Source: Clostridia bacterium (GTDB lineage: Bacteria > Bacillota_A > Clostridia > RUG12999). Taken from it: 45,632 nucleotides of DNA. Each line of letters opens with the position of its first letter. Position 1 is the stretch's first letter. This document shows, piece after piece, positions 1 through 45,632 of this stretch. The notes beneath the pieces are model-generated. The model worked only from the letters and a program-made list of their open reading frames with translations, did no database searches and was not told the origin of the DNA. The translations under genes and the position numbers were made by a program. Location of the stretch: NCBI GenBank assembly GCA_017558425.1, contig JAFYVD010000019.1, forward strand, positions 1-45,632, in the 5' to 3' direction.

Positions 1-2
1 AA

Positions 3-1250
3 ATTAAACTTGAGATTACAGTTCCTGCAGAAGATTTTGCTGCTGCAATGAACAAATCATACCAGAAAAATGTAAAGCATATCAATATACAGGGCTTCAG
101 AAAAGGTAAAGCTCCCCGTGGTCTTATTGAAAAAGTTTACGGCGAAGCAATTTTCTATGATGACGCTGCTGATATCATTATGCAGGATACATACGGCGCA
201 GCTCTCGACCAGGAAGGTGTTGAACCTGTTGACCGTCCCGAAGTTGAAATCAAAGAAATCGGCACAGGCAAAGATTTTGTTTATGTTGCAACAGTTACAA
301 CAAAGCCCGTTCCCGAACTTGGTAAATATAAAGGTGTAAAAGTTAAAAAAGTTGAATATGCAGTAACAGACGAAGATGTTGATGCAGAAATCAACAACAT
401 GAAAGAAAGAGCAGCTCGTTTTGTTGACGTGACAGACGCTCCTGCGGCTGACGGCGATGTAGCTGTTATCGACTTTGAAGGTTTTGTTGACGATGTTGCT
501 TTTGAAGGCGGCAAAGGCGAAAACCACAACTTAACTCTTGGCAGCGGTCAGTTCATCCCCGGTTTTGAAGAACAGATTGTTGGTAAAAATATCGGCGAAG
601 AATTTGACGTAAACGTTACATTCCCCGAAGAATATCATGCAAAAGACCTTGCAGGCAAACCTGCAGTATTCAAAGTGAAACTGAATGGTCTTAAGAAAAA
701 AGAATATCCCGAACTTGATGACGAATTTGCAAAAGATGTAAGCGAATTTGACACATTCGAACAGCTTAAAGAAGAAACCAAAAAACGCCTTGTTGCAAAT
801 GCTGAAAACCGTGCACAGCGCGAACAGGAAGATGCAGTTCTTGAAGCAGCTGTAAAAACAATGAAGGTTGAAATCCCCGAAGTTATGGTTGACAACCAGG
901 TTGAACAGTATCTTGAAGATGCTAAATATAAAATCCAGGCTCAGATGCCCGGAATCACTTTCGAACAGTACCTCCAGTTCACAGGCGGCAGCGTTGAAGA
1001 TTTTAAAGCAAGCGTGAAAGATCAGGCTAAGAAAGATGTTGAAATCAACCTCCTTATCGAAGCTATCGCAAAAGCTGAAGAAATCACAGTAACTGATGAA
1101 GAAGCTGAAGAAGAAATCGCTAAGCTTGCAGAACAGTACAAAATGGAAGTAGAAAAAATTAAATCAATTTTAAGCATGGACCAGATTAAATCCAATCTCG
1201 TTCCCAGAAAAGTAATTGACCTTCTCATTGCAGAAGCTAAAATTGCCTAA
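3..1250 (+). CDS. tig: Trigger factor, ribosome-associated chaperone and prolyl isomerase (5' end cut by window)
   Basis: Trigger factor binds the ribosome at the peptide exit tunnel and holds nascent chains. The frame is open from base 3, so the true start lies outside the window; the first in-frame ATG at base 48 is internal. The ribosome-binding signature GFRKGKAP lies just after it. Next comes an FKBP-type peptidyl-prolyl isomerase domain (motifs GDVAVIDFEGFVDD and LTLGSGQFIPGFEEQIVG), then the long charged helical C-terminal domain. Roughly 15-20 N-terminal residues are missing. It is followed by a hairpin terminator and then clpP and clpX, a classic clostridial order linking folding and proteolysis. 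Identification is secure. Confidence 0.97.
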   Translation: MKLEITVPAEDFAAAMNKSYQKNVKHINIQGFRKGKAPRGLIEKVYGEAIFYDDAADIIMQDTYGAALDQEGVEPVDRPEVEIKEIGTGKDFVYVATVTTKPVPELGKYKGVKVKKVEYAVTDEDVDAEINNMKERAARFVDVTDAPAADGDVAVIDFEGFVDDVAFEGGKGENHNLTLGSGQFIPGFEEQIVGKNIGEEFDVNVTFPEEYHAKDLAGKPAVFKVKLNGLKKKEYPELDDEFAKDVSEFDTFEQLKEETKKRLVANAENRAQREQEDAVLEAAVKTMKVEIPEVMVDNQVEQYLEDAKYKIQAQMPGITFEQYLQFTGGSVEDFKASVKDQAKKDVEINLLIEAIAKAEEITVTDEEAEEEIAKLAEQYKMEVEKIKSILSMDQIKSNLVPRKVIDLLIAEAKIA

Positions 1251-1263
1251 CTAATCAACAAAC

Positions 1264-1325
1264 AAGCGCGGGTCTTAAAATTCCGCCGACCTGCCGTCGG
1301 TTGAAAAAAGCCTGCGCTTTTTTAA
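1264..1325 (+). terminator. Two-tier hairpin terminator after tig
   Basis: The outer arms AAGCGCGGG (1264-1272) and CCTGCGCTT (1311-1319) pair with one G-U. They enclose an inner hairpin CCGAC/GTCGG (1286-1300), and a T-run follows the outer stem. It probably separates tig from clpP. Confidence 0.75.
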
Positions 1326-1352
1326 TTTTTTGTGTAGAAAGGAAGAATGAAA

Positions 1353-1949
1353 ATGTACGAAAACAACTATGTTCCCATTCCTTATGTAGTTGAACAGACA
1401 AGCAGGGGAGAACGTTCTTACGATATTTATTCCAGACTTTTAGTTGACAGAATTGTTTTCCTTAATGGCCAGGTAACTGATGAATCAGCATCTGCTATTA
1501 TTGCACAGCTTTTGTTCCTTGAAAGCGAAGCTCCTGATAAAGATATCAATTTCTATATCAACAGCCCCGGCGGCAGCGTTACCGCAGGCCTTGCAATTTA
1601 CGACACAATGAATTACATCAAATGTGATGTTTCCACAATTTGTGTGGGCCTTGCGGCAAGTATGGGTGCATTTCTGCTGTCATCCGGTGCAAAGGGCAAA
1701 AGAATTTCCCTTCCCAATAGCGAAATTCTTATCCATCAGCCTCTCGGTGGCACTCAGGGTCAGGCAAGTGATATTGAGATTTACACACAGAATATTCTTA
1801 AAATGAAAACAAAACTCAACAGTATCCTTGCTGAAAACACAGGCAAACCGCTGGAAACTCTTATGAAGGATACCGACAGAGATAACTATATGTCCGCAGA
1901 GGAAGCTCTCGAGTACGGACTTATAGATAAAATCATTTCAAAAAGATAG
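1353..1949 (+). CDS. clpP: ATP-dependent Clp protease proteolytic subunit
   Basis: This is the serine peptidase that forms the tetradecameric barrel of the Clp protease; clpX, 14 bases downstream, encodes its unfoldase partner. Counting from the start used here, the catalytic triad is Ser103 ([11 protein letters not shown]), His128 (ILIHQPLGG) and Asp177 (TDRDNYM), with family-standard spacing. Length 198 residues is normal. An in-frame ATG at 1347 sits only one base after the GGAAG ribosome site (1341-1345), while the ATG at 1353 has seven bases, so 1353 is preferred. Probably cotranscribed with clpX. Confidence 0.97.
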
Positions 1950-1963
1950 AAAGCGAGAATTCT

Positions 1964-3226
1964 ATGACGCATGATACTAAAAATCAGCGCTACTGTGCTT
2001 TCTGCGGAAAAACAGAAAGTCAGCTGAGCTGTCCTCTTGTGCAGGGGCCGGAATGTTATATTTGTGCAGACTGCGTGGTTGAATGTCTTAACACCATTCA
2101 GGAAAGCAATCAGCAGGAAACAGTACATTCTATGGCTAAAATGCCCAAACCAAAAGAAATTAAAGAAATTCTTGACCAGTATGTAATAGGGCAGGATCAG
2201 GCGAAAAAGGTGCTGAGCGTAGCGGTTTACAACCATTACAAACGCCTTGGAAGCAAGGATTTGAGTGGCGACGGTGTGGAGCTGCAGAAGTCGAACATTT
2301 TGCTTTTGGGGCCTACAGGTTCTGGAAAAACTCTTCTGGCACAGACCCTTGCCAAAATTCTTGAAGTTCCATTTTCAATTGCCGATGCCACAACATTAAC
2401 CGAGGCAGGTTATGTGGGTGAGGACGTTGAAAATATTCTTCTACGTCTCATTCAGGCGGCGGATTATGATGTTGATCTTGCAGAACGTGGAATTATTTAT
2501 ATTGACGAAATAGACAAAATTTCAAGAAGAAGTGAAAATCCTTCCATTACAAGGGATGTCAGCGGTGAAGGCGTTCAGCAGGCGCTTTTAAAAATTCTTG
2601 AAGGAACAGTTGCTTCTGTGCCTCCGCAGGGCGGCAGAAAACATCCTCATCAGGAGTTTATACAGATTGACACTTCAAATATTTTGTTCATCTGCGGTGG
2701 TGCATTTGACGGACTTGAGAAGATAATTCAAAACCGTATCGGAAAGAAAACATTGGGCTTTGAGTCGCAGCTTGCTGACGAAAACGAGCTTGAAACAAGC
2801 ACAATTTTTTCTAAAGTTATTCCGCAGGACCTTTTGAAATTCGGTTTAATTCCCGAATTTATAGGAAGACTTCCGCAGATAGCTTCGCTCGATTTGCTGG
2901 ATGAACAGGCGCTTTTCACAATACTCAAAGAGCCAAAAAATGCGCTTGTGAAACAGTATGCAAAAATGTTTTCTTATGATGGAGTTGAACTGGAATTTGA
3001 AGATGGTGCACTCCGTGCCGTTGCGAAAGAAGCAATGGAAAAGAAAACGGGTGCACGCGGACTCCGTGCAATTATGGAAGAAATAATGATGGATATAATG
3101 TACGAGGTTCCCTCGGACGCTTCCATTGAGAAATGTATTATTACAACCGAAACCGTGACAGAAAGAAAGTCGCCCGTTGTAATAAGAAAAGAAAAAAAGC
3201 TTTTTGAAGGAAAAGACGTAGGTTAA
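1964..3226 (+). CDS. clpX: ATP-dependent Clp protease ATP-binding subunit ClpX
   Basis: ClpX is the AAA+ unfoldase that feeds substrates to ClpP. The N-terminal zinc-binding domain is visible (Cys11, Cys14, Cys34, Cys37). The AAA+ core follows: Walker A GPTGSGKT (116-123), pore loop GYVG (149-152), Walker B with IIYIDEID (177-184) and the C-terminal sensor region [11 protein letters not shown]. The ClpP-docking tripeptide appears as LGF rather than the common IGF. At 420 residues it is full length. The gene is close behind clpP and ends at a strong terminator. Confidence 0.98.
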
Positions 3227-3232
3227 AACCAG

Positions 3233-3265
3233 TGGCTGTAATTTTTAAAATTACAGCCATTTTTT
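3233..3265 (+). terminator. Intrinsic terminator after clpX
   Basis: The hairpin arms TGGCTGTAATTT and AAATTACAGCCA are followed by six T (3260-3265). The stem core GGCTGTAA recurs in two other terminators of this window (6867 and 12479). Confidence 0.9.
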
Positions 3266-3304
3266 ATGGGGATGCACAAAAATAACACGAAATAAATAAT
3301 TAAG

Positions 3305-3333
3305 TTGATTTTGAAATGGTAATATGATAAAAT
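3305..3333 (+). promoter_or_regulatory. Sigma-A promoter for the GH123-like gene
   Basis: TTGATT (3305-3310), 17-base spacer, TAAAAT (3328-3333). It lies between the clpX terminator and the ATG at 3365, with an AAAGGA-type ribosome site upstream of that start. The gene therefore has its own promoter although it sits between housekeeping genes. Confidence 0.75.
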
Positions 3334-3364
3334 ATTAGAAAACGAAAAAAAGGATGGTATTCAT

Positions 3365-5005
3365 ATGGAATTTACGTTGAAGCAAATTTCTGCTCTTGAG
3401 AAAATTAAAAGATGCGACGAGCTGAGTTTTGAAGAGTTCACTACGCAAAAAGCATTGCGCGGAGAAAGATTATCGTGGCAGATTGCGATAAAATCAGAAA
3501 ATAATATAACTGTAAAATTTTCAGCGGAAGCAGACTTTGACGTGAAACTTTATGTCGTTAAAGAGGTGTTTGCTGACAGACCGGTGACCAAAGATTTTCC
3601 GCAGGAAAATTATATTTCCAAAGAACCCTTTTTTGTACCCGATGTGCTGATTCCTCTGGAAAAACAGCAAAACTGTGTATCTGTGGGAAATTATAACAGC
3701 GTGGTTTGGGTGAGGGCAGACATACCGGCCGACTTAAAACCCGGGAAGTATGCGGTTAAAATAAATGTGCAGACGTTGGGATGCGAAGACGGTGTTGATA
3801 CAGTTCTCCTGACCGACATTGATGTTGTGGATGAAAAAATGCCCGAGCAGAGGCTTATTTATACAAGATGGTTTTATGCCGATTGTATAGCAAATGTGCA
3901 CGGCGTTGAGATTTTTTCCGAAGAACATTGGAAACTTATTGAAAAATATATTTCAGCGGCAACCGATGTGGGCATAAATATGATTTTGCTGCCTGTTCAC
4001 ACTCCGCCGCTTGATACCGAGCAGGGCACTGCACGTCCCTGTGTTCAGCTTGTGGATATTGAGAAAAAAGGTGATAAATACCAATTCTCTTTTGAAAAAT
4101 TTACGAGGTTTATAAAAATATGTAAAAACTGCGGCGTTAAATATTATGAAGTTGCCCATATGTTCACTCAATGGGGAGCAAAGCATGCCCCCAACATAAT
4201 GGTGACCGAAAACGGAAAAACGGACTATATGTTTGGCTGGCACACTGATGCAACCTCAGGAGAATATGAAGATTTCCTCAAACAATATATTGCGGCTATC
4301 AGAGAGGCTCTGGAAAAAGAGGGCGTTGCGGAAAATGCATATTTTCATATTTCCGACGAACCCACCGAAGAGAATCTCGGGCAGTATGAAAAAGCAAAAA
4401 ATATAATAAAACCGCTTATCGGGAACAGTAAAACAATGGATGCATTGTCTAATCCGCAGTTCTGCGAAAATGGCTTGGTGGAGTGTCCTGTTGCCATGAT
4501 CAGCCATATGCATAACTTCCTGGAATATAATTTTGAAAACCAGTGGGCTTATTATTGTTGTTTTCCTCAAAATATTTATCCAAACAGCTTTCTTGCAATG
4601 CCGTCGGGCAGGGTAAGGATTTTGGGATTTTTACTGTATAAATATAATGTCAAAGGATTTTTGCATTGGGGATTCAATTTTTACAATTCGGCACTTTCAA
4701 GATATCAGATAAATCCCTATCTCACAACTTCTGCCGAAGGTGCATTCCCTTCGGGAGACGGGTTTATTGTTTACCCCGGAGTGGGCGACGTATACAGTTC
4801 GGTGAGGGGAGAGACAACCTACAGGGCAATTCAGGATATGGACCTTTGCTTTGCACTTGAAAATATTGTCGGCAGAGAAAAGGTTGTGGAAATGATTGAC
4901 CGTGCGGCAGGCGGCAATCTGCGGTTTGACGAATATCCCTGCGATACGGAGTTTTTTGAAAAACTTCGTACAGAGATGATTGAAGCGATAGAAAAGGAGA
5001 AATAA
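3365..5005 (+). CDS. GH123-like (DUF4091) glycoside hydrolase
   Basis: This 546-residue protein has the architecture of the DUF4091/GH123 family: an N-terminal beta-sandwich of about 150 residues, a TIM-barrel catalytic region, and the C-terminal signature in which a GDGFIVYPG motif precedes a regulated-length helical tail. The motif FHISDEPTEE carries the adjacent Asp-Glu that acts in substrate-assisted catalysis by GH123 N-acetylgalactosaminidases. No signal peptide is seen, so it is probably cytoplasmic and acts on imported oligosaccharides. It sits alone between clpX and hflX with its own promoter, and ends two bases before the hflX start. The exact substrate cannot be read from sequence; N-acetylhexosamine is an inference from the family. 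Confidence 0.8.
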   Translation: MEFTLKQISALEKIKRCDELSFEEFTTQKALRGERLSWQIAIKSENNITVKFSAEADFDVKLYVVKEVFADRPVTKDFPQENYISKEPFFVPDVLIPLEKQQNCVSVGNYNSVVWVRADIPADLKPGKYAVKINVQTLGCEDGVDTVLLTDIDVVDEKMPEQRLIYTRWFYADCIANVHGVEIFSEEHWKLIEKYISAATDVGINMILLPVHTPPLDTEQGTARPCVQLVDIEKKGDKYQFSFEKFTRFIKICKNCGVKYYEVAHMFTQWGAKHAPNIMVTENGKTDYMFGWHTDATSGEYEDFLKQYIAAIREALEKEGVAENAYFHISDEPTEENLGQYEKAKNIIKPLIGNSKTMDALSNPQFCENGLVECPVAMISHMHNFLEYNFENQWAYYCCFPQNIYPNSFLAMPSGRVRILGFLLYKYNVKGFLHWGFNFYNSALSRYQINPYLTTSAEGAFPSGDGFIVYPGVGDVYSSVRGETTYRAIQDMDLCFALENIVGREKVVEMIDRAAGGNLRFDEYPCDTEFFEKLRTEMIEAIEKEK

Positions 5006-5007
5006 AA

Positions 5008-6240
5008 TTGGCTGAAGAAATAGCGGTACTTGCCGGGATAGTTTCGGGCAGACTGAATAACGAATTTTCGGACGATGCGACAATGGCAGAACTTGCAGAG
5101 CTTGCAAAAACTGCAGGTGCACAGGTGGTTGCAAGTGTGCTTCAACCCAAAGAAGCCCCCGATGTTGCAACTTATCTTGGTAGCGGTAAGCTTGAAGAGC
5201 TTAAATTTCTGTGCGAAAATAACGATGCAAATCTTGTAATTTTTGACGATGAACTGACAGGGTCGCAGCAGAAAAATATAGAAGATGCACTTGGGGTCAG
5301 AGTAATTGACCGTTCCACGCTTATTCTGGATATTTTCGCATCAAGGGCAATGTCAAAAGAAGGTAAACTTCAGGTTGAGCTTGCTCAGCTGAAATACAGA
5401 CTCCCCAGACTCACGGGGATGGGGCTGTCACTTTCAAGACTTGGCGGCGGTATCGGTACAAGAGGTCCCGGTGAAACCAAGCTTGAATCGGACAAACGGC
5501 ATATCAGAACAAGAATTTCCCATCTGCTTGAAGAGCTTAAGGATGTGGAACGCCGCCGTGGCTATGCCCGTGACCGTCGTAAAAAAGACGGCGTGCTGAC
5601 AGTGTCGCTGGTAGGCTATACCAACGCAGGAAAATCCACTCTTATGAACAGACTCACGGATGCGGGCGTGCTTGTGGAAAACAAGCTTTTTGCAACTCTT
5701 GACACCACATCAAGAGCGCTGAAGCTTCCCGACGACAGAGAAGTTCTTCTGATTGATACGGTAGGGTTTATAAGAAAACTGCCCCACCACCTGATTAACG
5801 CCTTCAAATCCACGCTGGAAGAAGCGGTTTTTGCGGATGTAATTTTAAACGTTATGGATTTTTCAAATCCGGAATATAGAATTCACCGTGAGGTGTCGGA
5901 GGACATTCTGACCTCTCTCGGTTGCAGCGAAATCCCAAAAATCAACGTCTATAACAAATGCGACCTGTCGGAAACCACATACAAGCCTGATGAAGATAAT
6001 ATCTATGTTTCGGCAGTGTCAGGCGAGGGTATGGAGGAACTACTAAAGCTCATCGCAATAAAAATTCCCAACCCGTTTAAAAGAATGAATCTTCTTATCC
6101 CGTATGACAAATCGGGGCTTGCTTCATCTGCGAGGGTGGACGGCAAAATTATTTCGGAAGAATATCTTGCCGAAGGAATAAAAATTACGGCTGATATAGA
6201 CGGGAAAGCGGTGCACAAATATGAACAGTTCGGAATATAA
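5008..6240 (+). CDS. hflX: GTPase HflX
   Basis: HflX is a ribosome-associated GTPase that splits or rescues stalled ribosomes under stress. The N-terminal domain ends in the family signature RGPGETKLE (about 152-160). The G domain follows: G1 GYTNAGKST (203-211), G3 DTVGF (250-254) and G4 NKCD (316-319). Length 410 is typical. Translation starts at a TTG, eight bases after AAGGAG (4994-4999) that lies in the end of the upstream gene. It overlaps the next gene by 20 bases, implying translational coupling. Confidence 0.96.
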   Translation: MAEEIAVLAGIVSGRLNNEFSDDATMAELAELAKTAGAQVVASVLQPKEAPDVATYLGSGKLEELKFLCENNDANLVIFDDELTGSQQKNIEDALGVRVIDRSTLILDIFASRAMSKEGKLQVELAQLKYRLPRLTGMGLSLSRLGGGIGTRGPGETKLESDKRHIRTRISHLLEELKDVERRRGYARDRRKKDGVLTVSLVGYTNAGKSTLMNRLTDAGVLVENKLFATLDTTSRALKLPDDREVLLIDTVGFIRKLPHHLINAFKSTLEEAVFADVILNVMDFSNPEYRIHREVSEDILTSLGCSEIPKINVYNKCDLSETTYKPDEDNIYVSAVSGEGMEELLKLIAIKIPNPFKRMNLLIPYDKSGLASSARVDGKIISEEYLAEGIKITADIDGKAVHKYEQFGI

Positions 6241-6850
6241 AACCATAAGTAAACGTGGCTATGCCGAATATGAGGACAGAAAATCGCGGTTTATTGCCAA
6301 TGTTTTTCCTGTGGAAACGGAAGAAAAGGCGCTGGAATATTTAAATGCGGTCAAGAAAAAGTATTCGGATGCAAGGCACAACGTCTATGCCTATGTTGTC
6401 CGTGAAAATAATGTTCAAAGATACAGCGACGACGGCGAACCATCGGGAACAGCAGGTATGCCTGTCCTTGATGCCATAAGAAAACGCGGTCTCACCGATA
6501 TGCTTGTGGTGGTAACCCGTTATTTCGGCGGAACACTGCTCGGTACGGGCGGACTTGTCCACGCCTACGGCAAAAGTGCCTCTGAAGGGATTGATGACGC
6601 AGTCCCCGTCACAAGACTTTTGTGCGACGTCTATTCGGTGAAAGCCGATTATGGCATTTCGGGAAAAATAGAATACTCACTTCAGGGAAGTGAGTACATA
6701 ATAGAAAATATCGCATATACAGATGCGGTGGAATTCACCGTCTGCGTAAAAGCGGAACAGGGCGAAAAATTCCTGAAAGAAATCACCGAAATTTCGCTCG
6801 GAAGTATAACTCCGACGAAAATGGGTGAAAAGTTTGTGGATGTGAAATAG
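6221..6850 (+). CDS. YigZ/IMPACT family protein
   Basis: The IMPACT N-terminal (UPF0029) domain is clear: YSDARHNVYAYVV, YSDDGEPSGTAGMPVLDAI and VVVTRYFGGTLLGTGGLVHAY. A shorter C-terminal DUF1949-like ferredoxin-fold domain follows. At 209 residues it is full length. Bacterial members are often found near translation genes; the biochemical role is unsettled, and a part in ribosome stress would fit its overlap with hflX. Translation is probably coupled to hflX because the ATG lies inside the hflX end. Confidence 0.93.
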   Translation: MNSSEYKTISKRGYAEYEDRKSRFIANVFPVETEEKALEYLNAVKKKYSDARHNVYAYVVRENNVQRYSDDGEPSGTAGMPVLDAIRKRGLTDMLVVVTRYFGGTLLGTGGLVHAYGKSASEGIDDAVPVTRLLCDVYSVKADYGISGKIEYSLQGSEYIIENIAYTDAVEFTVCVKAEQGEKFLKEITEISLGSITPTKMGEKFVDVK

Positions 6851-6866
6851 GGAATAACAAAAAGTT

Positions 6867-6897
6867 AGTGGCTGTAAATTTACAGCCACTTTTTTTG
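6867..6897. terminator. Terminator between YigZ-family gene and holA
   Basis: Perfect 12-base arms AGTGGCTGTAAA and TTTACAGCCACT with no loop bases between them are followed by seven T. The minus strand also shows a broken T-rich tail, so it may serve the convergent holA as well. Confidence 0.88.
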
Positions 6898-6925
6898 TGC
6901 ATTGATTGTCTTTCTGAGCGAATAT

Positions 6926-7942
6926 TTAATACCTTCCCGAAGTAATATCTGCTACCAGCAGTTCAAGAGCCTGCCAGTCGGAAGCTTCGCCCGATTTGAT
7001 TGAGTAGTCGGCAGCGAGACATTTGTCTATAAGATTTTTGGCTCTTTGGGTTGTGAGACGGCGAGCCTGGGCAATATATTTTTGTGCGATAAATGGTTTC
7101 AGACCAAGCTGAACAGCAATATCGTTTCTGCCGTCGTCCATTAAAATCCGTGCTTTTGAAAGCATAATTGCCTGTCTGCCGATAAGCACCAAAATTTTTA
7201 TAGGCACTTCGCGGCAGATTTTCATTTCATCCAAAATGGTGAAAACCGATGGAGCGTTGCCCTCAATCATAGCGTCAAGCATTTCAAAAACTCTGCTTTT
7301 GAGAGATTTTTTGACTATCGCATCAACATCCTCGTCGGTGACCGATTTTTTGTCCATCGCAAATGCGATGAGTTTGTCCATTTCGGCGTTGATGCTTGTC
7401 ATTCCTTCGTCGCAGGAAAAAACGAATTTGCTTAAAGTTTCGGGAGTGACCGAAATCCCTTCTTTTGCAAAAGCTTTGCCGCAATAGGTGACAAGCTCGG
7501 CGTGGGTTTTATATTTAAAATCCACAAAAAGGCCCGAACTTTTTGCTTTTTTCAGAAGTCCGCTTCTGCCGTCAATTTCGTCCTCGTCAAAAACCAGAGA
7601 CAAAAAGTCGGGCAGATTGTCAAATAAATCTGTGAAAATACGTTTTTGCGAGTCGTTTGCTGATTTAAAAATACCGCTGTTTTTTACAACTATCAGCTTT
7701 TCTTCGCTCATAACGGGCAGAGCCTCTGCCGCCTCGAAAATCTTTTCGGCCGGAGTCTCTTTGCCGTCAAAAATGTGCATATTGAGCTGAAAAAGAGGGT
7801 CTTTTTCAAAATGGTTCACAAAGGAATCAACAGCAGATTTGCGTGCAAAATCCTCCTCGCCTGTAAAGACGAAGAGACCTTTGAAACTGGCTGTCGTAAT
7901 TTTTTCTTTTAATATTTTTGTGCTGTCATCGGTTGGTTTCAT
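6926..7942 (-). CDS. holA: DNA polymerase III subunit delta
   Basis: The delta subunit opens the sliding clamp within the clamp loader. The N-terminal part (SFKGLFVFTGEEDFARKSAVDSFV) and the segment EKLIVVKNSGIFK match the family's first domain. The C-terminal helical domain shows the usual run REVPIKILVLIGRQAIMLSKA and LGLKPFIAQKYIAQAR. At 338 residues it is full length. Its start overlaps the comEC end by 17 bases, so the two are translated from one message, a frequent pairing in Firmicutes. Confidence 0.95.
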   Translation of the reverse strand: MKPTDDSTKILKEKITTASFKGLFVFTGEEDFARKSAVDSFVNHFEKDPLFQLNMHIFDGKETPAEKIFEAAEALPVMSEEKLIVVKNSGIFKSANDSQKRIFTDLFDNLPDFLSLVFDEDEIDGRSGLLKKAKSSGLFVDFKYKTHAELVTYCGKAFAKEGISVTPETLSKFVFSCDEGMTSINAEMDKLIAFAMDKKSVTDEDVDAIVKKSLKSRVFEMLDAMIEGNAPSVFTILDEMKICREVPIKILVLIGRQAIMLSKARILMDDGRNDIAVQLGLKPFIAQKYIAQARRLTTQRAKNLIDKCLAADYSIKSGEASDWQALELLVADITSGRY

Positions 7943-10244
7943 AATGTACCCTCATATTTCCAAACAAATCTATTGTAAATTTAATGTCGCCCATTTTATC
8001 GGTGCGTAAAATCTGACTGCCTGCATTTTCAAGACGAAGCAAAGTATCATCGTGCGGGTGACCGTACGGGTTACCGTTTCCTGCGCAGATTACGGCATAT
8101 TCGGGCGAAACTTTCTGCAAAAACAAGTCGGATGAAGAACTGTCACTGCCGTGATGTGCGGCTTTAAGCACATCTGCATCAATATATGTTCCTGATTTTA
8201 TTATATCATTTTCTGCGCCCGAGTCAATATCTCCGGTGAACAAAAATTTGTTACCTTTGATGTTGACCGACATAACCAGACTGTTTTTGTTTTCATCGCC
8301 GTAGGCAGCGGAGTGCCTTGGCCACAAGGTATGGACGGAAATTCCGTCAAAATTGTAGTTGCAAAGGCGATGAGAAAACTCCACGTCGGTTCCTGCCGAT
8401 AAGGCAAGAGAAACAAGTGTTGTGACCTCTTTTTCACGAATGTTACGATTGGGGAGGATAACTTTTCCGGTGGGAATTTGCGACAGAATATCGGAAAGCG
8501 CACCCGTATGGTCTTTGTCAGCATGAGACAGGAAAATTGCTTCCAGTCTGTTTACACCACAGGACCGCAGAGCGGAAATGGTGGTGCCGGAGTGCGGACC
8601 GGTGTCGATGAGATAATGTTTGTAACCGGGCGCTTTTATGAGGATGCAATCGCCCTGACCGATGTCGAGATAAGTTACAGACCAGGTGGTTGCGGAATAT
8701 GTAAATGAGAATGTTGTATAACAAACAGCAAGACAAATTGCCGCAAACATTGGTTTGCTGATTTTTCTGCCCCTGACCAGAAGGTAAACCGCCAATGAGA
8801 AAACTATGAAAGCAGCTATATCAATTATGCCCGGTTGAGGAAGGTTTACATATGAACCGGGAATTGCCGCAATGACTTCCGAACAGGTAACTATTGTTTT
8901 AATCAGAAAATGTATCAGGAATCCGACAATCGGAGCGAGCGGCGGGATTATAAAGCTTAGGGCGAGAGTTGTGAGTGAAAGGCCGAAAATCAGTTGGATA
9001 AACGGCAAAATTAAAATGTTTGCAGGCAAGGAAACAAGGCTTATTCCGCCAAACATAATAGCGAGAACGGGCAGGGTGAACAGCCATGCCGCAATGCTGG
9101 ACGCCGCTATGGTTGATATGAAATCGGGAAGAAAAGAGAGTTTCCCGATGATTCTGCTCAAATGTCCCGACAATAGGATTATGCCTCCAAGAGCCAGATA
9201 AGAAAGCAGAAAGCTTGCGCTGAAAATGGTGTAGGGATTAAACGCAAGAATTATTGCCGCAGACAGGAAGAATGAGGTGGGAGCATCTTCCTTGCGGTCA
9301 AGCACTGCAGCAGACAGGACGCAAATTATCATAATTCCGGCTCTGGTGACAGATGGCGACATACCTGTGAGCAGCATATACAATAAAACGAGAATTATTC
9401 CCAAAATATTTCTGATTTTATAATGCAGGCGTGAACGAGCGGCGAGGAAAAAGAAAAAACCTATAAGAATGGAAAGGTGCATACCTGAAACTGCCACGAC
9501 ATGGCTTACTCCGCATCTGCGGAACAGGTTAGACAAACGGTCGGACAAGCCGGAAGAGTCGCCGAGAGTGATTGCGGAAGCAACACCGCCTTGGTCGCCG
9601 CCCACCAAATTTTTCAGTTTGCTTGAAAGATTTAATGAAAAAAGACGCAGCTTTGTGAGAAAATCGGGAGAATTGTCTGTGACGGAAATATAGTTGGTGG
9701 AAGGATTGAACGAGGCGAAAACGCCTTTTGACTTCAGATATTTTTCAGCGTCAAAGCTATGAACGGAAGCTTTCTTGGAGGGGACGAATATATCTGAAAA
9801 AACAACCTTGTCGCCGATAGAAAAAGATTTTTCACAATCGGTGAAAATATTTGCCGAAAAGTCAACCTTTTCGGTTACATCGAGGCAGGTGAGGGTGTGT
9901 GCGTCAACCGTTATACTCTGAAAATTGTTGTCGGTGAATGATATATCGGTTATCTTGCCGGAAATTGTAAGATATCTGCCGGCGTACTGATTTATAAATT
10001 TTCTGTCGGAAAATTCTTTGGCAGAAAAATGAACAATTCCAATCGAAAATGATGCACAAACAATCAGCGCGGTGAGAAAATATGGCAGTTTTTTAAATTT
10101 TATAAAGGCAAGACCGAGAATGAAAATGGTCAGAACGACCGCGATTGGAGGGTGAAACAACGCATAAATACAAATTCCGGCGGTGTATGGTGCACAAATG
10201 CATAAAAGCAGTTTGGCGGGGAAAGTCGGTTTGGATTTATTCAT
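7926..10244 (-). CDS. comEC: ComEC/Rec2 family DNA-uptake channel
   Basis: This large membrane protein would carry single-stranded DNA across the membrane in natural transformation. An N-terminal hydrophobic pair and a soluble OB-like DUF4131 region (about 70-200) come first. Then comes the competence domain with many membrane helices (motif VSGMHLSILIGFFFF). The last 250 residues are a metallo-beta-lactamase-like domain with YLDIGQGDCILI, LSHADKDHTGAL and AAHHGSDSSSS, all metal-ligand motifs intact. At 772 residues it is full length. No other competence gene is in the window. It has its own promoter at 10275-10304. Confidence 0.95.
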   Translation of the reverse strand: MNKSKPTFPAKLLLCICAPYTAGICIYALFHPPIAVVLTIFILGLAFIKFKKLPYFLTALIVCASFSIGIVHFSAKEFSDRKFINQYAGRYLTISGKITDISFTDNNFQSITVDAHTLTCLDVTEKVDFSANIFTDCEKSFSIGDKVVFSDIFVPSKKASVHSFDAEKYLKSKGVFASFNPSTNYISVTDNSPDFLTKLRLFSLNLSSKLKNLVGGDQGGVASAITLGDSSGLSDRLSNLFRRCGVSHVVAVSGMHLSILIGFFFFLAARSRLHYKIRNILGIILVLLYMLLTGMSPSVTRAGIMIICVLSAAVLDRKEDAPTSFFLSAAIILAFNPYTIFSASFLLSYLALGGIILLSGHLSRIIGKLSFLPDFISTIAASSIAAWLFTLPVLAIMFGGISLVSLPANILILPFIQLIFGLSLTTLALSFIIPPLAPIVGFLIHFLIKTIVTCSEVIAAIPGSYVNLPQPGIIDIAAFIVFSLAVYLLVRGRKISKPMFAAICLAVCYTTFSFTYSATTWSVTYLDIGQGDCILIKAPGYKHYLIDTGPHSGTTISALRSCGVNRLEAIFLSHADKDHTGALSDILSQIPTGKVILPNRNIREKEVTTLVSLALSAGTDVEFSHRLCNYNFDGISVHTLWPRHSAAYGDENKNSLVMSVNIKGNKFLFTGDIDSGAENDIIKSGTYIDADVLKAAHHGSDSSSSDLFLQKVSPEYAVICAGNGNPYGHPHDDTLLRLENAGSQILRTDKMGDIKFTIDLFGNMRVHYETNR

Positions 10245-10274
10245 ACATTTTCCTCCTTACGCAATAATATTTAT

Positions 10275-10304
10275 ATTATACAGCATAATTGGCAATTTTT
10301 GCAA
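10275..10304 (-). promoter_or_regulatory. Promoter of comEC-holA
   Basis: On the minus strand TTGCAA (10299-10304), 18-base spacer, TATAAT (10275-10280). It is divergent from the promoter at 10325. Confidence 0.7.
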
Positions 10305-10324
10305 TATTTTAAGCAAAAAATGTA

Positions 10325-10353
10325 TTGAAAGCAAAAGAAAATTGTGCTAAAAT
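10325..10353 (+). promoter_or_regulatory. Promoter of the sugar isomerase gene
   Basis: TTGAAA (10325-10330), 17-base spacer, TAAAAT (10348-10353). An in-frame TTG that would extend the gene lies in the -35 box itself, which rules it out as the start codon. Confidence 0.75.
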
Positions 10354-10381
10354 TAAGAAAAAACAACCGGAGGACAAAATT

Positions 10382-11122
10382 ATGATAAAAATAGGTGTTG
10401 CAGATTACGGACTTAATGTTTGGTATGGCGGACTTTACAGCTATGCCGAAAGACTTAATATGTTGAAAGAACTGGGCTATGACGGTATTGAACGACTTGA
10501 AGCAAAAAATCAGGCTGAAGCTGTGGAGTTTATGGCTGATGCCAAATATATGGGTATGGAGTTTACCACTTGCCGCGGAACCAGTGCAATGGAATCGCTC
10601 CGTTGGGCATCGGCACTTGGTATGAAATATGTATGGGCAGACTGGACTTCAAAGGATTTTGACGTGTTCTGCCGTCAGACAAATCATCATATTGGGATAG
10701 CGGCGAAATATGGCGTGAAAGTAGCGGTGCACAATCACCTCGGGGCTGTTGTGGAAACTCAGGAACAGCTTGAAAAATTCCTTGAAAACTGTCCTGAAGC
10801 AGGAATTGTCCTTGATACCGGTCACCTTGCAGGAGCGGGCGGAAATCCGCTTGAAATTGTGGAAAAATATTTTGACAGAATTGTAGCTGTCCACGTGAAA
10901 GACTATGTTTACAAAGATAAATCTGCAGAAGAATGGTATAACAGAATCAGGTTCTGCGAACTTGGTGCAGGTGAAATGGGTGAAATTAACGAAAAAGTTA
11001 TAAAACTGCTTATTGAAAAAGGCTACGACAAATGGATTCACGTTGAGCACGACACTCATCTGCGTGACCCGAAAATCGACCTTGAAATCAGCCGCAAATA
11101 TATCAGAAGCTGCGGGGTGTAA
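10382..11122 (+). CDS. Sugar phosphate isomerase/epimerase family protein (TIM barrel)
   Basis: This is a 246-residue xylose-isomerase-like TIM barrel. Likely metal-site motifs are VAVHNHLG, VLDTGHLAG, VAVHVKDY and HVEHDTHLRDP. The ending VEHDTHLRDP is reminiscent of inosose dehydratase (IolE) and related keto-sugar epimerases, but the substrate cannot be assigned. The start at 10382 is eight bases behind GGAGG (10369-10373). It opens the carbohydrate island; the next genes encode the orphan decarboxylase-pump subunits, which have their own promoter. Confidence 0.85.
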   Translation: MIKIGVADYGLNVWYGGLYSYAERLNMLKELGYDGIERLEAKNQAEAVEFMADAKYMGMEFTTCRGTSAMESLRWASALGMKYVWADWTSKDFDVFCRQTNHHIGIAAKYGVKVAVHNHLGAVVETQEQLEKFLENCPEAGIVLDTGHLAGAGGNPLEIVEKYFDRIVAVHVKDYVYKDKSAEEWYNRIRFCELGAGEMGEINEKVIKLLIEKGYDKWIHVEHDTHLRDPKIDLEISRKYIRSCGV

Positions 11123-11140
11123 AAAGCCTGAAAAGAATTC

Positions 11141-11169
11141 TTGCAAAGCCCTGCATAATATGGTAAAAT
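11141..11169 (+). promoter_or_regulatory. Promoter of the decarboxylase-pump-like genes
   Basis: TTGCAA (11141-11146), 17-base spacer, TAAAAT (11164-11169). A small hairpin AGCAGA/TCTGCT at 11179-11194 lies in the start of the transcript. Confidence 0.65.
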
Positions 11170-11222
11170 ATTACTCTAAGCAGAGTTTTCTGCTCAATGA
11201 AATTTACAGGATGGTGTAAACG

Positions 11223-12311
11223 TTGTTAGAAATTTTTGGGAACGTGTTGGCAATTACGTGGCAACAAATAGTAATGTGGCTTATCGGCGGAGTGCTGATT
11301 TACCTGGCAATTAAAAAGGATATGGAACCCACCCTGCTCCTGCCTATGGGTTTTGGTGCAATTCTGGTGAACCTTCCTTTTTCGGGTGCGGTTGAAACGC
11401 TGGAAACTCTTTTTGCAGCAGGCATTTCGAACGAGCTGTTTCCGCTTATTTTGTTTATCGGAATAGGTGCGATGATAGATTTCGGTCCGCTGCTTTCCAA
11501 TCCGAAACTTATGATTTTCGGTGCTGCGGCTCAGTTCGGTATTTTCTTCACGCTTTGTGTTGCATCAATATTCTTCGATATCAACGATGCGGCGTCTATT
11601 GCAATAATCGGTGCGGCAGACGGCCCAACATCTATTGTGGTTGCTCAGGCTCTCAATTCAAAATATCTCGGGGCAATTATGGTTGCGGCATATTCGTATA
11701 TGGCGCTTGTTCCCATTATTCAGCCGCCGGTTATAAAGTTGCTCACCACCAAAAAAGAGCGTATGATAAGAATGGAATACACTCAGAGAAATGTTTCCAA
11801 AACAACAAGAATTTTGTTCCCCATTGTTATTACAATAATTGCGGGGATTGTTGCACCGGCATCGGTTGCTCTTGTAGGCTTTTTGATGTTCGGTAACTTG
11901 ATTCGTGAATGTGGAGTTTTAAACTCTCTTTCCGAAACAGCACAGAAAGTTCTTGCAAACCTTATCACAATTTTCCTCGGTATTACAATTGCACTTCGTA
12001 TGCAGGCGGCAGAGTTCCTTGCACCACAGACGCTTCTCATCCTCGGACTGGGTCTGGTTGCCTTTATATTTGATACGGCAGGCGGCGTGCTGTTTGCAAA
12101 AATCATAAATATCTTCTCCAAAAAGAAAATTAATCCGATGATTGGCGCGGCAGGCATCTCGGCATTTCCGATGTCGGGCAGAGTTGTTCATAAAATGGGT
12201 CTTGCGGAAGACCCGCAGAACTTCCTGCTTATGCACTCTATCGGGGTAAACGTTTCGGGGCAGATTGCGTCTGTTATAGCAGGCGGTCTTATCCTTAATT
12301 TCTTTATGTAA
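11223..12311 (+). CDS. Na+-translocating decarboxylase beta-subunit family membrane protein (orphan)
   Basis: This 362-residue protein with about nine or more membrane helices matches the beta subunit of oxaloacetate, methylmalonyl-CoA and glutaconyl-CoA decarboxylase Na+ pumps. The key region GAADGPTSI carries Asp133, matching the essential membrane Asp203 of the Klebsiella OadB family. Tyr159 (YSYM) and Arg320 (PMSGRVV) sit at the spacing of the other two known pump residues. The start is TTG at 11223, with a weak AGGA 11 bases upstream; an in-frame stop lies just before it. Downstream is a tiny gamma-like gene. No alpha carboxyltransferase or biotin carrier lies in the window, so this may be a stand-alone Na+-coupled transporter or the pump part of a complex encoded elsewhere. 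Confidence 0.9.
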   Translation: MLEIFGNVLAITWQQIVMWLIGGVLIYLAIKKDMEPTLLLPMGFGAILVNLPFSGAVETLETLFAAGISNELFPLILFIGIGAMIDFGPLLSNPKLMIFGAAAQFGIFFTLCVASIFFDINDAASIAIIGAADGPTSIVVAQALNSKYLGAIMVAAYSYMALVPIIQPPVIKLLTTKKERMIRMEYTQRNVSKTTRILFPIVITIIAGIVAPASVALVGFLMFGNLIRECGVLNSLSETAQKVLANLITIFLGITIALRMQAAEFLAPQTLLILGLGLVAFIFDTAGGVLFAKIINIFSKKKINPMIGAAGISAFPMSGRVVHKMGLAEDPQNFLLMHSIGVNVSGQIASVIAGGLILNFFM

Positions 12312-12326
12312 TCGGGGGAGAATGCT

Positions 12327-12461
12327 ATGAATATAAATCCTATGAACTTTGTAAATAATCTTTATTATATGGGAGTAGGTATGCTCACCATTTTTATAGT
12401 GATAGGTGTAATTATTGCAGTGACAATGATTTTAAACAAAGCAACCGAGCCGAAAGAATAA
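12327..12461 (+). CDS. Small OadG/MmdD-like gamma subunit, 44 residues
   Basis: A very short gene with a strong ribosome site GGGGGAG (12314-12320) six bases before its ATG, 15 bases after the beta-subunit stop. It starts MNINPMNFVNNLYYMGVGML, has a single membrane helix (about residues 15-37), and ends in a short charged tail NKATEPKE. The N-terminal layout MGVGMLTIFIVIGVII is that of the decarboxylase pump gamma chain. Known gamma chains are about 80 residues or more and add a Pro/Ala linker and metal-binding tail; this one lacks all of that. A transcription terminator follows directly. Confidence 0.72.
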   Translation: MNINPMNFVNNLYYMGVGMLTIFIVIGVIIAVTMILNKATEPKE

Positions 12462-12478
12462 AAACATAATATAAGGCA

Positions 12479-12513
12479 GGCTGTAAAAACTTTCGGTTTT
12501 TACAGCCTTTGTT
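12479..12513 (+). terminator. Terminator after the beta/gamma pair
   Basis: Perfect 12-base arms GGCTGTAAAAAC (12479-12490) and GTTTTTACAGCC (12496-12507), five-base loop TTTCG, and then TTTGTTTG. The stem core is shared with the terminators at 3233 and 6867. Confidence 0.88.
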
Positions 12514-12544
12514 TGAAATTGTCCGATTTTTTGATGTTTTTGTC

Positions 12545-12573
12545 TTGCGATTGCGGTTGTATTATGGTATTAT
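12545..12573 (+). promoter_or_regulatory. Promoter of the GH29-like pair
   Basis: TTGCGA (12545-12550), 17-base spacer, TATTAT (12568-12573), 27 bases before the ATG at 12600. Confidence 0.65.
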
Positions 12574-12599
12574 GAAGAAAAGTGCAAAGGAGAATTTAT

Positions 12600-13535
12600 A
12601 TGAAAAACGGAATAAAATGGATGCAGGACGGACCTTTTGGAATAATGGTGCATTATCTTTCGTGCATCAGCGACAGAGAAGGTAACAGAATTGATTTTAA
12701 CGAAATGGCGGACCGGTTTGACATCCCGGCATTTATGGATAATCTCGAAAAAATGGGCGCTAAGTGGCTCATTTTCCCATTCGGTCAGAACACAGGCTAT
12801 TACTGGTCGGAAAACCCGGTGGTTGAAAAACAGATTGCCGGCAGATGCTCAAAACGCGACCTTATTGTAGAAATCGCAACTGCCTGTAAGGAAAGAGATA
12901 TTAAATTCATTGCATATCTGCCTTGCGAAATGGACGATTGCGAAGAAAATATGAGAAATGCTTTCAAATGGGACGAAAGTTCTGATAAACATACATTTAT
13001 GGAACTCTGGATGGAGGCTATTACATATTGGGCGAAAAAACTTGGCGACAAGCTTGACGCCTGGTGGTTTGACGGTTCTTACGATTCCAAGGAAAAAGCC
13101 TTCAAACGTACTCATGACTGGGACAACCAGCGTTATGATGTTGAAAAATGGTTTGCGGCAGCTCGGGCAGGTAACCCCGATTGTAAGGTGGCAATCTGCC
13201 GTGGTGCGAACGACCGCACTTATGTATTCTTTGAACAGGATTATTATGCAGGCGAAAGCAACGATTTGTCCTTTATTCCCACGCTTGCCACAAGAGACGG
13301 TATCCAGCAGCACAGCCTTGTGTGGATAGACTGCTTCTGGGCGGTTGTTGATGACCTTGGCGGCGGCAGCCCTAACGCACCCAGATTCACTGATGACGAG
13401 CTTTTCGATTGGGTGAAAGCGTATAACGATGTTGGTGCAGGTGCGACTCTCAATATCGGTATTTATAACGACAGCAGCCTTATTGAAGAATCGGTTGAAC
13501 AGATTTGCAGAATCAGAGAGAGACTTGGTAAATAA
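12600..13535 (+). CDS. GH29-like (alpha-L-fucosidase superfamily) protein, copy 1
   Basis: This 311-residue protein resembles the catalytic TIM barrel of GH29 fucosidases. Motifs include GPFGIMVHYL near the N-terminus, GAKWLIFPFG, and DAWWFDGSY, where Asp158 aligns with the GH29 nucleophile position. It is much shorter than a full fucosidase and has no C-terminal beta-sandwich. The KHHDGF segment of true GH29 enzymes is replaced by FGQNTGYYWS, so the substrate pocket must differ. The ATG at 12600 is seven bases after AAAGGAG; a longer GTG start would lie at the edge of that site and is rejected. No signal peptide. Its tandem copy follows one base after the stop. Confidence 0.82.
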   Translation: MKNGIKWMQDGPFGIMVHYLSCISDREGNRIDFNEMADRFDIPAFMDNLEKMGAKWLIFPFGQNTGYYWSENPVVEKQIAGRCSKRDLIVEIATACKERDIKFIAYLPCEMDDCEENMRNAFKWDESSDKHTFMELWMEAITYWAKKLGDKLDAWWFDGSYDSKEKAFKRTHDWDNQRYDVEKWFAAARAGNPDCKVAICRGANDRTYVFFEQDYYAGESNDLSFIPTLATRDGIQQHSLVWIDCFWAVVDDLGGGSPNAPRFTDDELFDWVKAYNDVGAGATLNIGIYNDSSLIEESVEQICRIRERLGK

Positions 13536-13536
13536 T

Positions 13537-14478
13537 ATGAGAAATGGTATAGAATGGATGCAAAAAGGCCCGTACGGAATTATGGTGCACTTTTCGTCAT
13601 CTGTTGTTGATAAAAAGGGAAATAAAAAAGAGTTTAACCGTATGGCGGATGAATTTGATGTTCCGGCGTTTATGGAAACACTTGAAAAAGTGGGTGCCAA
13701 ATGGCTCATTTTCACCATAACTCACGGTACAATGATGTTCTGGTCGGAAAATCCGGTTATTGAAAAGATTATACCGGGCAGATGCTCTAATCGTGATTTG
13801 ATGGTGGAAATCGCCGATGCCTGCAAAGAAAAGGGTATAAAGTTTATGCTTTATATACCCACAGAAACTGACGGCGGAGAAAAAAGTGAAATGAGAAAGG
13901 CTTGCAGGTGGAGTGAAAGCGCTGATAAAAAAGCCTTTATGGAAATATGGATGGAGCTTATAAGCTATTATGCCGGAAAGCTTGGTGACAGGCTGAGCGG
14001 TTGGTGGTTTGACTGTGCATATGAGTCGGCTGAAAAAAGCTTTAAAAACACTCACGACTGGAATAATCAGCGTTTTGACAGAAAAAGATGGTTTGAGGCG
14101 GCTCGTGCAGGCAATCCCGATTGTAAGGTGGCACTGTGCAGAGGCAGAAATGACCGCACATACGTGTTCTTCGAACAGGACTATTTTGCAGGCGAGTGTG
14201 ATGATCTTTCCTATGTTCCTCAGTTTGCAACTCAGGACGGGATTCAGCATCACAGTCTGGTGTGGATTGACAGTTATTGGACGGTTGGCGACGCCGCGGG
14301 CGGTGTTGGAATTCCCGATGCACCCAGGTTCACCGATGATGAGCTTTACAGCTGGATTAAAGCCAACAATGATGTTGGCGGCGGAGTTACACTGAACATT
14401 GGAATTTACAATGACGGCACTTTTATTGACGATACAATAGACCAGCTTGTTCGTATCAAAGAGCGGTTGGGAAATTAG
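13537..14478 (+). CDS. GH29-like (alpha-L-fucosidase superfamily) protein, copy 2
   Basis: A tandem paralogue of the preceding gene, alike in well over half its residues by eye and 313 residues long. The shared blocks include GIMVH, SENPV, NRDLMVEIADACKE and the long motif around NDRTYVFFEQDY. The putative nucleophile block reads GWWFDCAY (Asp159, Cys160), where copy 1 has a Gly after the Asp. The KHHDGF segment is again absent. The ATG is one base after the previous stop, so translation is coupled; upstream starts in frame lie inside copy 1. The two may be a heteromer or have split substrates. The last four bases overlap the convergent AraC gene. Confidence 0.82.
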   Translation: MRNGIEWMQKGPYGIMVHFSSSVVDKKGNKKEFNRMADEFDVPAFMETLEKVGAKWLIFTITHGTMMFWSENPVIEKIIPGRCSNRDLMVEIADACKEKGIKFMLYIPTETDGGEKSEMRKACRWSESADKKAFMEIWMELISYYAGKLGDRLSGWWFDCAYESAEKSFKNTHDWNNQRFDRKRWFEAARAGNPDCKVALCRGRNDRTYVFFEQDYFAGECDDLSYVPQFATQDGIQHHSLVWIDSYWTVGDAAGGVGIPDAPRFTDDELYSWIKANNDVGGGVTLNIGIYNDGTFIDDTIDQLVRIKERLGN

Positions 14479-15248
14479 TTGCGATATGCAGAAGGGTTAG
14501 CGTCGGTTTTCTCCTTGAATTTTCTTGAAAAATAGTTCACTGAGGAAAAACCGCAAAGCTCTGAAATTTCATTGACAGATAAAGGGCTATGTTCTAGTAA
14601 GGATATGGCCTTTTCGATTCTTGCACAAAGCAGGTCATCTATGGGACTGGAACCGAAAAAACGGTTATAGAGTGTGCAAAAATGGCTTACGGAATAGTTT
14701 GTAATTCCGGCGAGATGCTCTAAAGTGATTTTTTTGTCAAGGTTACTCAGCATATAAGTTCGTGCAACATTTAAGGCGGAAAAAGCAGGGTGAGTGTTGT
14801 TTCGGGAATGTTCATACTGTCGGCCGAGGGAAACAAGCATTTCCGAAATAATTGAAGAAATTCTGTATTCATAGCCGGGTTGTTTGAAAAGTTTTTCGGA
14901 TAAAATTTTGTCGATATAAGGAGCAATAATGCTGTGATTGTCAATTTTAAAAGCAGTGTTAAGCGGAAGAGAAAACTCCTCAAGTATGTACTTTACGGCA
15001 TCGCCTTTAAAGAAAATAACATCGTTTGAAATGCCGTTTCCGTTACCGCCATGTTCACAAATTGCGTATGGTGTATGAATAATATAGTGAAACTCATCGC
15101 AGGGCAGAAGCTTGCCGTCCTTTTTGTAAATAAAGGATGATCTGAAAAAAGATATAATGTAGTTGTCCTGATAATTTCTACGGATATAATATGTTCCTGC
15201 GGGGTCGAAAATTCGGTTTTTGCAAATTGAGCAAGTTATACTGTGCAT
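14475..15248 (-). CDS. AraC family transcriptional regulator
   Basis: The 257-residue protein has an N-terminal cupin-like sensing domain and a C-terminal AraC double helix-turn-helix: KKITLEHLAGITNYSVSHFC, then LSVNEISELCGFSSVNYFSR and the closing KFKEKTDANPSAYRN. The N-terminus carries CSIC, perhaps a metal or redox site. The ATG at 15248 is eight bases after GAGG; an upstream GTG at 15257 lies in that ribosome site. It faces the EutH gene, and it converges on the GH29-like genes. It probably activates the EutH/beta-helix operon in response to a sugar. Confidence 0.93.
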   Translation of the reverse strand: MHSITCSICKNRIFDPAGTYYIRRNYQDNYIISFFRSSFIYKKDGKLLPCDEFHYIIHTPYAICEHGGNGNGISNDVIFFKGDAVKYILEEFSLPLNTAFKIDNHSIIAPYIDKILSEKLFKQPGYEYRISSIISEMLVSLGRQYEHSRNNTHPAFSALNVARTYMLSNLDKKITLEHLAGITNYSVSHFCTLYNRFFGSSPIDDLLCARIEKAISLLEHSPLSVNEISELCGFSSVNYFSRKFKEKTDANPSAYRN

Positions 15249-15266
15249 AAAATTCACCTCGGGGGA

Positions 15267-15295
15267 ATTATATCACAAATCGTAAGATAGTGCAA
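15267..15295 (-). promoter_or_regulatory. Promoter of the AraC-type regulator
   Basis: On the minus strand TTGCAC (15290-15295), 17-base spacer, TATAAT (15267-15272). The -10 sits in TGTGATATAATT, which is mirrored with one change at the opposing promoter. Confidence 0.75.
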
Positions 15296-15315
15296 CTGTT
15301 CAATAAAATTGTGGG

Positions 15316-15344
15316 TGGAAAAAACGGATAATCTGTGATATGAT
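15316..15344 (+). promoter_or_regulatory. Weak, probably activator-dependent promoter of the EutH operon
   Basis: A good -10 TATGAT (15339-15344) has only a poor -35, TGGAAA (15316-15321), at 17 bases. The -10 context TGTGATATGATT repeats the opposite promoter's. A weak -35 next to a divergent AraC gene suits activation by that protein. Confidence 0.5.
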
Positions 15345-15371
15345 TTTAAAAAAGAAAAAGAGAGGAAACCT

Positions 15372-16451
15372 ATGAAACTTGAATATATTTTTGCCTTTTT
15401 TGCCGTTATAGGTGCGCTTGACAAAATTTTCGGCAACAAGTTCAAGCTTGGCGACGAGTTTGAAAAGGGGATAATGACCATCGGCGTGCTGGTATTTTCC
15501 ATGGCGGGAACTATGGTGCTTGCGCCTGTGATGGCGCAGGGGCTTTCCTTTGTTTTTGAGCCCATTGCAAAATTTTTACATATCGATGTGTCCATGATTT
15601 CAATTTTTATTGCCAACGATTCGGGTGGCGCGGCTATGGCGTACGAAATGTCGGCAGACGAGCAGATAAGAGCATACAACGGACTTATCGTAGGGTCTAT
15701 GTTTGGTGCAACCATTTGTCCCATTGTGCCGCTTTCGTTGAAAATAGTGGACAAGAAATATCACGAAGATGTGCTGACAGGTCTGCTTTGCGGCATTGCC
15801 ACCATTCCGGTGGGATGCATTGTTGCAGGTATTATTATGCAGATTCCGTTTGGCAAGCTTATAATAAATACAATTCCGATGATTGTTTTATCTGCGGTGA
15901 TTTGTTTAGGGCTTGCAAAAGCACCCGATCTGACCAGAAAAATATTCGGCGGTTTTGGTGCACTTCTGATGATAATTATAGTTGCCGGACTTGCGGTGGG
16001 AATTGTGGACCAACTCGCAGGGATAAAGCTTATCCCGGGAATTGCGCCGCTTGCGGATACATTTGTGATAATATGCAATATCGGCATAATTCTTTCGGGT
16101 GTATTTCCGCTTCTTGCCATTGTTTCAAGAGTTTGCAAAAAGCTTTTTGTAAAGCTTGGTAATGCACTTGAAATCAACGAAACCTCGGTTCTTGGGTTTG
16201 TCACAACTCTGGCAAACTCGGTGCCAATGCTTTCCATGATGGAAAATATGAACAAAAAAGGCAGAATTTTAAATATGGCGTTTGCCGTGTCGGCAGCGTT
16301 TGTACTTGGCGACCATCTGGCGTTCACCATTGCATTTGACGGAAAATATGTGATGCCTATGATGGTGGGGAAACTGATAAGCGGATTTGCGGCATTTGCA
16401 CTGGCAAATCTTGTATATAAAAAGATGAAAACTGAGGAGGAACAGTTATGA
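15372..16451 (+). CDS. eutH: EutH-family permease
   Basis: This 359-residue membrane protein has about ten hydrophobic helices and resembles EutH, the ethanolamine permease. Family-like blocks are IFIANDSGGAAMAYEM (helix break with Asn-Asp), GSMFGATICPIVPLSL and AAFVLGDHLAFTIAF. No ethanolamine ammonia-lyase, microcompartment or other eut gene is in the window. It overlaps the beta-helix gene by four bases (ATGA), so the two are translated together, and a divergent AraC gene likely controls both. The real cargo may be a sugar, amino sugar or an amine freed from a glycan. Family assignment is firm; cargo is open. Confidence 0.88.
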   Translation: MKLEYIFAFFAVIGALDKIFGNKFKLGDEFEKGIMTIGVLVFSMAGTMVLAPVMAQGLSFVFEPIAKFLHIDVSMISIFIANDSGGAAMAYEMSADEQIRAYNGLIVGSMFGATICPIVPLSLKIVDKKYHEDVLTGLLCGIATIPVGCIVAGIIMQIPFGKLIINTIPMIVLSAVICLGLAKAPDLTRKIFGGFGALLMIIIVAGLAVGIVDQLAGIKLIPGIAPLADTFVIICNIGIILSGVFPLLAIVSRVCKKLFVKLGNALEINETSVLGFVTTLANSVPMLSMMENMNKKGRILNMAFAVSAAFVLGDHLAFTIAFDGKYVMPMMVGKLISGFAAFALANLVYKKMKTEEEQL

Positions 16452-18517
16452 TAAACAGCAGTAATCTTACTACTATCTATGTTTCGCAGAAATTCGGGGA
16501 CAATAACTGCACCGGTTTCAGAAAAGAAGAAAACGGTGATATGCAGGGCCCTGTGAAAACCATAGAATTTGCTCTTGAGCAGATTGGCAAACTGCGTAAC
16601 GCAGGTGTTGGTCAGCCTATAACAATAGCCATTCTTGACGATGTTTATACTCTTGATAAACCTATTGTTATTGATAACACAGTCAGCCTTGTAACCATTA
16701 AAGGGATGAACAACACCATTATAAACGGCGGTTTCAAGATTGAAGGGTTCAAAGATGATGTGTTCAACGGCGCGAAATGTTTCAGTGCGGAAGTTCCGCA
16801 GGTGAAGGAAGGAATGTGGTTTACCGACCTTTATGTTGACGGCATCAGAGCAGATTTTACACACATTCCCAAAACGGGAGTTTTTGAGCCGATTGATGTT
16901 GAGGACAATAATAAAGAGCTTGGAACCCATTGCAAATGGTTTATCGCAAAGCCTGAAGATGCAAAGCTTTTGGCATCTCTTAAAAACTTCAGCGATTGTA
17001 TCATAAGCTATAATCACTACTGGATTGACGAACATTCTCCTCTTGAAAGCGTTGACCCTGAAACGGGCAAAGTTATAATGAAATATAAATCACGTTTCAG
17101 CATATCCAACCTGTTTGAAAGGTCGGCACTTAAATATAAAATTGAAAATGTTGCTGAAGCTTTCGAAAATGCCAACGAATGGTATCTTGACAGACAGACT
17201 GCCAAGGTTTACTATATCCCGAGAAACTCCGCACAGACCGCAGAAAATATTGATGTTTATGTGCCAAACCTTCAGAAACTTTTCATAATCAAAGGTGAAA
17301 AAGAAAATAAGGTTGACGGCGTTACGTTTAAAAACCTCACCTTTGCCAACACACGAGGCGATTATGTGAGCGTTTGGGACAAAAAAGCCATTGCCGAGGT
17401 TGACGGCACTCTGGCATACCTGTCCGACGAAGAAGATGTATTTGCGTCCGATTCGCAGTCGGTTGAAATTGCTCCCGGTGCTATTGAATTTACATATGCT
17501 CACGGCGGCGGTGTTGAATATTGCAACCTCAGGAGCCTGGGTCTCCACGGCATCACAATCAATGAAGGTTGCGACAAACAGAGAATTTACGGTAACAAAT
17601 TCTTTAATCTCGGTGCAGGTGGTATTAAAGTTGGGGGCGGACTTTTCGGTTGTGATAAAGAAAATGAAACTTTTGATATCACAATTTCTCAGAATGAAAT
17701 TAAAAACTGCGGCAGAAGATATTTGGCGGCTTGCGGTGTGCTTTTAAAACATGCTTATAAAATCACGGTTTCACACAACGACATTTCCGACCTGTTCTAT
17801 ACAGGTATTTCGGTTGGTTGGGTGTGGGGATATAAAGACAATATTTCAAGAGATAATATTATCGAGAAAAACCACATTTATAACATCGGTCAGGGTGTGC
17901 TGTCCGACATGGGCGGAATTTATGTGCTCGGCCGTCAGCCCGGAACAATTCTCCGCGGAAACCTCATCCACGATGTTACAAGCTTTGATTATGGCGGTCA
18001 CGGTATTTATACCGACGAAGGTACCTGCTATATCCTGATTGAAAACAACATCTGTTACGGCGGCAATTCCACCGGATTCAACCAGCATTACGGCAGAATG
18101 AACACCATCAGAAACAACATTTTTGCCAAAGCGGGTGAAGAGCCTGTCCGTTCTTCCATGGCGGAACTTCATTCCAGCATCATTCTGGACAGAAATATCA
18201 TAGTTTCTGACGGAACAGCGTCTTACAGAGCGGGTTACGGCAGACAGAACACAGGATATTTCCACAAAATGTGCGGTACAAACAACATTCATTTCAATAC
18301 AAAAGGTGAAGTTAAAATTTTCGACATCGGCACAAAAAGTTTCTCGCTCGAAGAAGTGCAGAATGTGTATGGACTTGAGGACGGCTCGATAATTGCTGAC
18401 CCCAAATTCAAAGATTACGAAAATAACGATTTCACACTTTCGGAAGATTCTCCCGCACTTGCAATGGGATTTGAGCCTATTGATATGTCGGATGTCGGTG
18501 TAACAATCAAAATATAA
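16448..18517 (+). CDS. Right-handed parallel beta-helix protein, GH141-like
   Basis: This 689-residue protein starts like carbohydrate-active beta-helix proteins: a first strand with TTIYVSQKFGDNNC, then GPVKTIEFALEQI and a VTIKGMNNTIINGG turn. The insert MWFTDLYVDGIRADFTHIPK is typical of GH141-related enzymes. Then come many helix coils with Asn ladders, such as ITISQNEIKNCG, ITVSHNDISDLFYTGISVG and ILIENNICYGGNSTGF. No signal peptide is evident, odd for a polysaccharide enzyme and pointing to a small imported substrate. GH141 includes fucosidase and xylanase activities, so a fucose-linked role would suit its neighbours. It is translationally coupled to the EutH gene. Confidence 0.8.
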   Translation: MINSSNLTTIYVSQKFGDNNCTGFRKEENGDMQGPVKTIEFALEQIGKLRNAGVGQPITIAILDDVYTLDKPIVIDNTVSLVTIKGMNNTIINGGFKIEGFKDDVFNGAKCFSAEVPQVKEGMWFTDLYVDGIRADFTHIPKTGVFEPIDVEDNNKELGTHCKWFIAKPEDAKLLASLKNFSDCIISYNHYWIDEHSPLESVDPETGKVIMKYKSRFSISNLFERSALKYKIENVAEAFENANEWYLDRQTAKVYYIPRNSAQTAENIDVYVPNLQKLFIIKGEKENKVDGVTFKNLTFANTRGDYVSVWDKKAIAEVDGTLAYLSDEEDVFASDSQSVEIAPGAIEFTYAHGGGVEYCNLRSLGLHGITINEGCDKQRIYGNKFFNLGAGGIKVGGGLFGCDKENETFDITISQNEIKNCGRRYLAACGVLLKHAYKITVSHNDISDLFYTGISVGWVWGYKDNISRDNIIEKNHIYNIGQGVLSDMGGIYVLGRQPGTILRGNLIHDVTSFDYGGHGIYTDEGTCYILIENNICYGGNSTGFNQHYGRMNTIRNNIFAKAGEEPVRSSMAELHSSIILDRNIIVSDGTASYRAGYGRQNTGYFHKMCGTNNIHFNTKGEVKIFDIGTKSFSLEEVQNVYGLEDGSIIADPKFKDYENNDFTLSEDSPALAMGFEPIDMSDVGVTIKI

Positions 18518-18522
18518 TTGAA

Positions 18523-18546
18523 AAGCGGAGTCTAACGACTCCGCTT
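18523..18546. terminator. Hairpin terminator shared by convergent genes
   Basis: Arms AAGCGGAGTC (18523-18532) and GACTCCGCTT (18537-18546) with a four-base loop. Much of the stem lies inside the last codons and stop of the minus-strand gene. The minus side has a TTTTC tail and the plus side a broken T-run. Confidence 0.7.
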
Positions 18547-19653
18547 CATTATTTTGTTTACGGCATATACAAACTTTTCGGCTTCGGAAAATCTGGTGAA
18601 AGCACCGGGACTTACGCGGATTGTTCCGCTTTCGAAAGTACCGTAAGACTTGTGGGCGCAAGGGGCGCAGTGAAGTCCGCAACGTACGGCTATGCCGAAT
18701 TCCGAATCGAGAAGATTGCCGAATTCCACGCTGTCTGCAGTGTCGGTATAAAAGCTGATGCAGGGGGTTCGGTTTTGGTTTTCGGGATGAAGTACAGTTA
18801 TTCCCCGGATATTCATAAGGCTGCTGATTATATAATTTGTCAACTTTGTTTCGTGGGCGTGGATGGATTCCATACCGCGTTTTTTTATATATTCAAGACT
18901 GTAGCCCAGCCCTAAAATTGCGGGGAGATTTAAAGTTCCGCTTTCAAATCGGTCTGGAAGGTCTTCGGGTTGGGTGAGAAGCTCGCTCCTGTTGCCGGTG
19001 CCTCCGGCGGTAAGGGGGCGCAGACTAATATTTTCGGGGATATACAGAACGCCCGTTCCCTGAGGTCCGAGCAAACCTTTGTGACCTGCACAAGCTATCA
19101 TTGCACCAAGCGATGCGTTGATTGGGATATGTCCTGCACTTTGGGCGGCATCAATTAGCAGAGGGATGCGGTTGGCTTTGCAGAATAAGGCGGCGGAATC
19201 TATGTCGTTTATCACTCCGCTGACATTTGATGCGTGATTTAAAATTACAAGCGAGGGAAGGGGAAACTTTTTCAGAGCGGAAATATCTGCGCTGCCATCT
19301 GCCGAGAGGGGAAGGAGGTTTATGTTACATTCCAGCATATTTAAAGGCCGCATAACGGAGTTGTGTTCAAAGGGGGAAACAATAACACGGTCCCCTCTTT
19401 GAAGGATGCCGAAAATTGCAGTGTTAAGCGCTTCGGTTGCGTTTTTGGTAAAAACTATTCTTTCGGGAGAGGCACCGCCCAGAAAATCGGCAAGTTTCAG
19501 CCGTACCGACAAAACTTCTTCGGAATTTTGTATTGCCGAGCGGTAACCGCCTCTGCCAAAGCTTCCACCGCGTGTCTGCACTATTTCCGACATATATTCT
19601 GCCAAACCGGCAGGCTTTGGAAACGAAGTTGCGGCGTTATCGAGATATATCAT
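18532..19653 (-). CDS. Cysteine desulfurase family protein (class V aminotransferase)
   Basis: This 373-residue PLP enzyme would release sulfur (or selenium) from cysteine as an enzyme persulfide. The start MIYLDNAATSFPKP is a family hallmark. DAAQSAGHIPI holds the PLP Asp and CAGHKGLLGPQGTG holds the Schiff-base Lys. The catalytic Cys is probably in VRCGLHCAPCAH, and GTIRVSPGAFTRFSEAEKF closes the chain. It best fits the cysteine desulfurase-like subgroup often found with DUF3343 genes, which it follows here by six bases in one operon. Its 3' end forms part of the terminator stem. Confidence 0.92.
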   Translation of the reverse strand: MIYLDNAATSFPKPAGLAEYMSEIVQTRGGSFGRGGYRSAIQNSEEVLSVRLKLADFLGGASPERIVFTKNATEALNTAIFGILQRGDRVIVSPFEHNSVMRPLNMLECNINLLPLSADGSADISALKKFPLPSLVILNHASNVSGVINDIDSAALFCKANRIPLLIDAAQSAGHIPINASLGAMIACAGHKGLLGPQGTGVLYIPENISLRPLTAGGTGNRSELLTQPEDLPDRFESGTLNLPAILGLGYSLEYIKKRGMESIHAHETKLTNYIISSLMNIRGITVLHPENQNRTPCISFYTDTADSVEFGNLLDSEFGIAVRCGLHCAPCAHKSYGTFESGTIRVSPGAFTRFSEAEKFVYAVNKIMKRSR

Positions 19654-19659
19654 AACAAA

Positions 19660-19917
19660 TCACCTGTAAAGTTCATAGTCGTTGTCCTTTTCACGGTAAA
19701 TATTTTTTATTTTAACGCCCAAAGCGGTGGCGGCACTTTCTGCCGCAAAAAGAGCGGATTCGGGAGCTTTTACGCTGTAGCTGCATCCGCTTTTGCTTAG
19801 TGCTTTGGGGGTCTGAACGACCTTTGCGGAAATTTTGTTTTTTGTAAGCTCGTTTTTCACCCTTGTTGCGGTGGTTGCAGAAGAAAAAACAATTAGAAAC
19901 CGGTCTATGGTAATCAC
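19660..19917 (-). CDS. DUF3343 protein, putative sulfur/selenium carrier-like
   Basis: A small protein of up to 85 residues matching DUF3343. A strand start RFLIVFSSATTATRVKNEL is followed by a hydrophobic middle and SKSGCSYSVKAPES, with one conserved Cys as a possible carrier site. The next gene is a cysteine desulfurase-like enzyme, the usual partner. The start is unclear: the GTG at 19917 shares its first base with the ribosome site AAAGGAG (19917-19923), leaving no spacing. The next possible codon with normal spacing is ATA at 19908. The longer form is listed. Confidence 0.82.
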   Translation of the reverse strand: MITIDRFLIVFSSATTATRVKNELTKNKISAKVVQTPKALSKSGCSYSVKAPESALFAAESAATALGVKIKNIYREKDNDYELYR

Positions 19918-19998
19918 TCCTTTCAGTGGGCGACAAATGCCTACACAATATTATATGAACCAAAAGTTTGCGGCGTCCCAAAAAAACAGCGTTTGTTG

Positions 19999-20027
19999 TT
20001 TGACAAAATGAAAAATATGGTGTATAA
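19999..20027 (+). promoter_or_regulatory. Full-consensus sigma-A promoter of the carD-ispDF-proS-mrp group
   Basis: TTGACA (19999-20004), 17-base spacer, TATAAT (20022-20027). Both boxes and spacing match consensus exactly. The first ATG is at 20076. Confidence 0.92.
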
Positions 20028-20075
20028 TTATATTCGTAGATTTTTTGCCTTAAGCAAGGAAGGGGATCCGGAAGA

Positions 20076-20573
20076 ATGTATAATATCGGAGATAAGGTGG
20101 CTTATCCTATGCATGGTGCGGGGATAATTGAAGCTATCGAAGAGCGTGAAGTGCTTGGCGAAGTTAATGAATATTATGTGCTTCGCATGCCCTATGACGA
20201 TATGAAGGTTATGTTTCCGACAAGCGGCGTTGCGGCTGACAGTATCAGAAACATAATTGATACGGAAGAAGCGGATCGTGTTATTGAGTATTTCAAAGAA
20301 TTTTTTGAAACCAATACAGATAATTGGAACAAAAGATACAGGGAAAATTCAATGCATATCAAAAGCGGTAATATTTATGAAACGGCTCAGGTTGTCAAGA
20401 TGCTGATGTATCGTGACAAATCAAAAGGGCTGTCTTCGGGCGAACGAAAAATGCTTGCCAGTGCAAAGCAGATTATGATAAGTGAAATTGTGCTTTCAAA
20501 AGGTCAGAGCCAGAAGGAAATTGAAGATATTCTTACCGAAATTGTTATGAGTCAGATTGAAGAAGGTGCATAA
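20076..20573 (+). CDS. CarD/CdnL-TRCF interaction domain transcription regulator
   Basis: This 165-residue protein has the N-terminal RNA-polymerase-interaction Tudor-like fold of CarD and CdnL (MYNIGDKVAYPMHGAGIIEAIE, with YYVLRMPYDDMKVMFPTSG), then an all-helical C-terminal domain with the KGLSSGERKMLASAKQIM region. Such proteins bind the polymerase beta subunit and stabilise open promoters. The gene is followed two bases later by ispD, the same arrangement as in many Firmicutes, so it may be cotranscribed with the isoprenoid genes. Confidence 0.93.
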   Translation: MYNIGDKVAYPMHGAGIIEAIEEREVLGEVNEYYVLRMPYDDMKVMFPTSGVAADSIRNIIDTEEADRVIEYFKEFFETNTDNWNKRYRENSMHIKSGNIYETAQVVKMLMYRDKSKGLSSGERKMLASAKQIMISEIVLSKGQSQKEIEDILTEIVMSQIEEGA

Positions 20574-20575
20574 TT

Positions 20576-21262
20576 TTGATATATGCGGCTATTGTTGCGG
20601 GCGGCACCGGCTCGAGAATGGGAGCGGATATTCCAAAACAGTTTCTTACAGTTTCGGGAAAGCCTGTTTTAATACATACCATTTTGTGCTTTTCGGGGCT
20701 GGTTGACAGAGTTGTTGTGGCGTGCCACGCAGACTATGTTGGGCACACTGTAGCACTTGCGGAAAAACACGGGATTGACATTGATGTTATTCAGGGCGGT
20801 GCGGACAGAATGGGAAGCCTTGGAGCTATATTGAATCATCTTGAAAAAATTGGTGCAACGGAAAAAGATATTCTTCTGACGCACGACGGGGTTCGTCCTT
20901 TTGTATCCCGTGAAATGATAGAAAACAGCATTGAAAATGCCGTAGAAGGGCATTTTTCCACGGTTGCGGTGAATGCAACCGATACAGTCTGCATTGAATC
21001 GGACGGAGAAGTGGTTTCTGTTCCCGAAAGAAAAAATGTGTTTAACATCCAGACACCTCAGACGTTCACATTCGGTAAACTGAAAAGTATGCTTGAAGGC
21101 TGTGAAAACCCGGGCAGGTTCACAGATTTGTGCGGGCTTGCACTTCATATGGGCGAACAGGTGAAGATTGTTGAAGGCAATGCAGAAAATATAAAAATTA
21201 CTGTTCCGGCAGACCTTGCTGTTGCCGAGGCGATATTGGAGAAGAGAAATGAGAATAGGTAA
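20576..21262 (+). CDS. ispD: 2-C-methyl-D-erythritol 4-phosphate cytidylyltransferase
   Basis: IspD links CTP to methylerythritol phosphate in the MEP route to isoprenoids. The nucleotide loop is [13 protein letters not shown] with Lys in DIPKQFL, and there is the catalytic-site segment [10 protein letters not shown] and later ATDTVCIE and QTPQTFTF. Length 228 is normal. The start is TTG, two bases after the previous stop, with GAAGG about ten bases upstream. It overlaps ispF by 14 bases, showing coupled translation. Confidence 0.97.
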
Positions 21263-21725
21263 CGGATTTGACGTTCATGCATTTGCCGAAGGCAGAAAGC
21301 TGATACTTGGCGGAGTGGATATTCCGCACACCAAAGGTCTGCTCGGCCATTCGGATGCCGATGTTTTGGTGCACGCGATTATGGATGCGCTTTTGGGAGC
21401 GGCGGCGCTTGGTGATATCGGTCAGCATTTTCCTGATTCAAGTGATGAATTCAAGGGAATCAGCAGTCTTGTGCTTCTTGAAAAAGTTGCCGGTTTGTTG
21501 AATGCAGAAGGTTATGAAATAGAAAATATTGACAGTATTGTCGTGGCGCAAAAACCGAAAATTATGAAGTTTATCCCGGAAATGAGAAAAAATATTGCAG
21601 ACGTTCTGGGTATAGATATTAATAAAGTAAATGTAAAGGCAACCACAACCGAAAAACTTGGGTTTGAGGGAAGAGAAGAAGGAATTTCTTCATATGCGGT
21701 TTGTCTGTTAAAATATGTCTGTTAA
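21249..21725 (+). CDS. ispF: 2-C-methyl-D-erythritol 2,4-cyclodiphosphate synthase
   Basis: IspF closes the cyclodiphosphate ring in the MEP pathway. The ATG at 21249 gives [12 protein letters not shown] with the Asp and His zinc ligands; a further ligand and substrate region is [20 protein letters not shown], and the family end [18 protein letters not shown] is present. At 158 residues it is the usual size. A longer in-frame start would sit deep in ispD and is rejected. IspD and IspF are separate here, not fused. Confidence 0.97.
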
Positions 21726-21743
21726 AACAGGGGGAATTTGAAA

Positions 21744-23447
21744 ATGAAAATGTCAAAAATGCTTGTACCCACACAGCGTGAGGTGCCTGCAGAAGCGGAA
21801 ATAAAGAGTCATCAGCTTATGCTGAGAGCGGGTATGATGAGAAAATCTGCCGCAGGTATTTATAACTATCTGCCGCTGGGTCTCAGAACACTCCGCAAAG
21901 TTGAAGGTATTATCCGTAAATCAATGGATAATCATGGTGCAATTGAGGTTCTTATGCCTGCACTACTTCCTGCTGAATCCTATATGGCTTCGGGCAGATG
22001 GGAAGTTTTCGGCGAAAATATGTTCCGTCTGAAAGACCGTAATGGCAGAGATTTCTGTCTTGGTCCAACTCACGAAGAACTTTTCACCGAACTTGTTAAA
22101 AATGAAGTTCATTCTTATAAAGACCTGCCCAAAACAATTTACCAGATTCAGACAAAATATCGTGACGAAAGCCGTCCAAGATTCGGTATTATGCGTGGCA
22201 GAGAATTTGTTATGAAAGATGCCTACAGCTTTGATATGGATGCTGAAGGTCTTGACAAATCATATAAAAATATGTACGCAGCATACTGCGAAGCGTTTGA
22301 TAAATTAAAACTTGATTATACTATAGTTGATGCAGACTCAGGCGCAATGGGCGGTAGCGGTTCACAGGAATTTATGGTGAAATCCGATGTCGGCGAAGAC
22401 ACAATCGCATACTGCGATGCCTGCGGATATGCTGCAAACAGCGAAAAAGCGGCTTGCGTTCCCGAAATTATTGCTTGTCCCGAAGGGGATCTTGCTCTTG
22501 AAGAAATTCACACTCCCAATGTAAAAACCATTGAAGACCTTATGAAGTTCTTTGATGCTGACCCGAAACTCTTTGTAAAAACTCTTATTTATCGTGCTGA
22601 AGACAGAGTTGTTGCCGTAATGGTAAGAGGGGACAGAGAAGTTAACGAAGTTAAGCTTGTTAACCACCTTGGAGTTAACGAAATTGAAATGGCTGACGTT
22701 CAGACTGTTAACGAAGTTACAGGTGCGGAAGTTGGTTTTGCAGGTCCTATAGGTATCAAATGCGAACTTCTTATGGACTCTGAAGTTGCAGAAATGAAAA
22801 ACTTCATTGTTGGTGCAAATAAAACTGATTATCACTATCTTAACGTTCAGATTGGCAGAGATTTCACTCCCGATGCAACACTTGACCTCAGAACCATCGT
22901 TTCGGGCGACAAATGTCCTAAATGCGGACAGGAAATCAAAACAGCGCAGGGCATTGAAGTTGGCCATATCTTCAAACTTGGCACAAAATATTCCGAAGCT
23001 CTCGGATGCAGCTTCCTTGATGAAAACGGCAACGACGTTACTGCAATTATGGGTTGCTATGGTATTGGTGTGAGCAGATGTATCGCAGCTATTATCGAAC
23101 AGAATTGCGATGATAACGGCATTATCTGGCCTGTAGCGGTTGCTCCTTATGAAGCTCTTGTTGTTCCCGTAAATGCAACTGACGAAGTTCAGGTTGCTGT
23201 TGCTGAAGAAATTTATGCAAAGCTTGCAGAAGCGGGCATTGAAGTTGTTATGGATGACAGAGATGAACGTGCAGGCGTTAAATTTAAAGATGCTGACCTT
23301 CTTGGCTTCCCTGTGAGAATCACAGTGGGCAAATTTGCAAAAGAAGGAATTGTAGAATTCAAACTCAGAAACTCCGACGAGGTTATCAAACTTTCTCCCG
23401 CCGAAGCTGCTGATAAAGCAATAGAATACATTAAATCAGAAAGATAA
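21744..23447 (+). CDS. proS: Prolyl-tRNA synthetase, bacterial type with editing insertion
   Basis: A 567-residue class II enzyme. Motif 2 is seen as [17 protein letters not shown] with the nearby VMKDAYSFD, and motif 3 as [14 protein letters not shown]. The YbaK-like insertion that clears mischarged alanine lies between motifs 2 and 3 (about 225-385). A CDAC and a CPKC pair flank the insertion. The C-terminal anticodon domain follows ([12 protein letters not shown]). ATG 21744 is eight bases after AGGGGGA. No T-box lies upstream; the ispF gap is only 18 bases. Confidence 0.97.
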
Positions 23448-23458
23448 GGTGAGAAAAA

Positions 23459-24277
23459 ATGTCAAATTGTGACAGCTGTGCAAGTAAAGGCACATGCAAC
23501 GGCAGTTGCAACAAAATTGAGAAAGAAAAACTCAATGAACTGGCAAGCGTAAAAAAAGTTATTGGTGTAATGAGCGGTAAAGGCGGTGTCGGAAAATCAT
23601 CCGTCACATCCATGCTTGCGGTTGCACTTTCAAGAATGGGCTATAAAACAGGTATTCTGGATGCCGACATTTTAGGTCCGTCCATCCCGAAAATGTTCGG
23701 TCTCAAACCGGGTGTTCAGGGAACTGAAAATACCATTTTCCCCAAAGAAACTCACAACGGAATCCAGGTAATGTCGCTCAATCTCTTGCTTGAGAATCCC
23801 GACGACCCGGTTGTTTGGAGAGGTTCAATTGTATCGGGAACAGTGAAACAGTTCTGGACAGATGTAATCTGGAACGATGTAGATTTCCTGTTTATCGATA
23901 TGCCTCCGGGAACGGGTGATGTTCCGCTTACTGTGTTCCAGTCAATCCCGGTTGACGGCGTGGTTATCGTGACATCTCCTCAGGAACTTGTAAAAGATAT
24001 CGTAGGAAAATCTTACAATATGACAAAAATGATGGACATTCCCGTAATCGGTCTTGCTGAAAACTACAGTTATGTAAAATGTCCCGATTGCGACAAGGAA
24101 ATTTATATTTTCGGTCAGGGAAAAACAGAAGAGGCGGCAAAAGCTTACGGCGTACCGCTGATGGCGAAAATCCCTATGGACTCCAAAGTTGCAGAGCTTG
24201 CCGATGCAGGTGAAATGGACAAGGTTGACGTTTCCTGTGTTGATGCACTTGCTAAACAAATTGAAGGAATTTTATAA
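23459..24277 (+). CDS. mrp: Mrp/NBP35 family iron-sulfur carrier ATPase
   Basis: This 272-residue P-loop ATPase helps build or move Fe-S clusters. It has an N-terminal cluster Cys4, Cys7, Cys13, Cys17, a deviant Walker A SGKGGVGKSS (39-48) and FLFIDMPPGTGD (142-153). The CxxC of the carrier site is CPDC (207-210). It is eleven bases behind proS and ends at a strong terminator. Confidence 0.93.
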   Translation: MSNCDSCASKGTCNGSCNKIEKEKLNELASVKKVIGVMSGKGGVGKSSVTSMLAVALSRMGYKTGILDADILGPSIPKMFGLKPGVQGTENTIFPKETHNGIQVMSLNLLLENPDDPVVWRGSIVSGTVKQFWTDVIWNDVDFLFIDMPPGTGDVPLTVFQSIPVDGVVIVTSPQELVKDIVGKSYNMTKMMDIPVIGLAENYSYVKCPDCDKEIYIFGQGKTEEAAKAYGVPLMAKIPMDSKVAELADAGEMDKVDVSCVDALAKQIEGIL

Positions 24278-24282
24278 AATAA

Positions 24283-24320
24283 AAATCCCGGATGCGATGG
24301 CATCCGGGATTTTTTTTTCG
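24283..24320. terminator. Strong convergent terminator after mrp
   Basis: Perfect 13-base arms AAATCCCGGATGC (24283-24295) and GCATCCGGGATTT (24300-24312), a four-base loop, then T-runs on both strands. It serves mrp and the convergent exported-protein gene. Confidence 0.92.
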
Positions 24321-24325
24321 GTATA

Positions 24326-25834
24326 CTAATTGAATAAATCTTCAAACAATTTAATCGGCACATAAACTTTGCCTTTCACATAGTAAGGCGTTGCGATTTT
24401 CTCGTCTGCACCGTCGTAGTAGGTGAAATTCTTTGCGGCACCATCTACATACACGGTGGAAACGGGAATAATATTCACCGAAGACGGAATTTTAGCTGCG
24501 TCGGAATCAACTTCGTAAGCTAATTCGTGGGGTTCGAGGTCTGTGGTAAGATAGAAAATACCGCCACTCATGTAATATTTTATGTTCAGCGCATCGCAGA
24601 TTTCGGTAAGTTCCACCATAAGGGACTTGCTGTACTCGTTCGCAATCATCGCACTGATGGGGTAGAGAGAACCGTCAAAAGAAATGGTCATATCAACCAT
24701 TCTGGTACTGAGTCGGTCTGTGTTGGAAATGCTGCCCGAAGCATATTTGCCATAATCCTCGCGGAAGGTGTATCCTGCTGTGGAAACAGGCATAGAACCG
24801 GAGAAATTGTTGGTTTTAAGAGTCAAAGTGGGAACGCCGTCTTTTTTGTCAAGTGAAACTACCGAGTAACTGCTGTCATACTTGCTGTCGCAAATCAATC
24901 CGCCCTGTTTCAAAACAAAGAGAAGATAGTGCACACCATCTTTTTCAGCAAGGTAAATGTGAGCGTTGTCGTCATCAAGAACGGTTTTTACATTGAAATT
25001 CTTTTCCACATATTCTATCGCAGCTCCGTAAGGGAGAACTTTTTCGAGAAGACTCGTTTTAGCATAGGTTTTAGCCTCGTTCATCGCGAAAAATGCCATA
25101 CCGCCCGGGGCGCTGATAATCTGTCCCACAGCTTCACCGCCGAAATAAATGGGATTAATTTTATAATTGTTGTTTTTGAAATCGTCGGACATAAAAATGC
25201 TTAATGTGCTGTCAAAAGGATTAAGCTGGTCGAACGAGCAGGAAAGCATATTGTCGTTAAGCTCAAACTTTAGTTTTTTGGCGGGATAATTGTCGAAAAA
25301 GTTGTTTTCGTGGAGGAAGGTGTTAAGGAAAAGTTCGCGGGAATCTTCGTGCCATACGGCATTGCAAAGGTATTTGGAATAACCGTACGGAGCGTTGTGT
25401 TCGTCTGCGGTGTAAGCACCCATTTCCTCGACGCAAATGGCAGTTTTGCCACGGATATTATAACCTGTTATTTCAATCCCGTTGAAAAACACGCGAATGT
25501 CGGTTTCGATAACAGTGCCAACCACACCGCCGTTCACACCGCGGCTGACAACAGCATTGGCGTTGCCGGTGGTGAAATTACTGTCGAGGGTGAGCGTGCG
25601 AGTTTCATCATCATAAGCACTAGTGAAACCATAATGTACGCCTGTGTCGTTGTTGCACAACTCTTCCACAATAACAACGGTTTGTCCGCGAATGTTATAA
25701 GAGTTTATGGGCTTGTTGTTGATATAGGTCAGAATATCGGTTTCAATAATGTCGCCAATCGGGTCGCCGGGAGCGGCATACACGCCGAGAGCAACAAGCA
25801 TAAGTAAAACAAAAACCAAAATAAATTTTTTCAT
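24326..25834 (-). CDS. Exported protein with copper-amine-oxidase-like stalk repeats
   Basis: This 502-residue protein starts with a clear signal peptide (MKKFILVFVLLMLVALGVYA, cleavage after about 20). Two tandem copies of one domain follow, about residues 27-87 and 105-170. Each holds ETDI, a YNIRG turn and VVIVEEL or AICVEEM, and ends in RTLTL or RELFL, the layout of the copper amine oxidase N-terminal-like stalk in clostridia. A long unassigned middle is followed by another stalk-like end YYVKGKVYVPIKLFEDLF. No enzyme motif is recognised; a cell-surface or wall-bound role is inferred. Confidence 0.72.
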   Translation of the reverse strand: MKKFILVFVLLMLVALGVYAAPGDPIGDIIETDILTYINNKPINSYNIRGQTVVIVEELCNNDTGVHYGFTSAYDDETRTLTLDSNFTTGNANAVVSRGVNGGVVGTVIETDIRVFFNGIEITGYNIRGKTAICVEEMGAYTADEHNAPYGYSKYLCNAVWHEDSRELFLNTFLHENNFFDNYPAKKLKFELNDNMLSCSFDQLNPFDSTLSIFMSDDFKNNNYKINPIYFGGEAVGQIISAPGGMAFFAMNEAKTYAKTSLLEKVLPYGAAIEYVEKNFNVKTVLDDDNAHIYLAEKDGVHYLLFVLKQGGLICDSKYDSSYSVVSLDKKDGVPTLTLKTNNFSGSMPVSTAGYTFREDYGKYASGSISNTDRLSTRMVDMTISFDGSLYPISAMIANEYSKSLMVELTEICDALNIKYYMSGGIFYLTTDLEPHELAYEVDSDAAKIPSSVNIIPVSTVYVDGAAKNFTYYDGADEKIATPYYVKGKVYVPIKLFEDLFN

Positions 25835-26061
25835 AATTTCACCTCGTGAATTTAATTATATATTTTTATATAGGAAACAAATACAATATCCGCATCCCAA
25901 TCACATACCATTCAGAAAGAATCGCACAATCTGTGAGGTTTGATAAAAATATACACAAATATCATACCATATCTGCCGTAATAATTCAATAAAAAACAAT
26001 AAAAAAACTTTCTTTGGTAAAACTGCATAAAAAAATTTTTTATATATTGTGAAAATTATTA
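25835..26061. other. AT-rich gap between divergent exported-protein genes, no gene seen
   Basis: The stretch is very rich in A and T and has no convincing reading frame. It must hold the promoter of the minus-strand exported protein, but no -35/-10 pair there is good enough to name. A GAGG ribosome site for that gene lies just before its ATG. The promoter of the SLH gene follows at 26062. Confidence 0.5.
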
Positions 26062-26090
26062 TTGATTTTAAGAATAATTGGTGGTATAAT
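26062..26090 (+). promoter_or_regulatory. Promoter of the SLH surface protein
   Basis: TTGATT (26062-26067), 17-base spacer, TATAAT (26085-26090). An in-frame ATG at 26049 lies upstream of these boxes and is not used. Confidence 0.85.
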
Positions 26091-26141
26091 AAATGGGTAC
26101 AACTATTGTTATCAATTTTTTTATATCAAAGGAGAGTAACT

Positions 26142-29100
26142 ATGAAAAAAATCATCAGTACAATTCTAGTGCTCACTATGGTACTCTCTCTGGTATGCAT
26201 CAACGTAAATGCAGCTCACTGGGCTCAGCAGGCACTTGATTTCGTAACAGAGAAGGGCTATTGGATTGCTCCGGATCCCATTGAACCGGACAGAGCAGCA
26301 ACAAGAGCGGAAACAGCATCACTTTTTGCCAGAATTTTAGTTTCTAAAATTCCTGCGTATAACGGTGCATATTCGGACGTTCCCGCAGACAGTATCTACG
26401 GCGGTGATATCACTGCTGCATCTCTCATGGGTCTCATGGTAGGCTATGAGGACAAATTCAGACCGGAAGAAACTCTTACAAGAGAAGAACTTGCATGTAT
26501 TCTCGACAGAGCTTCAAAAATGGTTTCAGACGAATTCGTAGACACTACATATAATATGTCTTATCTTAAAGACAGAAACGAAGTTAGTGACTGGGCTCTT
26601 CAGAGCGTTATGAACGCAAGTGCATACGTTCTTATGAAGGGTAAAGGAAACAAACTCTTTGATCCTCAGGGCACAACAACAATTGCTGAAGTTGCAACAG
26701 TTGTAAAAACTCTTGCAGACCTTTCTGACGCACAGAAAGAAGCAGCGAAAGTTACTTCTACAGTAAGAAACCTCGGTTCTTCTGATAACGTTACAAGAGA
26801 CTTTGATGTTATCCAGACAGCCGGTGTTGACCTTGCCTGCGGTTTCGGTAGCTGGGGTATGATGGCTCGCCTTAATGCAGGTACAATCAACATTTATGTT
26901 GCAAGAAAACACTCTGACAGCCAGAGCCTTGACGCAATGGCACATCCTTGCGTATACGCTCGTGTAACTGACCCTGAAGGTAACGTTGTTGCACGTGCTG
27001 ACATGGACTATGCTGAAGGTACAATGGAACAGATTATTACTATTCCTAACGCACAGGAAGGTATCTATAGAGTAATGTTCACAGGCGGCTCCCCCGGAGA
27101 CGTTCTGACAATCGGTTTCCAGCAGCCTCAGAGCTGGGGTATGATTCTCCAGGATATGATGTACTTCACATCCACACAGACACAGTCTGACTGGTATTTC
27201 TGGGTTCCCAAGAAATTCCACCAGGCAAGCTTTGGTGTTGGTGGTTCCAATGCTATCGTTACAATCCGTTCAGCTGACGGTCAGGCTCGTGTAGCTGCAA
27301 CTGCTGCTGCAACAGGTACAGGTAACGCTCAGAGAAAAACAGTTCTTGTTTCCGGTCTCACACCTGAAACAGTTTATATGGCAGAGCTTCCGAAAAACTT
27401 CAAAGGTACTTTCGGTTTCCAGGGTCTTGCACCTGTAATCTGCCCCACACCTGAAATGGCTGCAGACCTTAAAGGTGGTTACATCGATCAGACAGACAAA
27501 TACGGCACATTCCAGTTTGAAGGTCCCCTTCAGGCAAAAGCTCGTCTGCGCATGGTTGAAATTTATGACGAATTAAACGGCGATTTCTCCGTTGATATGA
27601 CAGGTATGATTCCTGACGAAGCTCCCACAGAAGGTCTTGATAACCCCAGAGCGGAAGCTGCTCTCTTCGGTGCTTACTTCGGTTCCATCGTTGGTATGAA
27701 GGGCGCTATGGAAAAACAGGTTACAGACCCCACAAACCCCTGGTTTGGTTGTTTCGCATCCTATGCACGTCAGAAGGGTACAGAAGCGTTCCCGACTTAT
27801 GACTGGCAGACACGTGACTACCACTCTGGTGGTATGAGAGGTACACGTTCAATGGTTGGTGCCCTCACAATCAATGCTGAAACTAACTACTGGTACGGCA
27901 ACCCCGTTATCCAGAAGAGAGTTGAGCTTGAATGGCTCGCTTGGGTTGTTCAGATGAACACAGGCGGATGCTACACATATGCTAACACAGCAGCAGGTTC
28001 CGGATGTTCTTACTACTTCCGTACATACGAAAACTTCCAGTTTGGTGAACAGGGCTGGCCTCACGGCTACTTCTATTCCAGAAACTTCCTGTCTCCCCAG
28101 ACAAGAGCAATCACAGACGTAGGTCTGAGAAAAATGGGCGAACACATTATGACTCAGCGTGGTCAGGGTGTATCCAACCAGATGCTCATGGGCGTTCAGG
28201 GTACACTGTATACATACCTCTGGACAGGCGATGAATTCTTCCACGAAACATTCGCAAGATATATTGATGGTGTTGTATATCCCTCTTCAAGACCCGGTTA
28301 CCTTGGTCAGACATCTCCTCAGGGTTACTGGCAGGAAGGTAAAGGTTCCGACGGTGCTTCCTACGGTCGAATGAACGAAGGTATGTACGACGATATCCTT
28401 CTCCACTATCTCACACTTCCCGCAGACCAGCAGAGACCTGAAGTTGTTAAGAACCTGACAGACGGTATTAACCGTTTCCTGTTCTTCGACAGCCAGTTCT
28501 ACACAGCTGATATCAACGGATTTAAGAAGAGAAACTCAGCAGCGTTCACATGCCGTGTTAACTCTCCTTACGGCGGTAACTCCGCTATTATCGGTAACGC
28601 GTACATTCAGTACATGTTCCCGCGTGCTATGGCTAACCACGACGTTTCTGTAGCAAACAATGAAGACCCGGATACATATAATAAGGGTAATGCAGGTACT
28701 GTTGCTTCCATCATCATGTCAGATGCTTGGGCATACAGACACCTTGAAACATACTGGCCCAAATATCTTGGTCACTATAACAATGAAAAAGCCGACTCTT
28801 ATACAGCTAACGACTCATGGTCTATGTACAAAGCCCTTCACGAAAAGGAAAACCGTTGGTTCGAATATGACGAAATTCCGACAGTTCCCGTATTCCAGCA
28901 GGGCAACTACAACATCCACGACGTACCCGGCGGTTCATTCGCTGCAAAACATAATGGTCTTTACATGTGGATGATGTATAGTAACGACATTGACCAGGTT
29001 GGTGGTTACGGTTGGCATCTGCCCGGACCTGCTCAGATTTGGGATGAATACTTCGGTACAATCCTTTCTGCTCAGAAACCTGACAACTACTCTGCTATCT

Positions 29101-29666
29101 CCAGCTCAAGTAAGCGTGGTGGCGCAGCCAGTGACTACAGAAGTGCTTGGACAGAACCTGAAATCGTTCACACATCTGTAATCGGTAAAGACGGTGCAGG
29201 TCAGCTCTTCGTTGAAGGTAAGGGTGACGGTAAATTCAAGTGGATTGAAGAAAACAAATCTTGGGCAATTGAGTACTATGATGCACTTTCCGGCAGATCC
29301 TCAGTTTGGAACTACTACATGACTGAAGAAGGTTGGGATTTCGAAGTTGGTATGGCTGACGGCGTAGACGTAAAAGAAGATCTGTGGGTACAGCTCCCGC
29401 TTATCGACCCCGCTCAGGACGTTGCAGGTTCCGGCCTCACATTCGACCTCGAAGCTTGCACAGCTACTTGGACTCACGAAGACAAGAAAGTTGTTCTTTC
29501 TTGGGAAAAAGGCACAGAAGCAAGAGTTCGTACAAAGAACGGCGAAGACAGCGTTTACAGACAGCTTCAGATCAAACTTACTAACGAAAAACCCCTTGCT
29601 AAATTCTCTATCAGAAGAGATGTAGGCGACTACAAATTAGAAGTAGGTATTCGTGACGGTCAGTAA
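26142..29666 (+). CDS. Large SLH-domain surface protein, possible polysaccharide-lyase-like
   Basis: The mature start is ATG 26142, seven bases behind AAAGGAG. It gives an 1174-residue protein with a signal peptide (MKKIISTILVLTMVLSLVCINVNA, about 24 residues). Three S-layer homology motifs follow: about 25-80 (AHWAQQALDFVTEKGY, TRAETASLFARIL), 85-145 (SIYGGDITAASLMGLMVGY) and 150-200 (SDWALQSVMNASAYVLMKG). The middle is a long helical region rich in Trp and Tyr, then a beta-rich end, an order like (alpha/alpha)-toroid polysaccharide lyases and heparinases; no catalytic residue can be named. Codon choice is strongly biased (AAC, TTC, GGT), unlike its neighbours, implying very high expression. 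It may be a main surface-layer protein. Confidence 0.8.
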   Translation: MKKIISTILVLTMVLSLVCINVNAAHWAQQALDFVTEKGYWIAPDPIEPDRAATRAETASLFARILVSKIPAYNGAYSDVPADSIYGGDITAASLMGLMVGYEDKFRPEETLTREELACILDRASKMVSDEFVDTTYNMSYLKDRNEVSDWALQSVMNASAYVLMKGKGNKLFDPQGTTTIAEVATVVKTLADLSDAQKEAAKVTSTVRNLGSSDNVTRDFDVIQTAGVDLACGFGSWGMMARLNAGTINIYVARKHSDSQSLDAMAHPCVYARVTDPEGNVVARADMDYAEGTMEQIITIPNAQEGIYRVMFTGGSPGDVLTIGFQQPQSWGMILQDMMYFTSTQTQSDWYFWVPKKFHQASFGVGGSNAIVTIRSADGQARVAATAAATGTGNAQRKTVLVSGLTPETVYMAELPKNFKGTFGFQGLAPVICPTPEMAADLKGGYIDQTDKYGTFQFEGPLQAKARLRMVEIYDELNGDFSVDMTGMIPDEAPTEGLDNPRAEAALFGAYFGSIVGMKGAMEKQVTDPTNPWFGCFASYARQKGTEAFPTYDWQTRDYHSGGMRGTRSMVGALTINAETNYWYGNPVIQKRVELEWLAWVVQMNTGGCYTYANTAAGSGCSYYFRTYENFQFGEQGWPHGYFYSRNFLSPQTRAITDVGLRKMGEHIMTQRGQGVSNQMLMGVQGTLYTYLWTGDEFFHETFARYIDGVVYPSSRPGYLGQTSPQGYWQEGKGSDGASYGRMNEGMYDDILLHYLTLPADQQRPEVVKNLTDGINRFLFFDSQFYTADINGFKKRNSAAFTCRVNSPYGGNSAIIGNAYIQYMFPRAMANHDVSVANNEDPDTYNKGNAGTVASIIMSDAWAYRHLETYWPKYLGHYNNEKADSYTANDSWSMYKALHEKENRWFEYDEIPTVPVFQQGNYNIHDVPGGSFAAKHNGLYMWMMYSNDIDQVGGYGWHLPGPAQIWDEYFGTILSAQKPDNYSAISSSSKRGGAASDYRSAWTEPEIVHTSVIGKDGAGQLFVEGKGDGKFKWIEENKSWAIEYYDALSGRSSVWNYYMTEEGWDFEVGMADGVDVKEDLWVQLPLIDPAQDVAGSGLTFDLEACTATWTHEDKKVVLSWEKGTEARVRTKNGEDSVYRQLQIKLTNEKPLAKFSIRRDVGDYKLEVGIRDGQ

Positions 29667-29678
29667 TGATTAAAATTA

Positions 29679-29716
29679 AAATTCCGTTTCCTTTTTGGAA
29701 ACGGAATTTTTTTGTA
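29679..29716 (+). terminator. Terminator of the SLH gene
   Basis: Arms AAATTCCGTTTCC (29679-29691) and GGAAACGGAATTT (29697-29709), a five-T loop, and a T-run. Confidence 0.92.
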
Positions 29717-29723
29717 TAAAGAA

Positions 29724-29746
29724 AACCACGCGATAGTCGCGTGGTT
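29724..29746. repeat. Inverted repeat, perfect 10-base arms
   Basis: AACCACGCGA and TCGCGTGGTT around a TAG loop. On the minus strand it is followed by a TTTTC-type run, so it could also end transcripts from the right. Confidence 0.6.
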
Positions 29747-29848
29747 CAATAGAGGTTAACCGGTGAACAAAAATAAAATAGTATAAACAAGAGCAAAGGT
29801 ATTTATATAGCACAAATGGAAATTTGGCAGAAAGTATTAGTGAGAAAA

Positions 29849-29901
29849 GCCTCCCTTGTGTAAAGGGAGGTGAGTTTGCGTAGCAAACTCGGAGGGATTG
29901 T
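29849..29901 (+). repeat. Intergenic palindromic repeat, copy A (plus orientation)
   Basis: A 53-base unit that runs from GCCTCCCTTGTG to GGAGGGATTGT and contains two hairpins: CTCCCTT/AAGGGAG and GAGTTTGC/GCAAACTC. It has an inverted partner 46 bases downstream. Confidence 0.75.
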
Positions 29902-29947
29902 AATTGTGAAAAAGAAAAGATATCCTCAAAAGTAAAAGTATAAAAAG

Positions 29948-29999
29948 ACAATCCCTCAGTCAAACTTGCGTTCGACAGCTCCCTTTACACAAGGGAGCC
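29948..29999 (-). repeat. Intergenic palindromic repeat, copy B (minus orientation)
   Basis: Read on the minus strand this is GGCTCCCTTGTGTAAAGG and so on to TGAGGGATTGT, the same unit as copy A in reverse. The pair forms a large cruciform-capable structure, like a short non-autonomous element with terminal inverted repeats. Confidence 0.75.
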
Positions 30000-30137
30000 T
30001 ATATTTATACCATAAAATCCGCCAGGAAAATTACTGTAATAACCCATTTATGGGTAGCAAGTAGTGGTTGCATGGCTGGCAGGCCAATCTAAAACGCACT
30101 TGTGCGTTGCCAGTAGTATTAGGGTTTTGCCCGAAAA

Positions 30138-30163
30138 TGAAAAACCACCCGCTATGCGGGTGG
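30138..30163 (-). terminator. Terminator of the GntR-ABC operon
   Basis: The hairpin CCACCCGC/GCGGGTGG (30145-30163) is followed on the minus strand by a T-run (30140-30144). It lies about 40 bases past the permease stop. Confidence 0.8.
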
Positions 30164-30204
30164 ATATTTATTGCGGTCTGGGCTATTTTTACATCCCCTT
30201 TCCG

Positions 30205-31887
30205 TTATTCCATATATCCGTTTTCACGGAGCCAGTTAATGGTGTTTGTGAACCCTTCACGAATGTCAATAGAGTCTTCAAAATACCTGATATTGGGCAA
30301 AGCACTGCTAATTGTCACCGAACAGTCCATATATTTCCCGTGGTAAATCCCGTCATAATCCAGCGCCATAATATCGTCGTACAATGCACGGTGCAGCTGC
30401 TTGATCCGGTCGGGAGGAATATAGCAATTTTTTTTCTTATCGGTAAAGTTTATCTCCGCATTGGTATAGTACCTTTCGGCATCATTCATTCCGATTATAA
30501 TACCAACATTTTTCTCTTTAAATTCTTCATACTTATAAAAACCGCGGATTTTTTCAAAAAAGCTCTTCGGAACGTTGTATTCACGAGAAATACGCCTTCC
30601 GTCTTTCATAATATACTCAATTTCAATATATTCACCCGAAAAATGGTGGTCTACATTGCTATAATATCTGTCGTCCGTCACAATTGCACGATGGAGTTCT
30701 GTAATTTCCGCCACCAGCTCGGGGGTTTGATAAAATGTATCGTCATCGTCGAAATAGTCCTCATAATAAGAAAAGAATTTCGCCTGCTCAACCTTTTCGG
30801 GAGAGGGGACACGTTTTTCAAATCCAAAGAAACCGCCGTAAACTATGTAAGACATACAAGCCAGGAAAATAACGGCGAAAACTGCAAGTCCTTTGTAGGA
30901 TTTCCACACTTTCATAGACTTTTTCAACAGCATTTCCGTGCCGAAATAGGCAACAACCGTTAAAATTACGGTGGTGAGGATATTCCAGTCGGCACCGCAG
31001 GACAAAAGCGTCACAAGGAATGTGACAAGATATTTGAAAATGGGATTGAGCACCTTAAAACCTGCAATATCTTCGGCATTTTCAAGGTTTCTATTTTTAT
31101 AAAGAGCCCAGCCAAACAGGAAGAAAAGGACTGCACAAACCGCCGAAATGATAAAGCCTACAACATCCACCATGGGCATACCAGTCGAAAACCATGCATT
31201 AACATAGTCGAACCACATAATCTGTGCAGGGAAATTGCCTTCCGCAAGGCTGTCAAACAGTTGGTTGGAAGAGGTGAAGCCTAACACATATTCTTCCAGC
31301 ACTCCTCCGAAAAGACCAACAACGCTCAGCAGCAGAATGTGCACCAAAAGGTTTATAACTATCATTGCAAAGCTGTTGCCCGTCAGCGATGCCGCAAAGG
31401 AAGCTGCAGAAAACATCAGGAACAGACCCAGCAGAATGCAACCTGTCCACACAAGAGCTGCGCGAAAAGCCGTCAGGTCAAATGTGCCAAGAGAAGTAAC
31501 CGCTATAATCACGCCGTTTGCGATTACGGGCAGAAATATCAGCGTAAAGCCTGCCAATACCGATGAAAAATAAATGGCGTTTCGGCTGACGGGAAGGCTG
31601 TGGGTGAACACACTTGTTTTTTTGGAATGCATAAACCTGAAAACTAAAAGTCCCGCTATGGTGGGCACAAACCAGGTCGTAATCAAGGGGAAGGTGAGAT
31701 AGTTATAGCCTAAAATACTAGGGTATGAGGCGTTTTCGCCGAATCGGGTGTAAAAAGTTGCGTCGCTCAGCCAGGGCAGAGTGGTGGTTAAAAAGAGGAT
31801 TACAAAATATAGAACCGAGCCCCACAAACAACGTTTGATTGTCGATTTATAAATACCTTTATTAAACAATGATGTTTTTAAAGTCAT
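30205..31887 (-). CDS. ABC transporter permease, YtrC/D-like with extracytoplasmic C-terminal domain
   Basis: This 560-residue membrane protein has about eight hydrophobic helices. One is near residues 25-45, a group spans 60-210, and others lie at 245-270 and 290-360. A soluble C-terminal half of about 200 residues follows, rich in Tyr and Asp, as in ABC-2 type permeases linked to YtrA regulators. It overlaps the ATPase gene by 26 bases. In related operons such transporters answer cell-wall-active antibiotics or envelope stress; that role here is inferred. Confidence 0.85.
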   Translation of the reverse strand: MTLKTSLFNKGIYKSTIKRCLWGSVLYFVILFLTTTLPWLSDATFYTRFGENASYPSILGYNYLTFPLITTWFVPTIAGLLVFRFMHSKKTSVFTHSLPVSRNAIYFSSVLAGFTLIFLPVIANGVIIAVTSLGTFDLTAFRAALVWTGCILLGLFLMFSAASFAASLTGNSFAMIVINLLVHILLLSVVGLFGGVLEEYVLGFTSSNQLFDSLAEGNFPAQIMWFDYVNAWFSTGMPMVDVVGFIISAVCAVLFFLFGWALYKNRNLENAEDIAGFKVLNPIFKYLVTFLVTLLSCGADWNILTTVILTVVAYFGTEMLLKKSMKVWKSYKGLAVFAVIFLACMSYIVYGGFFGFEKRVPSPEKVEQAKFFSYYEDYFDDDDTFYQTPELVAEITELHRAIVTDDRYYSNVDHHFSGEYIEIEYIMKDGRRISREYNVPKSFFEKIRGFYKYEEFKEKNVGIIIGMNDAERYYTNAEINFTDKKKNCYIPPDRIKQLHRALYDDIMALDYDGIYHGKYMDCSVTISSALPNIRYFEDSIDIREGFTNTINWLRENGYME

Positions 31888-32752
31888 AACCCAGACCTCC
31901 TAACTCATAAATGAAAACTTCTTCAAGTGTCAGGCTGATTCTTTCGCACAAAAGGGGCGAAAGTGCCTTAATCTGTGCATCCGTAGACTCGGCGTCACCC
32001 CTGAGAATAACATTGTAAACCGAGCCCGTGTTTGAAATGTGAAGCATATTTTCCGCCTGCTCCAGCTTTTTGTCGGCAAACACCACCTGATATTTATGGA
32101 CACCGCCTTTCAAATCGTCAAGCGGTTTTTCAATAATCATTTTTCCTTTATGTATAATGCCTACCCAATCGCAGATATCTTCAAGCTCTCGCAGGTTGTG
32201 GGAGGACACCAGCACCGTCATTTCACGGTCGGAAACGTCGGCAATCACAAGGCTGAGCACCTGTTTCCTCATCACGGGGTCAAGTCCGTCAAGCGGTTCG
32301 TCCAGAATTAAAACATCGGGCATTGCCGAAAGTGACAGCCAGAACGCCACCTGCTTTTTCATACCCTTTGACAGCTTACGAATCTGCCTTTTTTCGTCAA
32401 TTTTAAAGATTTCTTTTATGGCTTCATACCGCTCTTTGTTGAAATCGGGATAAATGTCGGCATAAAATTTTGCCATTTCTTTCACGGTAAAGGTGCTGAA
32501 ATAAAACCAATCGTCGGCGATGTTAAGAACCTTCTTTTTGATGGTCTCGTTTTCCCAAACGGGCTGGTCCGCTATGGTAATTTCGCCCGATAGGGGTTTT
32601 AAAACGCCGTTGATGTGGTTGATAATTGTGGTTTTTCCTGCTCCGTTGGGCCCGATAAGGCCGTAAATTGCTCCTTTTGGAACGTGCAGGGAAATTTCGT
32701 CCAGAACTTTGTAGTCGTCGAAAAATTTGGTAACGTTTGTTACTTTTATCAT
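31862..32752 (-). CDS. ABC transporter ATP-binding protein, YtrB-like
   Basis: This 296-residue ATPase has Walker A GPNGAGKTT (about 35-43), an ABC signature in a modified form LSKGMKKQ, and Walker B VLILDEPLDGLDP. The His switch follows in VLVSSHNLRELEDICD. The start overlaps the regulator's end by four bases (ATGA), so regulator, ATPase and permease are made from one message. Confidence 0.93.
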   Translation of the reverse strand: MIKVTNVTKFFDDYKVLDEISLHVPKGAIYGLIGPNGAGKTTIINHINGVLKPLSGEITIADQPVWENETIKKKVLNIADDWFYFSTFTVKEMAKFYADIYPDFNKERYEAIKEIFKIDEKRQIRKLSKGMKKQVAFWLSLSAMPDVLILDEPLDGLDPVMRKQVLSLVIADVSDREMTVLVSSHNLRELEDICDWVGIIHKGKMIIEKPLDDLKGGVHKYQVVFADKKLEQAENMLHISNTGSVYNVILRGDAESTDAQIKALSPLLCERISLTLEEVFIYELGGLGYDFKNIIV

Positions 32753-33126
32753 AATTTTTCCTCCTTTTCTGCAAAAACTTCCGAAATTATTCGGTTCACC
32801 GAATCGGGCGATTCGCCCAGAAACATCATTTCCCGAATGGTAGATTTCAACCTACGGGTAAGGCGTGCCAGATGCTTTTTGTTCGCCCCTTCGGTCTGTG
32901 CCACGAAGTTGCCTTTACCTTGCACGCTGTTAATAAATCCGTCCGATTCAAGCTGTTTGTATGCTCGTTGCACCGTGTTTGGGTTCACCGTCAGGCTCAC
33001 CGAAAGTTCCCGCACCGACGGAAGCTTTTCGTCAGGCGCCAGAATACCGCCCATTATCAGCTCTTTTATCCTGTCTTCAATCTGTTTGTGCAGACTTTTT
33101 CCGCTTTTATAATCCAGGCTTATCAT
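32749..33126 (-). CDS. GntR family regulator, YtrA subfamily
   Basis: This 125-residue protein has the winged helix of GntR proteins (SLHKQIEDRIKELIMGGILA, then LPSVRELSVSLTVNPNTVQRAYKQLE) and only a short tail, the hallmark of the YtrA subfamily. The start at 33126 (MISLDYKSG) is right behind a ribosome site in GGGTGAAGGG. A longer frame would start upstream of the promoter. It is expected to repress its own operon through the palindrome at 33142-33168. Confidence 0.93.
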   Translation of the reverse strand: MISLDYKSGKSLHKQIEDRIKELIMGGILAPDEKLPSVRELSVSLTVNPNTVQRAYKQLESDGFINSVQGKGNFVAQTEGANKKHLARLTRRLKSTIREMMFLGESPDSVNRIISEVFAEKEEKL

Positions 33127-33141
33127 CCCTTCACCCCTTTC

Positions 33142-33168
33142 AACTGTATTATTTGTATTAATACAGTT
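33142..33168. promoter_or_regulatory. YtrA-type operator palindrome
   Basis: Perfect 10-base arms AACTGTATTA (33142-33151) and TAATACAGTT (33159-33168) around seven bases. It lies directly downstream of the -10 box, across the likely start of transcription, where a bound repressor would block initiation. Confidence 0.82.
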
Positions 33169-33197
33169 AGCATAGCACGGCAATTGCAATTTGTCAA
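33169..33197 (-). promoter_or_regulatory. Promoter of the GntR-ABC operon
   Basis: On the minus strand TTGACA (33192-33197), 17-base spacer, TATGCT (33169-33174), abutting the operator. Confidence 0.85.
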
Positions 33198-33227
33198 CAG
33201 TTTTGCGGAATTTTCGTCCAAAAAGCA

Positions 33228-33256
33228 TTTACTTTGGTTTTTCGCCGTGATATAAT
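33228..33256 (+). promoter_or_regulatory. Promoter of the Gfo/Idh/MocA gene
   Basis: TTTACT (33228-33233), 17-base spacer, TATAAT (33251-33256), about 36 bases before the ATG at 33293. Confidence 0.65.
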
Positions 33257-33292
33257 TAAATCAAAGAAATTTTCCGAAAAGGAGACTTTAAT

Positions 33293-34276
33293 ATGAAAAA
33301 GATTCGTTGGGGCATTGCAGGCCCCGGAACTATTGCAAATAAATTTGCCAAAGCGGTGAAAAATGTGGAAGGCGCAGAGCTTGTTGCCGTTGCGGCAAGG
33401 TCTGTGGAAAAAGGCAGAGCTTTTGCTGAAAAATATGATATTCCCGAGGTTTTTGAAGGGTTTGAAGCTATGGCGATGTCGGACAAGGTGGATGCTGTGT
33501 ATGTTGCTACGCCTCATCCTTTCCACAAATCTTCGGCAGAGATTTTCCTGAACAACAAAAAACACGTGCTTTGCGAAAAACCCATCTGCGTGAATGCCGC
33601 TCAGGCAAAGGCTCTTAAAGAATGTGCCGCCAAAAACGGCGTTTTCCTGATGGAAGCTATGTGGACACGTTTTCTGCCTGCAATAAAAGAGGCGGCAGAG
33701 CTTGTGAAAAATGGTGAAATCGGCGATGTTTTAGGCATTGAGGCAGATTTTTGTTACCGTATAGAAACCGAGGAAGACCCCAAAGTTTTTGACAACTCTC
33801 TTGCAGGGGGCGGTCTGCTTGACGTAGGTGTTTACGGACTGCATTTTGCATCCATTTTCCTTGGAAATTCGCCCGAGAAAATATCGGCTGTCGCAAATGT
33901 GGAAAATGGCGTAGATTTGCACACCGCCGCTACACTTAAATACAAAAACGGTGCGGTTGCCGTTATTACCTCCGCCATCAACCTGCACAAACCCGAAACG
34001 GCTTATATTTACGGCACAAAAGGGCACATTTATCTGCCTAATTTCTATGGTGCAAACGAGCTGTTTGTTGCGGTTGGCGGCGATGCGAGATATATTGAAA
34101 ATTCCGCAATGGGCGACGGGTTTGAGGAAGAGATTATCGAGGTTTGCGATTGCATTCGTGCAGGAAAAACCGAGAGCGATATTCTGCCTCTTGACGAAAG
34201 TATCGCCATCCTCGGACAGATGGATGAGATAAGAAAACAAATTGGCGTGAAATATCCGCTTGAGGGCGAAATATGA
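33293..34276 (+). CDS. Gfo/Idh/MocA family oxidoreductase
   Basis: This 327-residue NAD(P)-dependent enzyme has the nucleotide loop GIAGPGTIA at the N-terminus and the conserved EKPICVN with the active-site Lys at about 100. The central GGGLLDVGVYGLHFA gives the second-domain core. Members oxidise sugars, inositols or dihydrodiols; the substrate here cannot be told. Its end overlaps the kinase-like gene by four bases. It sits outside the GntR operon and close to the second glycan island. Confidence 0.9.
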   Translation: MKKIRWGIAGPGTIANKFAKAVKNVEGAELVAVAARSVEKGRAFAEKYDIPEVFEGFEAMAMSDKVDAVYVATPHPFHKSSAEIFLNNKKHVLCEKPICVNAAQAKALKECAAKNGVFLMEAMWTRFLPAIKEAAELVKNGEIGDVLGIEADFCYRIETEEDPKVFDNSLAGGGLLDVGVYGLHFASIFLGNSPEKISAVANVENGVDLHTAATLKYKNGAVAVITSAINLHKPETAYIYGTKGHIYLPNFYGANELFVAVGGDARYIENSAMGDGFEEEIIEVCDCIRAGKTESDILPLDESIAILGQMDEIRKQIGVKYPLEGEI

Positions 34277-34755
34277 AAAAAATATTGATTCTCGGCAAAC
34301 CTGGCAGCGGAAAAACCACACTTGCCGTAAAGCTTGCGAAAAAGCTGGGGTTACCGCTTGTTCATCTTGACAAAATTTTCTGGAAATCGGGTTGGACCGA
34401 ATCGGACCGCGACGAATTTGACCAAAAACTGCTGTCAGAGCTTGAAAAAGATTCCTGGATAATTGACGGAAATTACGGCAGAACTATTCCGCTACGGATG
34501 AAATATGCCGACACCATAATCTGCTTTGAATATCCGAGGATTCTCTGCATCTGGCGGGTGCTGAAAAGAGTTGCGAAAAATTTCGGAAAAGTCCGTCCCG
34601 ATATGGGTGAAAATTGCCCCGAAAGGTTTGATTTTGATTTTTTGAAATTTATATGGAACTGTCCCTCCGTTTATGAGAGAATAAAAAGCTTTGACGGAGA
34701 GATAATTCTGGTGAAAAACAGGCGGGATTATAAGAAATATTTTGGCGACCTTTAA
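34273..34755 (+). CDS. Small P-loop NTPase of the FlaR/topology-modulation type
   Basis: This 160-residue protein has Walker A GKPGSGKTT (8-16) and the family blocks VHLDKIFWKSGWTE and WIIDGNYGRTIPLRMKYAD. It ends with a short conserved NRRDYKKYF. These proteins look like adenylate or gluconate kinases and are labelled DNA topology modulation protein FlaR or AAA ATPase in genomes; their true substrate is unknown. Translation is coupled to the oxidoreductase. Confidence 0.85.
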   Translation: MKKILILGKPGSGKTTLAVKLAKKLGLPLVHLDKIFWKSGWTESDRDEFDQKLLSELEKDSWIIDGNYGRTIPLRMKYADTIICFEYPRILCIWRVLKRVAKNFGKVRPDMGENCPERFDFDFLKFIWNCPSVYERIKSFDGEIILVKNRRDYKKYFGDL

Positions 34756-34756
34756 A

Positions 34757-34773
34757 TACGAAAATTTTTCGTA
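34757..34773. promoter_or_regulatory. Palindrome just upstream of the fucosidase promoter
   Basis: TACGAAAA-T-TTTTCGTA, perfect eight-base arms, ends ten bases before the -35 box. It may be a regulator site or a weak terminator for the kinase gene. Confidence 0.45.
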
Positions 34774-34783
34774 ACAAAAGCGG

Positions 34784-34812
34784 TTGACATTCAATATCTT
34801 AATATATATAAT
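34784..34812 (+). promoter_or_regulatory. Full-consensus promoter of the fucosidase island
   Basis: TTGACA (34784-34789), 17-base spacer, TATAAT (34807-34812), with GGAGG before the ATG at 34854. Confidence 0.9.
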
Positions 34813-34853
34813 GAAATCGAAAAGTTAAATTTTGCAGCTTTGGAGGAAATAAA

Positions 34854-36275
34854 ATGGCTGATGTTAAAAAAGTTACTGATATTGCTAACGACCAGGGTCT
34901 TGACGCTCAGCAGATAAAAGAGTTTCAGCGCCAGGAAGAGGTGCGTGTAAAAGCGAAAAACTATGTTTATCCCGAAGGGGAAGAACAGCTTGCCACTCTT
35001 GAGGATTTTATGGACAGAAAATTCGGTCTTATGGTGCACTGGGGTCTTTACAACCAGATGGGTATAAAGGAATCGTGGACCAACGTTGATACCGAATGGA
35101 CAAGATGGCAGTTTAAGCCCGGTACTCCTTATAAAGAAATAAAAGAAATGTATAGTAAACTGCACAGAGGATTTCTGCCGCTCCGTTTTGATGCAAAGGA
35201 ATGGGCGGAAATTGCTGACGATGCAGGTTTTAAATACCTTTGTTTCACCACAAAACATCACGACGGGTTCTGTATGTGGGACACAAAAACCACCGATTAC
35301 AAGGTAACGGGCAGCGAAGTTCCCTGGCGTCACGAGAAAAACGCCGATATCACAAAGGAACTGTTTAACGCTTTCCGTGACAAAGGAATGGCAATCTCGC
35401 TCTACTACAGCCGTGCCGATTTCTCCTGCCCTTACTATTGGGAAGAAGATTACGACTGCAAAGTGCGCGTTCCTTCCTATGACCCCAACGAAAAACCTGA
35501 AAAATGGCAGAAATTCAAAGATTACGTTTTTGCTCAGCTTAAAGAGCTTATCGAAGGTTACGGCAAAATTGACGCCATCTGGTATGACGGCGGTTGCGAC
35601 AGTTTCCAGCTCGGCCTTCCTGAAATGACAAAAGAGCTTCAGAAAACTCAGCCCTGGATGATTGTGGGCAGAGGCGGTCCGGGATTTGAAAAAATCATCA
35701 CTCCCGAACTTTTTGTGCCCGAACAGCCTGTTTTTGCTCCCTGGGAAACCTGTACGGTTATGGGCAAAAAAATGTTTGAGTATAATGGAGACCACACATC
35801 CTTCGGCTATACATACGACCAGGATTATATGTCGGCGAAAGATGTTGTGAATCTGCTTCTTGATATTGTGTCAAAAGGCGGAAACCTTGCACTTAACCTT
35901 GCTCCCCAGCCCGACGGCAGATTGCCGCTCCGTGCCGTGGAAGAACTGAAAGTTTTAGGAAAATGGATGAAAGTGTTTGGCGGCGCAATCTATGCAACAA
36001 GACCTGTTGCCCCGTATTACACCGAAAAATATTCTTACACCGCATCAAAAGACGGCAAAACCATAAATGTATTCTATCAGTATGACGACGGTGAAACCGC
36101 TCCCGAAAAATACAGCCTGATTTGCGAATCAAAAGTATTGAAAATTACAGATTTAAGAAGCGGAAAAGACCTTGAATTTACACAAAATAAAAACGAAGTA
36201 ACTGCCATTTTACCTGCAGACCTTGCAGGCAGAGAAGGCGACATCGCAGATTGCTTTGTAATGACAGCAGAATAA
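34854..36275 (+). CDS. Alpha-L-fucosidase, GH29
   Basis: This 473-residue enzyme would release L-fucose from glycans by retaining hydrolysis. The barrel start RKFGLMVHWGLYN and KHHDGFCMWDT (134-144) are standard GH29 substrate motifs. IDAIWYDGG carries the likely nucleophile Asp245. A C-terminal beta-sandwich follows. The first 50 residues are a charged helical leader rather than a signal peptide, so it is probably cytoplasmic. It lies 18 bases ahead of the GH20-like gene. It has the KHHDGF motif that the shorter GH29-like pair at 12600-14478 lacks. Confidence 0.93.
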   Translation: MADVKKVTDIANDQGLDAQQIKEFQRQEEVRVKAKNYVYPEGEEQLATLEDFMDRKFGLMVHWGLYNQMGIKESWTNVDTEWTRWQFKPGTPYKEIKEMYSKLHRGFLPLRFDAKEWAEIADDAGFKYLCFTTKHHDGFCMWDTKTTDYKVTGSEVPWRHEKNADITKELFNAFRDKGMAISLYYSRADFSCPYYWEEDYDCKVRVPSYDPNEKPEKWQKFKDYVFAQLKELIEGYGKIDAIWYDGGCDSFQLGLPEMTKELQKTQPWMIVGRGGPGFEKIITPELFVPEQPVFAPWETCTVMGKKMFEYNGDHTSFGYTYDQDYMSAKDVVNLLLDIVSKGGNLALNLAPQPDGRLPLRAVEELKVLGKWMKVFGGAIYATRPVAPYYTEKYSYTASKDGKTINVFYQYDDGETAPEKYSLICESKVLKITDLRSGKDLEFTQNKNEVTAILPADLAGREGDIADCFVMTAE

Positions 36276-36293
36276 TAAACGGAGGAAAGAACT

Positions 36294-38402
36294 ATGGCTA
36301 TCGAGAAAAAATACGACTTCAAAAAAAGACTCCTGCAGATTCATCAGCCCGATATCAGAAATGCGGCGTATACTAAAAAAGACAATGAATATATGCTTGC
36401 GGACAGGGTTGTAATTTCAATTCCCGACAATGCGGAAGTTGTTTTAAAAACTGCTGCATGGGACTTTGCAGATTTCCTCAAAACATCTATGGGAATTTGT
36501 GCAGGCGTTGTTTTTGGCAACGAAAATGCAGAGATTATAATTGACCTTGCGGCAAATTGCGGCGTTGACCTTGGTGAATATGCTGAATATAAAGGATTTA
36601 AAGTTGCGGTTTGCGAAAAAGGCATTAAAGTTATCGGTCACGACGAAAGAGGTGCCGCTCAGGCTCTCTACTATATTGAGGACCTTATGACTTTTGCAAA
36701 AGCTCCCGTTTTGACATACGGCGAATTCTGCAAAAAACCGATGTTCTCGCCTCAGATGATTCATTCGGGTTATGCTCTTGATGAGTATCCCGACGAATAT
36801 CTCGCAAGGGTTGCTCACGAAGGCAGAGACGCCATCCTTCTTTTCACAAAAGAAGTGAACAAAACTCCCTGCGGATATGTTAACTTCAACGAACTTATCG
36901 AACGTGCGGCAAAATACGGTCTGGACGTTTATGCTTACAGCTATATGAAAAGCCCCAAAAGCCCTTACGACGATGATGCGGAGGAATTTTACGAAGGTAC
37001 ATACGGCAAACTTTTCCGCGAATGTCCCGGTCTTAAAGGCGTGACACTGGTTGGCGAAAGTGTTGAATTCCCCAGTAAAGATACCCGTGTTTCACCGGGA
37101 ACTCACCTTGAAACTGTGGTTGACGGTATCCCCACAGGTAAATACAGCTCGGGATGGTTTCCCTGTTATGACTATCCGGTATGGCTCAACCTTATCAAAA
37201 AAATCATCCGCAAACACAAACCTGACGCGGACATTGTATTCTGGACATACAACTGGGCATCCCGCCCCGAAGATGTCCGCCTTGATCTTATCAGAACTCT
37301 GCCTACAGATATCAGCCTTCAGGCGACATTTGAACAGGCAGAACATATAAAACTTGAAAATTCCACCACCAGAGTTGCCGACTATACCATCAGCTTTGAA
37401 GGCCCCGGTAAATATTTCAGCGGTGAAGCCAAAGAAGCGAAAAAATGCGGAATCCCGCTTTACAGTATGGTTAACTCAGGCGGTCTTACCTGGGACTTCG
37501 GCGTGGTGCCTTATCTGCCCGTGCCCTATCAGTGGATGAGACGATTCGAAGGAATGAGAAAAGCTCACGATGACTGGGGTCTTAAAGGTCTTATGGAATG
37601 TCACCACTATGGCTTCACACCTTCTTTCATCAGTAAACTGGGCAAACTTTCCTTTATGGAACCCAGAGAACCCATGGAAGATATTTTGAAGAAAATCCTT
37701 ATTTCGGAATTCGGCGAAGAAAATTACGAAAAAGTAAATGCAGCTCTCGAGTGCTACAGTGACGCAATCCGCCACTATATTCCCAGTGACGCTGACCAGT
37801 ATGGTGCGTTCAGGGTTGGTCCGTCCTATCCTTTCAATATGTTTATGGGCAAAGCACTTCCCCAGCCTCAGGGATGTATGATTCCTCACGATGAGGGAGC
37901 ACATTTCGGTAACAGAATTATTGAAATGTACTATCGAAACGTTTCGGACAACAGACTTTCTCCGCTGGGTCTGCGAATCGGCGACGAGCTGAAGTCGCTT
38001 GAAAAAATGCTGGAACTTATGGAAAAAGGTACTGAAATTTTATACAGCATTTCAGATGCAAATGAAAAACTCTCGCAGCTTCGCAACCTCGGTCATTTTA
38101 TGACAAACACCGTAAAAACAGGTGTTAACGCGAAAAAATGGTTTATGCTCATCTGCAAAATGAATGTTGCAAATACCAAAGAAGAGCTTGCAAATATTTA
38201 CGACACAATGGAAGCTCTGCTGAAAGTGGAAATGGAAAACGTGAAAGATACAATCCCTGTTGTTCAGCAGGATTCCCGTCTCGGTTGGGAACCGTCAATG
38301 CTTTATATGACAGACGAATGGCATCTTGACTGGAAAATCCGTCAGCTTAACTTTGTTCTTGATATTGAGCTTGGCAAACTCCGTGAAGGGCTTAGCCTGT
38401 AA
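36294..38402 (+). CDS. Large putative glycoside hydrolase with a GH20-type N-terminal domain
   Basis: This 702-residue protein has an N-terminal alpha/beta domain (about 30-145) like the domain that precedes the barrel in hexosaminidases and alpha-glucuronidases; its signature is GFKVAVCEKGIKVIGHDERG followed by AAQALYYIEDLM. A TIM-barrel-like centre follows, with LVGESVEF and VFWTYNWASRPEDV as possible active-site strands, then a long helical C-terminus. No signal peptide. The classic Asp-Glu pair of GH20 is not seen, so the family is not settled; N-acetylhexosamine or uronate linkages are plausible. It is probably cotranscribed with the fucosidase. Confidence 0.65.
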   Translation: MAIEKKYDFKKRLLQIHQPDIRNAAYTKKDNEYMLADRVVISIPDNAEVVLKTAAWDFADFLKTSMGICAGVVFGNENAEIIIDLAANCGVDLGEYAEYKGFKVAVCEKGIKVIGHDERGAAQALYYIEDLMTFAKAPVLTYGEFCKKPMFSPQMIHSGYALDEYPDEYLARVAHEGRDAILLFTKEVNKTPCGYVNFNELIERAAKYGLDVYAYSYMKSPKSPYDDDAEEFYEGTYGKLFRECPGLKGVTLVGESVEFPSKDTRVSPGTHLETVVDGIPTGKYSSGWFPCYDYPVWLNLIKKIIRKHKPDADIVFWTYNWASRPEDVRLDLIRTLPTDISLQATFEQAEHIKLENSTTRVADYTISFEGPGKYFSGEAKEAKKCGIPLYSMVNSGGLTWDFGVVPYLPVPYQWMRRFEGMRKAHDDWGLKGLMECHHYGFTPSFISKLGKLSFMEPREPMEDILKKILISEFGEENYEKVNAALECYSDAIRHYIPSDADQYGAFRVGPSYPFNMFMGKALPQPQGCMIPHDEGAHFGNRIIEMYYRNVSDNRLSPLGLRIGDELKSLEKMLELMEKGTEILYSISDANEKLSQLRNLGHFMTNTVKTGVNAKKWFMLICKMNVANTKEELANIYDTMEALLKVEMENVKDTIPVVQQDSRLGWEPSMLYMTDEWHLDWKIRQLNFVLDIELGKLREGLSL

Positions 38403-38424
38403 TCGGAGATTACCGTTTTAACAA

Positions 38425-38477
38425 ACAACCCCTCCGGGTTTGCTTTGCAAACCTACCTCCCCTTACGCAGGGGAGGC
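38425..38477 (-). repeat. Intergenic palindromic repeat, copy C (minus orientation, diverged)
   Basis: Read on the minus strand it has the same order as copies A and B: a GCCTCCCCTGCG-type hairpin, then a GGTTTGC/GCAAACC hairpin, then GAGGGGTTGT. It faces copy D eight bases away. Confidence 0.6.
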
Positions 38478-38485
38478 AATCAGAA

Positions 38486-38532
38486 GGCTCTCTTGTGTAA
38501 AGAGAGCTGTCACGAAGTGACTGAGGGATTGT
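38486..38532 (+). repeat. Intergenic palindromic repeat, copy D (plus orientation)
   Basis: GGCTCTCTTGTGTAAAGAG, then GTCACGAAGTGAC, then TGAGGGATTGT: same unit as copies A and B with paired changes that keep the first hairpin stem (CTCTCTT/AAGAGAG). Confidence 0.72.
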
Positions 38533-38675
38533 TCGTAGCTTGAAGATAGTAAAATAAATCCGCAAAGTTTTGCGGATTTTTACCTAACTCATCTTAGAGC
38601 TTGTCTGCCGCAGACTGATAAAAATTTATCTTTAAGCGGTCTGCGCTAAATACATAGCCCCAAAAGGAGAAAATT
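38526..38675 (+). repeat. 150-base leader of NagA-like gene 1 (direct repeat, copy 1)
   Basis: It is matched without gaps by 39931-40080, differing at about nine of 150 positions by eye. It contains a terminator hairpin, a GTCTG/CAGAC hairpin, a GATAAA/TTTATC hairpin and a long-range stem GCTTGAAGATA (38538-38548) with TATCTTTAAGC (38627-38637). AGGAG lies before the gene start. Confidence 0.8.
38556..38582 (+). terminator. Terminator in leader copy 1
   Basis: Arms AAATCCGCAAA (38556-38566) and TTTGCGGATTT (38569-38579) followed by T bases. It either ends the GH transcript upstream or acts inside the leader. Confidence 0.8.
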
Positions 38676-39818
38676 ATGAAAAAAGCGATAATTAATGCAC
38701 AGATTGTGCTTGAAACAGGTATCATATGGGATGCAACTCTTATAACCGAAGATGATGAAATCCTCGCTTACGGCAAAGATATCGAAATCCCGCCTACTGC
38801 AGAAATTATTGATGCCGAGGGCGCTTATGTGGGTCCCGGTCTTGTGGACATTCACGTTCACGGCGGAAACGGCGCTCACACTGCCGAAGACCCGATTACG
38901 GCGTCCGAGCATTTCCTCAAACACGGCGAAACCACCATTTTAGCTACCCCGTCATATAACTTTACTTTCGAAAGATTTATAAACGGTATCCGCACGGTGA
39001 GAGAAAATCTGCCAAAACTCCGCAACGTTCGCGGTATGTATATGGAAGGGCCGTATACCAACTCAAAATACGGTTCAAAAACCGCACAGAACGACTGGGT
39101 GGACAAGCTGACTCCCGAATGGTACAAACCTCTCGTTGACGAAGCGGGCGACCTTGCAAAAGTATGGACGGTTGCTCCCGAAAGAGAGGGAATCACAGAT
39201 TTTCTCGCCTATGCGAGAAAGGTTAATCCCAAGGTAAAAATTGCGATAGGTCACAGCCATGCAACCCCCGATATGGTGCGTGCGATGGGCAGCAAATTCC
39301 GTCCCACAATTCTCACACACTATGGTTGTGCAAATCCGGTGCTTCCGCCCCTTTCAGGCGGTACAAGAGGCAGCGGTGTGGACGAATACAGCCTGCAGAA
39401 CCCCGATGTTTATTGCGAAATGATAAGCGATTCCTGCGCAATTCACGTTCAGGCGCCCAATCAGAGACTTGTTGTTCACGCAAAAGGTGTTGAAAAGGTT
39501 GTGCTTATCACAGACTGCACAGCTCACAACAACCCCAATCCCGAACAATTTGCTCACATTGATGACCTTAACTTTAACCAGACCGGCGGTCTGTCGGGCA
39601 GCAAAATGACACTTGACAAGGCTTGCCGCAACATTATGACTCACACAAACTGCGGTATTGCCCAGGCATTTATTATGGCGTCGGGCAACCCGGCAAAAGC
39701 TATCGGAATGTACGACGAAATCGGTTCAATCGAGCCGGGCAAAAAAGCCGATATTATTTTCGTTGATGACAGATTCAACGTGAAAAAGGTTATGCTGAGA
39801 GGCGAAATCGTATATTAA
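38676..39818 (+). CDS. NagA-like N-acetylglucosamine-6-phosphate deacetylase family amidohydrolase, copy 1
   Basis: This 380-residue amidohydrolase would remove acetate from an N-acetyl amino-sugar phosphate. Visible metal and catalytic motifs are HxH at His60/His62 (DIHVHGG), Glu124 (YMEGPYTNS), His193/His195 (GHSHAT), His215 (LTHYG), and His257 and Asp280 (LITDC). The THLFNAM of standard NagA reads THYGCAN, so it is a divergent subfamily. It follows fucosidase and GH20-like genes, consistent with use of released N-acetyl sugars. A close paralogue lies 262 bases downstream. Confidence 0.85.
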   Translation: MKKAIINAQIVLETGIIWDATLITEDDEILAYGKDIEIPPTAEIIDAEGAYVGPGLVDIHVHGGNGAHTAEDPITASEHFLKHGETTILATPSYNFTFERFINGIRTVRENLPKLRNVRGMYMEGPYTNSKYGSKTAQNDWVDKLTPEWYKPLVDEAGDLAKVWTVAPEREGITDFLAYARKVNPKVKIAIGHSHATPDMVRAMGSKFRPTILTHYGCANPVLPPLSGGTRGSGVDEYSLQNPDVYCEMISDSCAIHVQAPNQRLVVHAKGVEKVVLITDCTAHNNPNPEQFAHIDDLNFNQTGGLSGSKMTLDKACRNIMTHTNCGIAQAFIMASGNPAKAIGMYDEIGSIEPGKKADIIFVDDRFNVKKVMLRGEIVY

Positions 39819-39864
39819 TATAGACATGGGCGTATGGATTTTGATGCAGAACGGACAAGCCGAA

Positions 39865-39919
39865 CCCTTGTCAAAGTAATGCTTTGACAAGGGCGTGCCC
39901 GAAGGCGTACAAAGGTACG
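39865..39919. repeat. Hairpin pair between the two NagA-like genes
   Basis: CCCTTGTCAAAG/CTTTGACAAGGG (39865-39893, perfect 12-base arms) is followed by CGTAC/GTACG (39906-39919). This unit fills the position that copies C and D hold upstream of the first NagA-like gene. Confidence 0.65.
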
Positions 39920-39930
39920 TCGAGAGGTGA

Positions 39931-40080
39931 GGATTGTTCGTAGCTTGAAGATAGCAAAATAAATCCGCAATGTTTTGCGGATTTTTACCTAACTCGCCTT
40001 AGAGGTTGTCTGACGCAGACTGATAAAAATTTATCTTCAAGCGGTCTGCGCTAAATACATAGTCCAAAAAGGAGAAAATT
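39931..40080 (+). repeat. 150-base leader of NagA-like gene 2 (direct repeat, copy 2)
   Basis: Gap-free match to 38526-38675. Its long-range stem, GCTTGAAGATA (39943-39953) with TATCTTCAAGC (40032-40042), is perfect, while copy 1 has a G-U at one step. Confidence 0.8.
39961..39987 (+). terminator. Terminator in leader copy 2
   Basis: AAATCCGCAA and TTGCGGATTT arms with T bases after them; it corresponds to the terminator at 38556. One substitution shortens the top of the stem. Confidence 0.78.
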
Positions 40081-41223
40081 ATGAAAAAAGCAATAATTAA
40101 TGCACAGGTTGTGCTTGAAACAGGTATCCTCTGGGATGCAACCCTTATAACCGAAGATGAAGAAATTCTCGCTTACGGCAAAGAAATTGACATCCCTTCG
40201 GATGCGGAAATTATTGACGCCGAGGGTGCATATGTAGGTCCGGGTCTTGTGGACATTCACGTTCACGGAATTTGCGGTCATCACACGGCGATTGAACCCA
40301 TCGAGGCTTCCGAAATGTTCCTCCGTCGCGGTTCAACTTCCATTCTTGCAACTCCGTCATATCAGTTCAACGGAGAAAAAATTATGAACTGCATCAAAAC
40401 GGTGAAGGAAAATATGGGCAAAGCCCGCACCATCCGCGGTATTTATATGGAAGGGCCTTACACCAACTCAGAGACAGGTTCACACTCTTTTATGAACCCT
40501 TGGAAACACGGCACTTTTGCCGAAGAGTACGAGCCTTTTGTTGAAGAAGGCGGCGACCTTGTAAAAGTCTGGACAATAGCTCCCGAAAGAGAAGGAATTA
40601 TAGATTTTCTGAAATTTGCACGCCAGGTGAACCCCGATGTGAAAATTGCAATAGGTCACACATGGGCAACTCCCGATCAGGTTCGTGCTCTGGGAAGTCG
40701 ATTCCGCCCCACAATTCTCACACATTTCGGATGTGCAACCAAGGTTCTTCCTCCTCTTTCAGGCGGTACAAGAGGCAGTGGTGTGGACGAATATTGTATG
40801 CAGGACCCGGACGTTTTCTGCGAAATGATAAGCGATTCCTGCGCAATCCACGTTCAGGCACCCAATCAGAGACTTCTTATTCATAATAAAGGTGTTGAAA
40901 GGGTTGTGCTCATCACAGACTGCACGGCTCACAACAACCCCAACCCCGAAAAGTATGCTCACATTGACGACCTTAACTTCGACCCCAAAGGCGGTCTTGC
41001 AGGCAGCAAAATGACAATGGATAAGGCTTGCCGCAATGTTATGACTCACACAAACTGCGGTATCGCTCAGGCGTTTATCATGGGTTCCTCTTCACCTGCA
41101 AAGGCTATCGGAATGTTTGACGAAATCGGTTCAATTGAACCGGGCAAAAAAGCCGACCTTATTTTTGTTGACGACAGATTTAATGTGAAAAAAGTTATGC
41201 TGAGAGGCGAAATGGTATATTGA
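40081..41223 (+). CDS. NagA-like N-acetylglucosamine-6-phosphate deacetylase family amidohydrolase, copy 2
   Basis: Also 380 residues and collinear with copy 1, alike at roughly three quarters of positions by eye. All the metal and catalytic motifs are kept: DIHVHG, YMEGPYTNS, GHTWAT (His then Trp where copy 1 has Ser-His), LTHFG, CAIHVQAP and LITDC. Differences cluster near the substrate-facing segment after DIHVHG and near TNSETGSHSFMNPW, hinting at another substrate. The glutaminase gene starts eleven bases past its stop and is probably cotranscribed. Confidence 0.85.
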   Translation: MKKAIINAQVVLETGILWDATLITEDEEILAYGKEIDIPSDAEIIDAEGAYVGPGLVDIHVHGICGHHTAIEPIEASEMFLRRGSTSILATPSYQFNGEKIMNCIKTVKENMGKARTIRGIYMEGPYTNSETGSHSFMNPWKHGTFAEEYEPFVEEGGDLVKVWTIAPEREGIIDFLKFARQVNPDVKIAIGHTWATPDQVRALGSRFRPTILTHFGCATKVLPPLSGGTRGSGVDEYCMQDPDVFCEMISDSCAIHVQAPNQRLLIHNKGVERVVLITDCTAHNNPNPEKYAHIDDLNFDPKGGLAGSKMTMDKACRNVMTHTNCGIAQAFIMGSSSPAKAIGMFDEIGSIEPGKKADLIFVDDRFNVKKVMLRGEMVY

Positions 41224-41234
41224 GGTGAAATAAA

Positions 41235-42275
41235 ATGTGTAATATAGCAGGTTACATCGGAACAAAAGATGCCGCACCGGTGCTTCTTGATATGATGAAA
41301 CGCGAGGAAGGGTTTGCAGGCGGTTATTACACCGGGCTTGCCACCCTTGACGGCGGAAAAATTCATTATGCAAAGCTGACGGGCGACACCGACAAACTCA
41401 TAAAAGATACAGATGCGAAAAATCTGCCCGGCAAGATGGGTATAATCCACAGCCGCAGTAAATCGGGCGGTGGCGATGAATGGGCTCATCCTTTTGTGGG
41501 CATCAAAAACGGAAAAACCGAGCTTGCGTATATTGCCAACGGCAATAACGGATTTTTCGAAACAAATATGGCAACAAATGTGGCTCTTTCGGAACAGCTT
41601 CTTTCCGAAGGGTTTGAAATGCTGTCGCTCCTTCCTGAAAATGTGAACAAGGATTATCCCACACTTTCGGACGGAAGTGCCGTTCATATGAGCGACACTA
41701 TGTGTCAGCTTATTTATAAAAATGTTCTGTCGGGCGACAAGCTTGACAAGGCGATGGAAAAAGCTTACTGCGCTATGCCGGGCGAGATTGTGGGGCTTGC
41801 GATAAGCCTTGCACAGCCCGATGCGATTGGCTGGACAAGAATAAATATGCCTGTGTTTATAGCGTTTGCACCTCACGGAGCATATCTTGCCTCAACTCCG
41901 CACGCATTCCCCGAAGATGCCGGCGAACCTCAGCTTTTGCCCGCATTTGCTTCGGGACTGGTATATGCCGACAGTTTCACAACTGTTACCTATCCGGAAA
42001 AACCTGCAAAGGTTGCGGAGATTACGGCAAGAGTGATGGCCGAAGCCTATAACGAAATTGTGAAAGCCACTTCGCAGGAGCCTCAAAGTATGCTTCCGCT
42101 TCTGGACCTTGTAACACCTATATTTGACAAAGCGGACATTTTGCAGACTTATCCGCTGGTTTACAGCGTGCTTTATTCTTTGAAAAACGAAGGCAGACTG
42201 GAAATTCAGACAGATATGTTGCCGGGGGCATTTGAAAACCTCACCGCACCTAAATTCAAAATGAGACTCAGATAA
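41235..42275 (+). CDS. Stand-alone class II glutamine amidotransferase (GlmS-like glutaminase without the SIS domains)
   Basis: The chain begins MCNIAGYIG, with Cys2 as the N-terminal nucleophile. It keeps GlmS-type glutaminase residues: Arg74 (IHSRS), His-Pro (AHPF, 85-86), Asn102-Gly103 (ANGNNGFF, oxyanion hole) and Asp154 (HMSDTMCQL). At 346 residues it has a C-terminal part of about 130 residues but no recognisable sugar-isomerase (SIS) domain, which full GlmS needs to make glucosamine-6-phosphate. It follows the NagA-like pair, so ammonia or an amide may feed an amino-sugar reaction with a separate partner. No partner is visible here. Confidence 0.78.
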   Translation: MCNIAGYIGTKDAAPVLLDMMKREEGFAGGYYTGLATLDGGKIHYAKLTGDTDKLIKDTDAKNLPGKMGIIHSRSKSGGGDEWAHPFVGIKNGKTELAYIANGNNGFFETNMATNVALSEQLLSEGFEMLSLLPENVNKDYPTLSDGSAVHMSDTMCQLIYKNVLSGDKLDKAMEKAYCAMPGEIVGLAISLAQPDAIGWTRINMPVFIAFAPHGAYLASTPHAFPEDAGEPQLLPAFASGLVYADSFTTVTYPEKPAKVAEITARVMAEAYNEIVKATSQEPQSMLPLLDLVTPIFDKADILQTYPLVYSVLYSLKNEGRLEIQTDMLPGAFENLTAPKFKMRLR

Positions 42276-42320
42276 AAATGAATTGACCCTTGGTTGCATC
42301 CTGCAACCAAGGGTCAATTC
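42274..42320 (-). terminator. Long-stem terminator of the minus-strand RNA
   Basis: A perfect 19-base stem with arms at 42280-42298 and 42302-42320 and a three-base loop. The T-run lies on the minus strand (42274-42278); the plus strand has none, so this ends the minus-strand RNA, just reaching the glutaminase stop codon. Confidence 0.85.
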
Positions 42321-42500
42321 TGTTCGTCCTTAAAGTCTAGCTTCACTGTATTACCTCTCTTTCCTTAAATCCCCGAAAAATTTTACTGGCCGGGCTCTAA
42401 CATCTTTTGTTATCCTCTCTTTCTCCTGTTCGGGTACTGTCTGAAACTATTCATTTTAAAAAGTTTTTCTTAGTACATTGGCTTGTACCTTCCTATCTTC
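42274..42500 (-). ncRNA. Structured non-coding RNA, raiA-motif-like
   Basis: Between the glutaminase and dtd, the minus strand has a promoter, about 180 bases without a convincing gene, and a 19-base-stem terminator. The 5' part carries a GGTACA/TGTACT hairpin. The body has purine-rich boxes such as GGAGAAAGAGAGGATAAC, then GTTAGAGCCCGGCCAGTA, a CCCG/CGGG pairing, and GGAAAGAGAGGTAATAC. The 3' end holds GCTAGACTTTAAGG. This pattern and the length of about 200 bases match my memory of the raiA RNA motif of Clostridia, though no raiA gene is adjacent. The family name is not proven. Short open frames exist (10-14 codons) and are probably chance. Confidence 0.62.
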
Positions 42501-42506
42501 ACTTAT

Positions 42507-42536
42507 AGTGTACCACAGAGAAACACCCTGTTTCAA
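42507..42536 (-). promoter_or_regulatory. Promoter of the raiA-like RNA
   Basis: On the minus strand TTGAAA (42531-42536), 18-base spacer, and TACACT (42507-42512) with a TGG extended -10. The start of the RNA should be near 42500. Confidence 0.6.
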
Positions 42537-42600
42537 TAGGCAGAATATCAAAAGATTTTTCGGCCTGTTTGTGTATAAGGGAGAAAATGTGAAAAAAGTA

Positions 42601-42630
42601 TTTACAAGCACCATTTTTCTATGGTATAAT
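42601..42630 (+). promoter_or_regulatory. Promoter of the dtd group
   Basis: TTTACA (42601-42606), 18-base spacer, TATAAT (42625-42630) with a TGG extension. AGGAGG lies before the ATG at 42703. Confidence 0.8.
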
Positions 42631-42702
42631 TAATCTGTTGGGTGTTTTAGAAAGTGGCAGTTTTCGAAAGAAAATTGTCTTTTTTAATTTAGGAGGATAA
42701 AA

Positions 42703-43158
42703 ATGAAAATTGTAATTCAGCGAGTAACTGAAGCAAAAGTTGATATAGACGGCAAAACCGTGGGGCAGATTGGCAAAGGGTATCTCCTTTTGCTGGGTGT
42801 TTCAGGCACAGACACCACAGAAATTGCCGATAAAATGATTGAAAAAGTGGCAAAACTTCGGATTTTTGAAGACGAAAACGGCAAAACCAATCTCAGTATC
42901 GACCAGGTCGAAGGCGAAATTCTGGTGGTTTCGCAGTTCACTCTTTATGCCGATTGCCGAAAAGGCAACCGCCCCAGTTTCACAAATGCGGGTGCGCCCG
43001 ATATGGCAAACAGCCTTTACGAATATGTTCTGGAAAAATGCTCCCATATGTTTAAAAAGACTCAGCACGGCGAGTTTGGAGCAGATATGAAGGTGTCCCT
43101 TGTCAATGACGGGCCCTTTACAATAGTTTTAGACAGCGACGAAATTATAACAAAATAG
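42703..43158 (+). CDS. dtd: D-aminoacyl-tRNA deacylase
   Basis: Dtd removes D-amino acids wrongly loaded on tRNA. Its two hallmark motifs are [17 protein letters not shown] (77-93) and the Gly-cisPro segment NDGPFT (135-140). At 151 residues it is full length. A strong AGGAGG site precedes the ATG. It heads a small run with the SGNH esterase, glycosylase and DUF6062-like genes, tightly spaced. Confidence 0.97.
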
Positions 43159-43173
43159 GAAGTGTGGACTTTT

Positions 43174-44172
43174 ATGAAACTAAGTTTTGAAGAAATAAAA
43201 TCTATCGCCCTTGGTGCGGTGGAGTGTGAAATGGTTGACGGAGCGGTTCGTCTGTATAGATTCACAAAAGAGCAGCGAGACTTTTACAATGGCAAGCATG
43301 TACCTTATTGCACTTCGGGAATAAAGCTGTGGTTTGAAACAGACAGCAAAAACCTTAAAATCACAGTGAACCCTTATAAAGAATATACGTCCAGAAAATA
43401 TTTTTCGGTGGATATCCTTGTAAATGGTCAGCCCGTGGGACATATTGACAACTTCTCGGATATGGAACTTCCACAGAACTATGTCGGAATTACTCCCGAA
43501 ATTGAAAGAGCAAGCGGCGAATTTGCCCTCGGCGAGGGAATAAAATCAGTTTGTGTATATATGCCCTGGTCGGTAGCTATGGAAATTGAAGAGTTTTCGC
43601 TTGACGACGGAGCGACGCTTAAACCCATAAAACCCTCTAAAAAGCTATTAGTTTACGGCGATTCCATCACTCAGGGGTACGATGCGCTTCGCAATTATAA
43701 TAAATACATAACAAGGCTTGCAGAGGCACTTGATGCGGAAGAAATAAACAAAGGTGTCGGCGGAGAAGTTTTCCGTACAGAGCTTGCAAAATTAAAAGAT
43801 AATTTTAATCCCGATTATATAACAGTTGCTTATGGTACAAACGATTTGTCAATGCGTCAGCGTGATGATTTTGAAAAGGATTGCCGTGGATTTTATGAGG
43901 CTATCAGCAAAAATTATCCCGATTCCAAGATTTTTGCCATCACGCCCACCTGGAGATATTATACCGAACCTCAACCGCTCGGCAACATCGGCAATGTTTC
44001 GGATTTTATAAAGGAAGTGGCAGAGCCACTTCCCAATGTGACGGTGATAGACGGTTATGACCTTATTCCGCACGACAGAGATTTGTATGCCGATTTAAGA
44101 ATCCATCCGACAGACCAAGGGTTTGAGCATTATTTTAAGAATCTGTATGCAAAAATAAAGGAATTTATTTGA
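43174..44172 (+). CDS. SGNH/GDSL-family hydrolase, probable carbohydrate esterase
   Basis: This 332-residue protein has an N-terminal beta-sandwich (about 1-150) and an SGNH hydrolase domain. Ser164 lies in LLVYGDSITQG, Asn223 in AYGTNDLS, and the C-terminal block LYADLRIHPTDQGF supplies Asp and His (His311). The order is like two-domain acetylesterases that act on sugars. No signal peptide. ATG 43174 is 12 bases past AGGAAG; a GTG at 43162 would lie inside that site. It overlaps the next gene by four bases. Confidence 0.88.
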   Translation: MKLSFEEIKSIALGAVECEMVDGAVRLYRFTKEQRDFYNGKHVPYCTSGIKLWFETDSKNLKITVNPYKEYTSRKYFSVDILVNGQPVGHIDNFSDMELPQNYVGITPEIERASGEFALGEGIKSVCVYMPWSVAMEIEEFSLDDGATLKPIKPSKKLLVYGDSITQGYDALRNYNKYITRLAEALDAEEINKGVGGEVFRTELAKLKDNFNPDYITVAYGTNDLSMRQRDDFEKDCRGFYEAISKNYPDSKIFAITPTWRYYTEPQPLGNIGNVSDFIKEVAEPLPNVTVIDGYDLIPHDRDLYADLRIHPTDQGFEHYFKNLYAKIKEFI

Positions 44173-44669
44173 CAGTGAAGAGTATGATAACCCACCCGTT
44201 TCCGCCGCTTTTTGACCAAAACTGCGAAATTCTGATTCTGGGCAGTTTCCCTTCGGTGAAATCGCGGGAACAGATGTTTTTCTACGGACATCCGCAAAAT
44301 CGGTTCTGGAAAGTGATTTCTGCGGTTTTTGGCAGCGATGAACCTAAAACCATTGCCGAAAAAAAAGAATTTCTGCTTTCGCACAAAATTGCTTTGTGGG
44401 ATGTTATAGCAAGCTGCGAAATTTCAGGCAGCTCGGACAGTTCCATCAAAAATGTCGTTGCAAACGACATTTCGCCCATCCTCAAGGGTGCGAAAATCCG
44501 TAAAATTTTTGTGAACGGGAAAACTGCGGAAAAATATTTTAAAAAATATACCCAGAAAGCAGTGGGCATATCGGCTGTGTGTCTGCCTTCAACCTCGCCT
44601 GCGAATGCGGCGTGGAGTGTGGAACGGTTAACCGTGGCGTGGCGAGATGCTATTGCGGAGAAAGGTTGA
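44169..44669 (+). CDS. DNA-deoxyinosine glycosylase (uracil-DNA glycosylase superfamily)
   Basis: This 166-residue repair enzyme would excise hypoxanthine left by adenine deamination. It shows ILILGSFPSVKSREQMFFYG, HPQNRFWKVI, then HKIALWDVIASCEISGSSD and the end motif LPSTSPANAAWS, all typical of family 6 UDG-like glycosylases. The start is a TTG that overlaps the previous stop, seven bases after AAAGGA; an ATG at 44184 is an alternative. Confidence 0.92.
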   Translation: MTVKSMITHPFPPLFDQNCEILILGSFPSVKSREQMFFYGHPQNRFWKVISAVFGSDEPKTIAEKKEFLLSHKIALWDVIASCEISGSSDSSIKNVVANDISPILKGAKIRKIFVNGKTAEKYFKKYTQKAVGISAVCLPSTSPANAAWSVERLTVAWRDAIAEKG

Positions 44670-44673
44670 TTTT

Positions 44674-45411
44674 ATGAAAGAAAAAATATATACAATTCCA
44701 ATAAACGATGCTCTTGACGCAGGTGGTTTCTGCCCGTTTTGCCAAATGTTTGACAGGCTGGAGAAAAACGCGGTGAGTTATGCCGTTGGCCCTGCGATGA
44801 TGGAACCAGATTTTCGTCAGCTCACCAACGCAAAGGGGTTTTGCAAAAAGCATATGCGTGACCTTCATGCCCAGAGCAAGGCTCTTCCGCTTGCACTTGT
44901 GATGGACACTCACCTTGCTGAGCTTGACTCTCTTTTGAGTACCGATTTTTCGGGCGGCAAAAAGTCGCTTTTCAAAAAGGGCGAAAGCGTCAAAGACGGG
45001 TTTGCGAAAAAGCTTTCGGATGTGGCGACATCTTGCGTGGTGTGCGACAGTATTAACGATACTTTTTCAAGGTATTTCGACACTTTTGTTTATATGCTGA
45101 AAAAGGAAAAAGGATTTTTGGAAAAAGTTCTTGCATCGGACGGATTTTGCATCGAGCATTTTGCAAGGCTCGCGGAAATTGCCGCAAACGAGATGGCGGA
45201 CGCCGAATTTGAAAAATATTTCCTGCCCGTTATAAATCTGCAGAAAAAACGAGTGCAGGAATTTAATGCCCACATCAAGAATTTTGTGAACAATTTCGAC
45301 TATCGCAATGCAAACAACAAAGCAGAAGTGCCTGAAAATCTATTGCTTAAAACAGGCAATCTGCTAAACGGCGAGTTTGAGCCAAAAGAGAAAAAACTTG
45401 ATAATGTATAA
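44674..45411 (+). CDS. DUF6062-like Cys-rich protein
   Basis: A 245-residue protein with two copies of a Cys pattern: GGFCPFCQMFDRLE with a later GFCKKHMRDL, and TSCVVCDSIND with a later GFCIEHFARL. Each copy has CxxC followed by C-x2-H (or C-x-x-H), so each half can bind a metal, and the two halves look like a duplication. This matches what I recall of DUF6062 in Clostridia; the function is unknown. ATG 44674 (MKEKIYTIPINDA) is preferred over a start that would overlap the glycosylase. Two stem-loops follow. Confidence 0.75.
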   Translation: MKEKIYTIPINDALDAGGFCPFCQMFDRLEKNAVSYAVGPAMMEPDFRQLTNAKGFCKKHMRDLHAQSKALPLALVMDTHLAELDSLLSTDFSGGKKSLFKKGESVKDGFAKKLSDVATSCVVCDSINDTFSRYFDTFVYMLKKEKGFLEKVLASDGFCIEHFARLAEIAANEMADAEFEKYFLPVINLQKKRVQEFNAHIKNFVNNFDYRNANNKAEVPENLLLKTGNLLNGEFEPKEKKLDNV

Positions 45412-45453
45412 TAAAAGAAGGATGTAAAACTTTTCGGCGCCTTCACTTAGGGA

Positions 45454-45478
45454 GATTTTGGTTTCCAAACCATCTTTT
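45454..45478 (+). terminator. Terminator of the dtd group
   Basis: TGGTTT/AAACCA (45459-45472) flanked by GAT/ATC with a small bulge, then five T. About 45 bases past the last stop. Confidence 0.6.
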
Positions 45479-45494
45479 TAGTTAATAATGCATC

Positions 45495-45531
45495 AAAAAG
45501 CTTGGTAATACGCTAGTATTACCAAGCTTTT
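45495..45531 (-). terminator. Terminator of a minus-strand gene at the window edge
   Basis: Perfect 15-base arms AAAAGCTTGGTAATA (45496-45510) and TATTACCAAGCTTTT (45517-45531). On the minus strand it ends in T bases, 16 bases past the candidate stop at 45547. Confidence 0.7.
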
Positions 45532-45546
45532 AATCTTTTTCTTAAT

Positions 45547-45632
45547 CTAAAAATCTGTGTCCGGAAACTGCTTTGCACCATAAAAATCTTTATTTTGGAT
45601 ACAGAGTGAGGAAAAATCGCGAAGAAATCCTG
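45547..45632 (-). CDS. Possible C-terminal end of a minus-strand gene (cut by window)
   Basis: A frame is open from the window edge to a TAG at 45547-45549, with the terminator at 45495-45531 directly after it. The visible piece ends NKDFYGAKQFPDTDF. It is too short to name. A second frame is also open here, so the frame choice rests on the terminator spacing. Confidence 0.35.
   Translation of the reverse strand, partial: GFLRDFSSLCIQNKDFYGAKQFPDTDF

Follow-up and report, generated by a model that had tools for sequence, protein, structure and literature searches.

The block of genes described here (10382-18517) lies in a 45,632-nt stretch of contig JAFYVD010000019.1 from a Clostridia bacterium, which was analysed as a whole and is called the window in the following. 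Pfam and NCBIfam scans of the window proteins showed that housekeeping genes flank the block on both sides. The left flank has the order tig-clpP-clpX-(GH123)-hflX-UPF0029-holA-comEC, the GH123 gene (3365-5005, between clpX and hflX) being of the N-acetyl-galactosaminidase type; the right flank comprises genes for a cysteine desulfurase, carD, ispD, ispF and proS. These surroundings look like an ordinary Clostridia chromosome. The composition gave no sign of a horizontally acquired island: the G+C content of the block (42.4%, that of the window being 43.3%) and its third-position G+C match the flanks. There were no tRNA genes or Rfam families at gathering score in the window, and the Pfam scan of the window proteins revealed no biotin enzymes and no eut genes other than eutH. 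Elsewhere in the window, two tandem genes for NagA-like deacetylases (38676-39818 and 40081-41223), which score below the nagA cut-off, are followed by a gene for a 346-aa protein with a marginal GlmS match (E 0.015). Three ORFs (24326-25834, 30205-31887 and 36294-38402; 502, 560 and 702 aa) had no Pfam match at E 0.001, and the longest of them follows a full-length GH29 gene.

All genes named by the initial annotation were recovered in profile scans and translations, and its statement that the block contains no usual sugar transporter is true at block level. The limits it gave shift slightly: position 10325 falls on a TTG within a promoter-like match (10325-10353), the likely start codon being the ATG at 10382, and a terminator-like stem ends at 18546. 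The first gene, xylI (10382-11122, + strand), encodes a xylose-isomerase-like TIM-barrel protein (PF01261, 67 bits, scored on the longer ORF from 10325). For this protein, formerly designated an isomerase, the best NCBIfam family was the myo-inosose dehydratase IolE, with a score of 77 bits, far under the cut-off of 290. It is followed by a gene with a TTG start for a stand-alone beta subunit of the Na+-translocating decarboxylases, an OadB paralogue (oadB; 11223-12311, + strand), and by a gene for a 44-aa single-helix peptide (12327-12461, + strand). Next come two genes for short GH29-like fucosidases, gh29a (12600-13535, + strand) and gh29b (13537-14478, + strand), whose products are 64-65% identical. 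A gene for an AraC-type regulator (14475-15257, - strand; PF00165, PF12833) is convergent with gh29b and divergent from eutH (15372-16451, + strand), which encodes an EutH-family permease of a non-eut group. The last gene (16448-18517, + strand) codes for a right-handed, GH141-like parallel beta-helix protein (PF13229).

Rather than one transcription unit, the block seems to contain about five. The short gaps mentioned in the initial annotation exist within units, namely 1 nt between gh29a and gh29b, 15 nt between oadB and the peptide gene and an overlap of 4 nt between eutH and the beta-helix gene, but not between units of the + strand, which are 100 and 138 nt apart; araC and eutH are separated by 114 nt. 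This spacing is consistent with the promoter-like matches, which end 26-53 bases 5' of the xylI, oadB, gh29a and eutH starts in a consensus scan, and with two terminator-like stems on the + strand. One of these (12478-12508; a 14-bp stem with a fold energy of -19.4 kcal/mol) lies between the oadB unit and the GH29 pair, and the other (18523-18546; found by pattern scan) closes the eutH-GH141 unit. The putative promoters and terminators are matches at pattern level only, and single sites carry little weight because the window as a whole gave 36 promoter and 20 terminator matches, compared with averages of 18.7 and 8.2 in shuffled sequence. With a promoter-like match preceding it, xylI is probably a transcription unit of its own.

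The two GH29-like proteins scored 32.8 and 37.1 bits against PF01120 (cut-off 25.2). The top PDB fold match for the predicted structure of copy a (pLDDT 95) was the fucosidase FucWf4 (PDB 9pnj/9pnk; TM 0.80), which was also the best PDB sequence match (E 4e-10). This GH29-like enzyme is described as acting on sulfated fucooligosaccharides, from which it releases alpha-1,3/4 fucose in terminal position (PMC11189522). In contrast to this enzyme the window proteins, with 311 aa, consist of the barrel only, have no signal peptide as judged by eye and occur in tandem; their identity to FucWf4 is 19-20%. They belong to a family for which we found 69 relatives, mostly of 300-340 aa, and no genome with GH29-like genes closer than about 50% was found. 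D158 and E219 were invariant in an alignment of 67 sequences, in which the two window proteins were joined by 65 relatives (of the 69, the partial sequences P0027, P0057, P0074 and P0077 were excluded), and are candidates for the catalytic residues. The pair forms a separate fucosidase-like unit, presumably cytoplasmic like the GH141-like protein, and may serve the same diet.

The EutH-family permease and the adjoining GH141-like gene

EutH matched PF04346 with 358.9 bits (cut-off 25) over positions 6-350 of the 351 in the profile. The family is named for ethanolamine use, and the window protein has the DxGG and GDHL(A/G)F motifs in common with the EutH permeases of eut operons. Unlike these, it stayed under all four NCBIfam cut-offs for EutH (342.6 against 482, 319 against 387, 205 against 574 and 182 against 575), and in a phylogenetic tree it grouped apart from the eut-operon proteins. 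The predicted structure (pLDDT 92) resembles elevator transporters and may have a fold in common with those of the CNT and DASS families.

The genomic context was read for 26 EutH loci, made up of 20 of the 39 matches of a first search and the six full ones among nine from a second. Six were on a contig with EutB, six lay by a PHP gene, five by alanine dehydrogenase and four were linked to sugar genes; the other five (L093, L094, L096, L100 and L102) were left unclassified, L100 being eut-like by eye with an EutB match on another contig and L102 having a PHP gene on the other strand. The four sugar-linked proteins are the closest relatives with readable context (56-62% identity), and all of them adjoin sugar genes. 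The relative in L267, at 56% identity, follows NahK and NagB, two others, from sister loci, adjoin GH43-like genes, and in L264 one gene, for a 324-aa protein, lies between the permease gene and a NagA-like gene. This 324-aa protein was considered as a GlcN6P deaminase, but the match reached only E 0.22 and was not used as evidence. L267 recalls NahK-based salvage of GlcNAc and GalNAc, whereas no NahK or NagB was among the scanned window proteins, which include only the two NagA-like proteins, encoded 20 kb away. Of the nine genomes in the related order that had an EutH match, none had EutB, and it is absent from the genomes of the four sugar-linked relatives. Two genome sets were used in this work, an evenly drawn sample of 291 Clostridia genomes and 95 genomes of the order, namely those that the search was able to reach.

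Taken together, the sugar-gene neighbours of the four relatives, the separate grouping and the missing EutB suggest that EutH may import a sugar instead of ethanolamine. Most likely it works as a secondary transporter of the elevator type and takes up a small glycan product (sugar, amino sugar or small glycoside), and the sugar-linked clade is a new group within a known family. The earlier proposal that EutH has been taken over for sugar is supported in part, by the grouping, the neighbours and the genomes; the substrate is read from genomic context only, and the direction of transport is likewise presumed to be inward.

The EutHs located by alanine dehydrogenase (L088, L089, L090, L091 and L092; 46-50% identity, in L092 with an ORF between the two genes) formed one group in the tree, neighbouring the window EutH group, which suggests a candidate alanine-type permease group within PF04346. 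This neighbouring group, the name of the family and the shared motifs are what can be said for regarding the window EutH as a permease of the amino-acid or ethanolamine type, carrying alanine, ethanolamine or another small amine and adjoining the GH141-like gene by chance. We consider this less likely in view of the context of the four closest relatives and the EutB count, and neither an eut gene nor alanine dehydrogenase was among the scanned window proteins. Six more distant relatives (L095, L097, L098, L099, L268 and L269; 41-46% identity) directly follow a gene for a PHP-domain (HisJ-like) phosphatase on the same strand, at a distance of 26-72 nt. Among the papers listed for EutH as a permease or in connection with alanine dehydrogenase, GlcNAc/NagB, GalNAc, sugar or elevator transport, and for OadB orphans, no title or abstract opening reported these links.

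The beta-helix protein encoded downstream of eutH matched the GH141 enzyme BT_1002 (PDB 5mqp) with E 7e-25 over 309 residues, and 9rx2 with E 4e-25. BT_1002 is described as acting on RG-II, with release of the disaccharide 2-O-methyl-xylose-fucose (PMC10154630). The window protein differs in that no signal peptide was recognised by eye and in that the GH141 insertion-domain model PF21231 gave 19.8 bits, below the cut-off of 27. It would be a cytoplasmic enzyme. No EutH was found near its full-length relatives (35-53% identity) in seven loci with eight genes. The divergent araC gene probably encodes the regulator of the eutH-GH141 unit.

The OadB-peptide pair

Over its full length OadB matches the family of the OadB, GcdB and MmdB beta subunits (PF03977, 505 bits; TIGR01109, 420 bits, over the cut-off of 190.6), with E 2e-98 to the StOadB structure 6iva. 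Na+-pump beta subunits work with biotin enzymes. Six residues of OadB (D203, Y229, N373, S382, R389 and N412), which we take to be the essential carboxybiotin/Na+ pump residues, were identical in the window protein, 20 solo relatives and nine canonical sequences, obtained from nine of ten canonical loci. In contrast to the known subunits the window OadB is paired with a 44-aa one-helix peptide, and neither adjacent to it nor among the scanned window proteins was there a transferase, a biotin carrier or a full gamma subunit. As to the peptide, which had been annotated as a gamma subunit, the gene is present, but its product has 44 aa only and no Pfam match. Inspection by eye revealed one hydrophobic helix, and its length is too short for a fair comparison with OAD gamma subunits.

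The pair is widespread. OAD_beta relatives were present in 215 of the 291 Clostridia genomes, and at least 94 of the 291 had a match of at least 60% identity, as counted by hand among the matches listed; identities in the twelve best genomes were 82-88%. The peptide follows oadB in 18 of the 20 relatives' loci examined (67-88% identity) and was not found in L156 and L157, the most distant of these loci; conserved to this extent among Clostridia, it is yet without a Pfam family. Genes for a carboxyltransferase, a biotin carrier, a gamma subunit or an OadA-like protein were found near oadB in none of the 20 loci, some of which are on short contigs. Elsewhere in the same genomes, 19 had PYC_OADA domains, 19 had Carboxyl_trans and all 20 had biotin-carrier domains; the 19 genomes with Carboxyl_trans do not amount to 19 pumps, as the domain in G015, G181, G170, G115 and G016 looks like parts of acetyl-CoA carboxylase only. 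In 13 of the 20 genomes a single contig carried, away from the solo oadB, genes for a full-length transferase, a carrier and an OadA-like protein. Three canonical operons that were read had the order MmdA-like, gamma, carrier, OadB, OadA, with the gamma subunit named by eye.

Because the peptide is conserved, none of the 20 loci has an EutH or GH29-like neighbour, the pump residues are kept and biotin-enzyme genes are clustered elsewhere in 13 of 20 genomes, it is unlikely that the pair is a borrowed importer, and its recruitment to sugar import, as initially proposed, is not supported. It also seems rather doubtful to us that the solo pair has parted from the decarboxylase complex to work as a transporter in its own right, which hardly agrees with the retention of all six presumed pump residues in 20 of 20 relatives. 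This idea draws on the additional presence of a canonical gene set in most of the genomes, and on the small size of the partner. Small subunits of known complexes are described as continuing from their helix through a linker into a tail, by which the beta subunit is joined to the transferase (PMC7145394); the peptide has room for little beyond the helix and none for such a tail. In addition, OAD_beta has been described as a member of the CPA/AT transporter clan (PMC8396727), a further point for independent transport. The OadB pair would probably decarboxylate carboxybiotin from carrier and transferase subunits encoded elsewhere and pump Na+. It may feed Na+ motive force to the whole cell and would not be a dedicated sugar part. 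The pair also prompts one to ask why so many Clostridia have retained an additional pump subunit driven by carboxybiotin, together with a partner that is only a helix.

Association of the modules in related genomes and interpretation of the block

Loci of relatives were compared by BLAST with the window genes: 49 with GH29-like genes, 26 with EutH, 20 with OadB and seven with the beta-helix gene, several of them being short contigs. The main modules part in these loci. OAD_beta or EutH matches were found in none of the 49 GH29-like loci, GH29-like or EutH matches in none of the 20 oadB loci, and no two of OAD, EutH, GH29-like, beta-helix and xylI genes recurred together as close relatives; the sole close pair that recurred was oadB with the peptide gene. 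Weak matches in the oadB loci were a beta-helix protein (23.6%, L153), an xylI product (25.8%, L154), an amidohydrolase (L150) and AraC types (L141, L143 and L144). A 24% xylI match was seen in L025, and a 50% OadB match in L243, about 4.5 kb from a beta-helix relative. On a Hydrogenedentota record (L038) a 22% beta-helix relative (3989-5230) lies directly before a GH29-like relative (5291-6262). AraC-type matches occurred beside several modules (besides the three oadB loci, in L001, L006, L011, L046, L099, L101, L102, L238, L244, L264-L266 and L269), but the AraC family is too common for these recurrences to be counted.

The initial annotation named the free break-up of homologous islands in relatives as a result that would refute its single system, and in the relatives examined this test went against it. 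A glycan uptake-and-cleavage system made up of the entire block, with the OadB pair energising or performing the import, is contradicted by these counts, including the absence of EutH from the seven beta-helix loci, and highly improbable: the genes lie within 8 kb and are uniform with their flanks in base composition, relatives of EutH and gh29b may share a contig and L038 has its beta-helix match before a GH29-like gene, but the modules were not found together as close relatives, terminator-like and promoter-like matches lie between the units, and OadB keeps the residues presumed to serve carboxybiotin and Na+.

The interpretation that we favour, with modest confidence, is that several independent units follow one another in the block, the key unit being eutH with the GH141-like gene (15372-18517) and EutH importing a small glycan product. 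As part of the same reading we are inclined to regard OadB and its peptide as a separately transcribed, widely conserved stand-alone pump unit with no specific tie to sugars. In the eutH-GH141 unit, AraC with bound inducer would most likely switch on both genes. EutH would then import a small sugar compound by an elevator movement, presumably coupled to an ion, and the cytoplasmic GH141-like beta-helix enzyme would cleave the imported compound.

More tentatively, the EutH family may be one of broad elevator-type importers, for ethanolamine, alanine, PHP-linked substrates and sugars. The group to which the window protein belongs might then represent an unrecognised uptake route, neither PTS nor ABC, by which Clostridia supply free amino sugars or small glycosides to NahK, NagA and NagB or to cytoplasmic GH141 and GH29 enzymes. 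Family membership is a frequent basis for assigning sugar importers. If a family labelled as ethanolamine utilization protein includes importers of sugars or amino acids, genomes may be credited with an ethanolamine use that is absent, and others may be denied a route of sugar uptake that exists.
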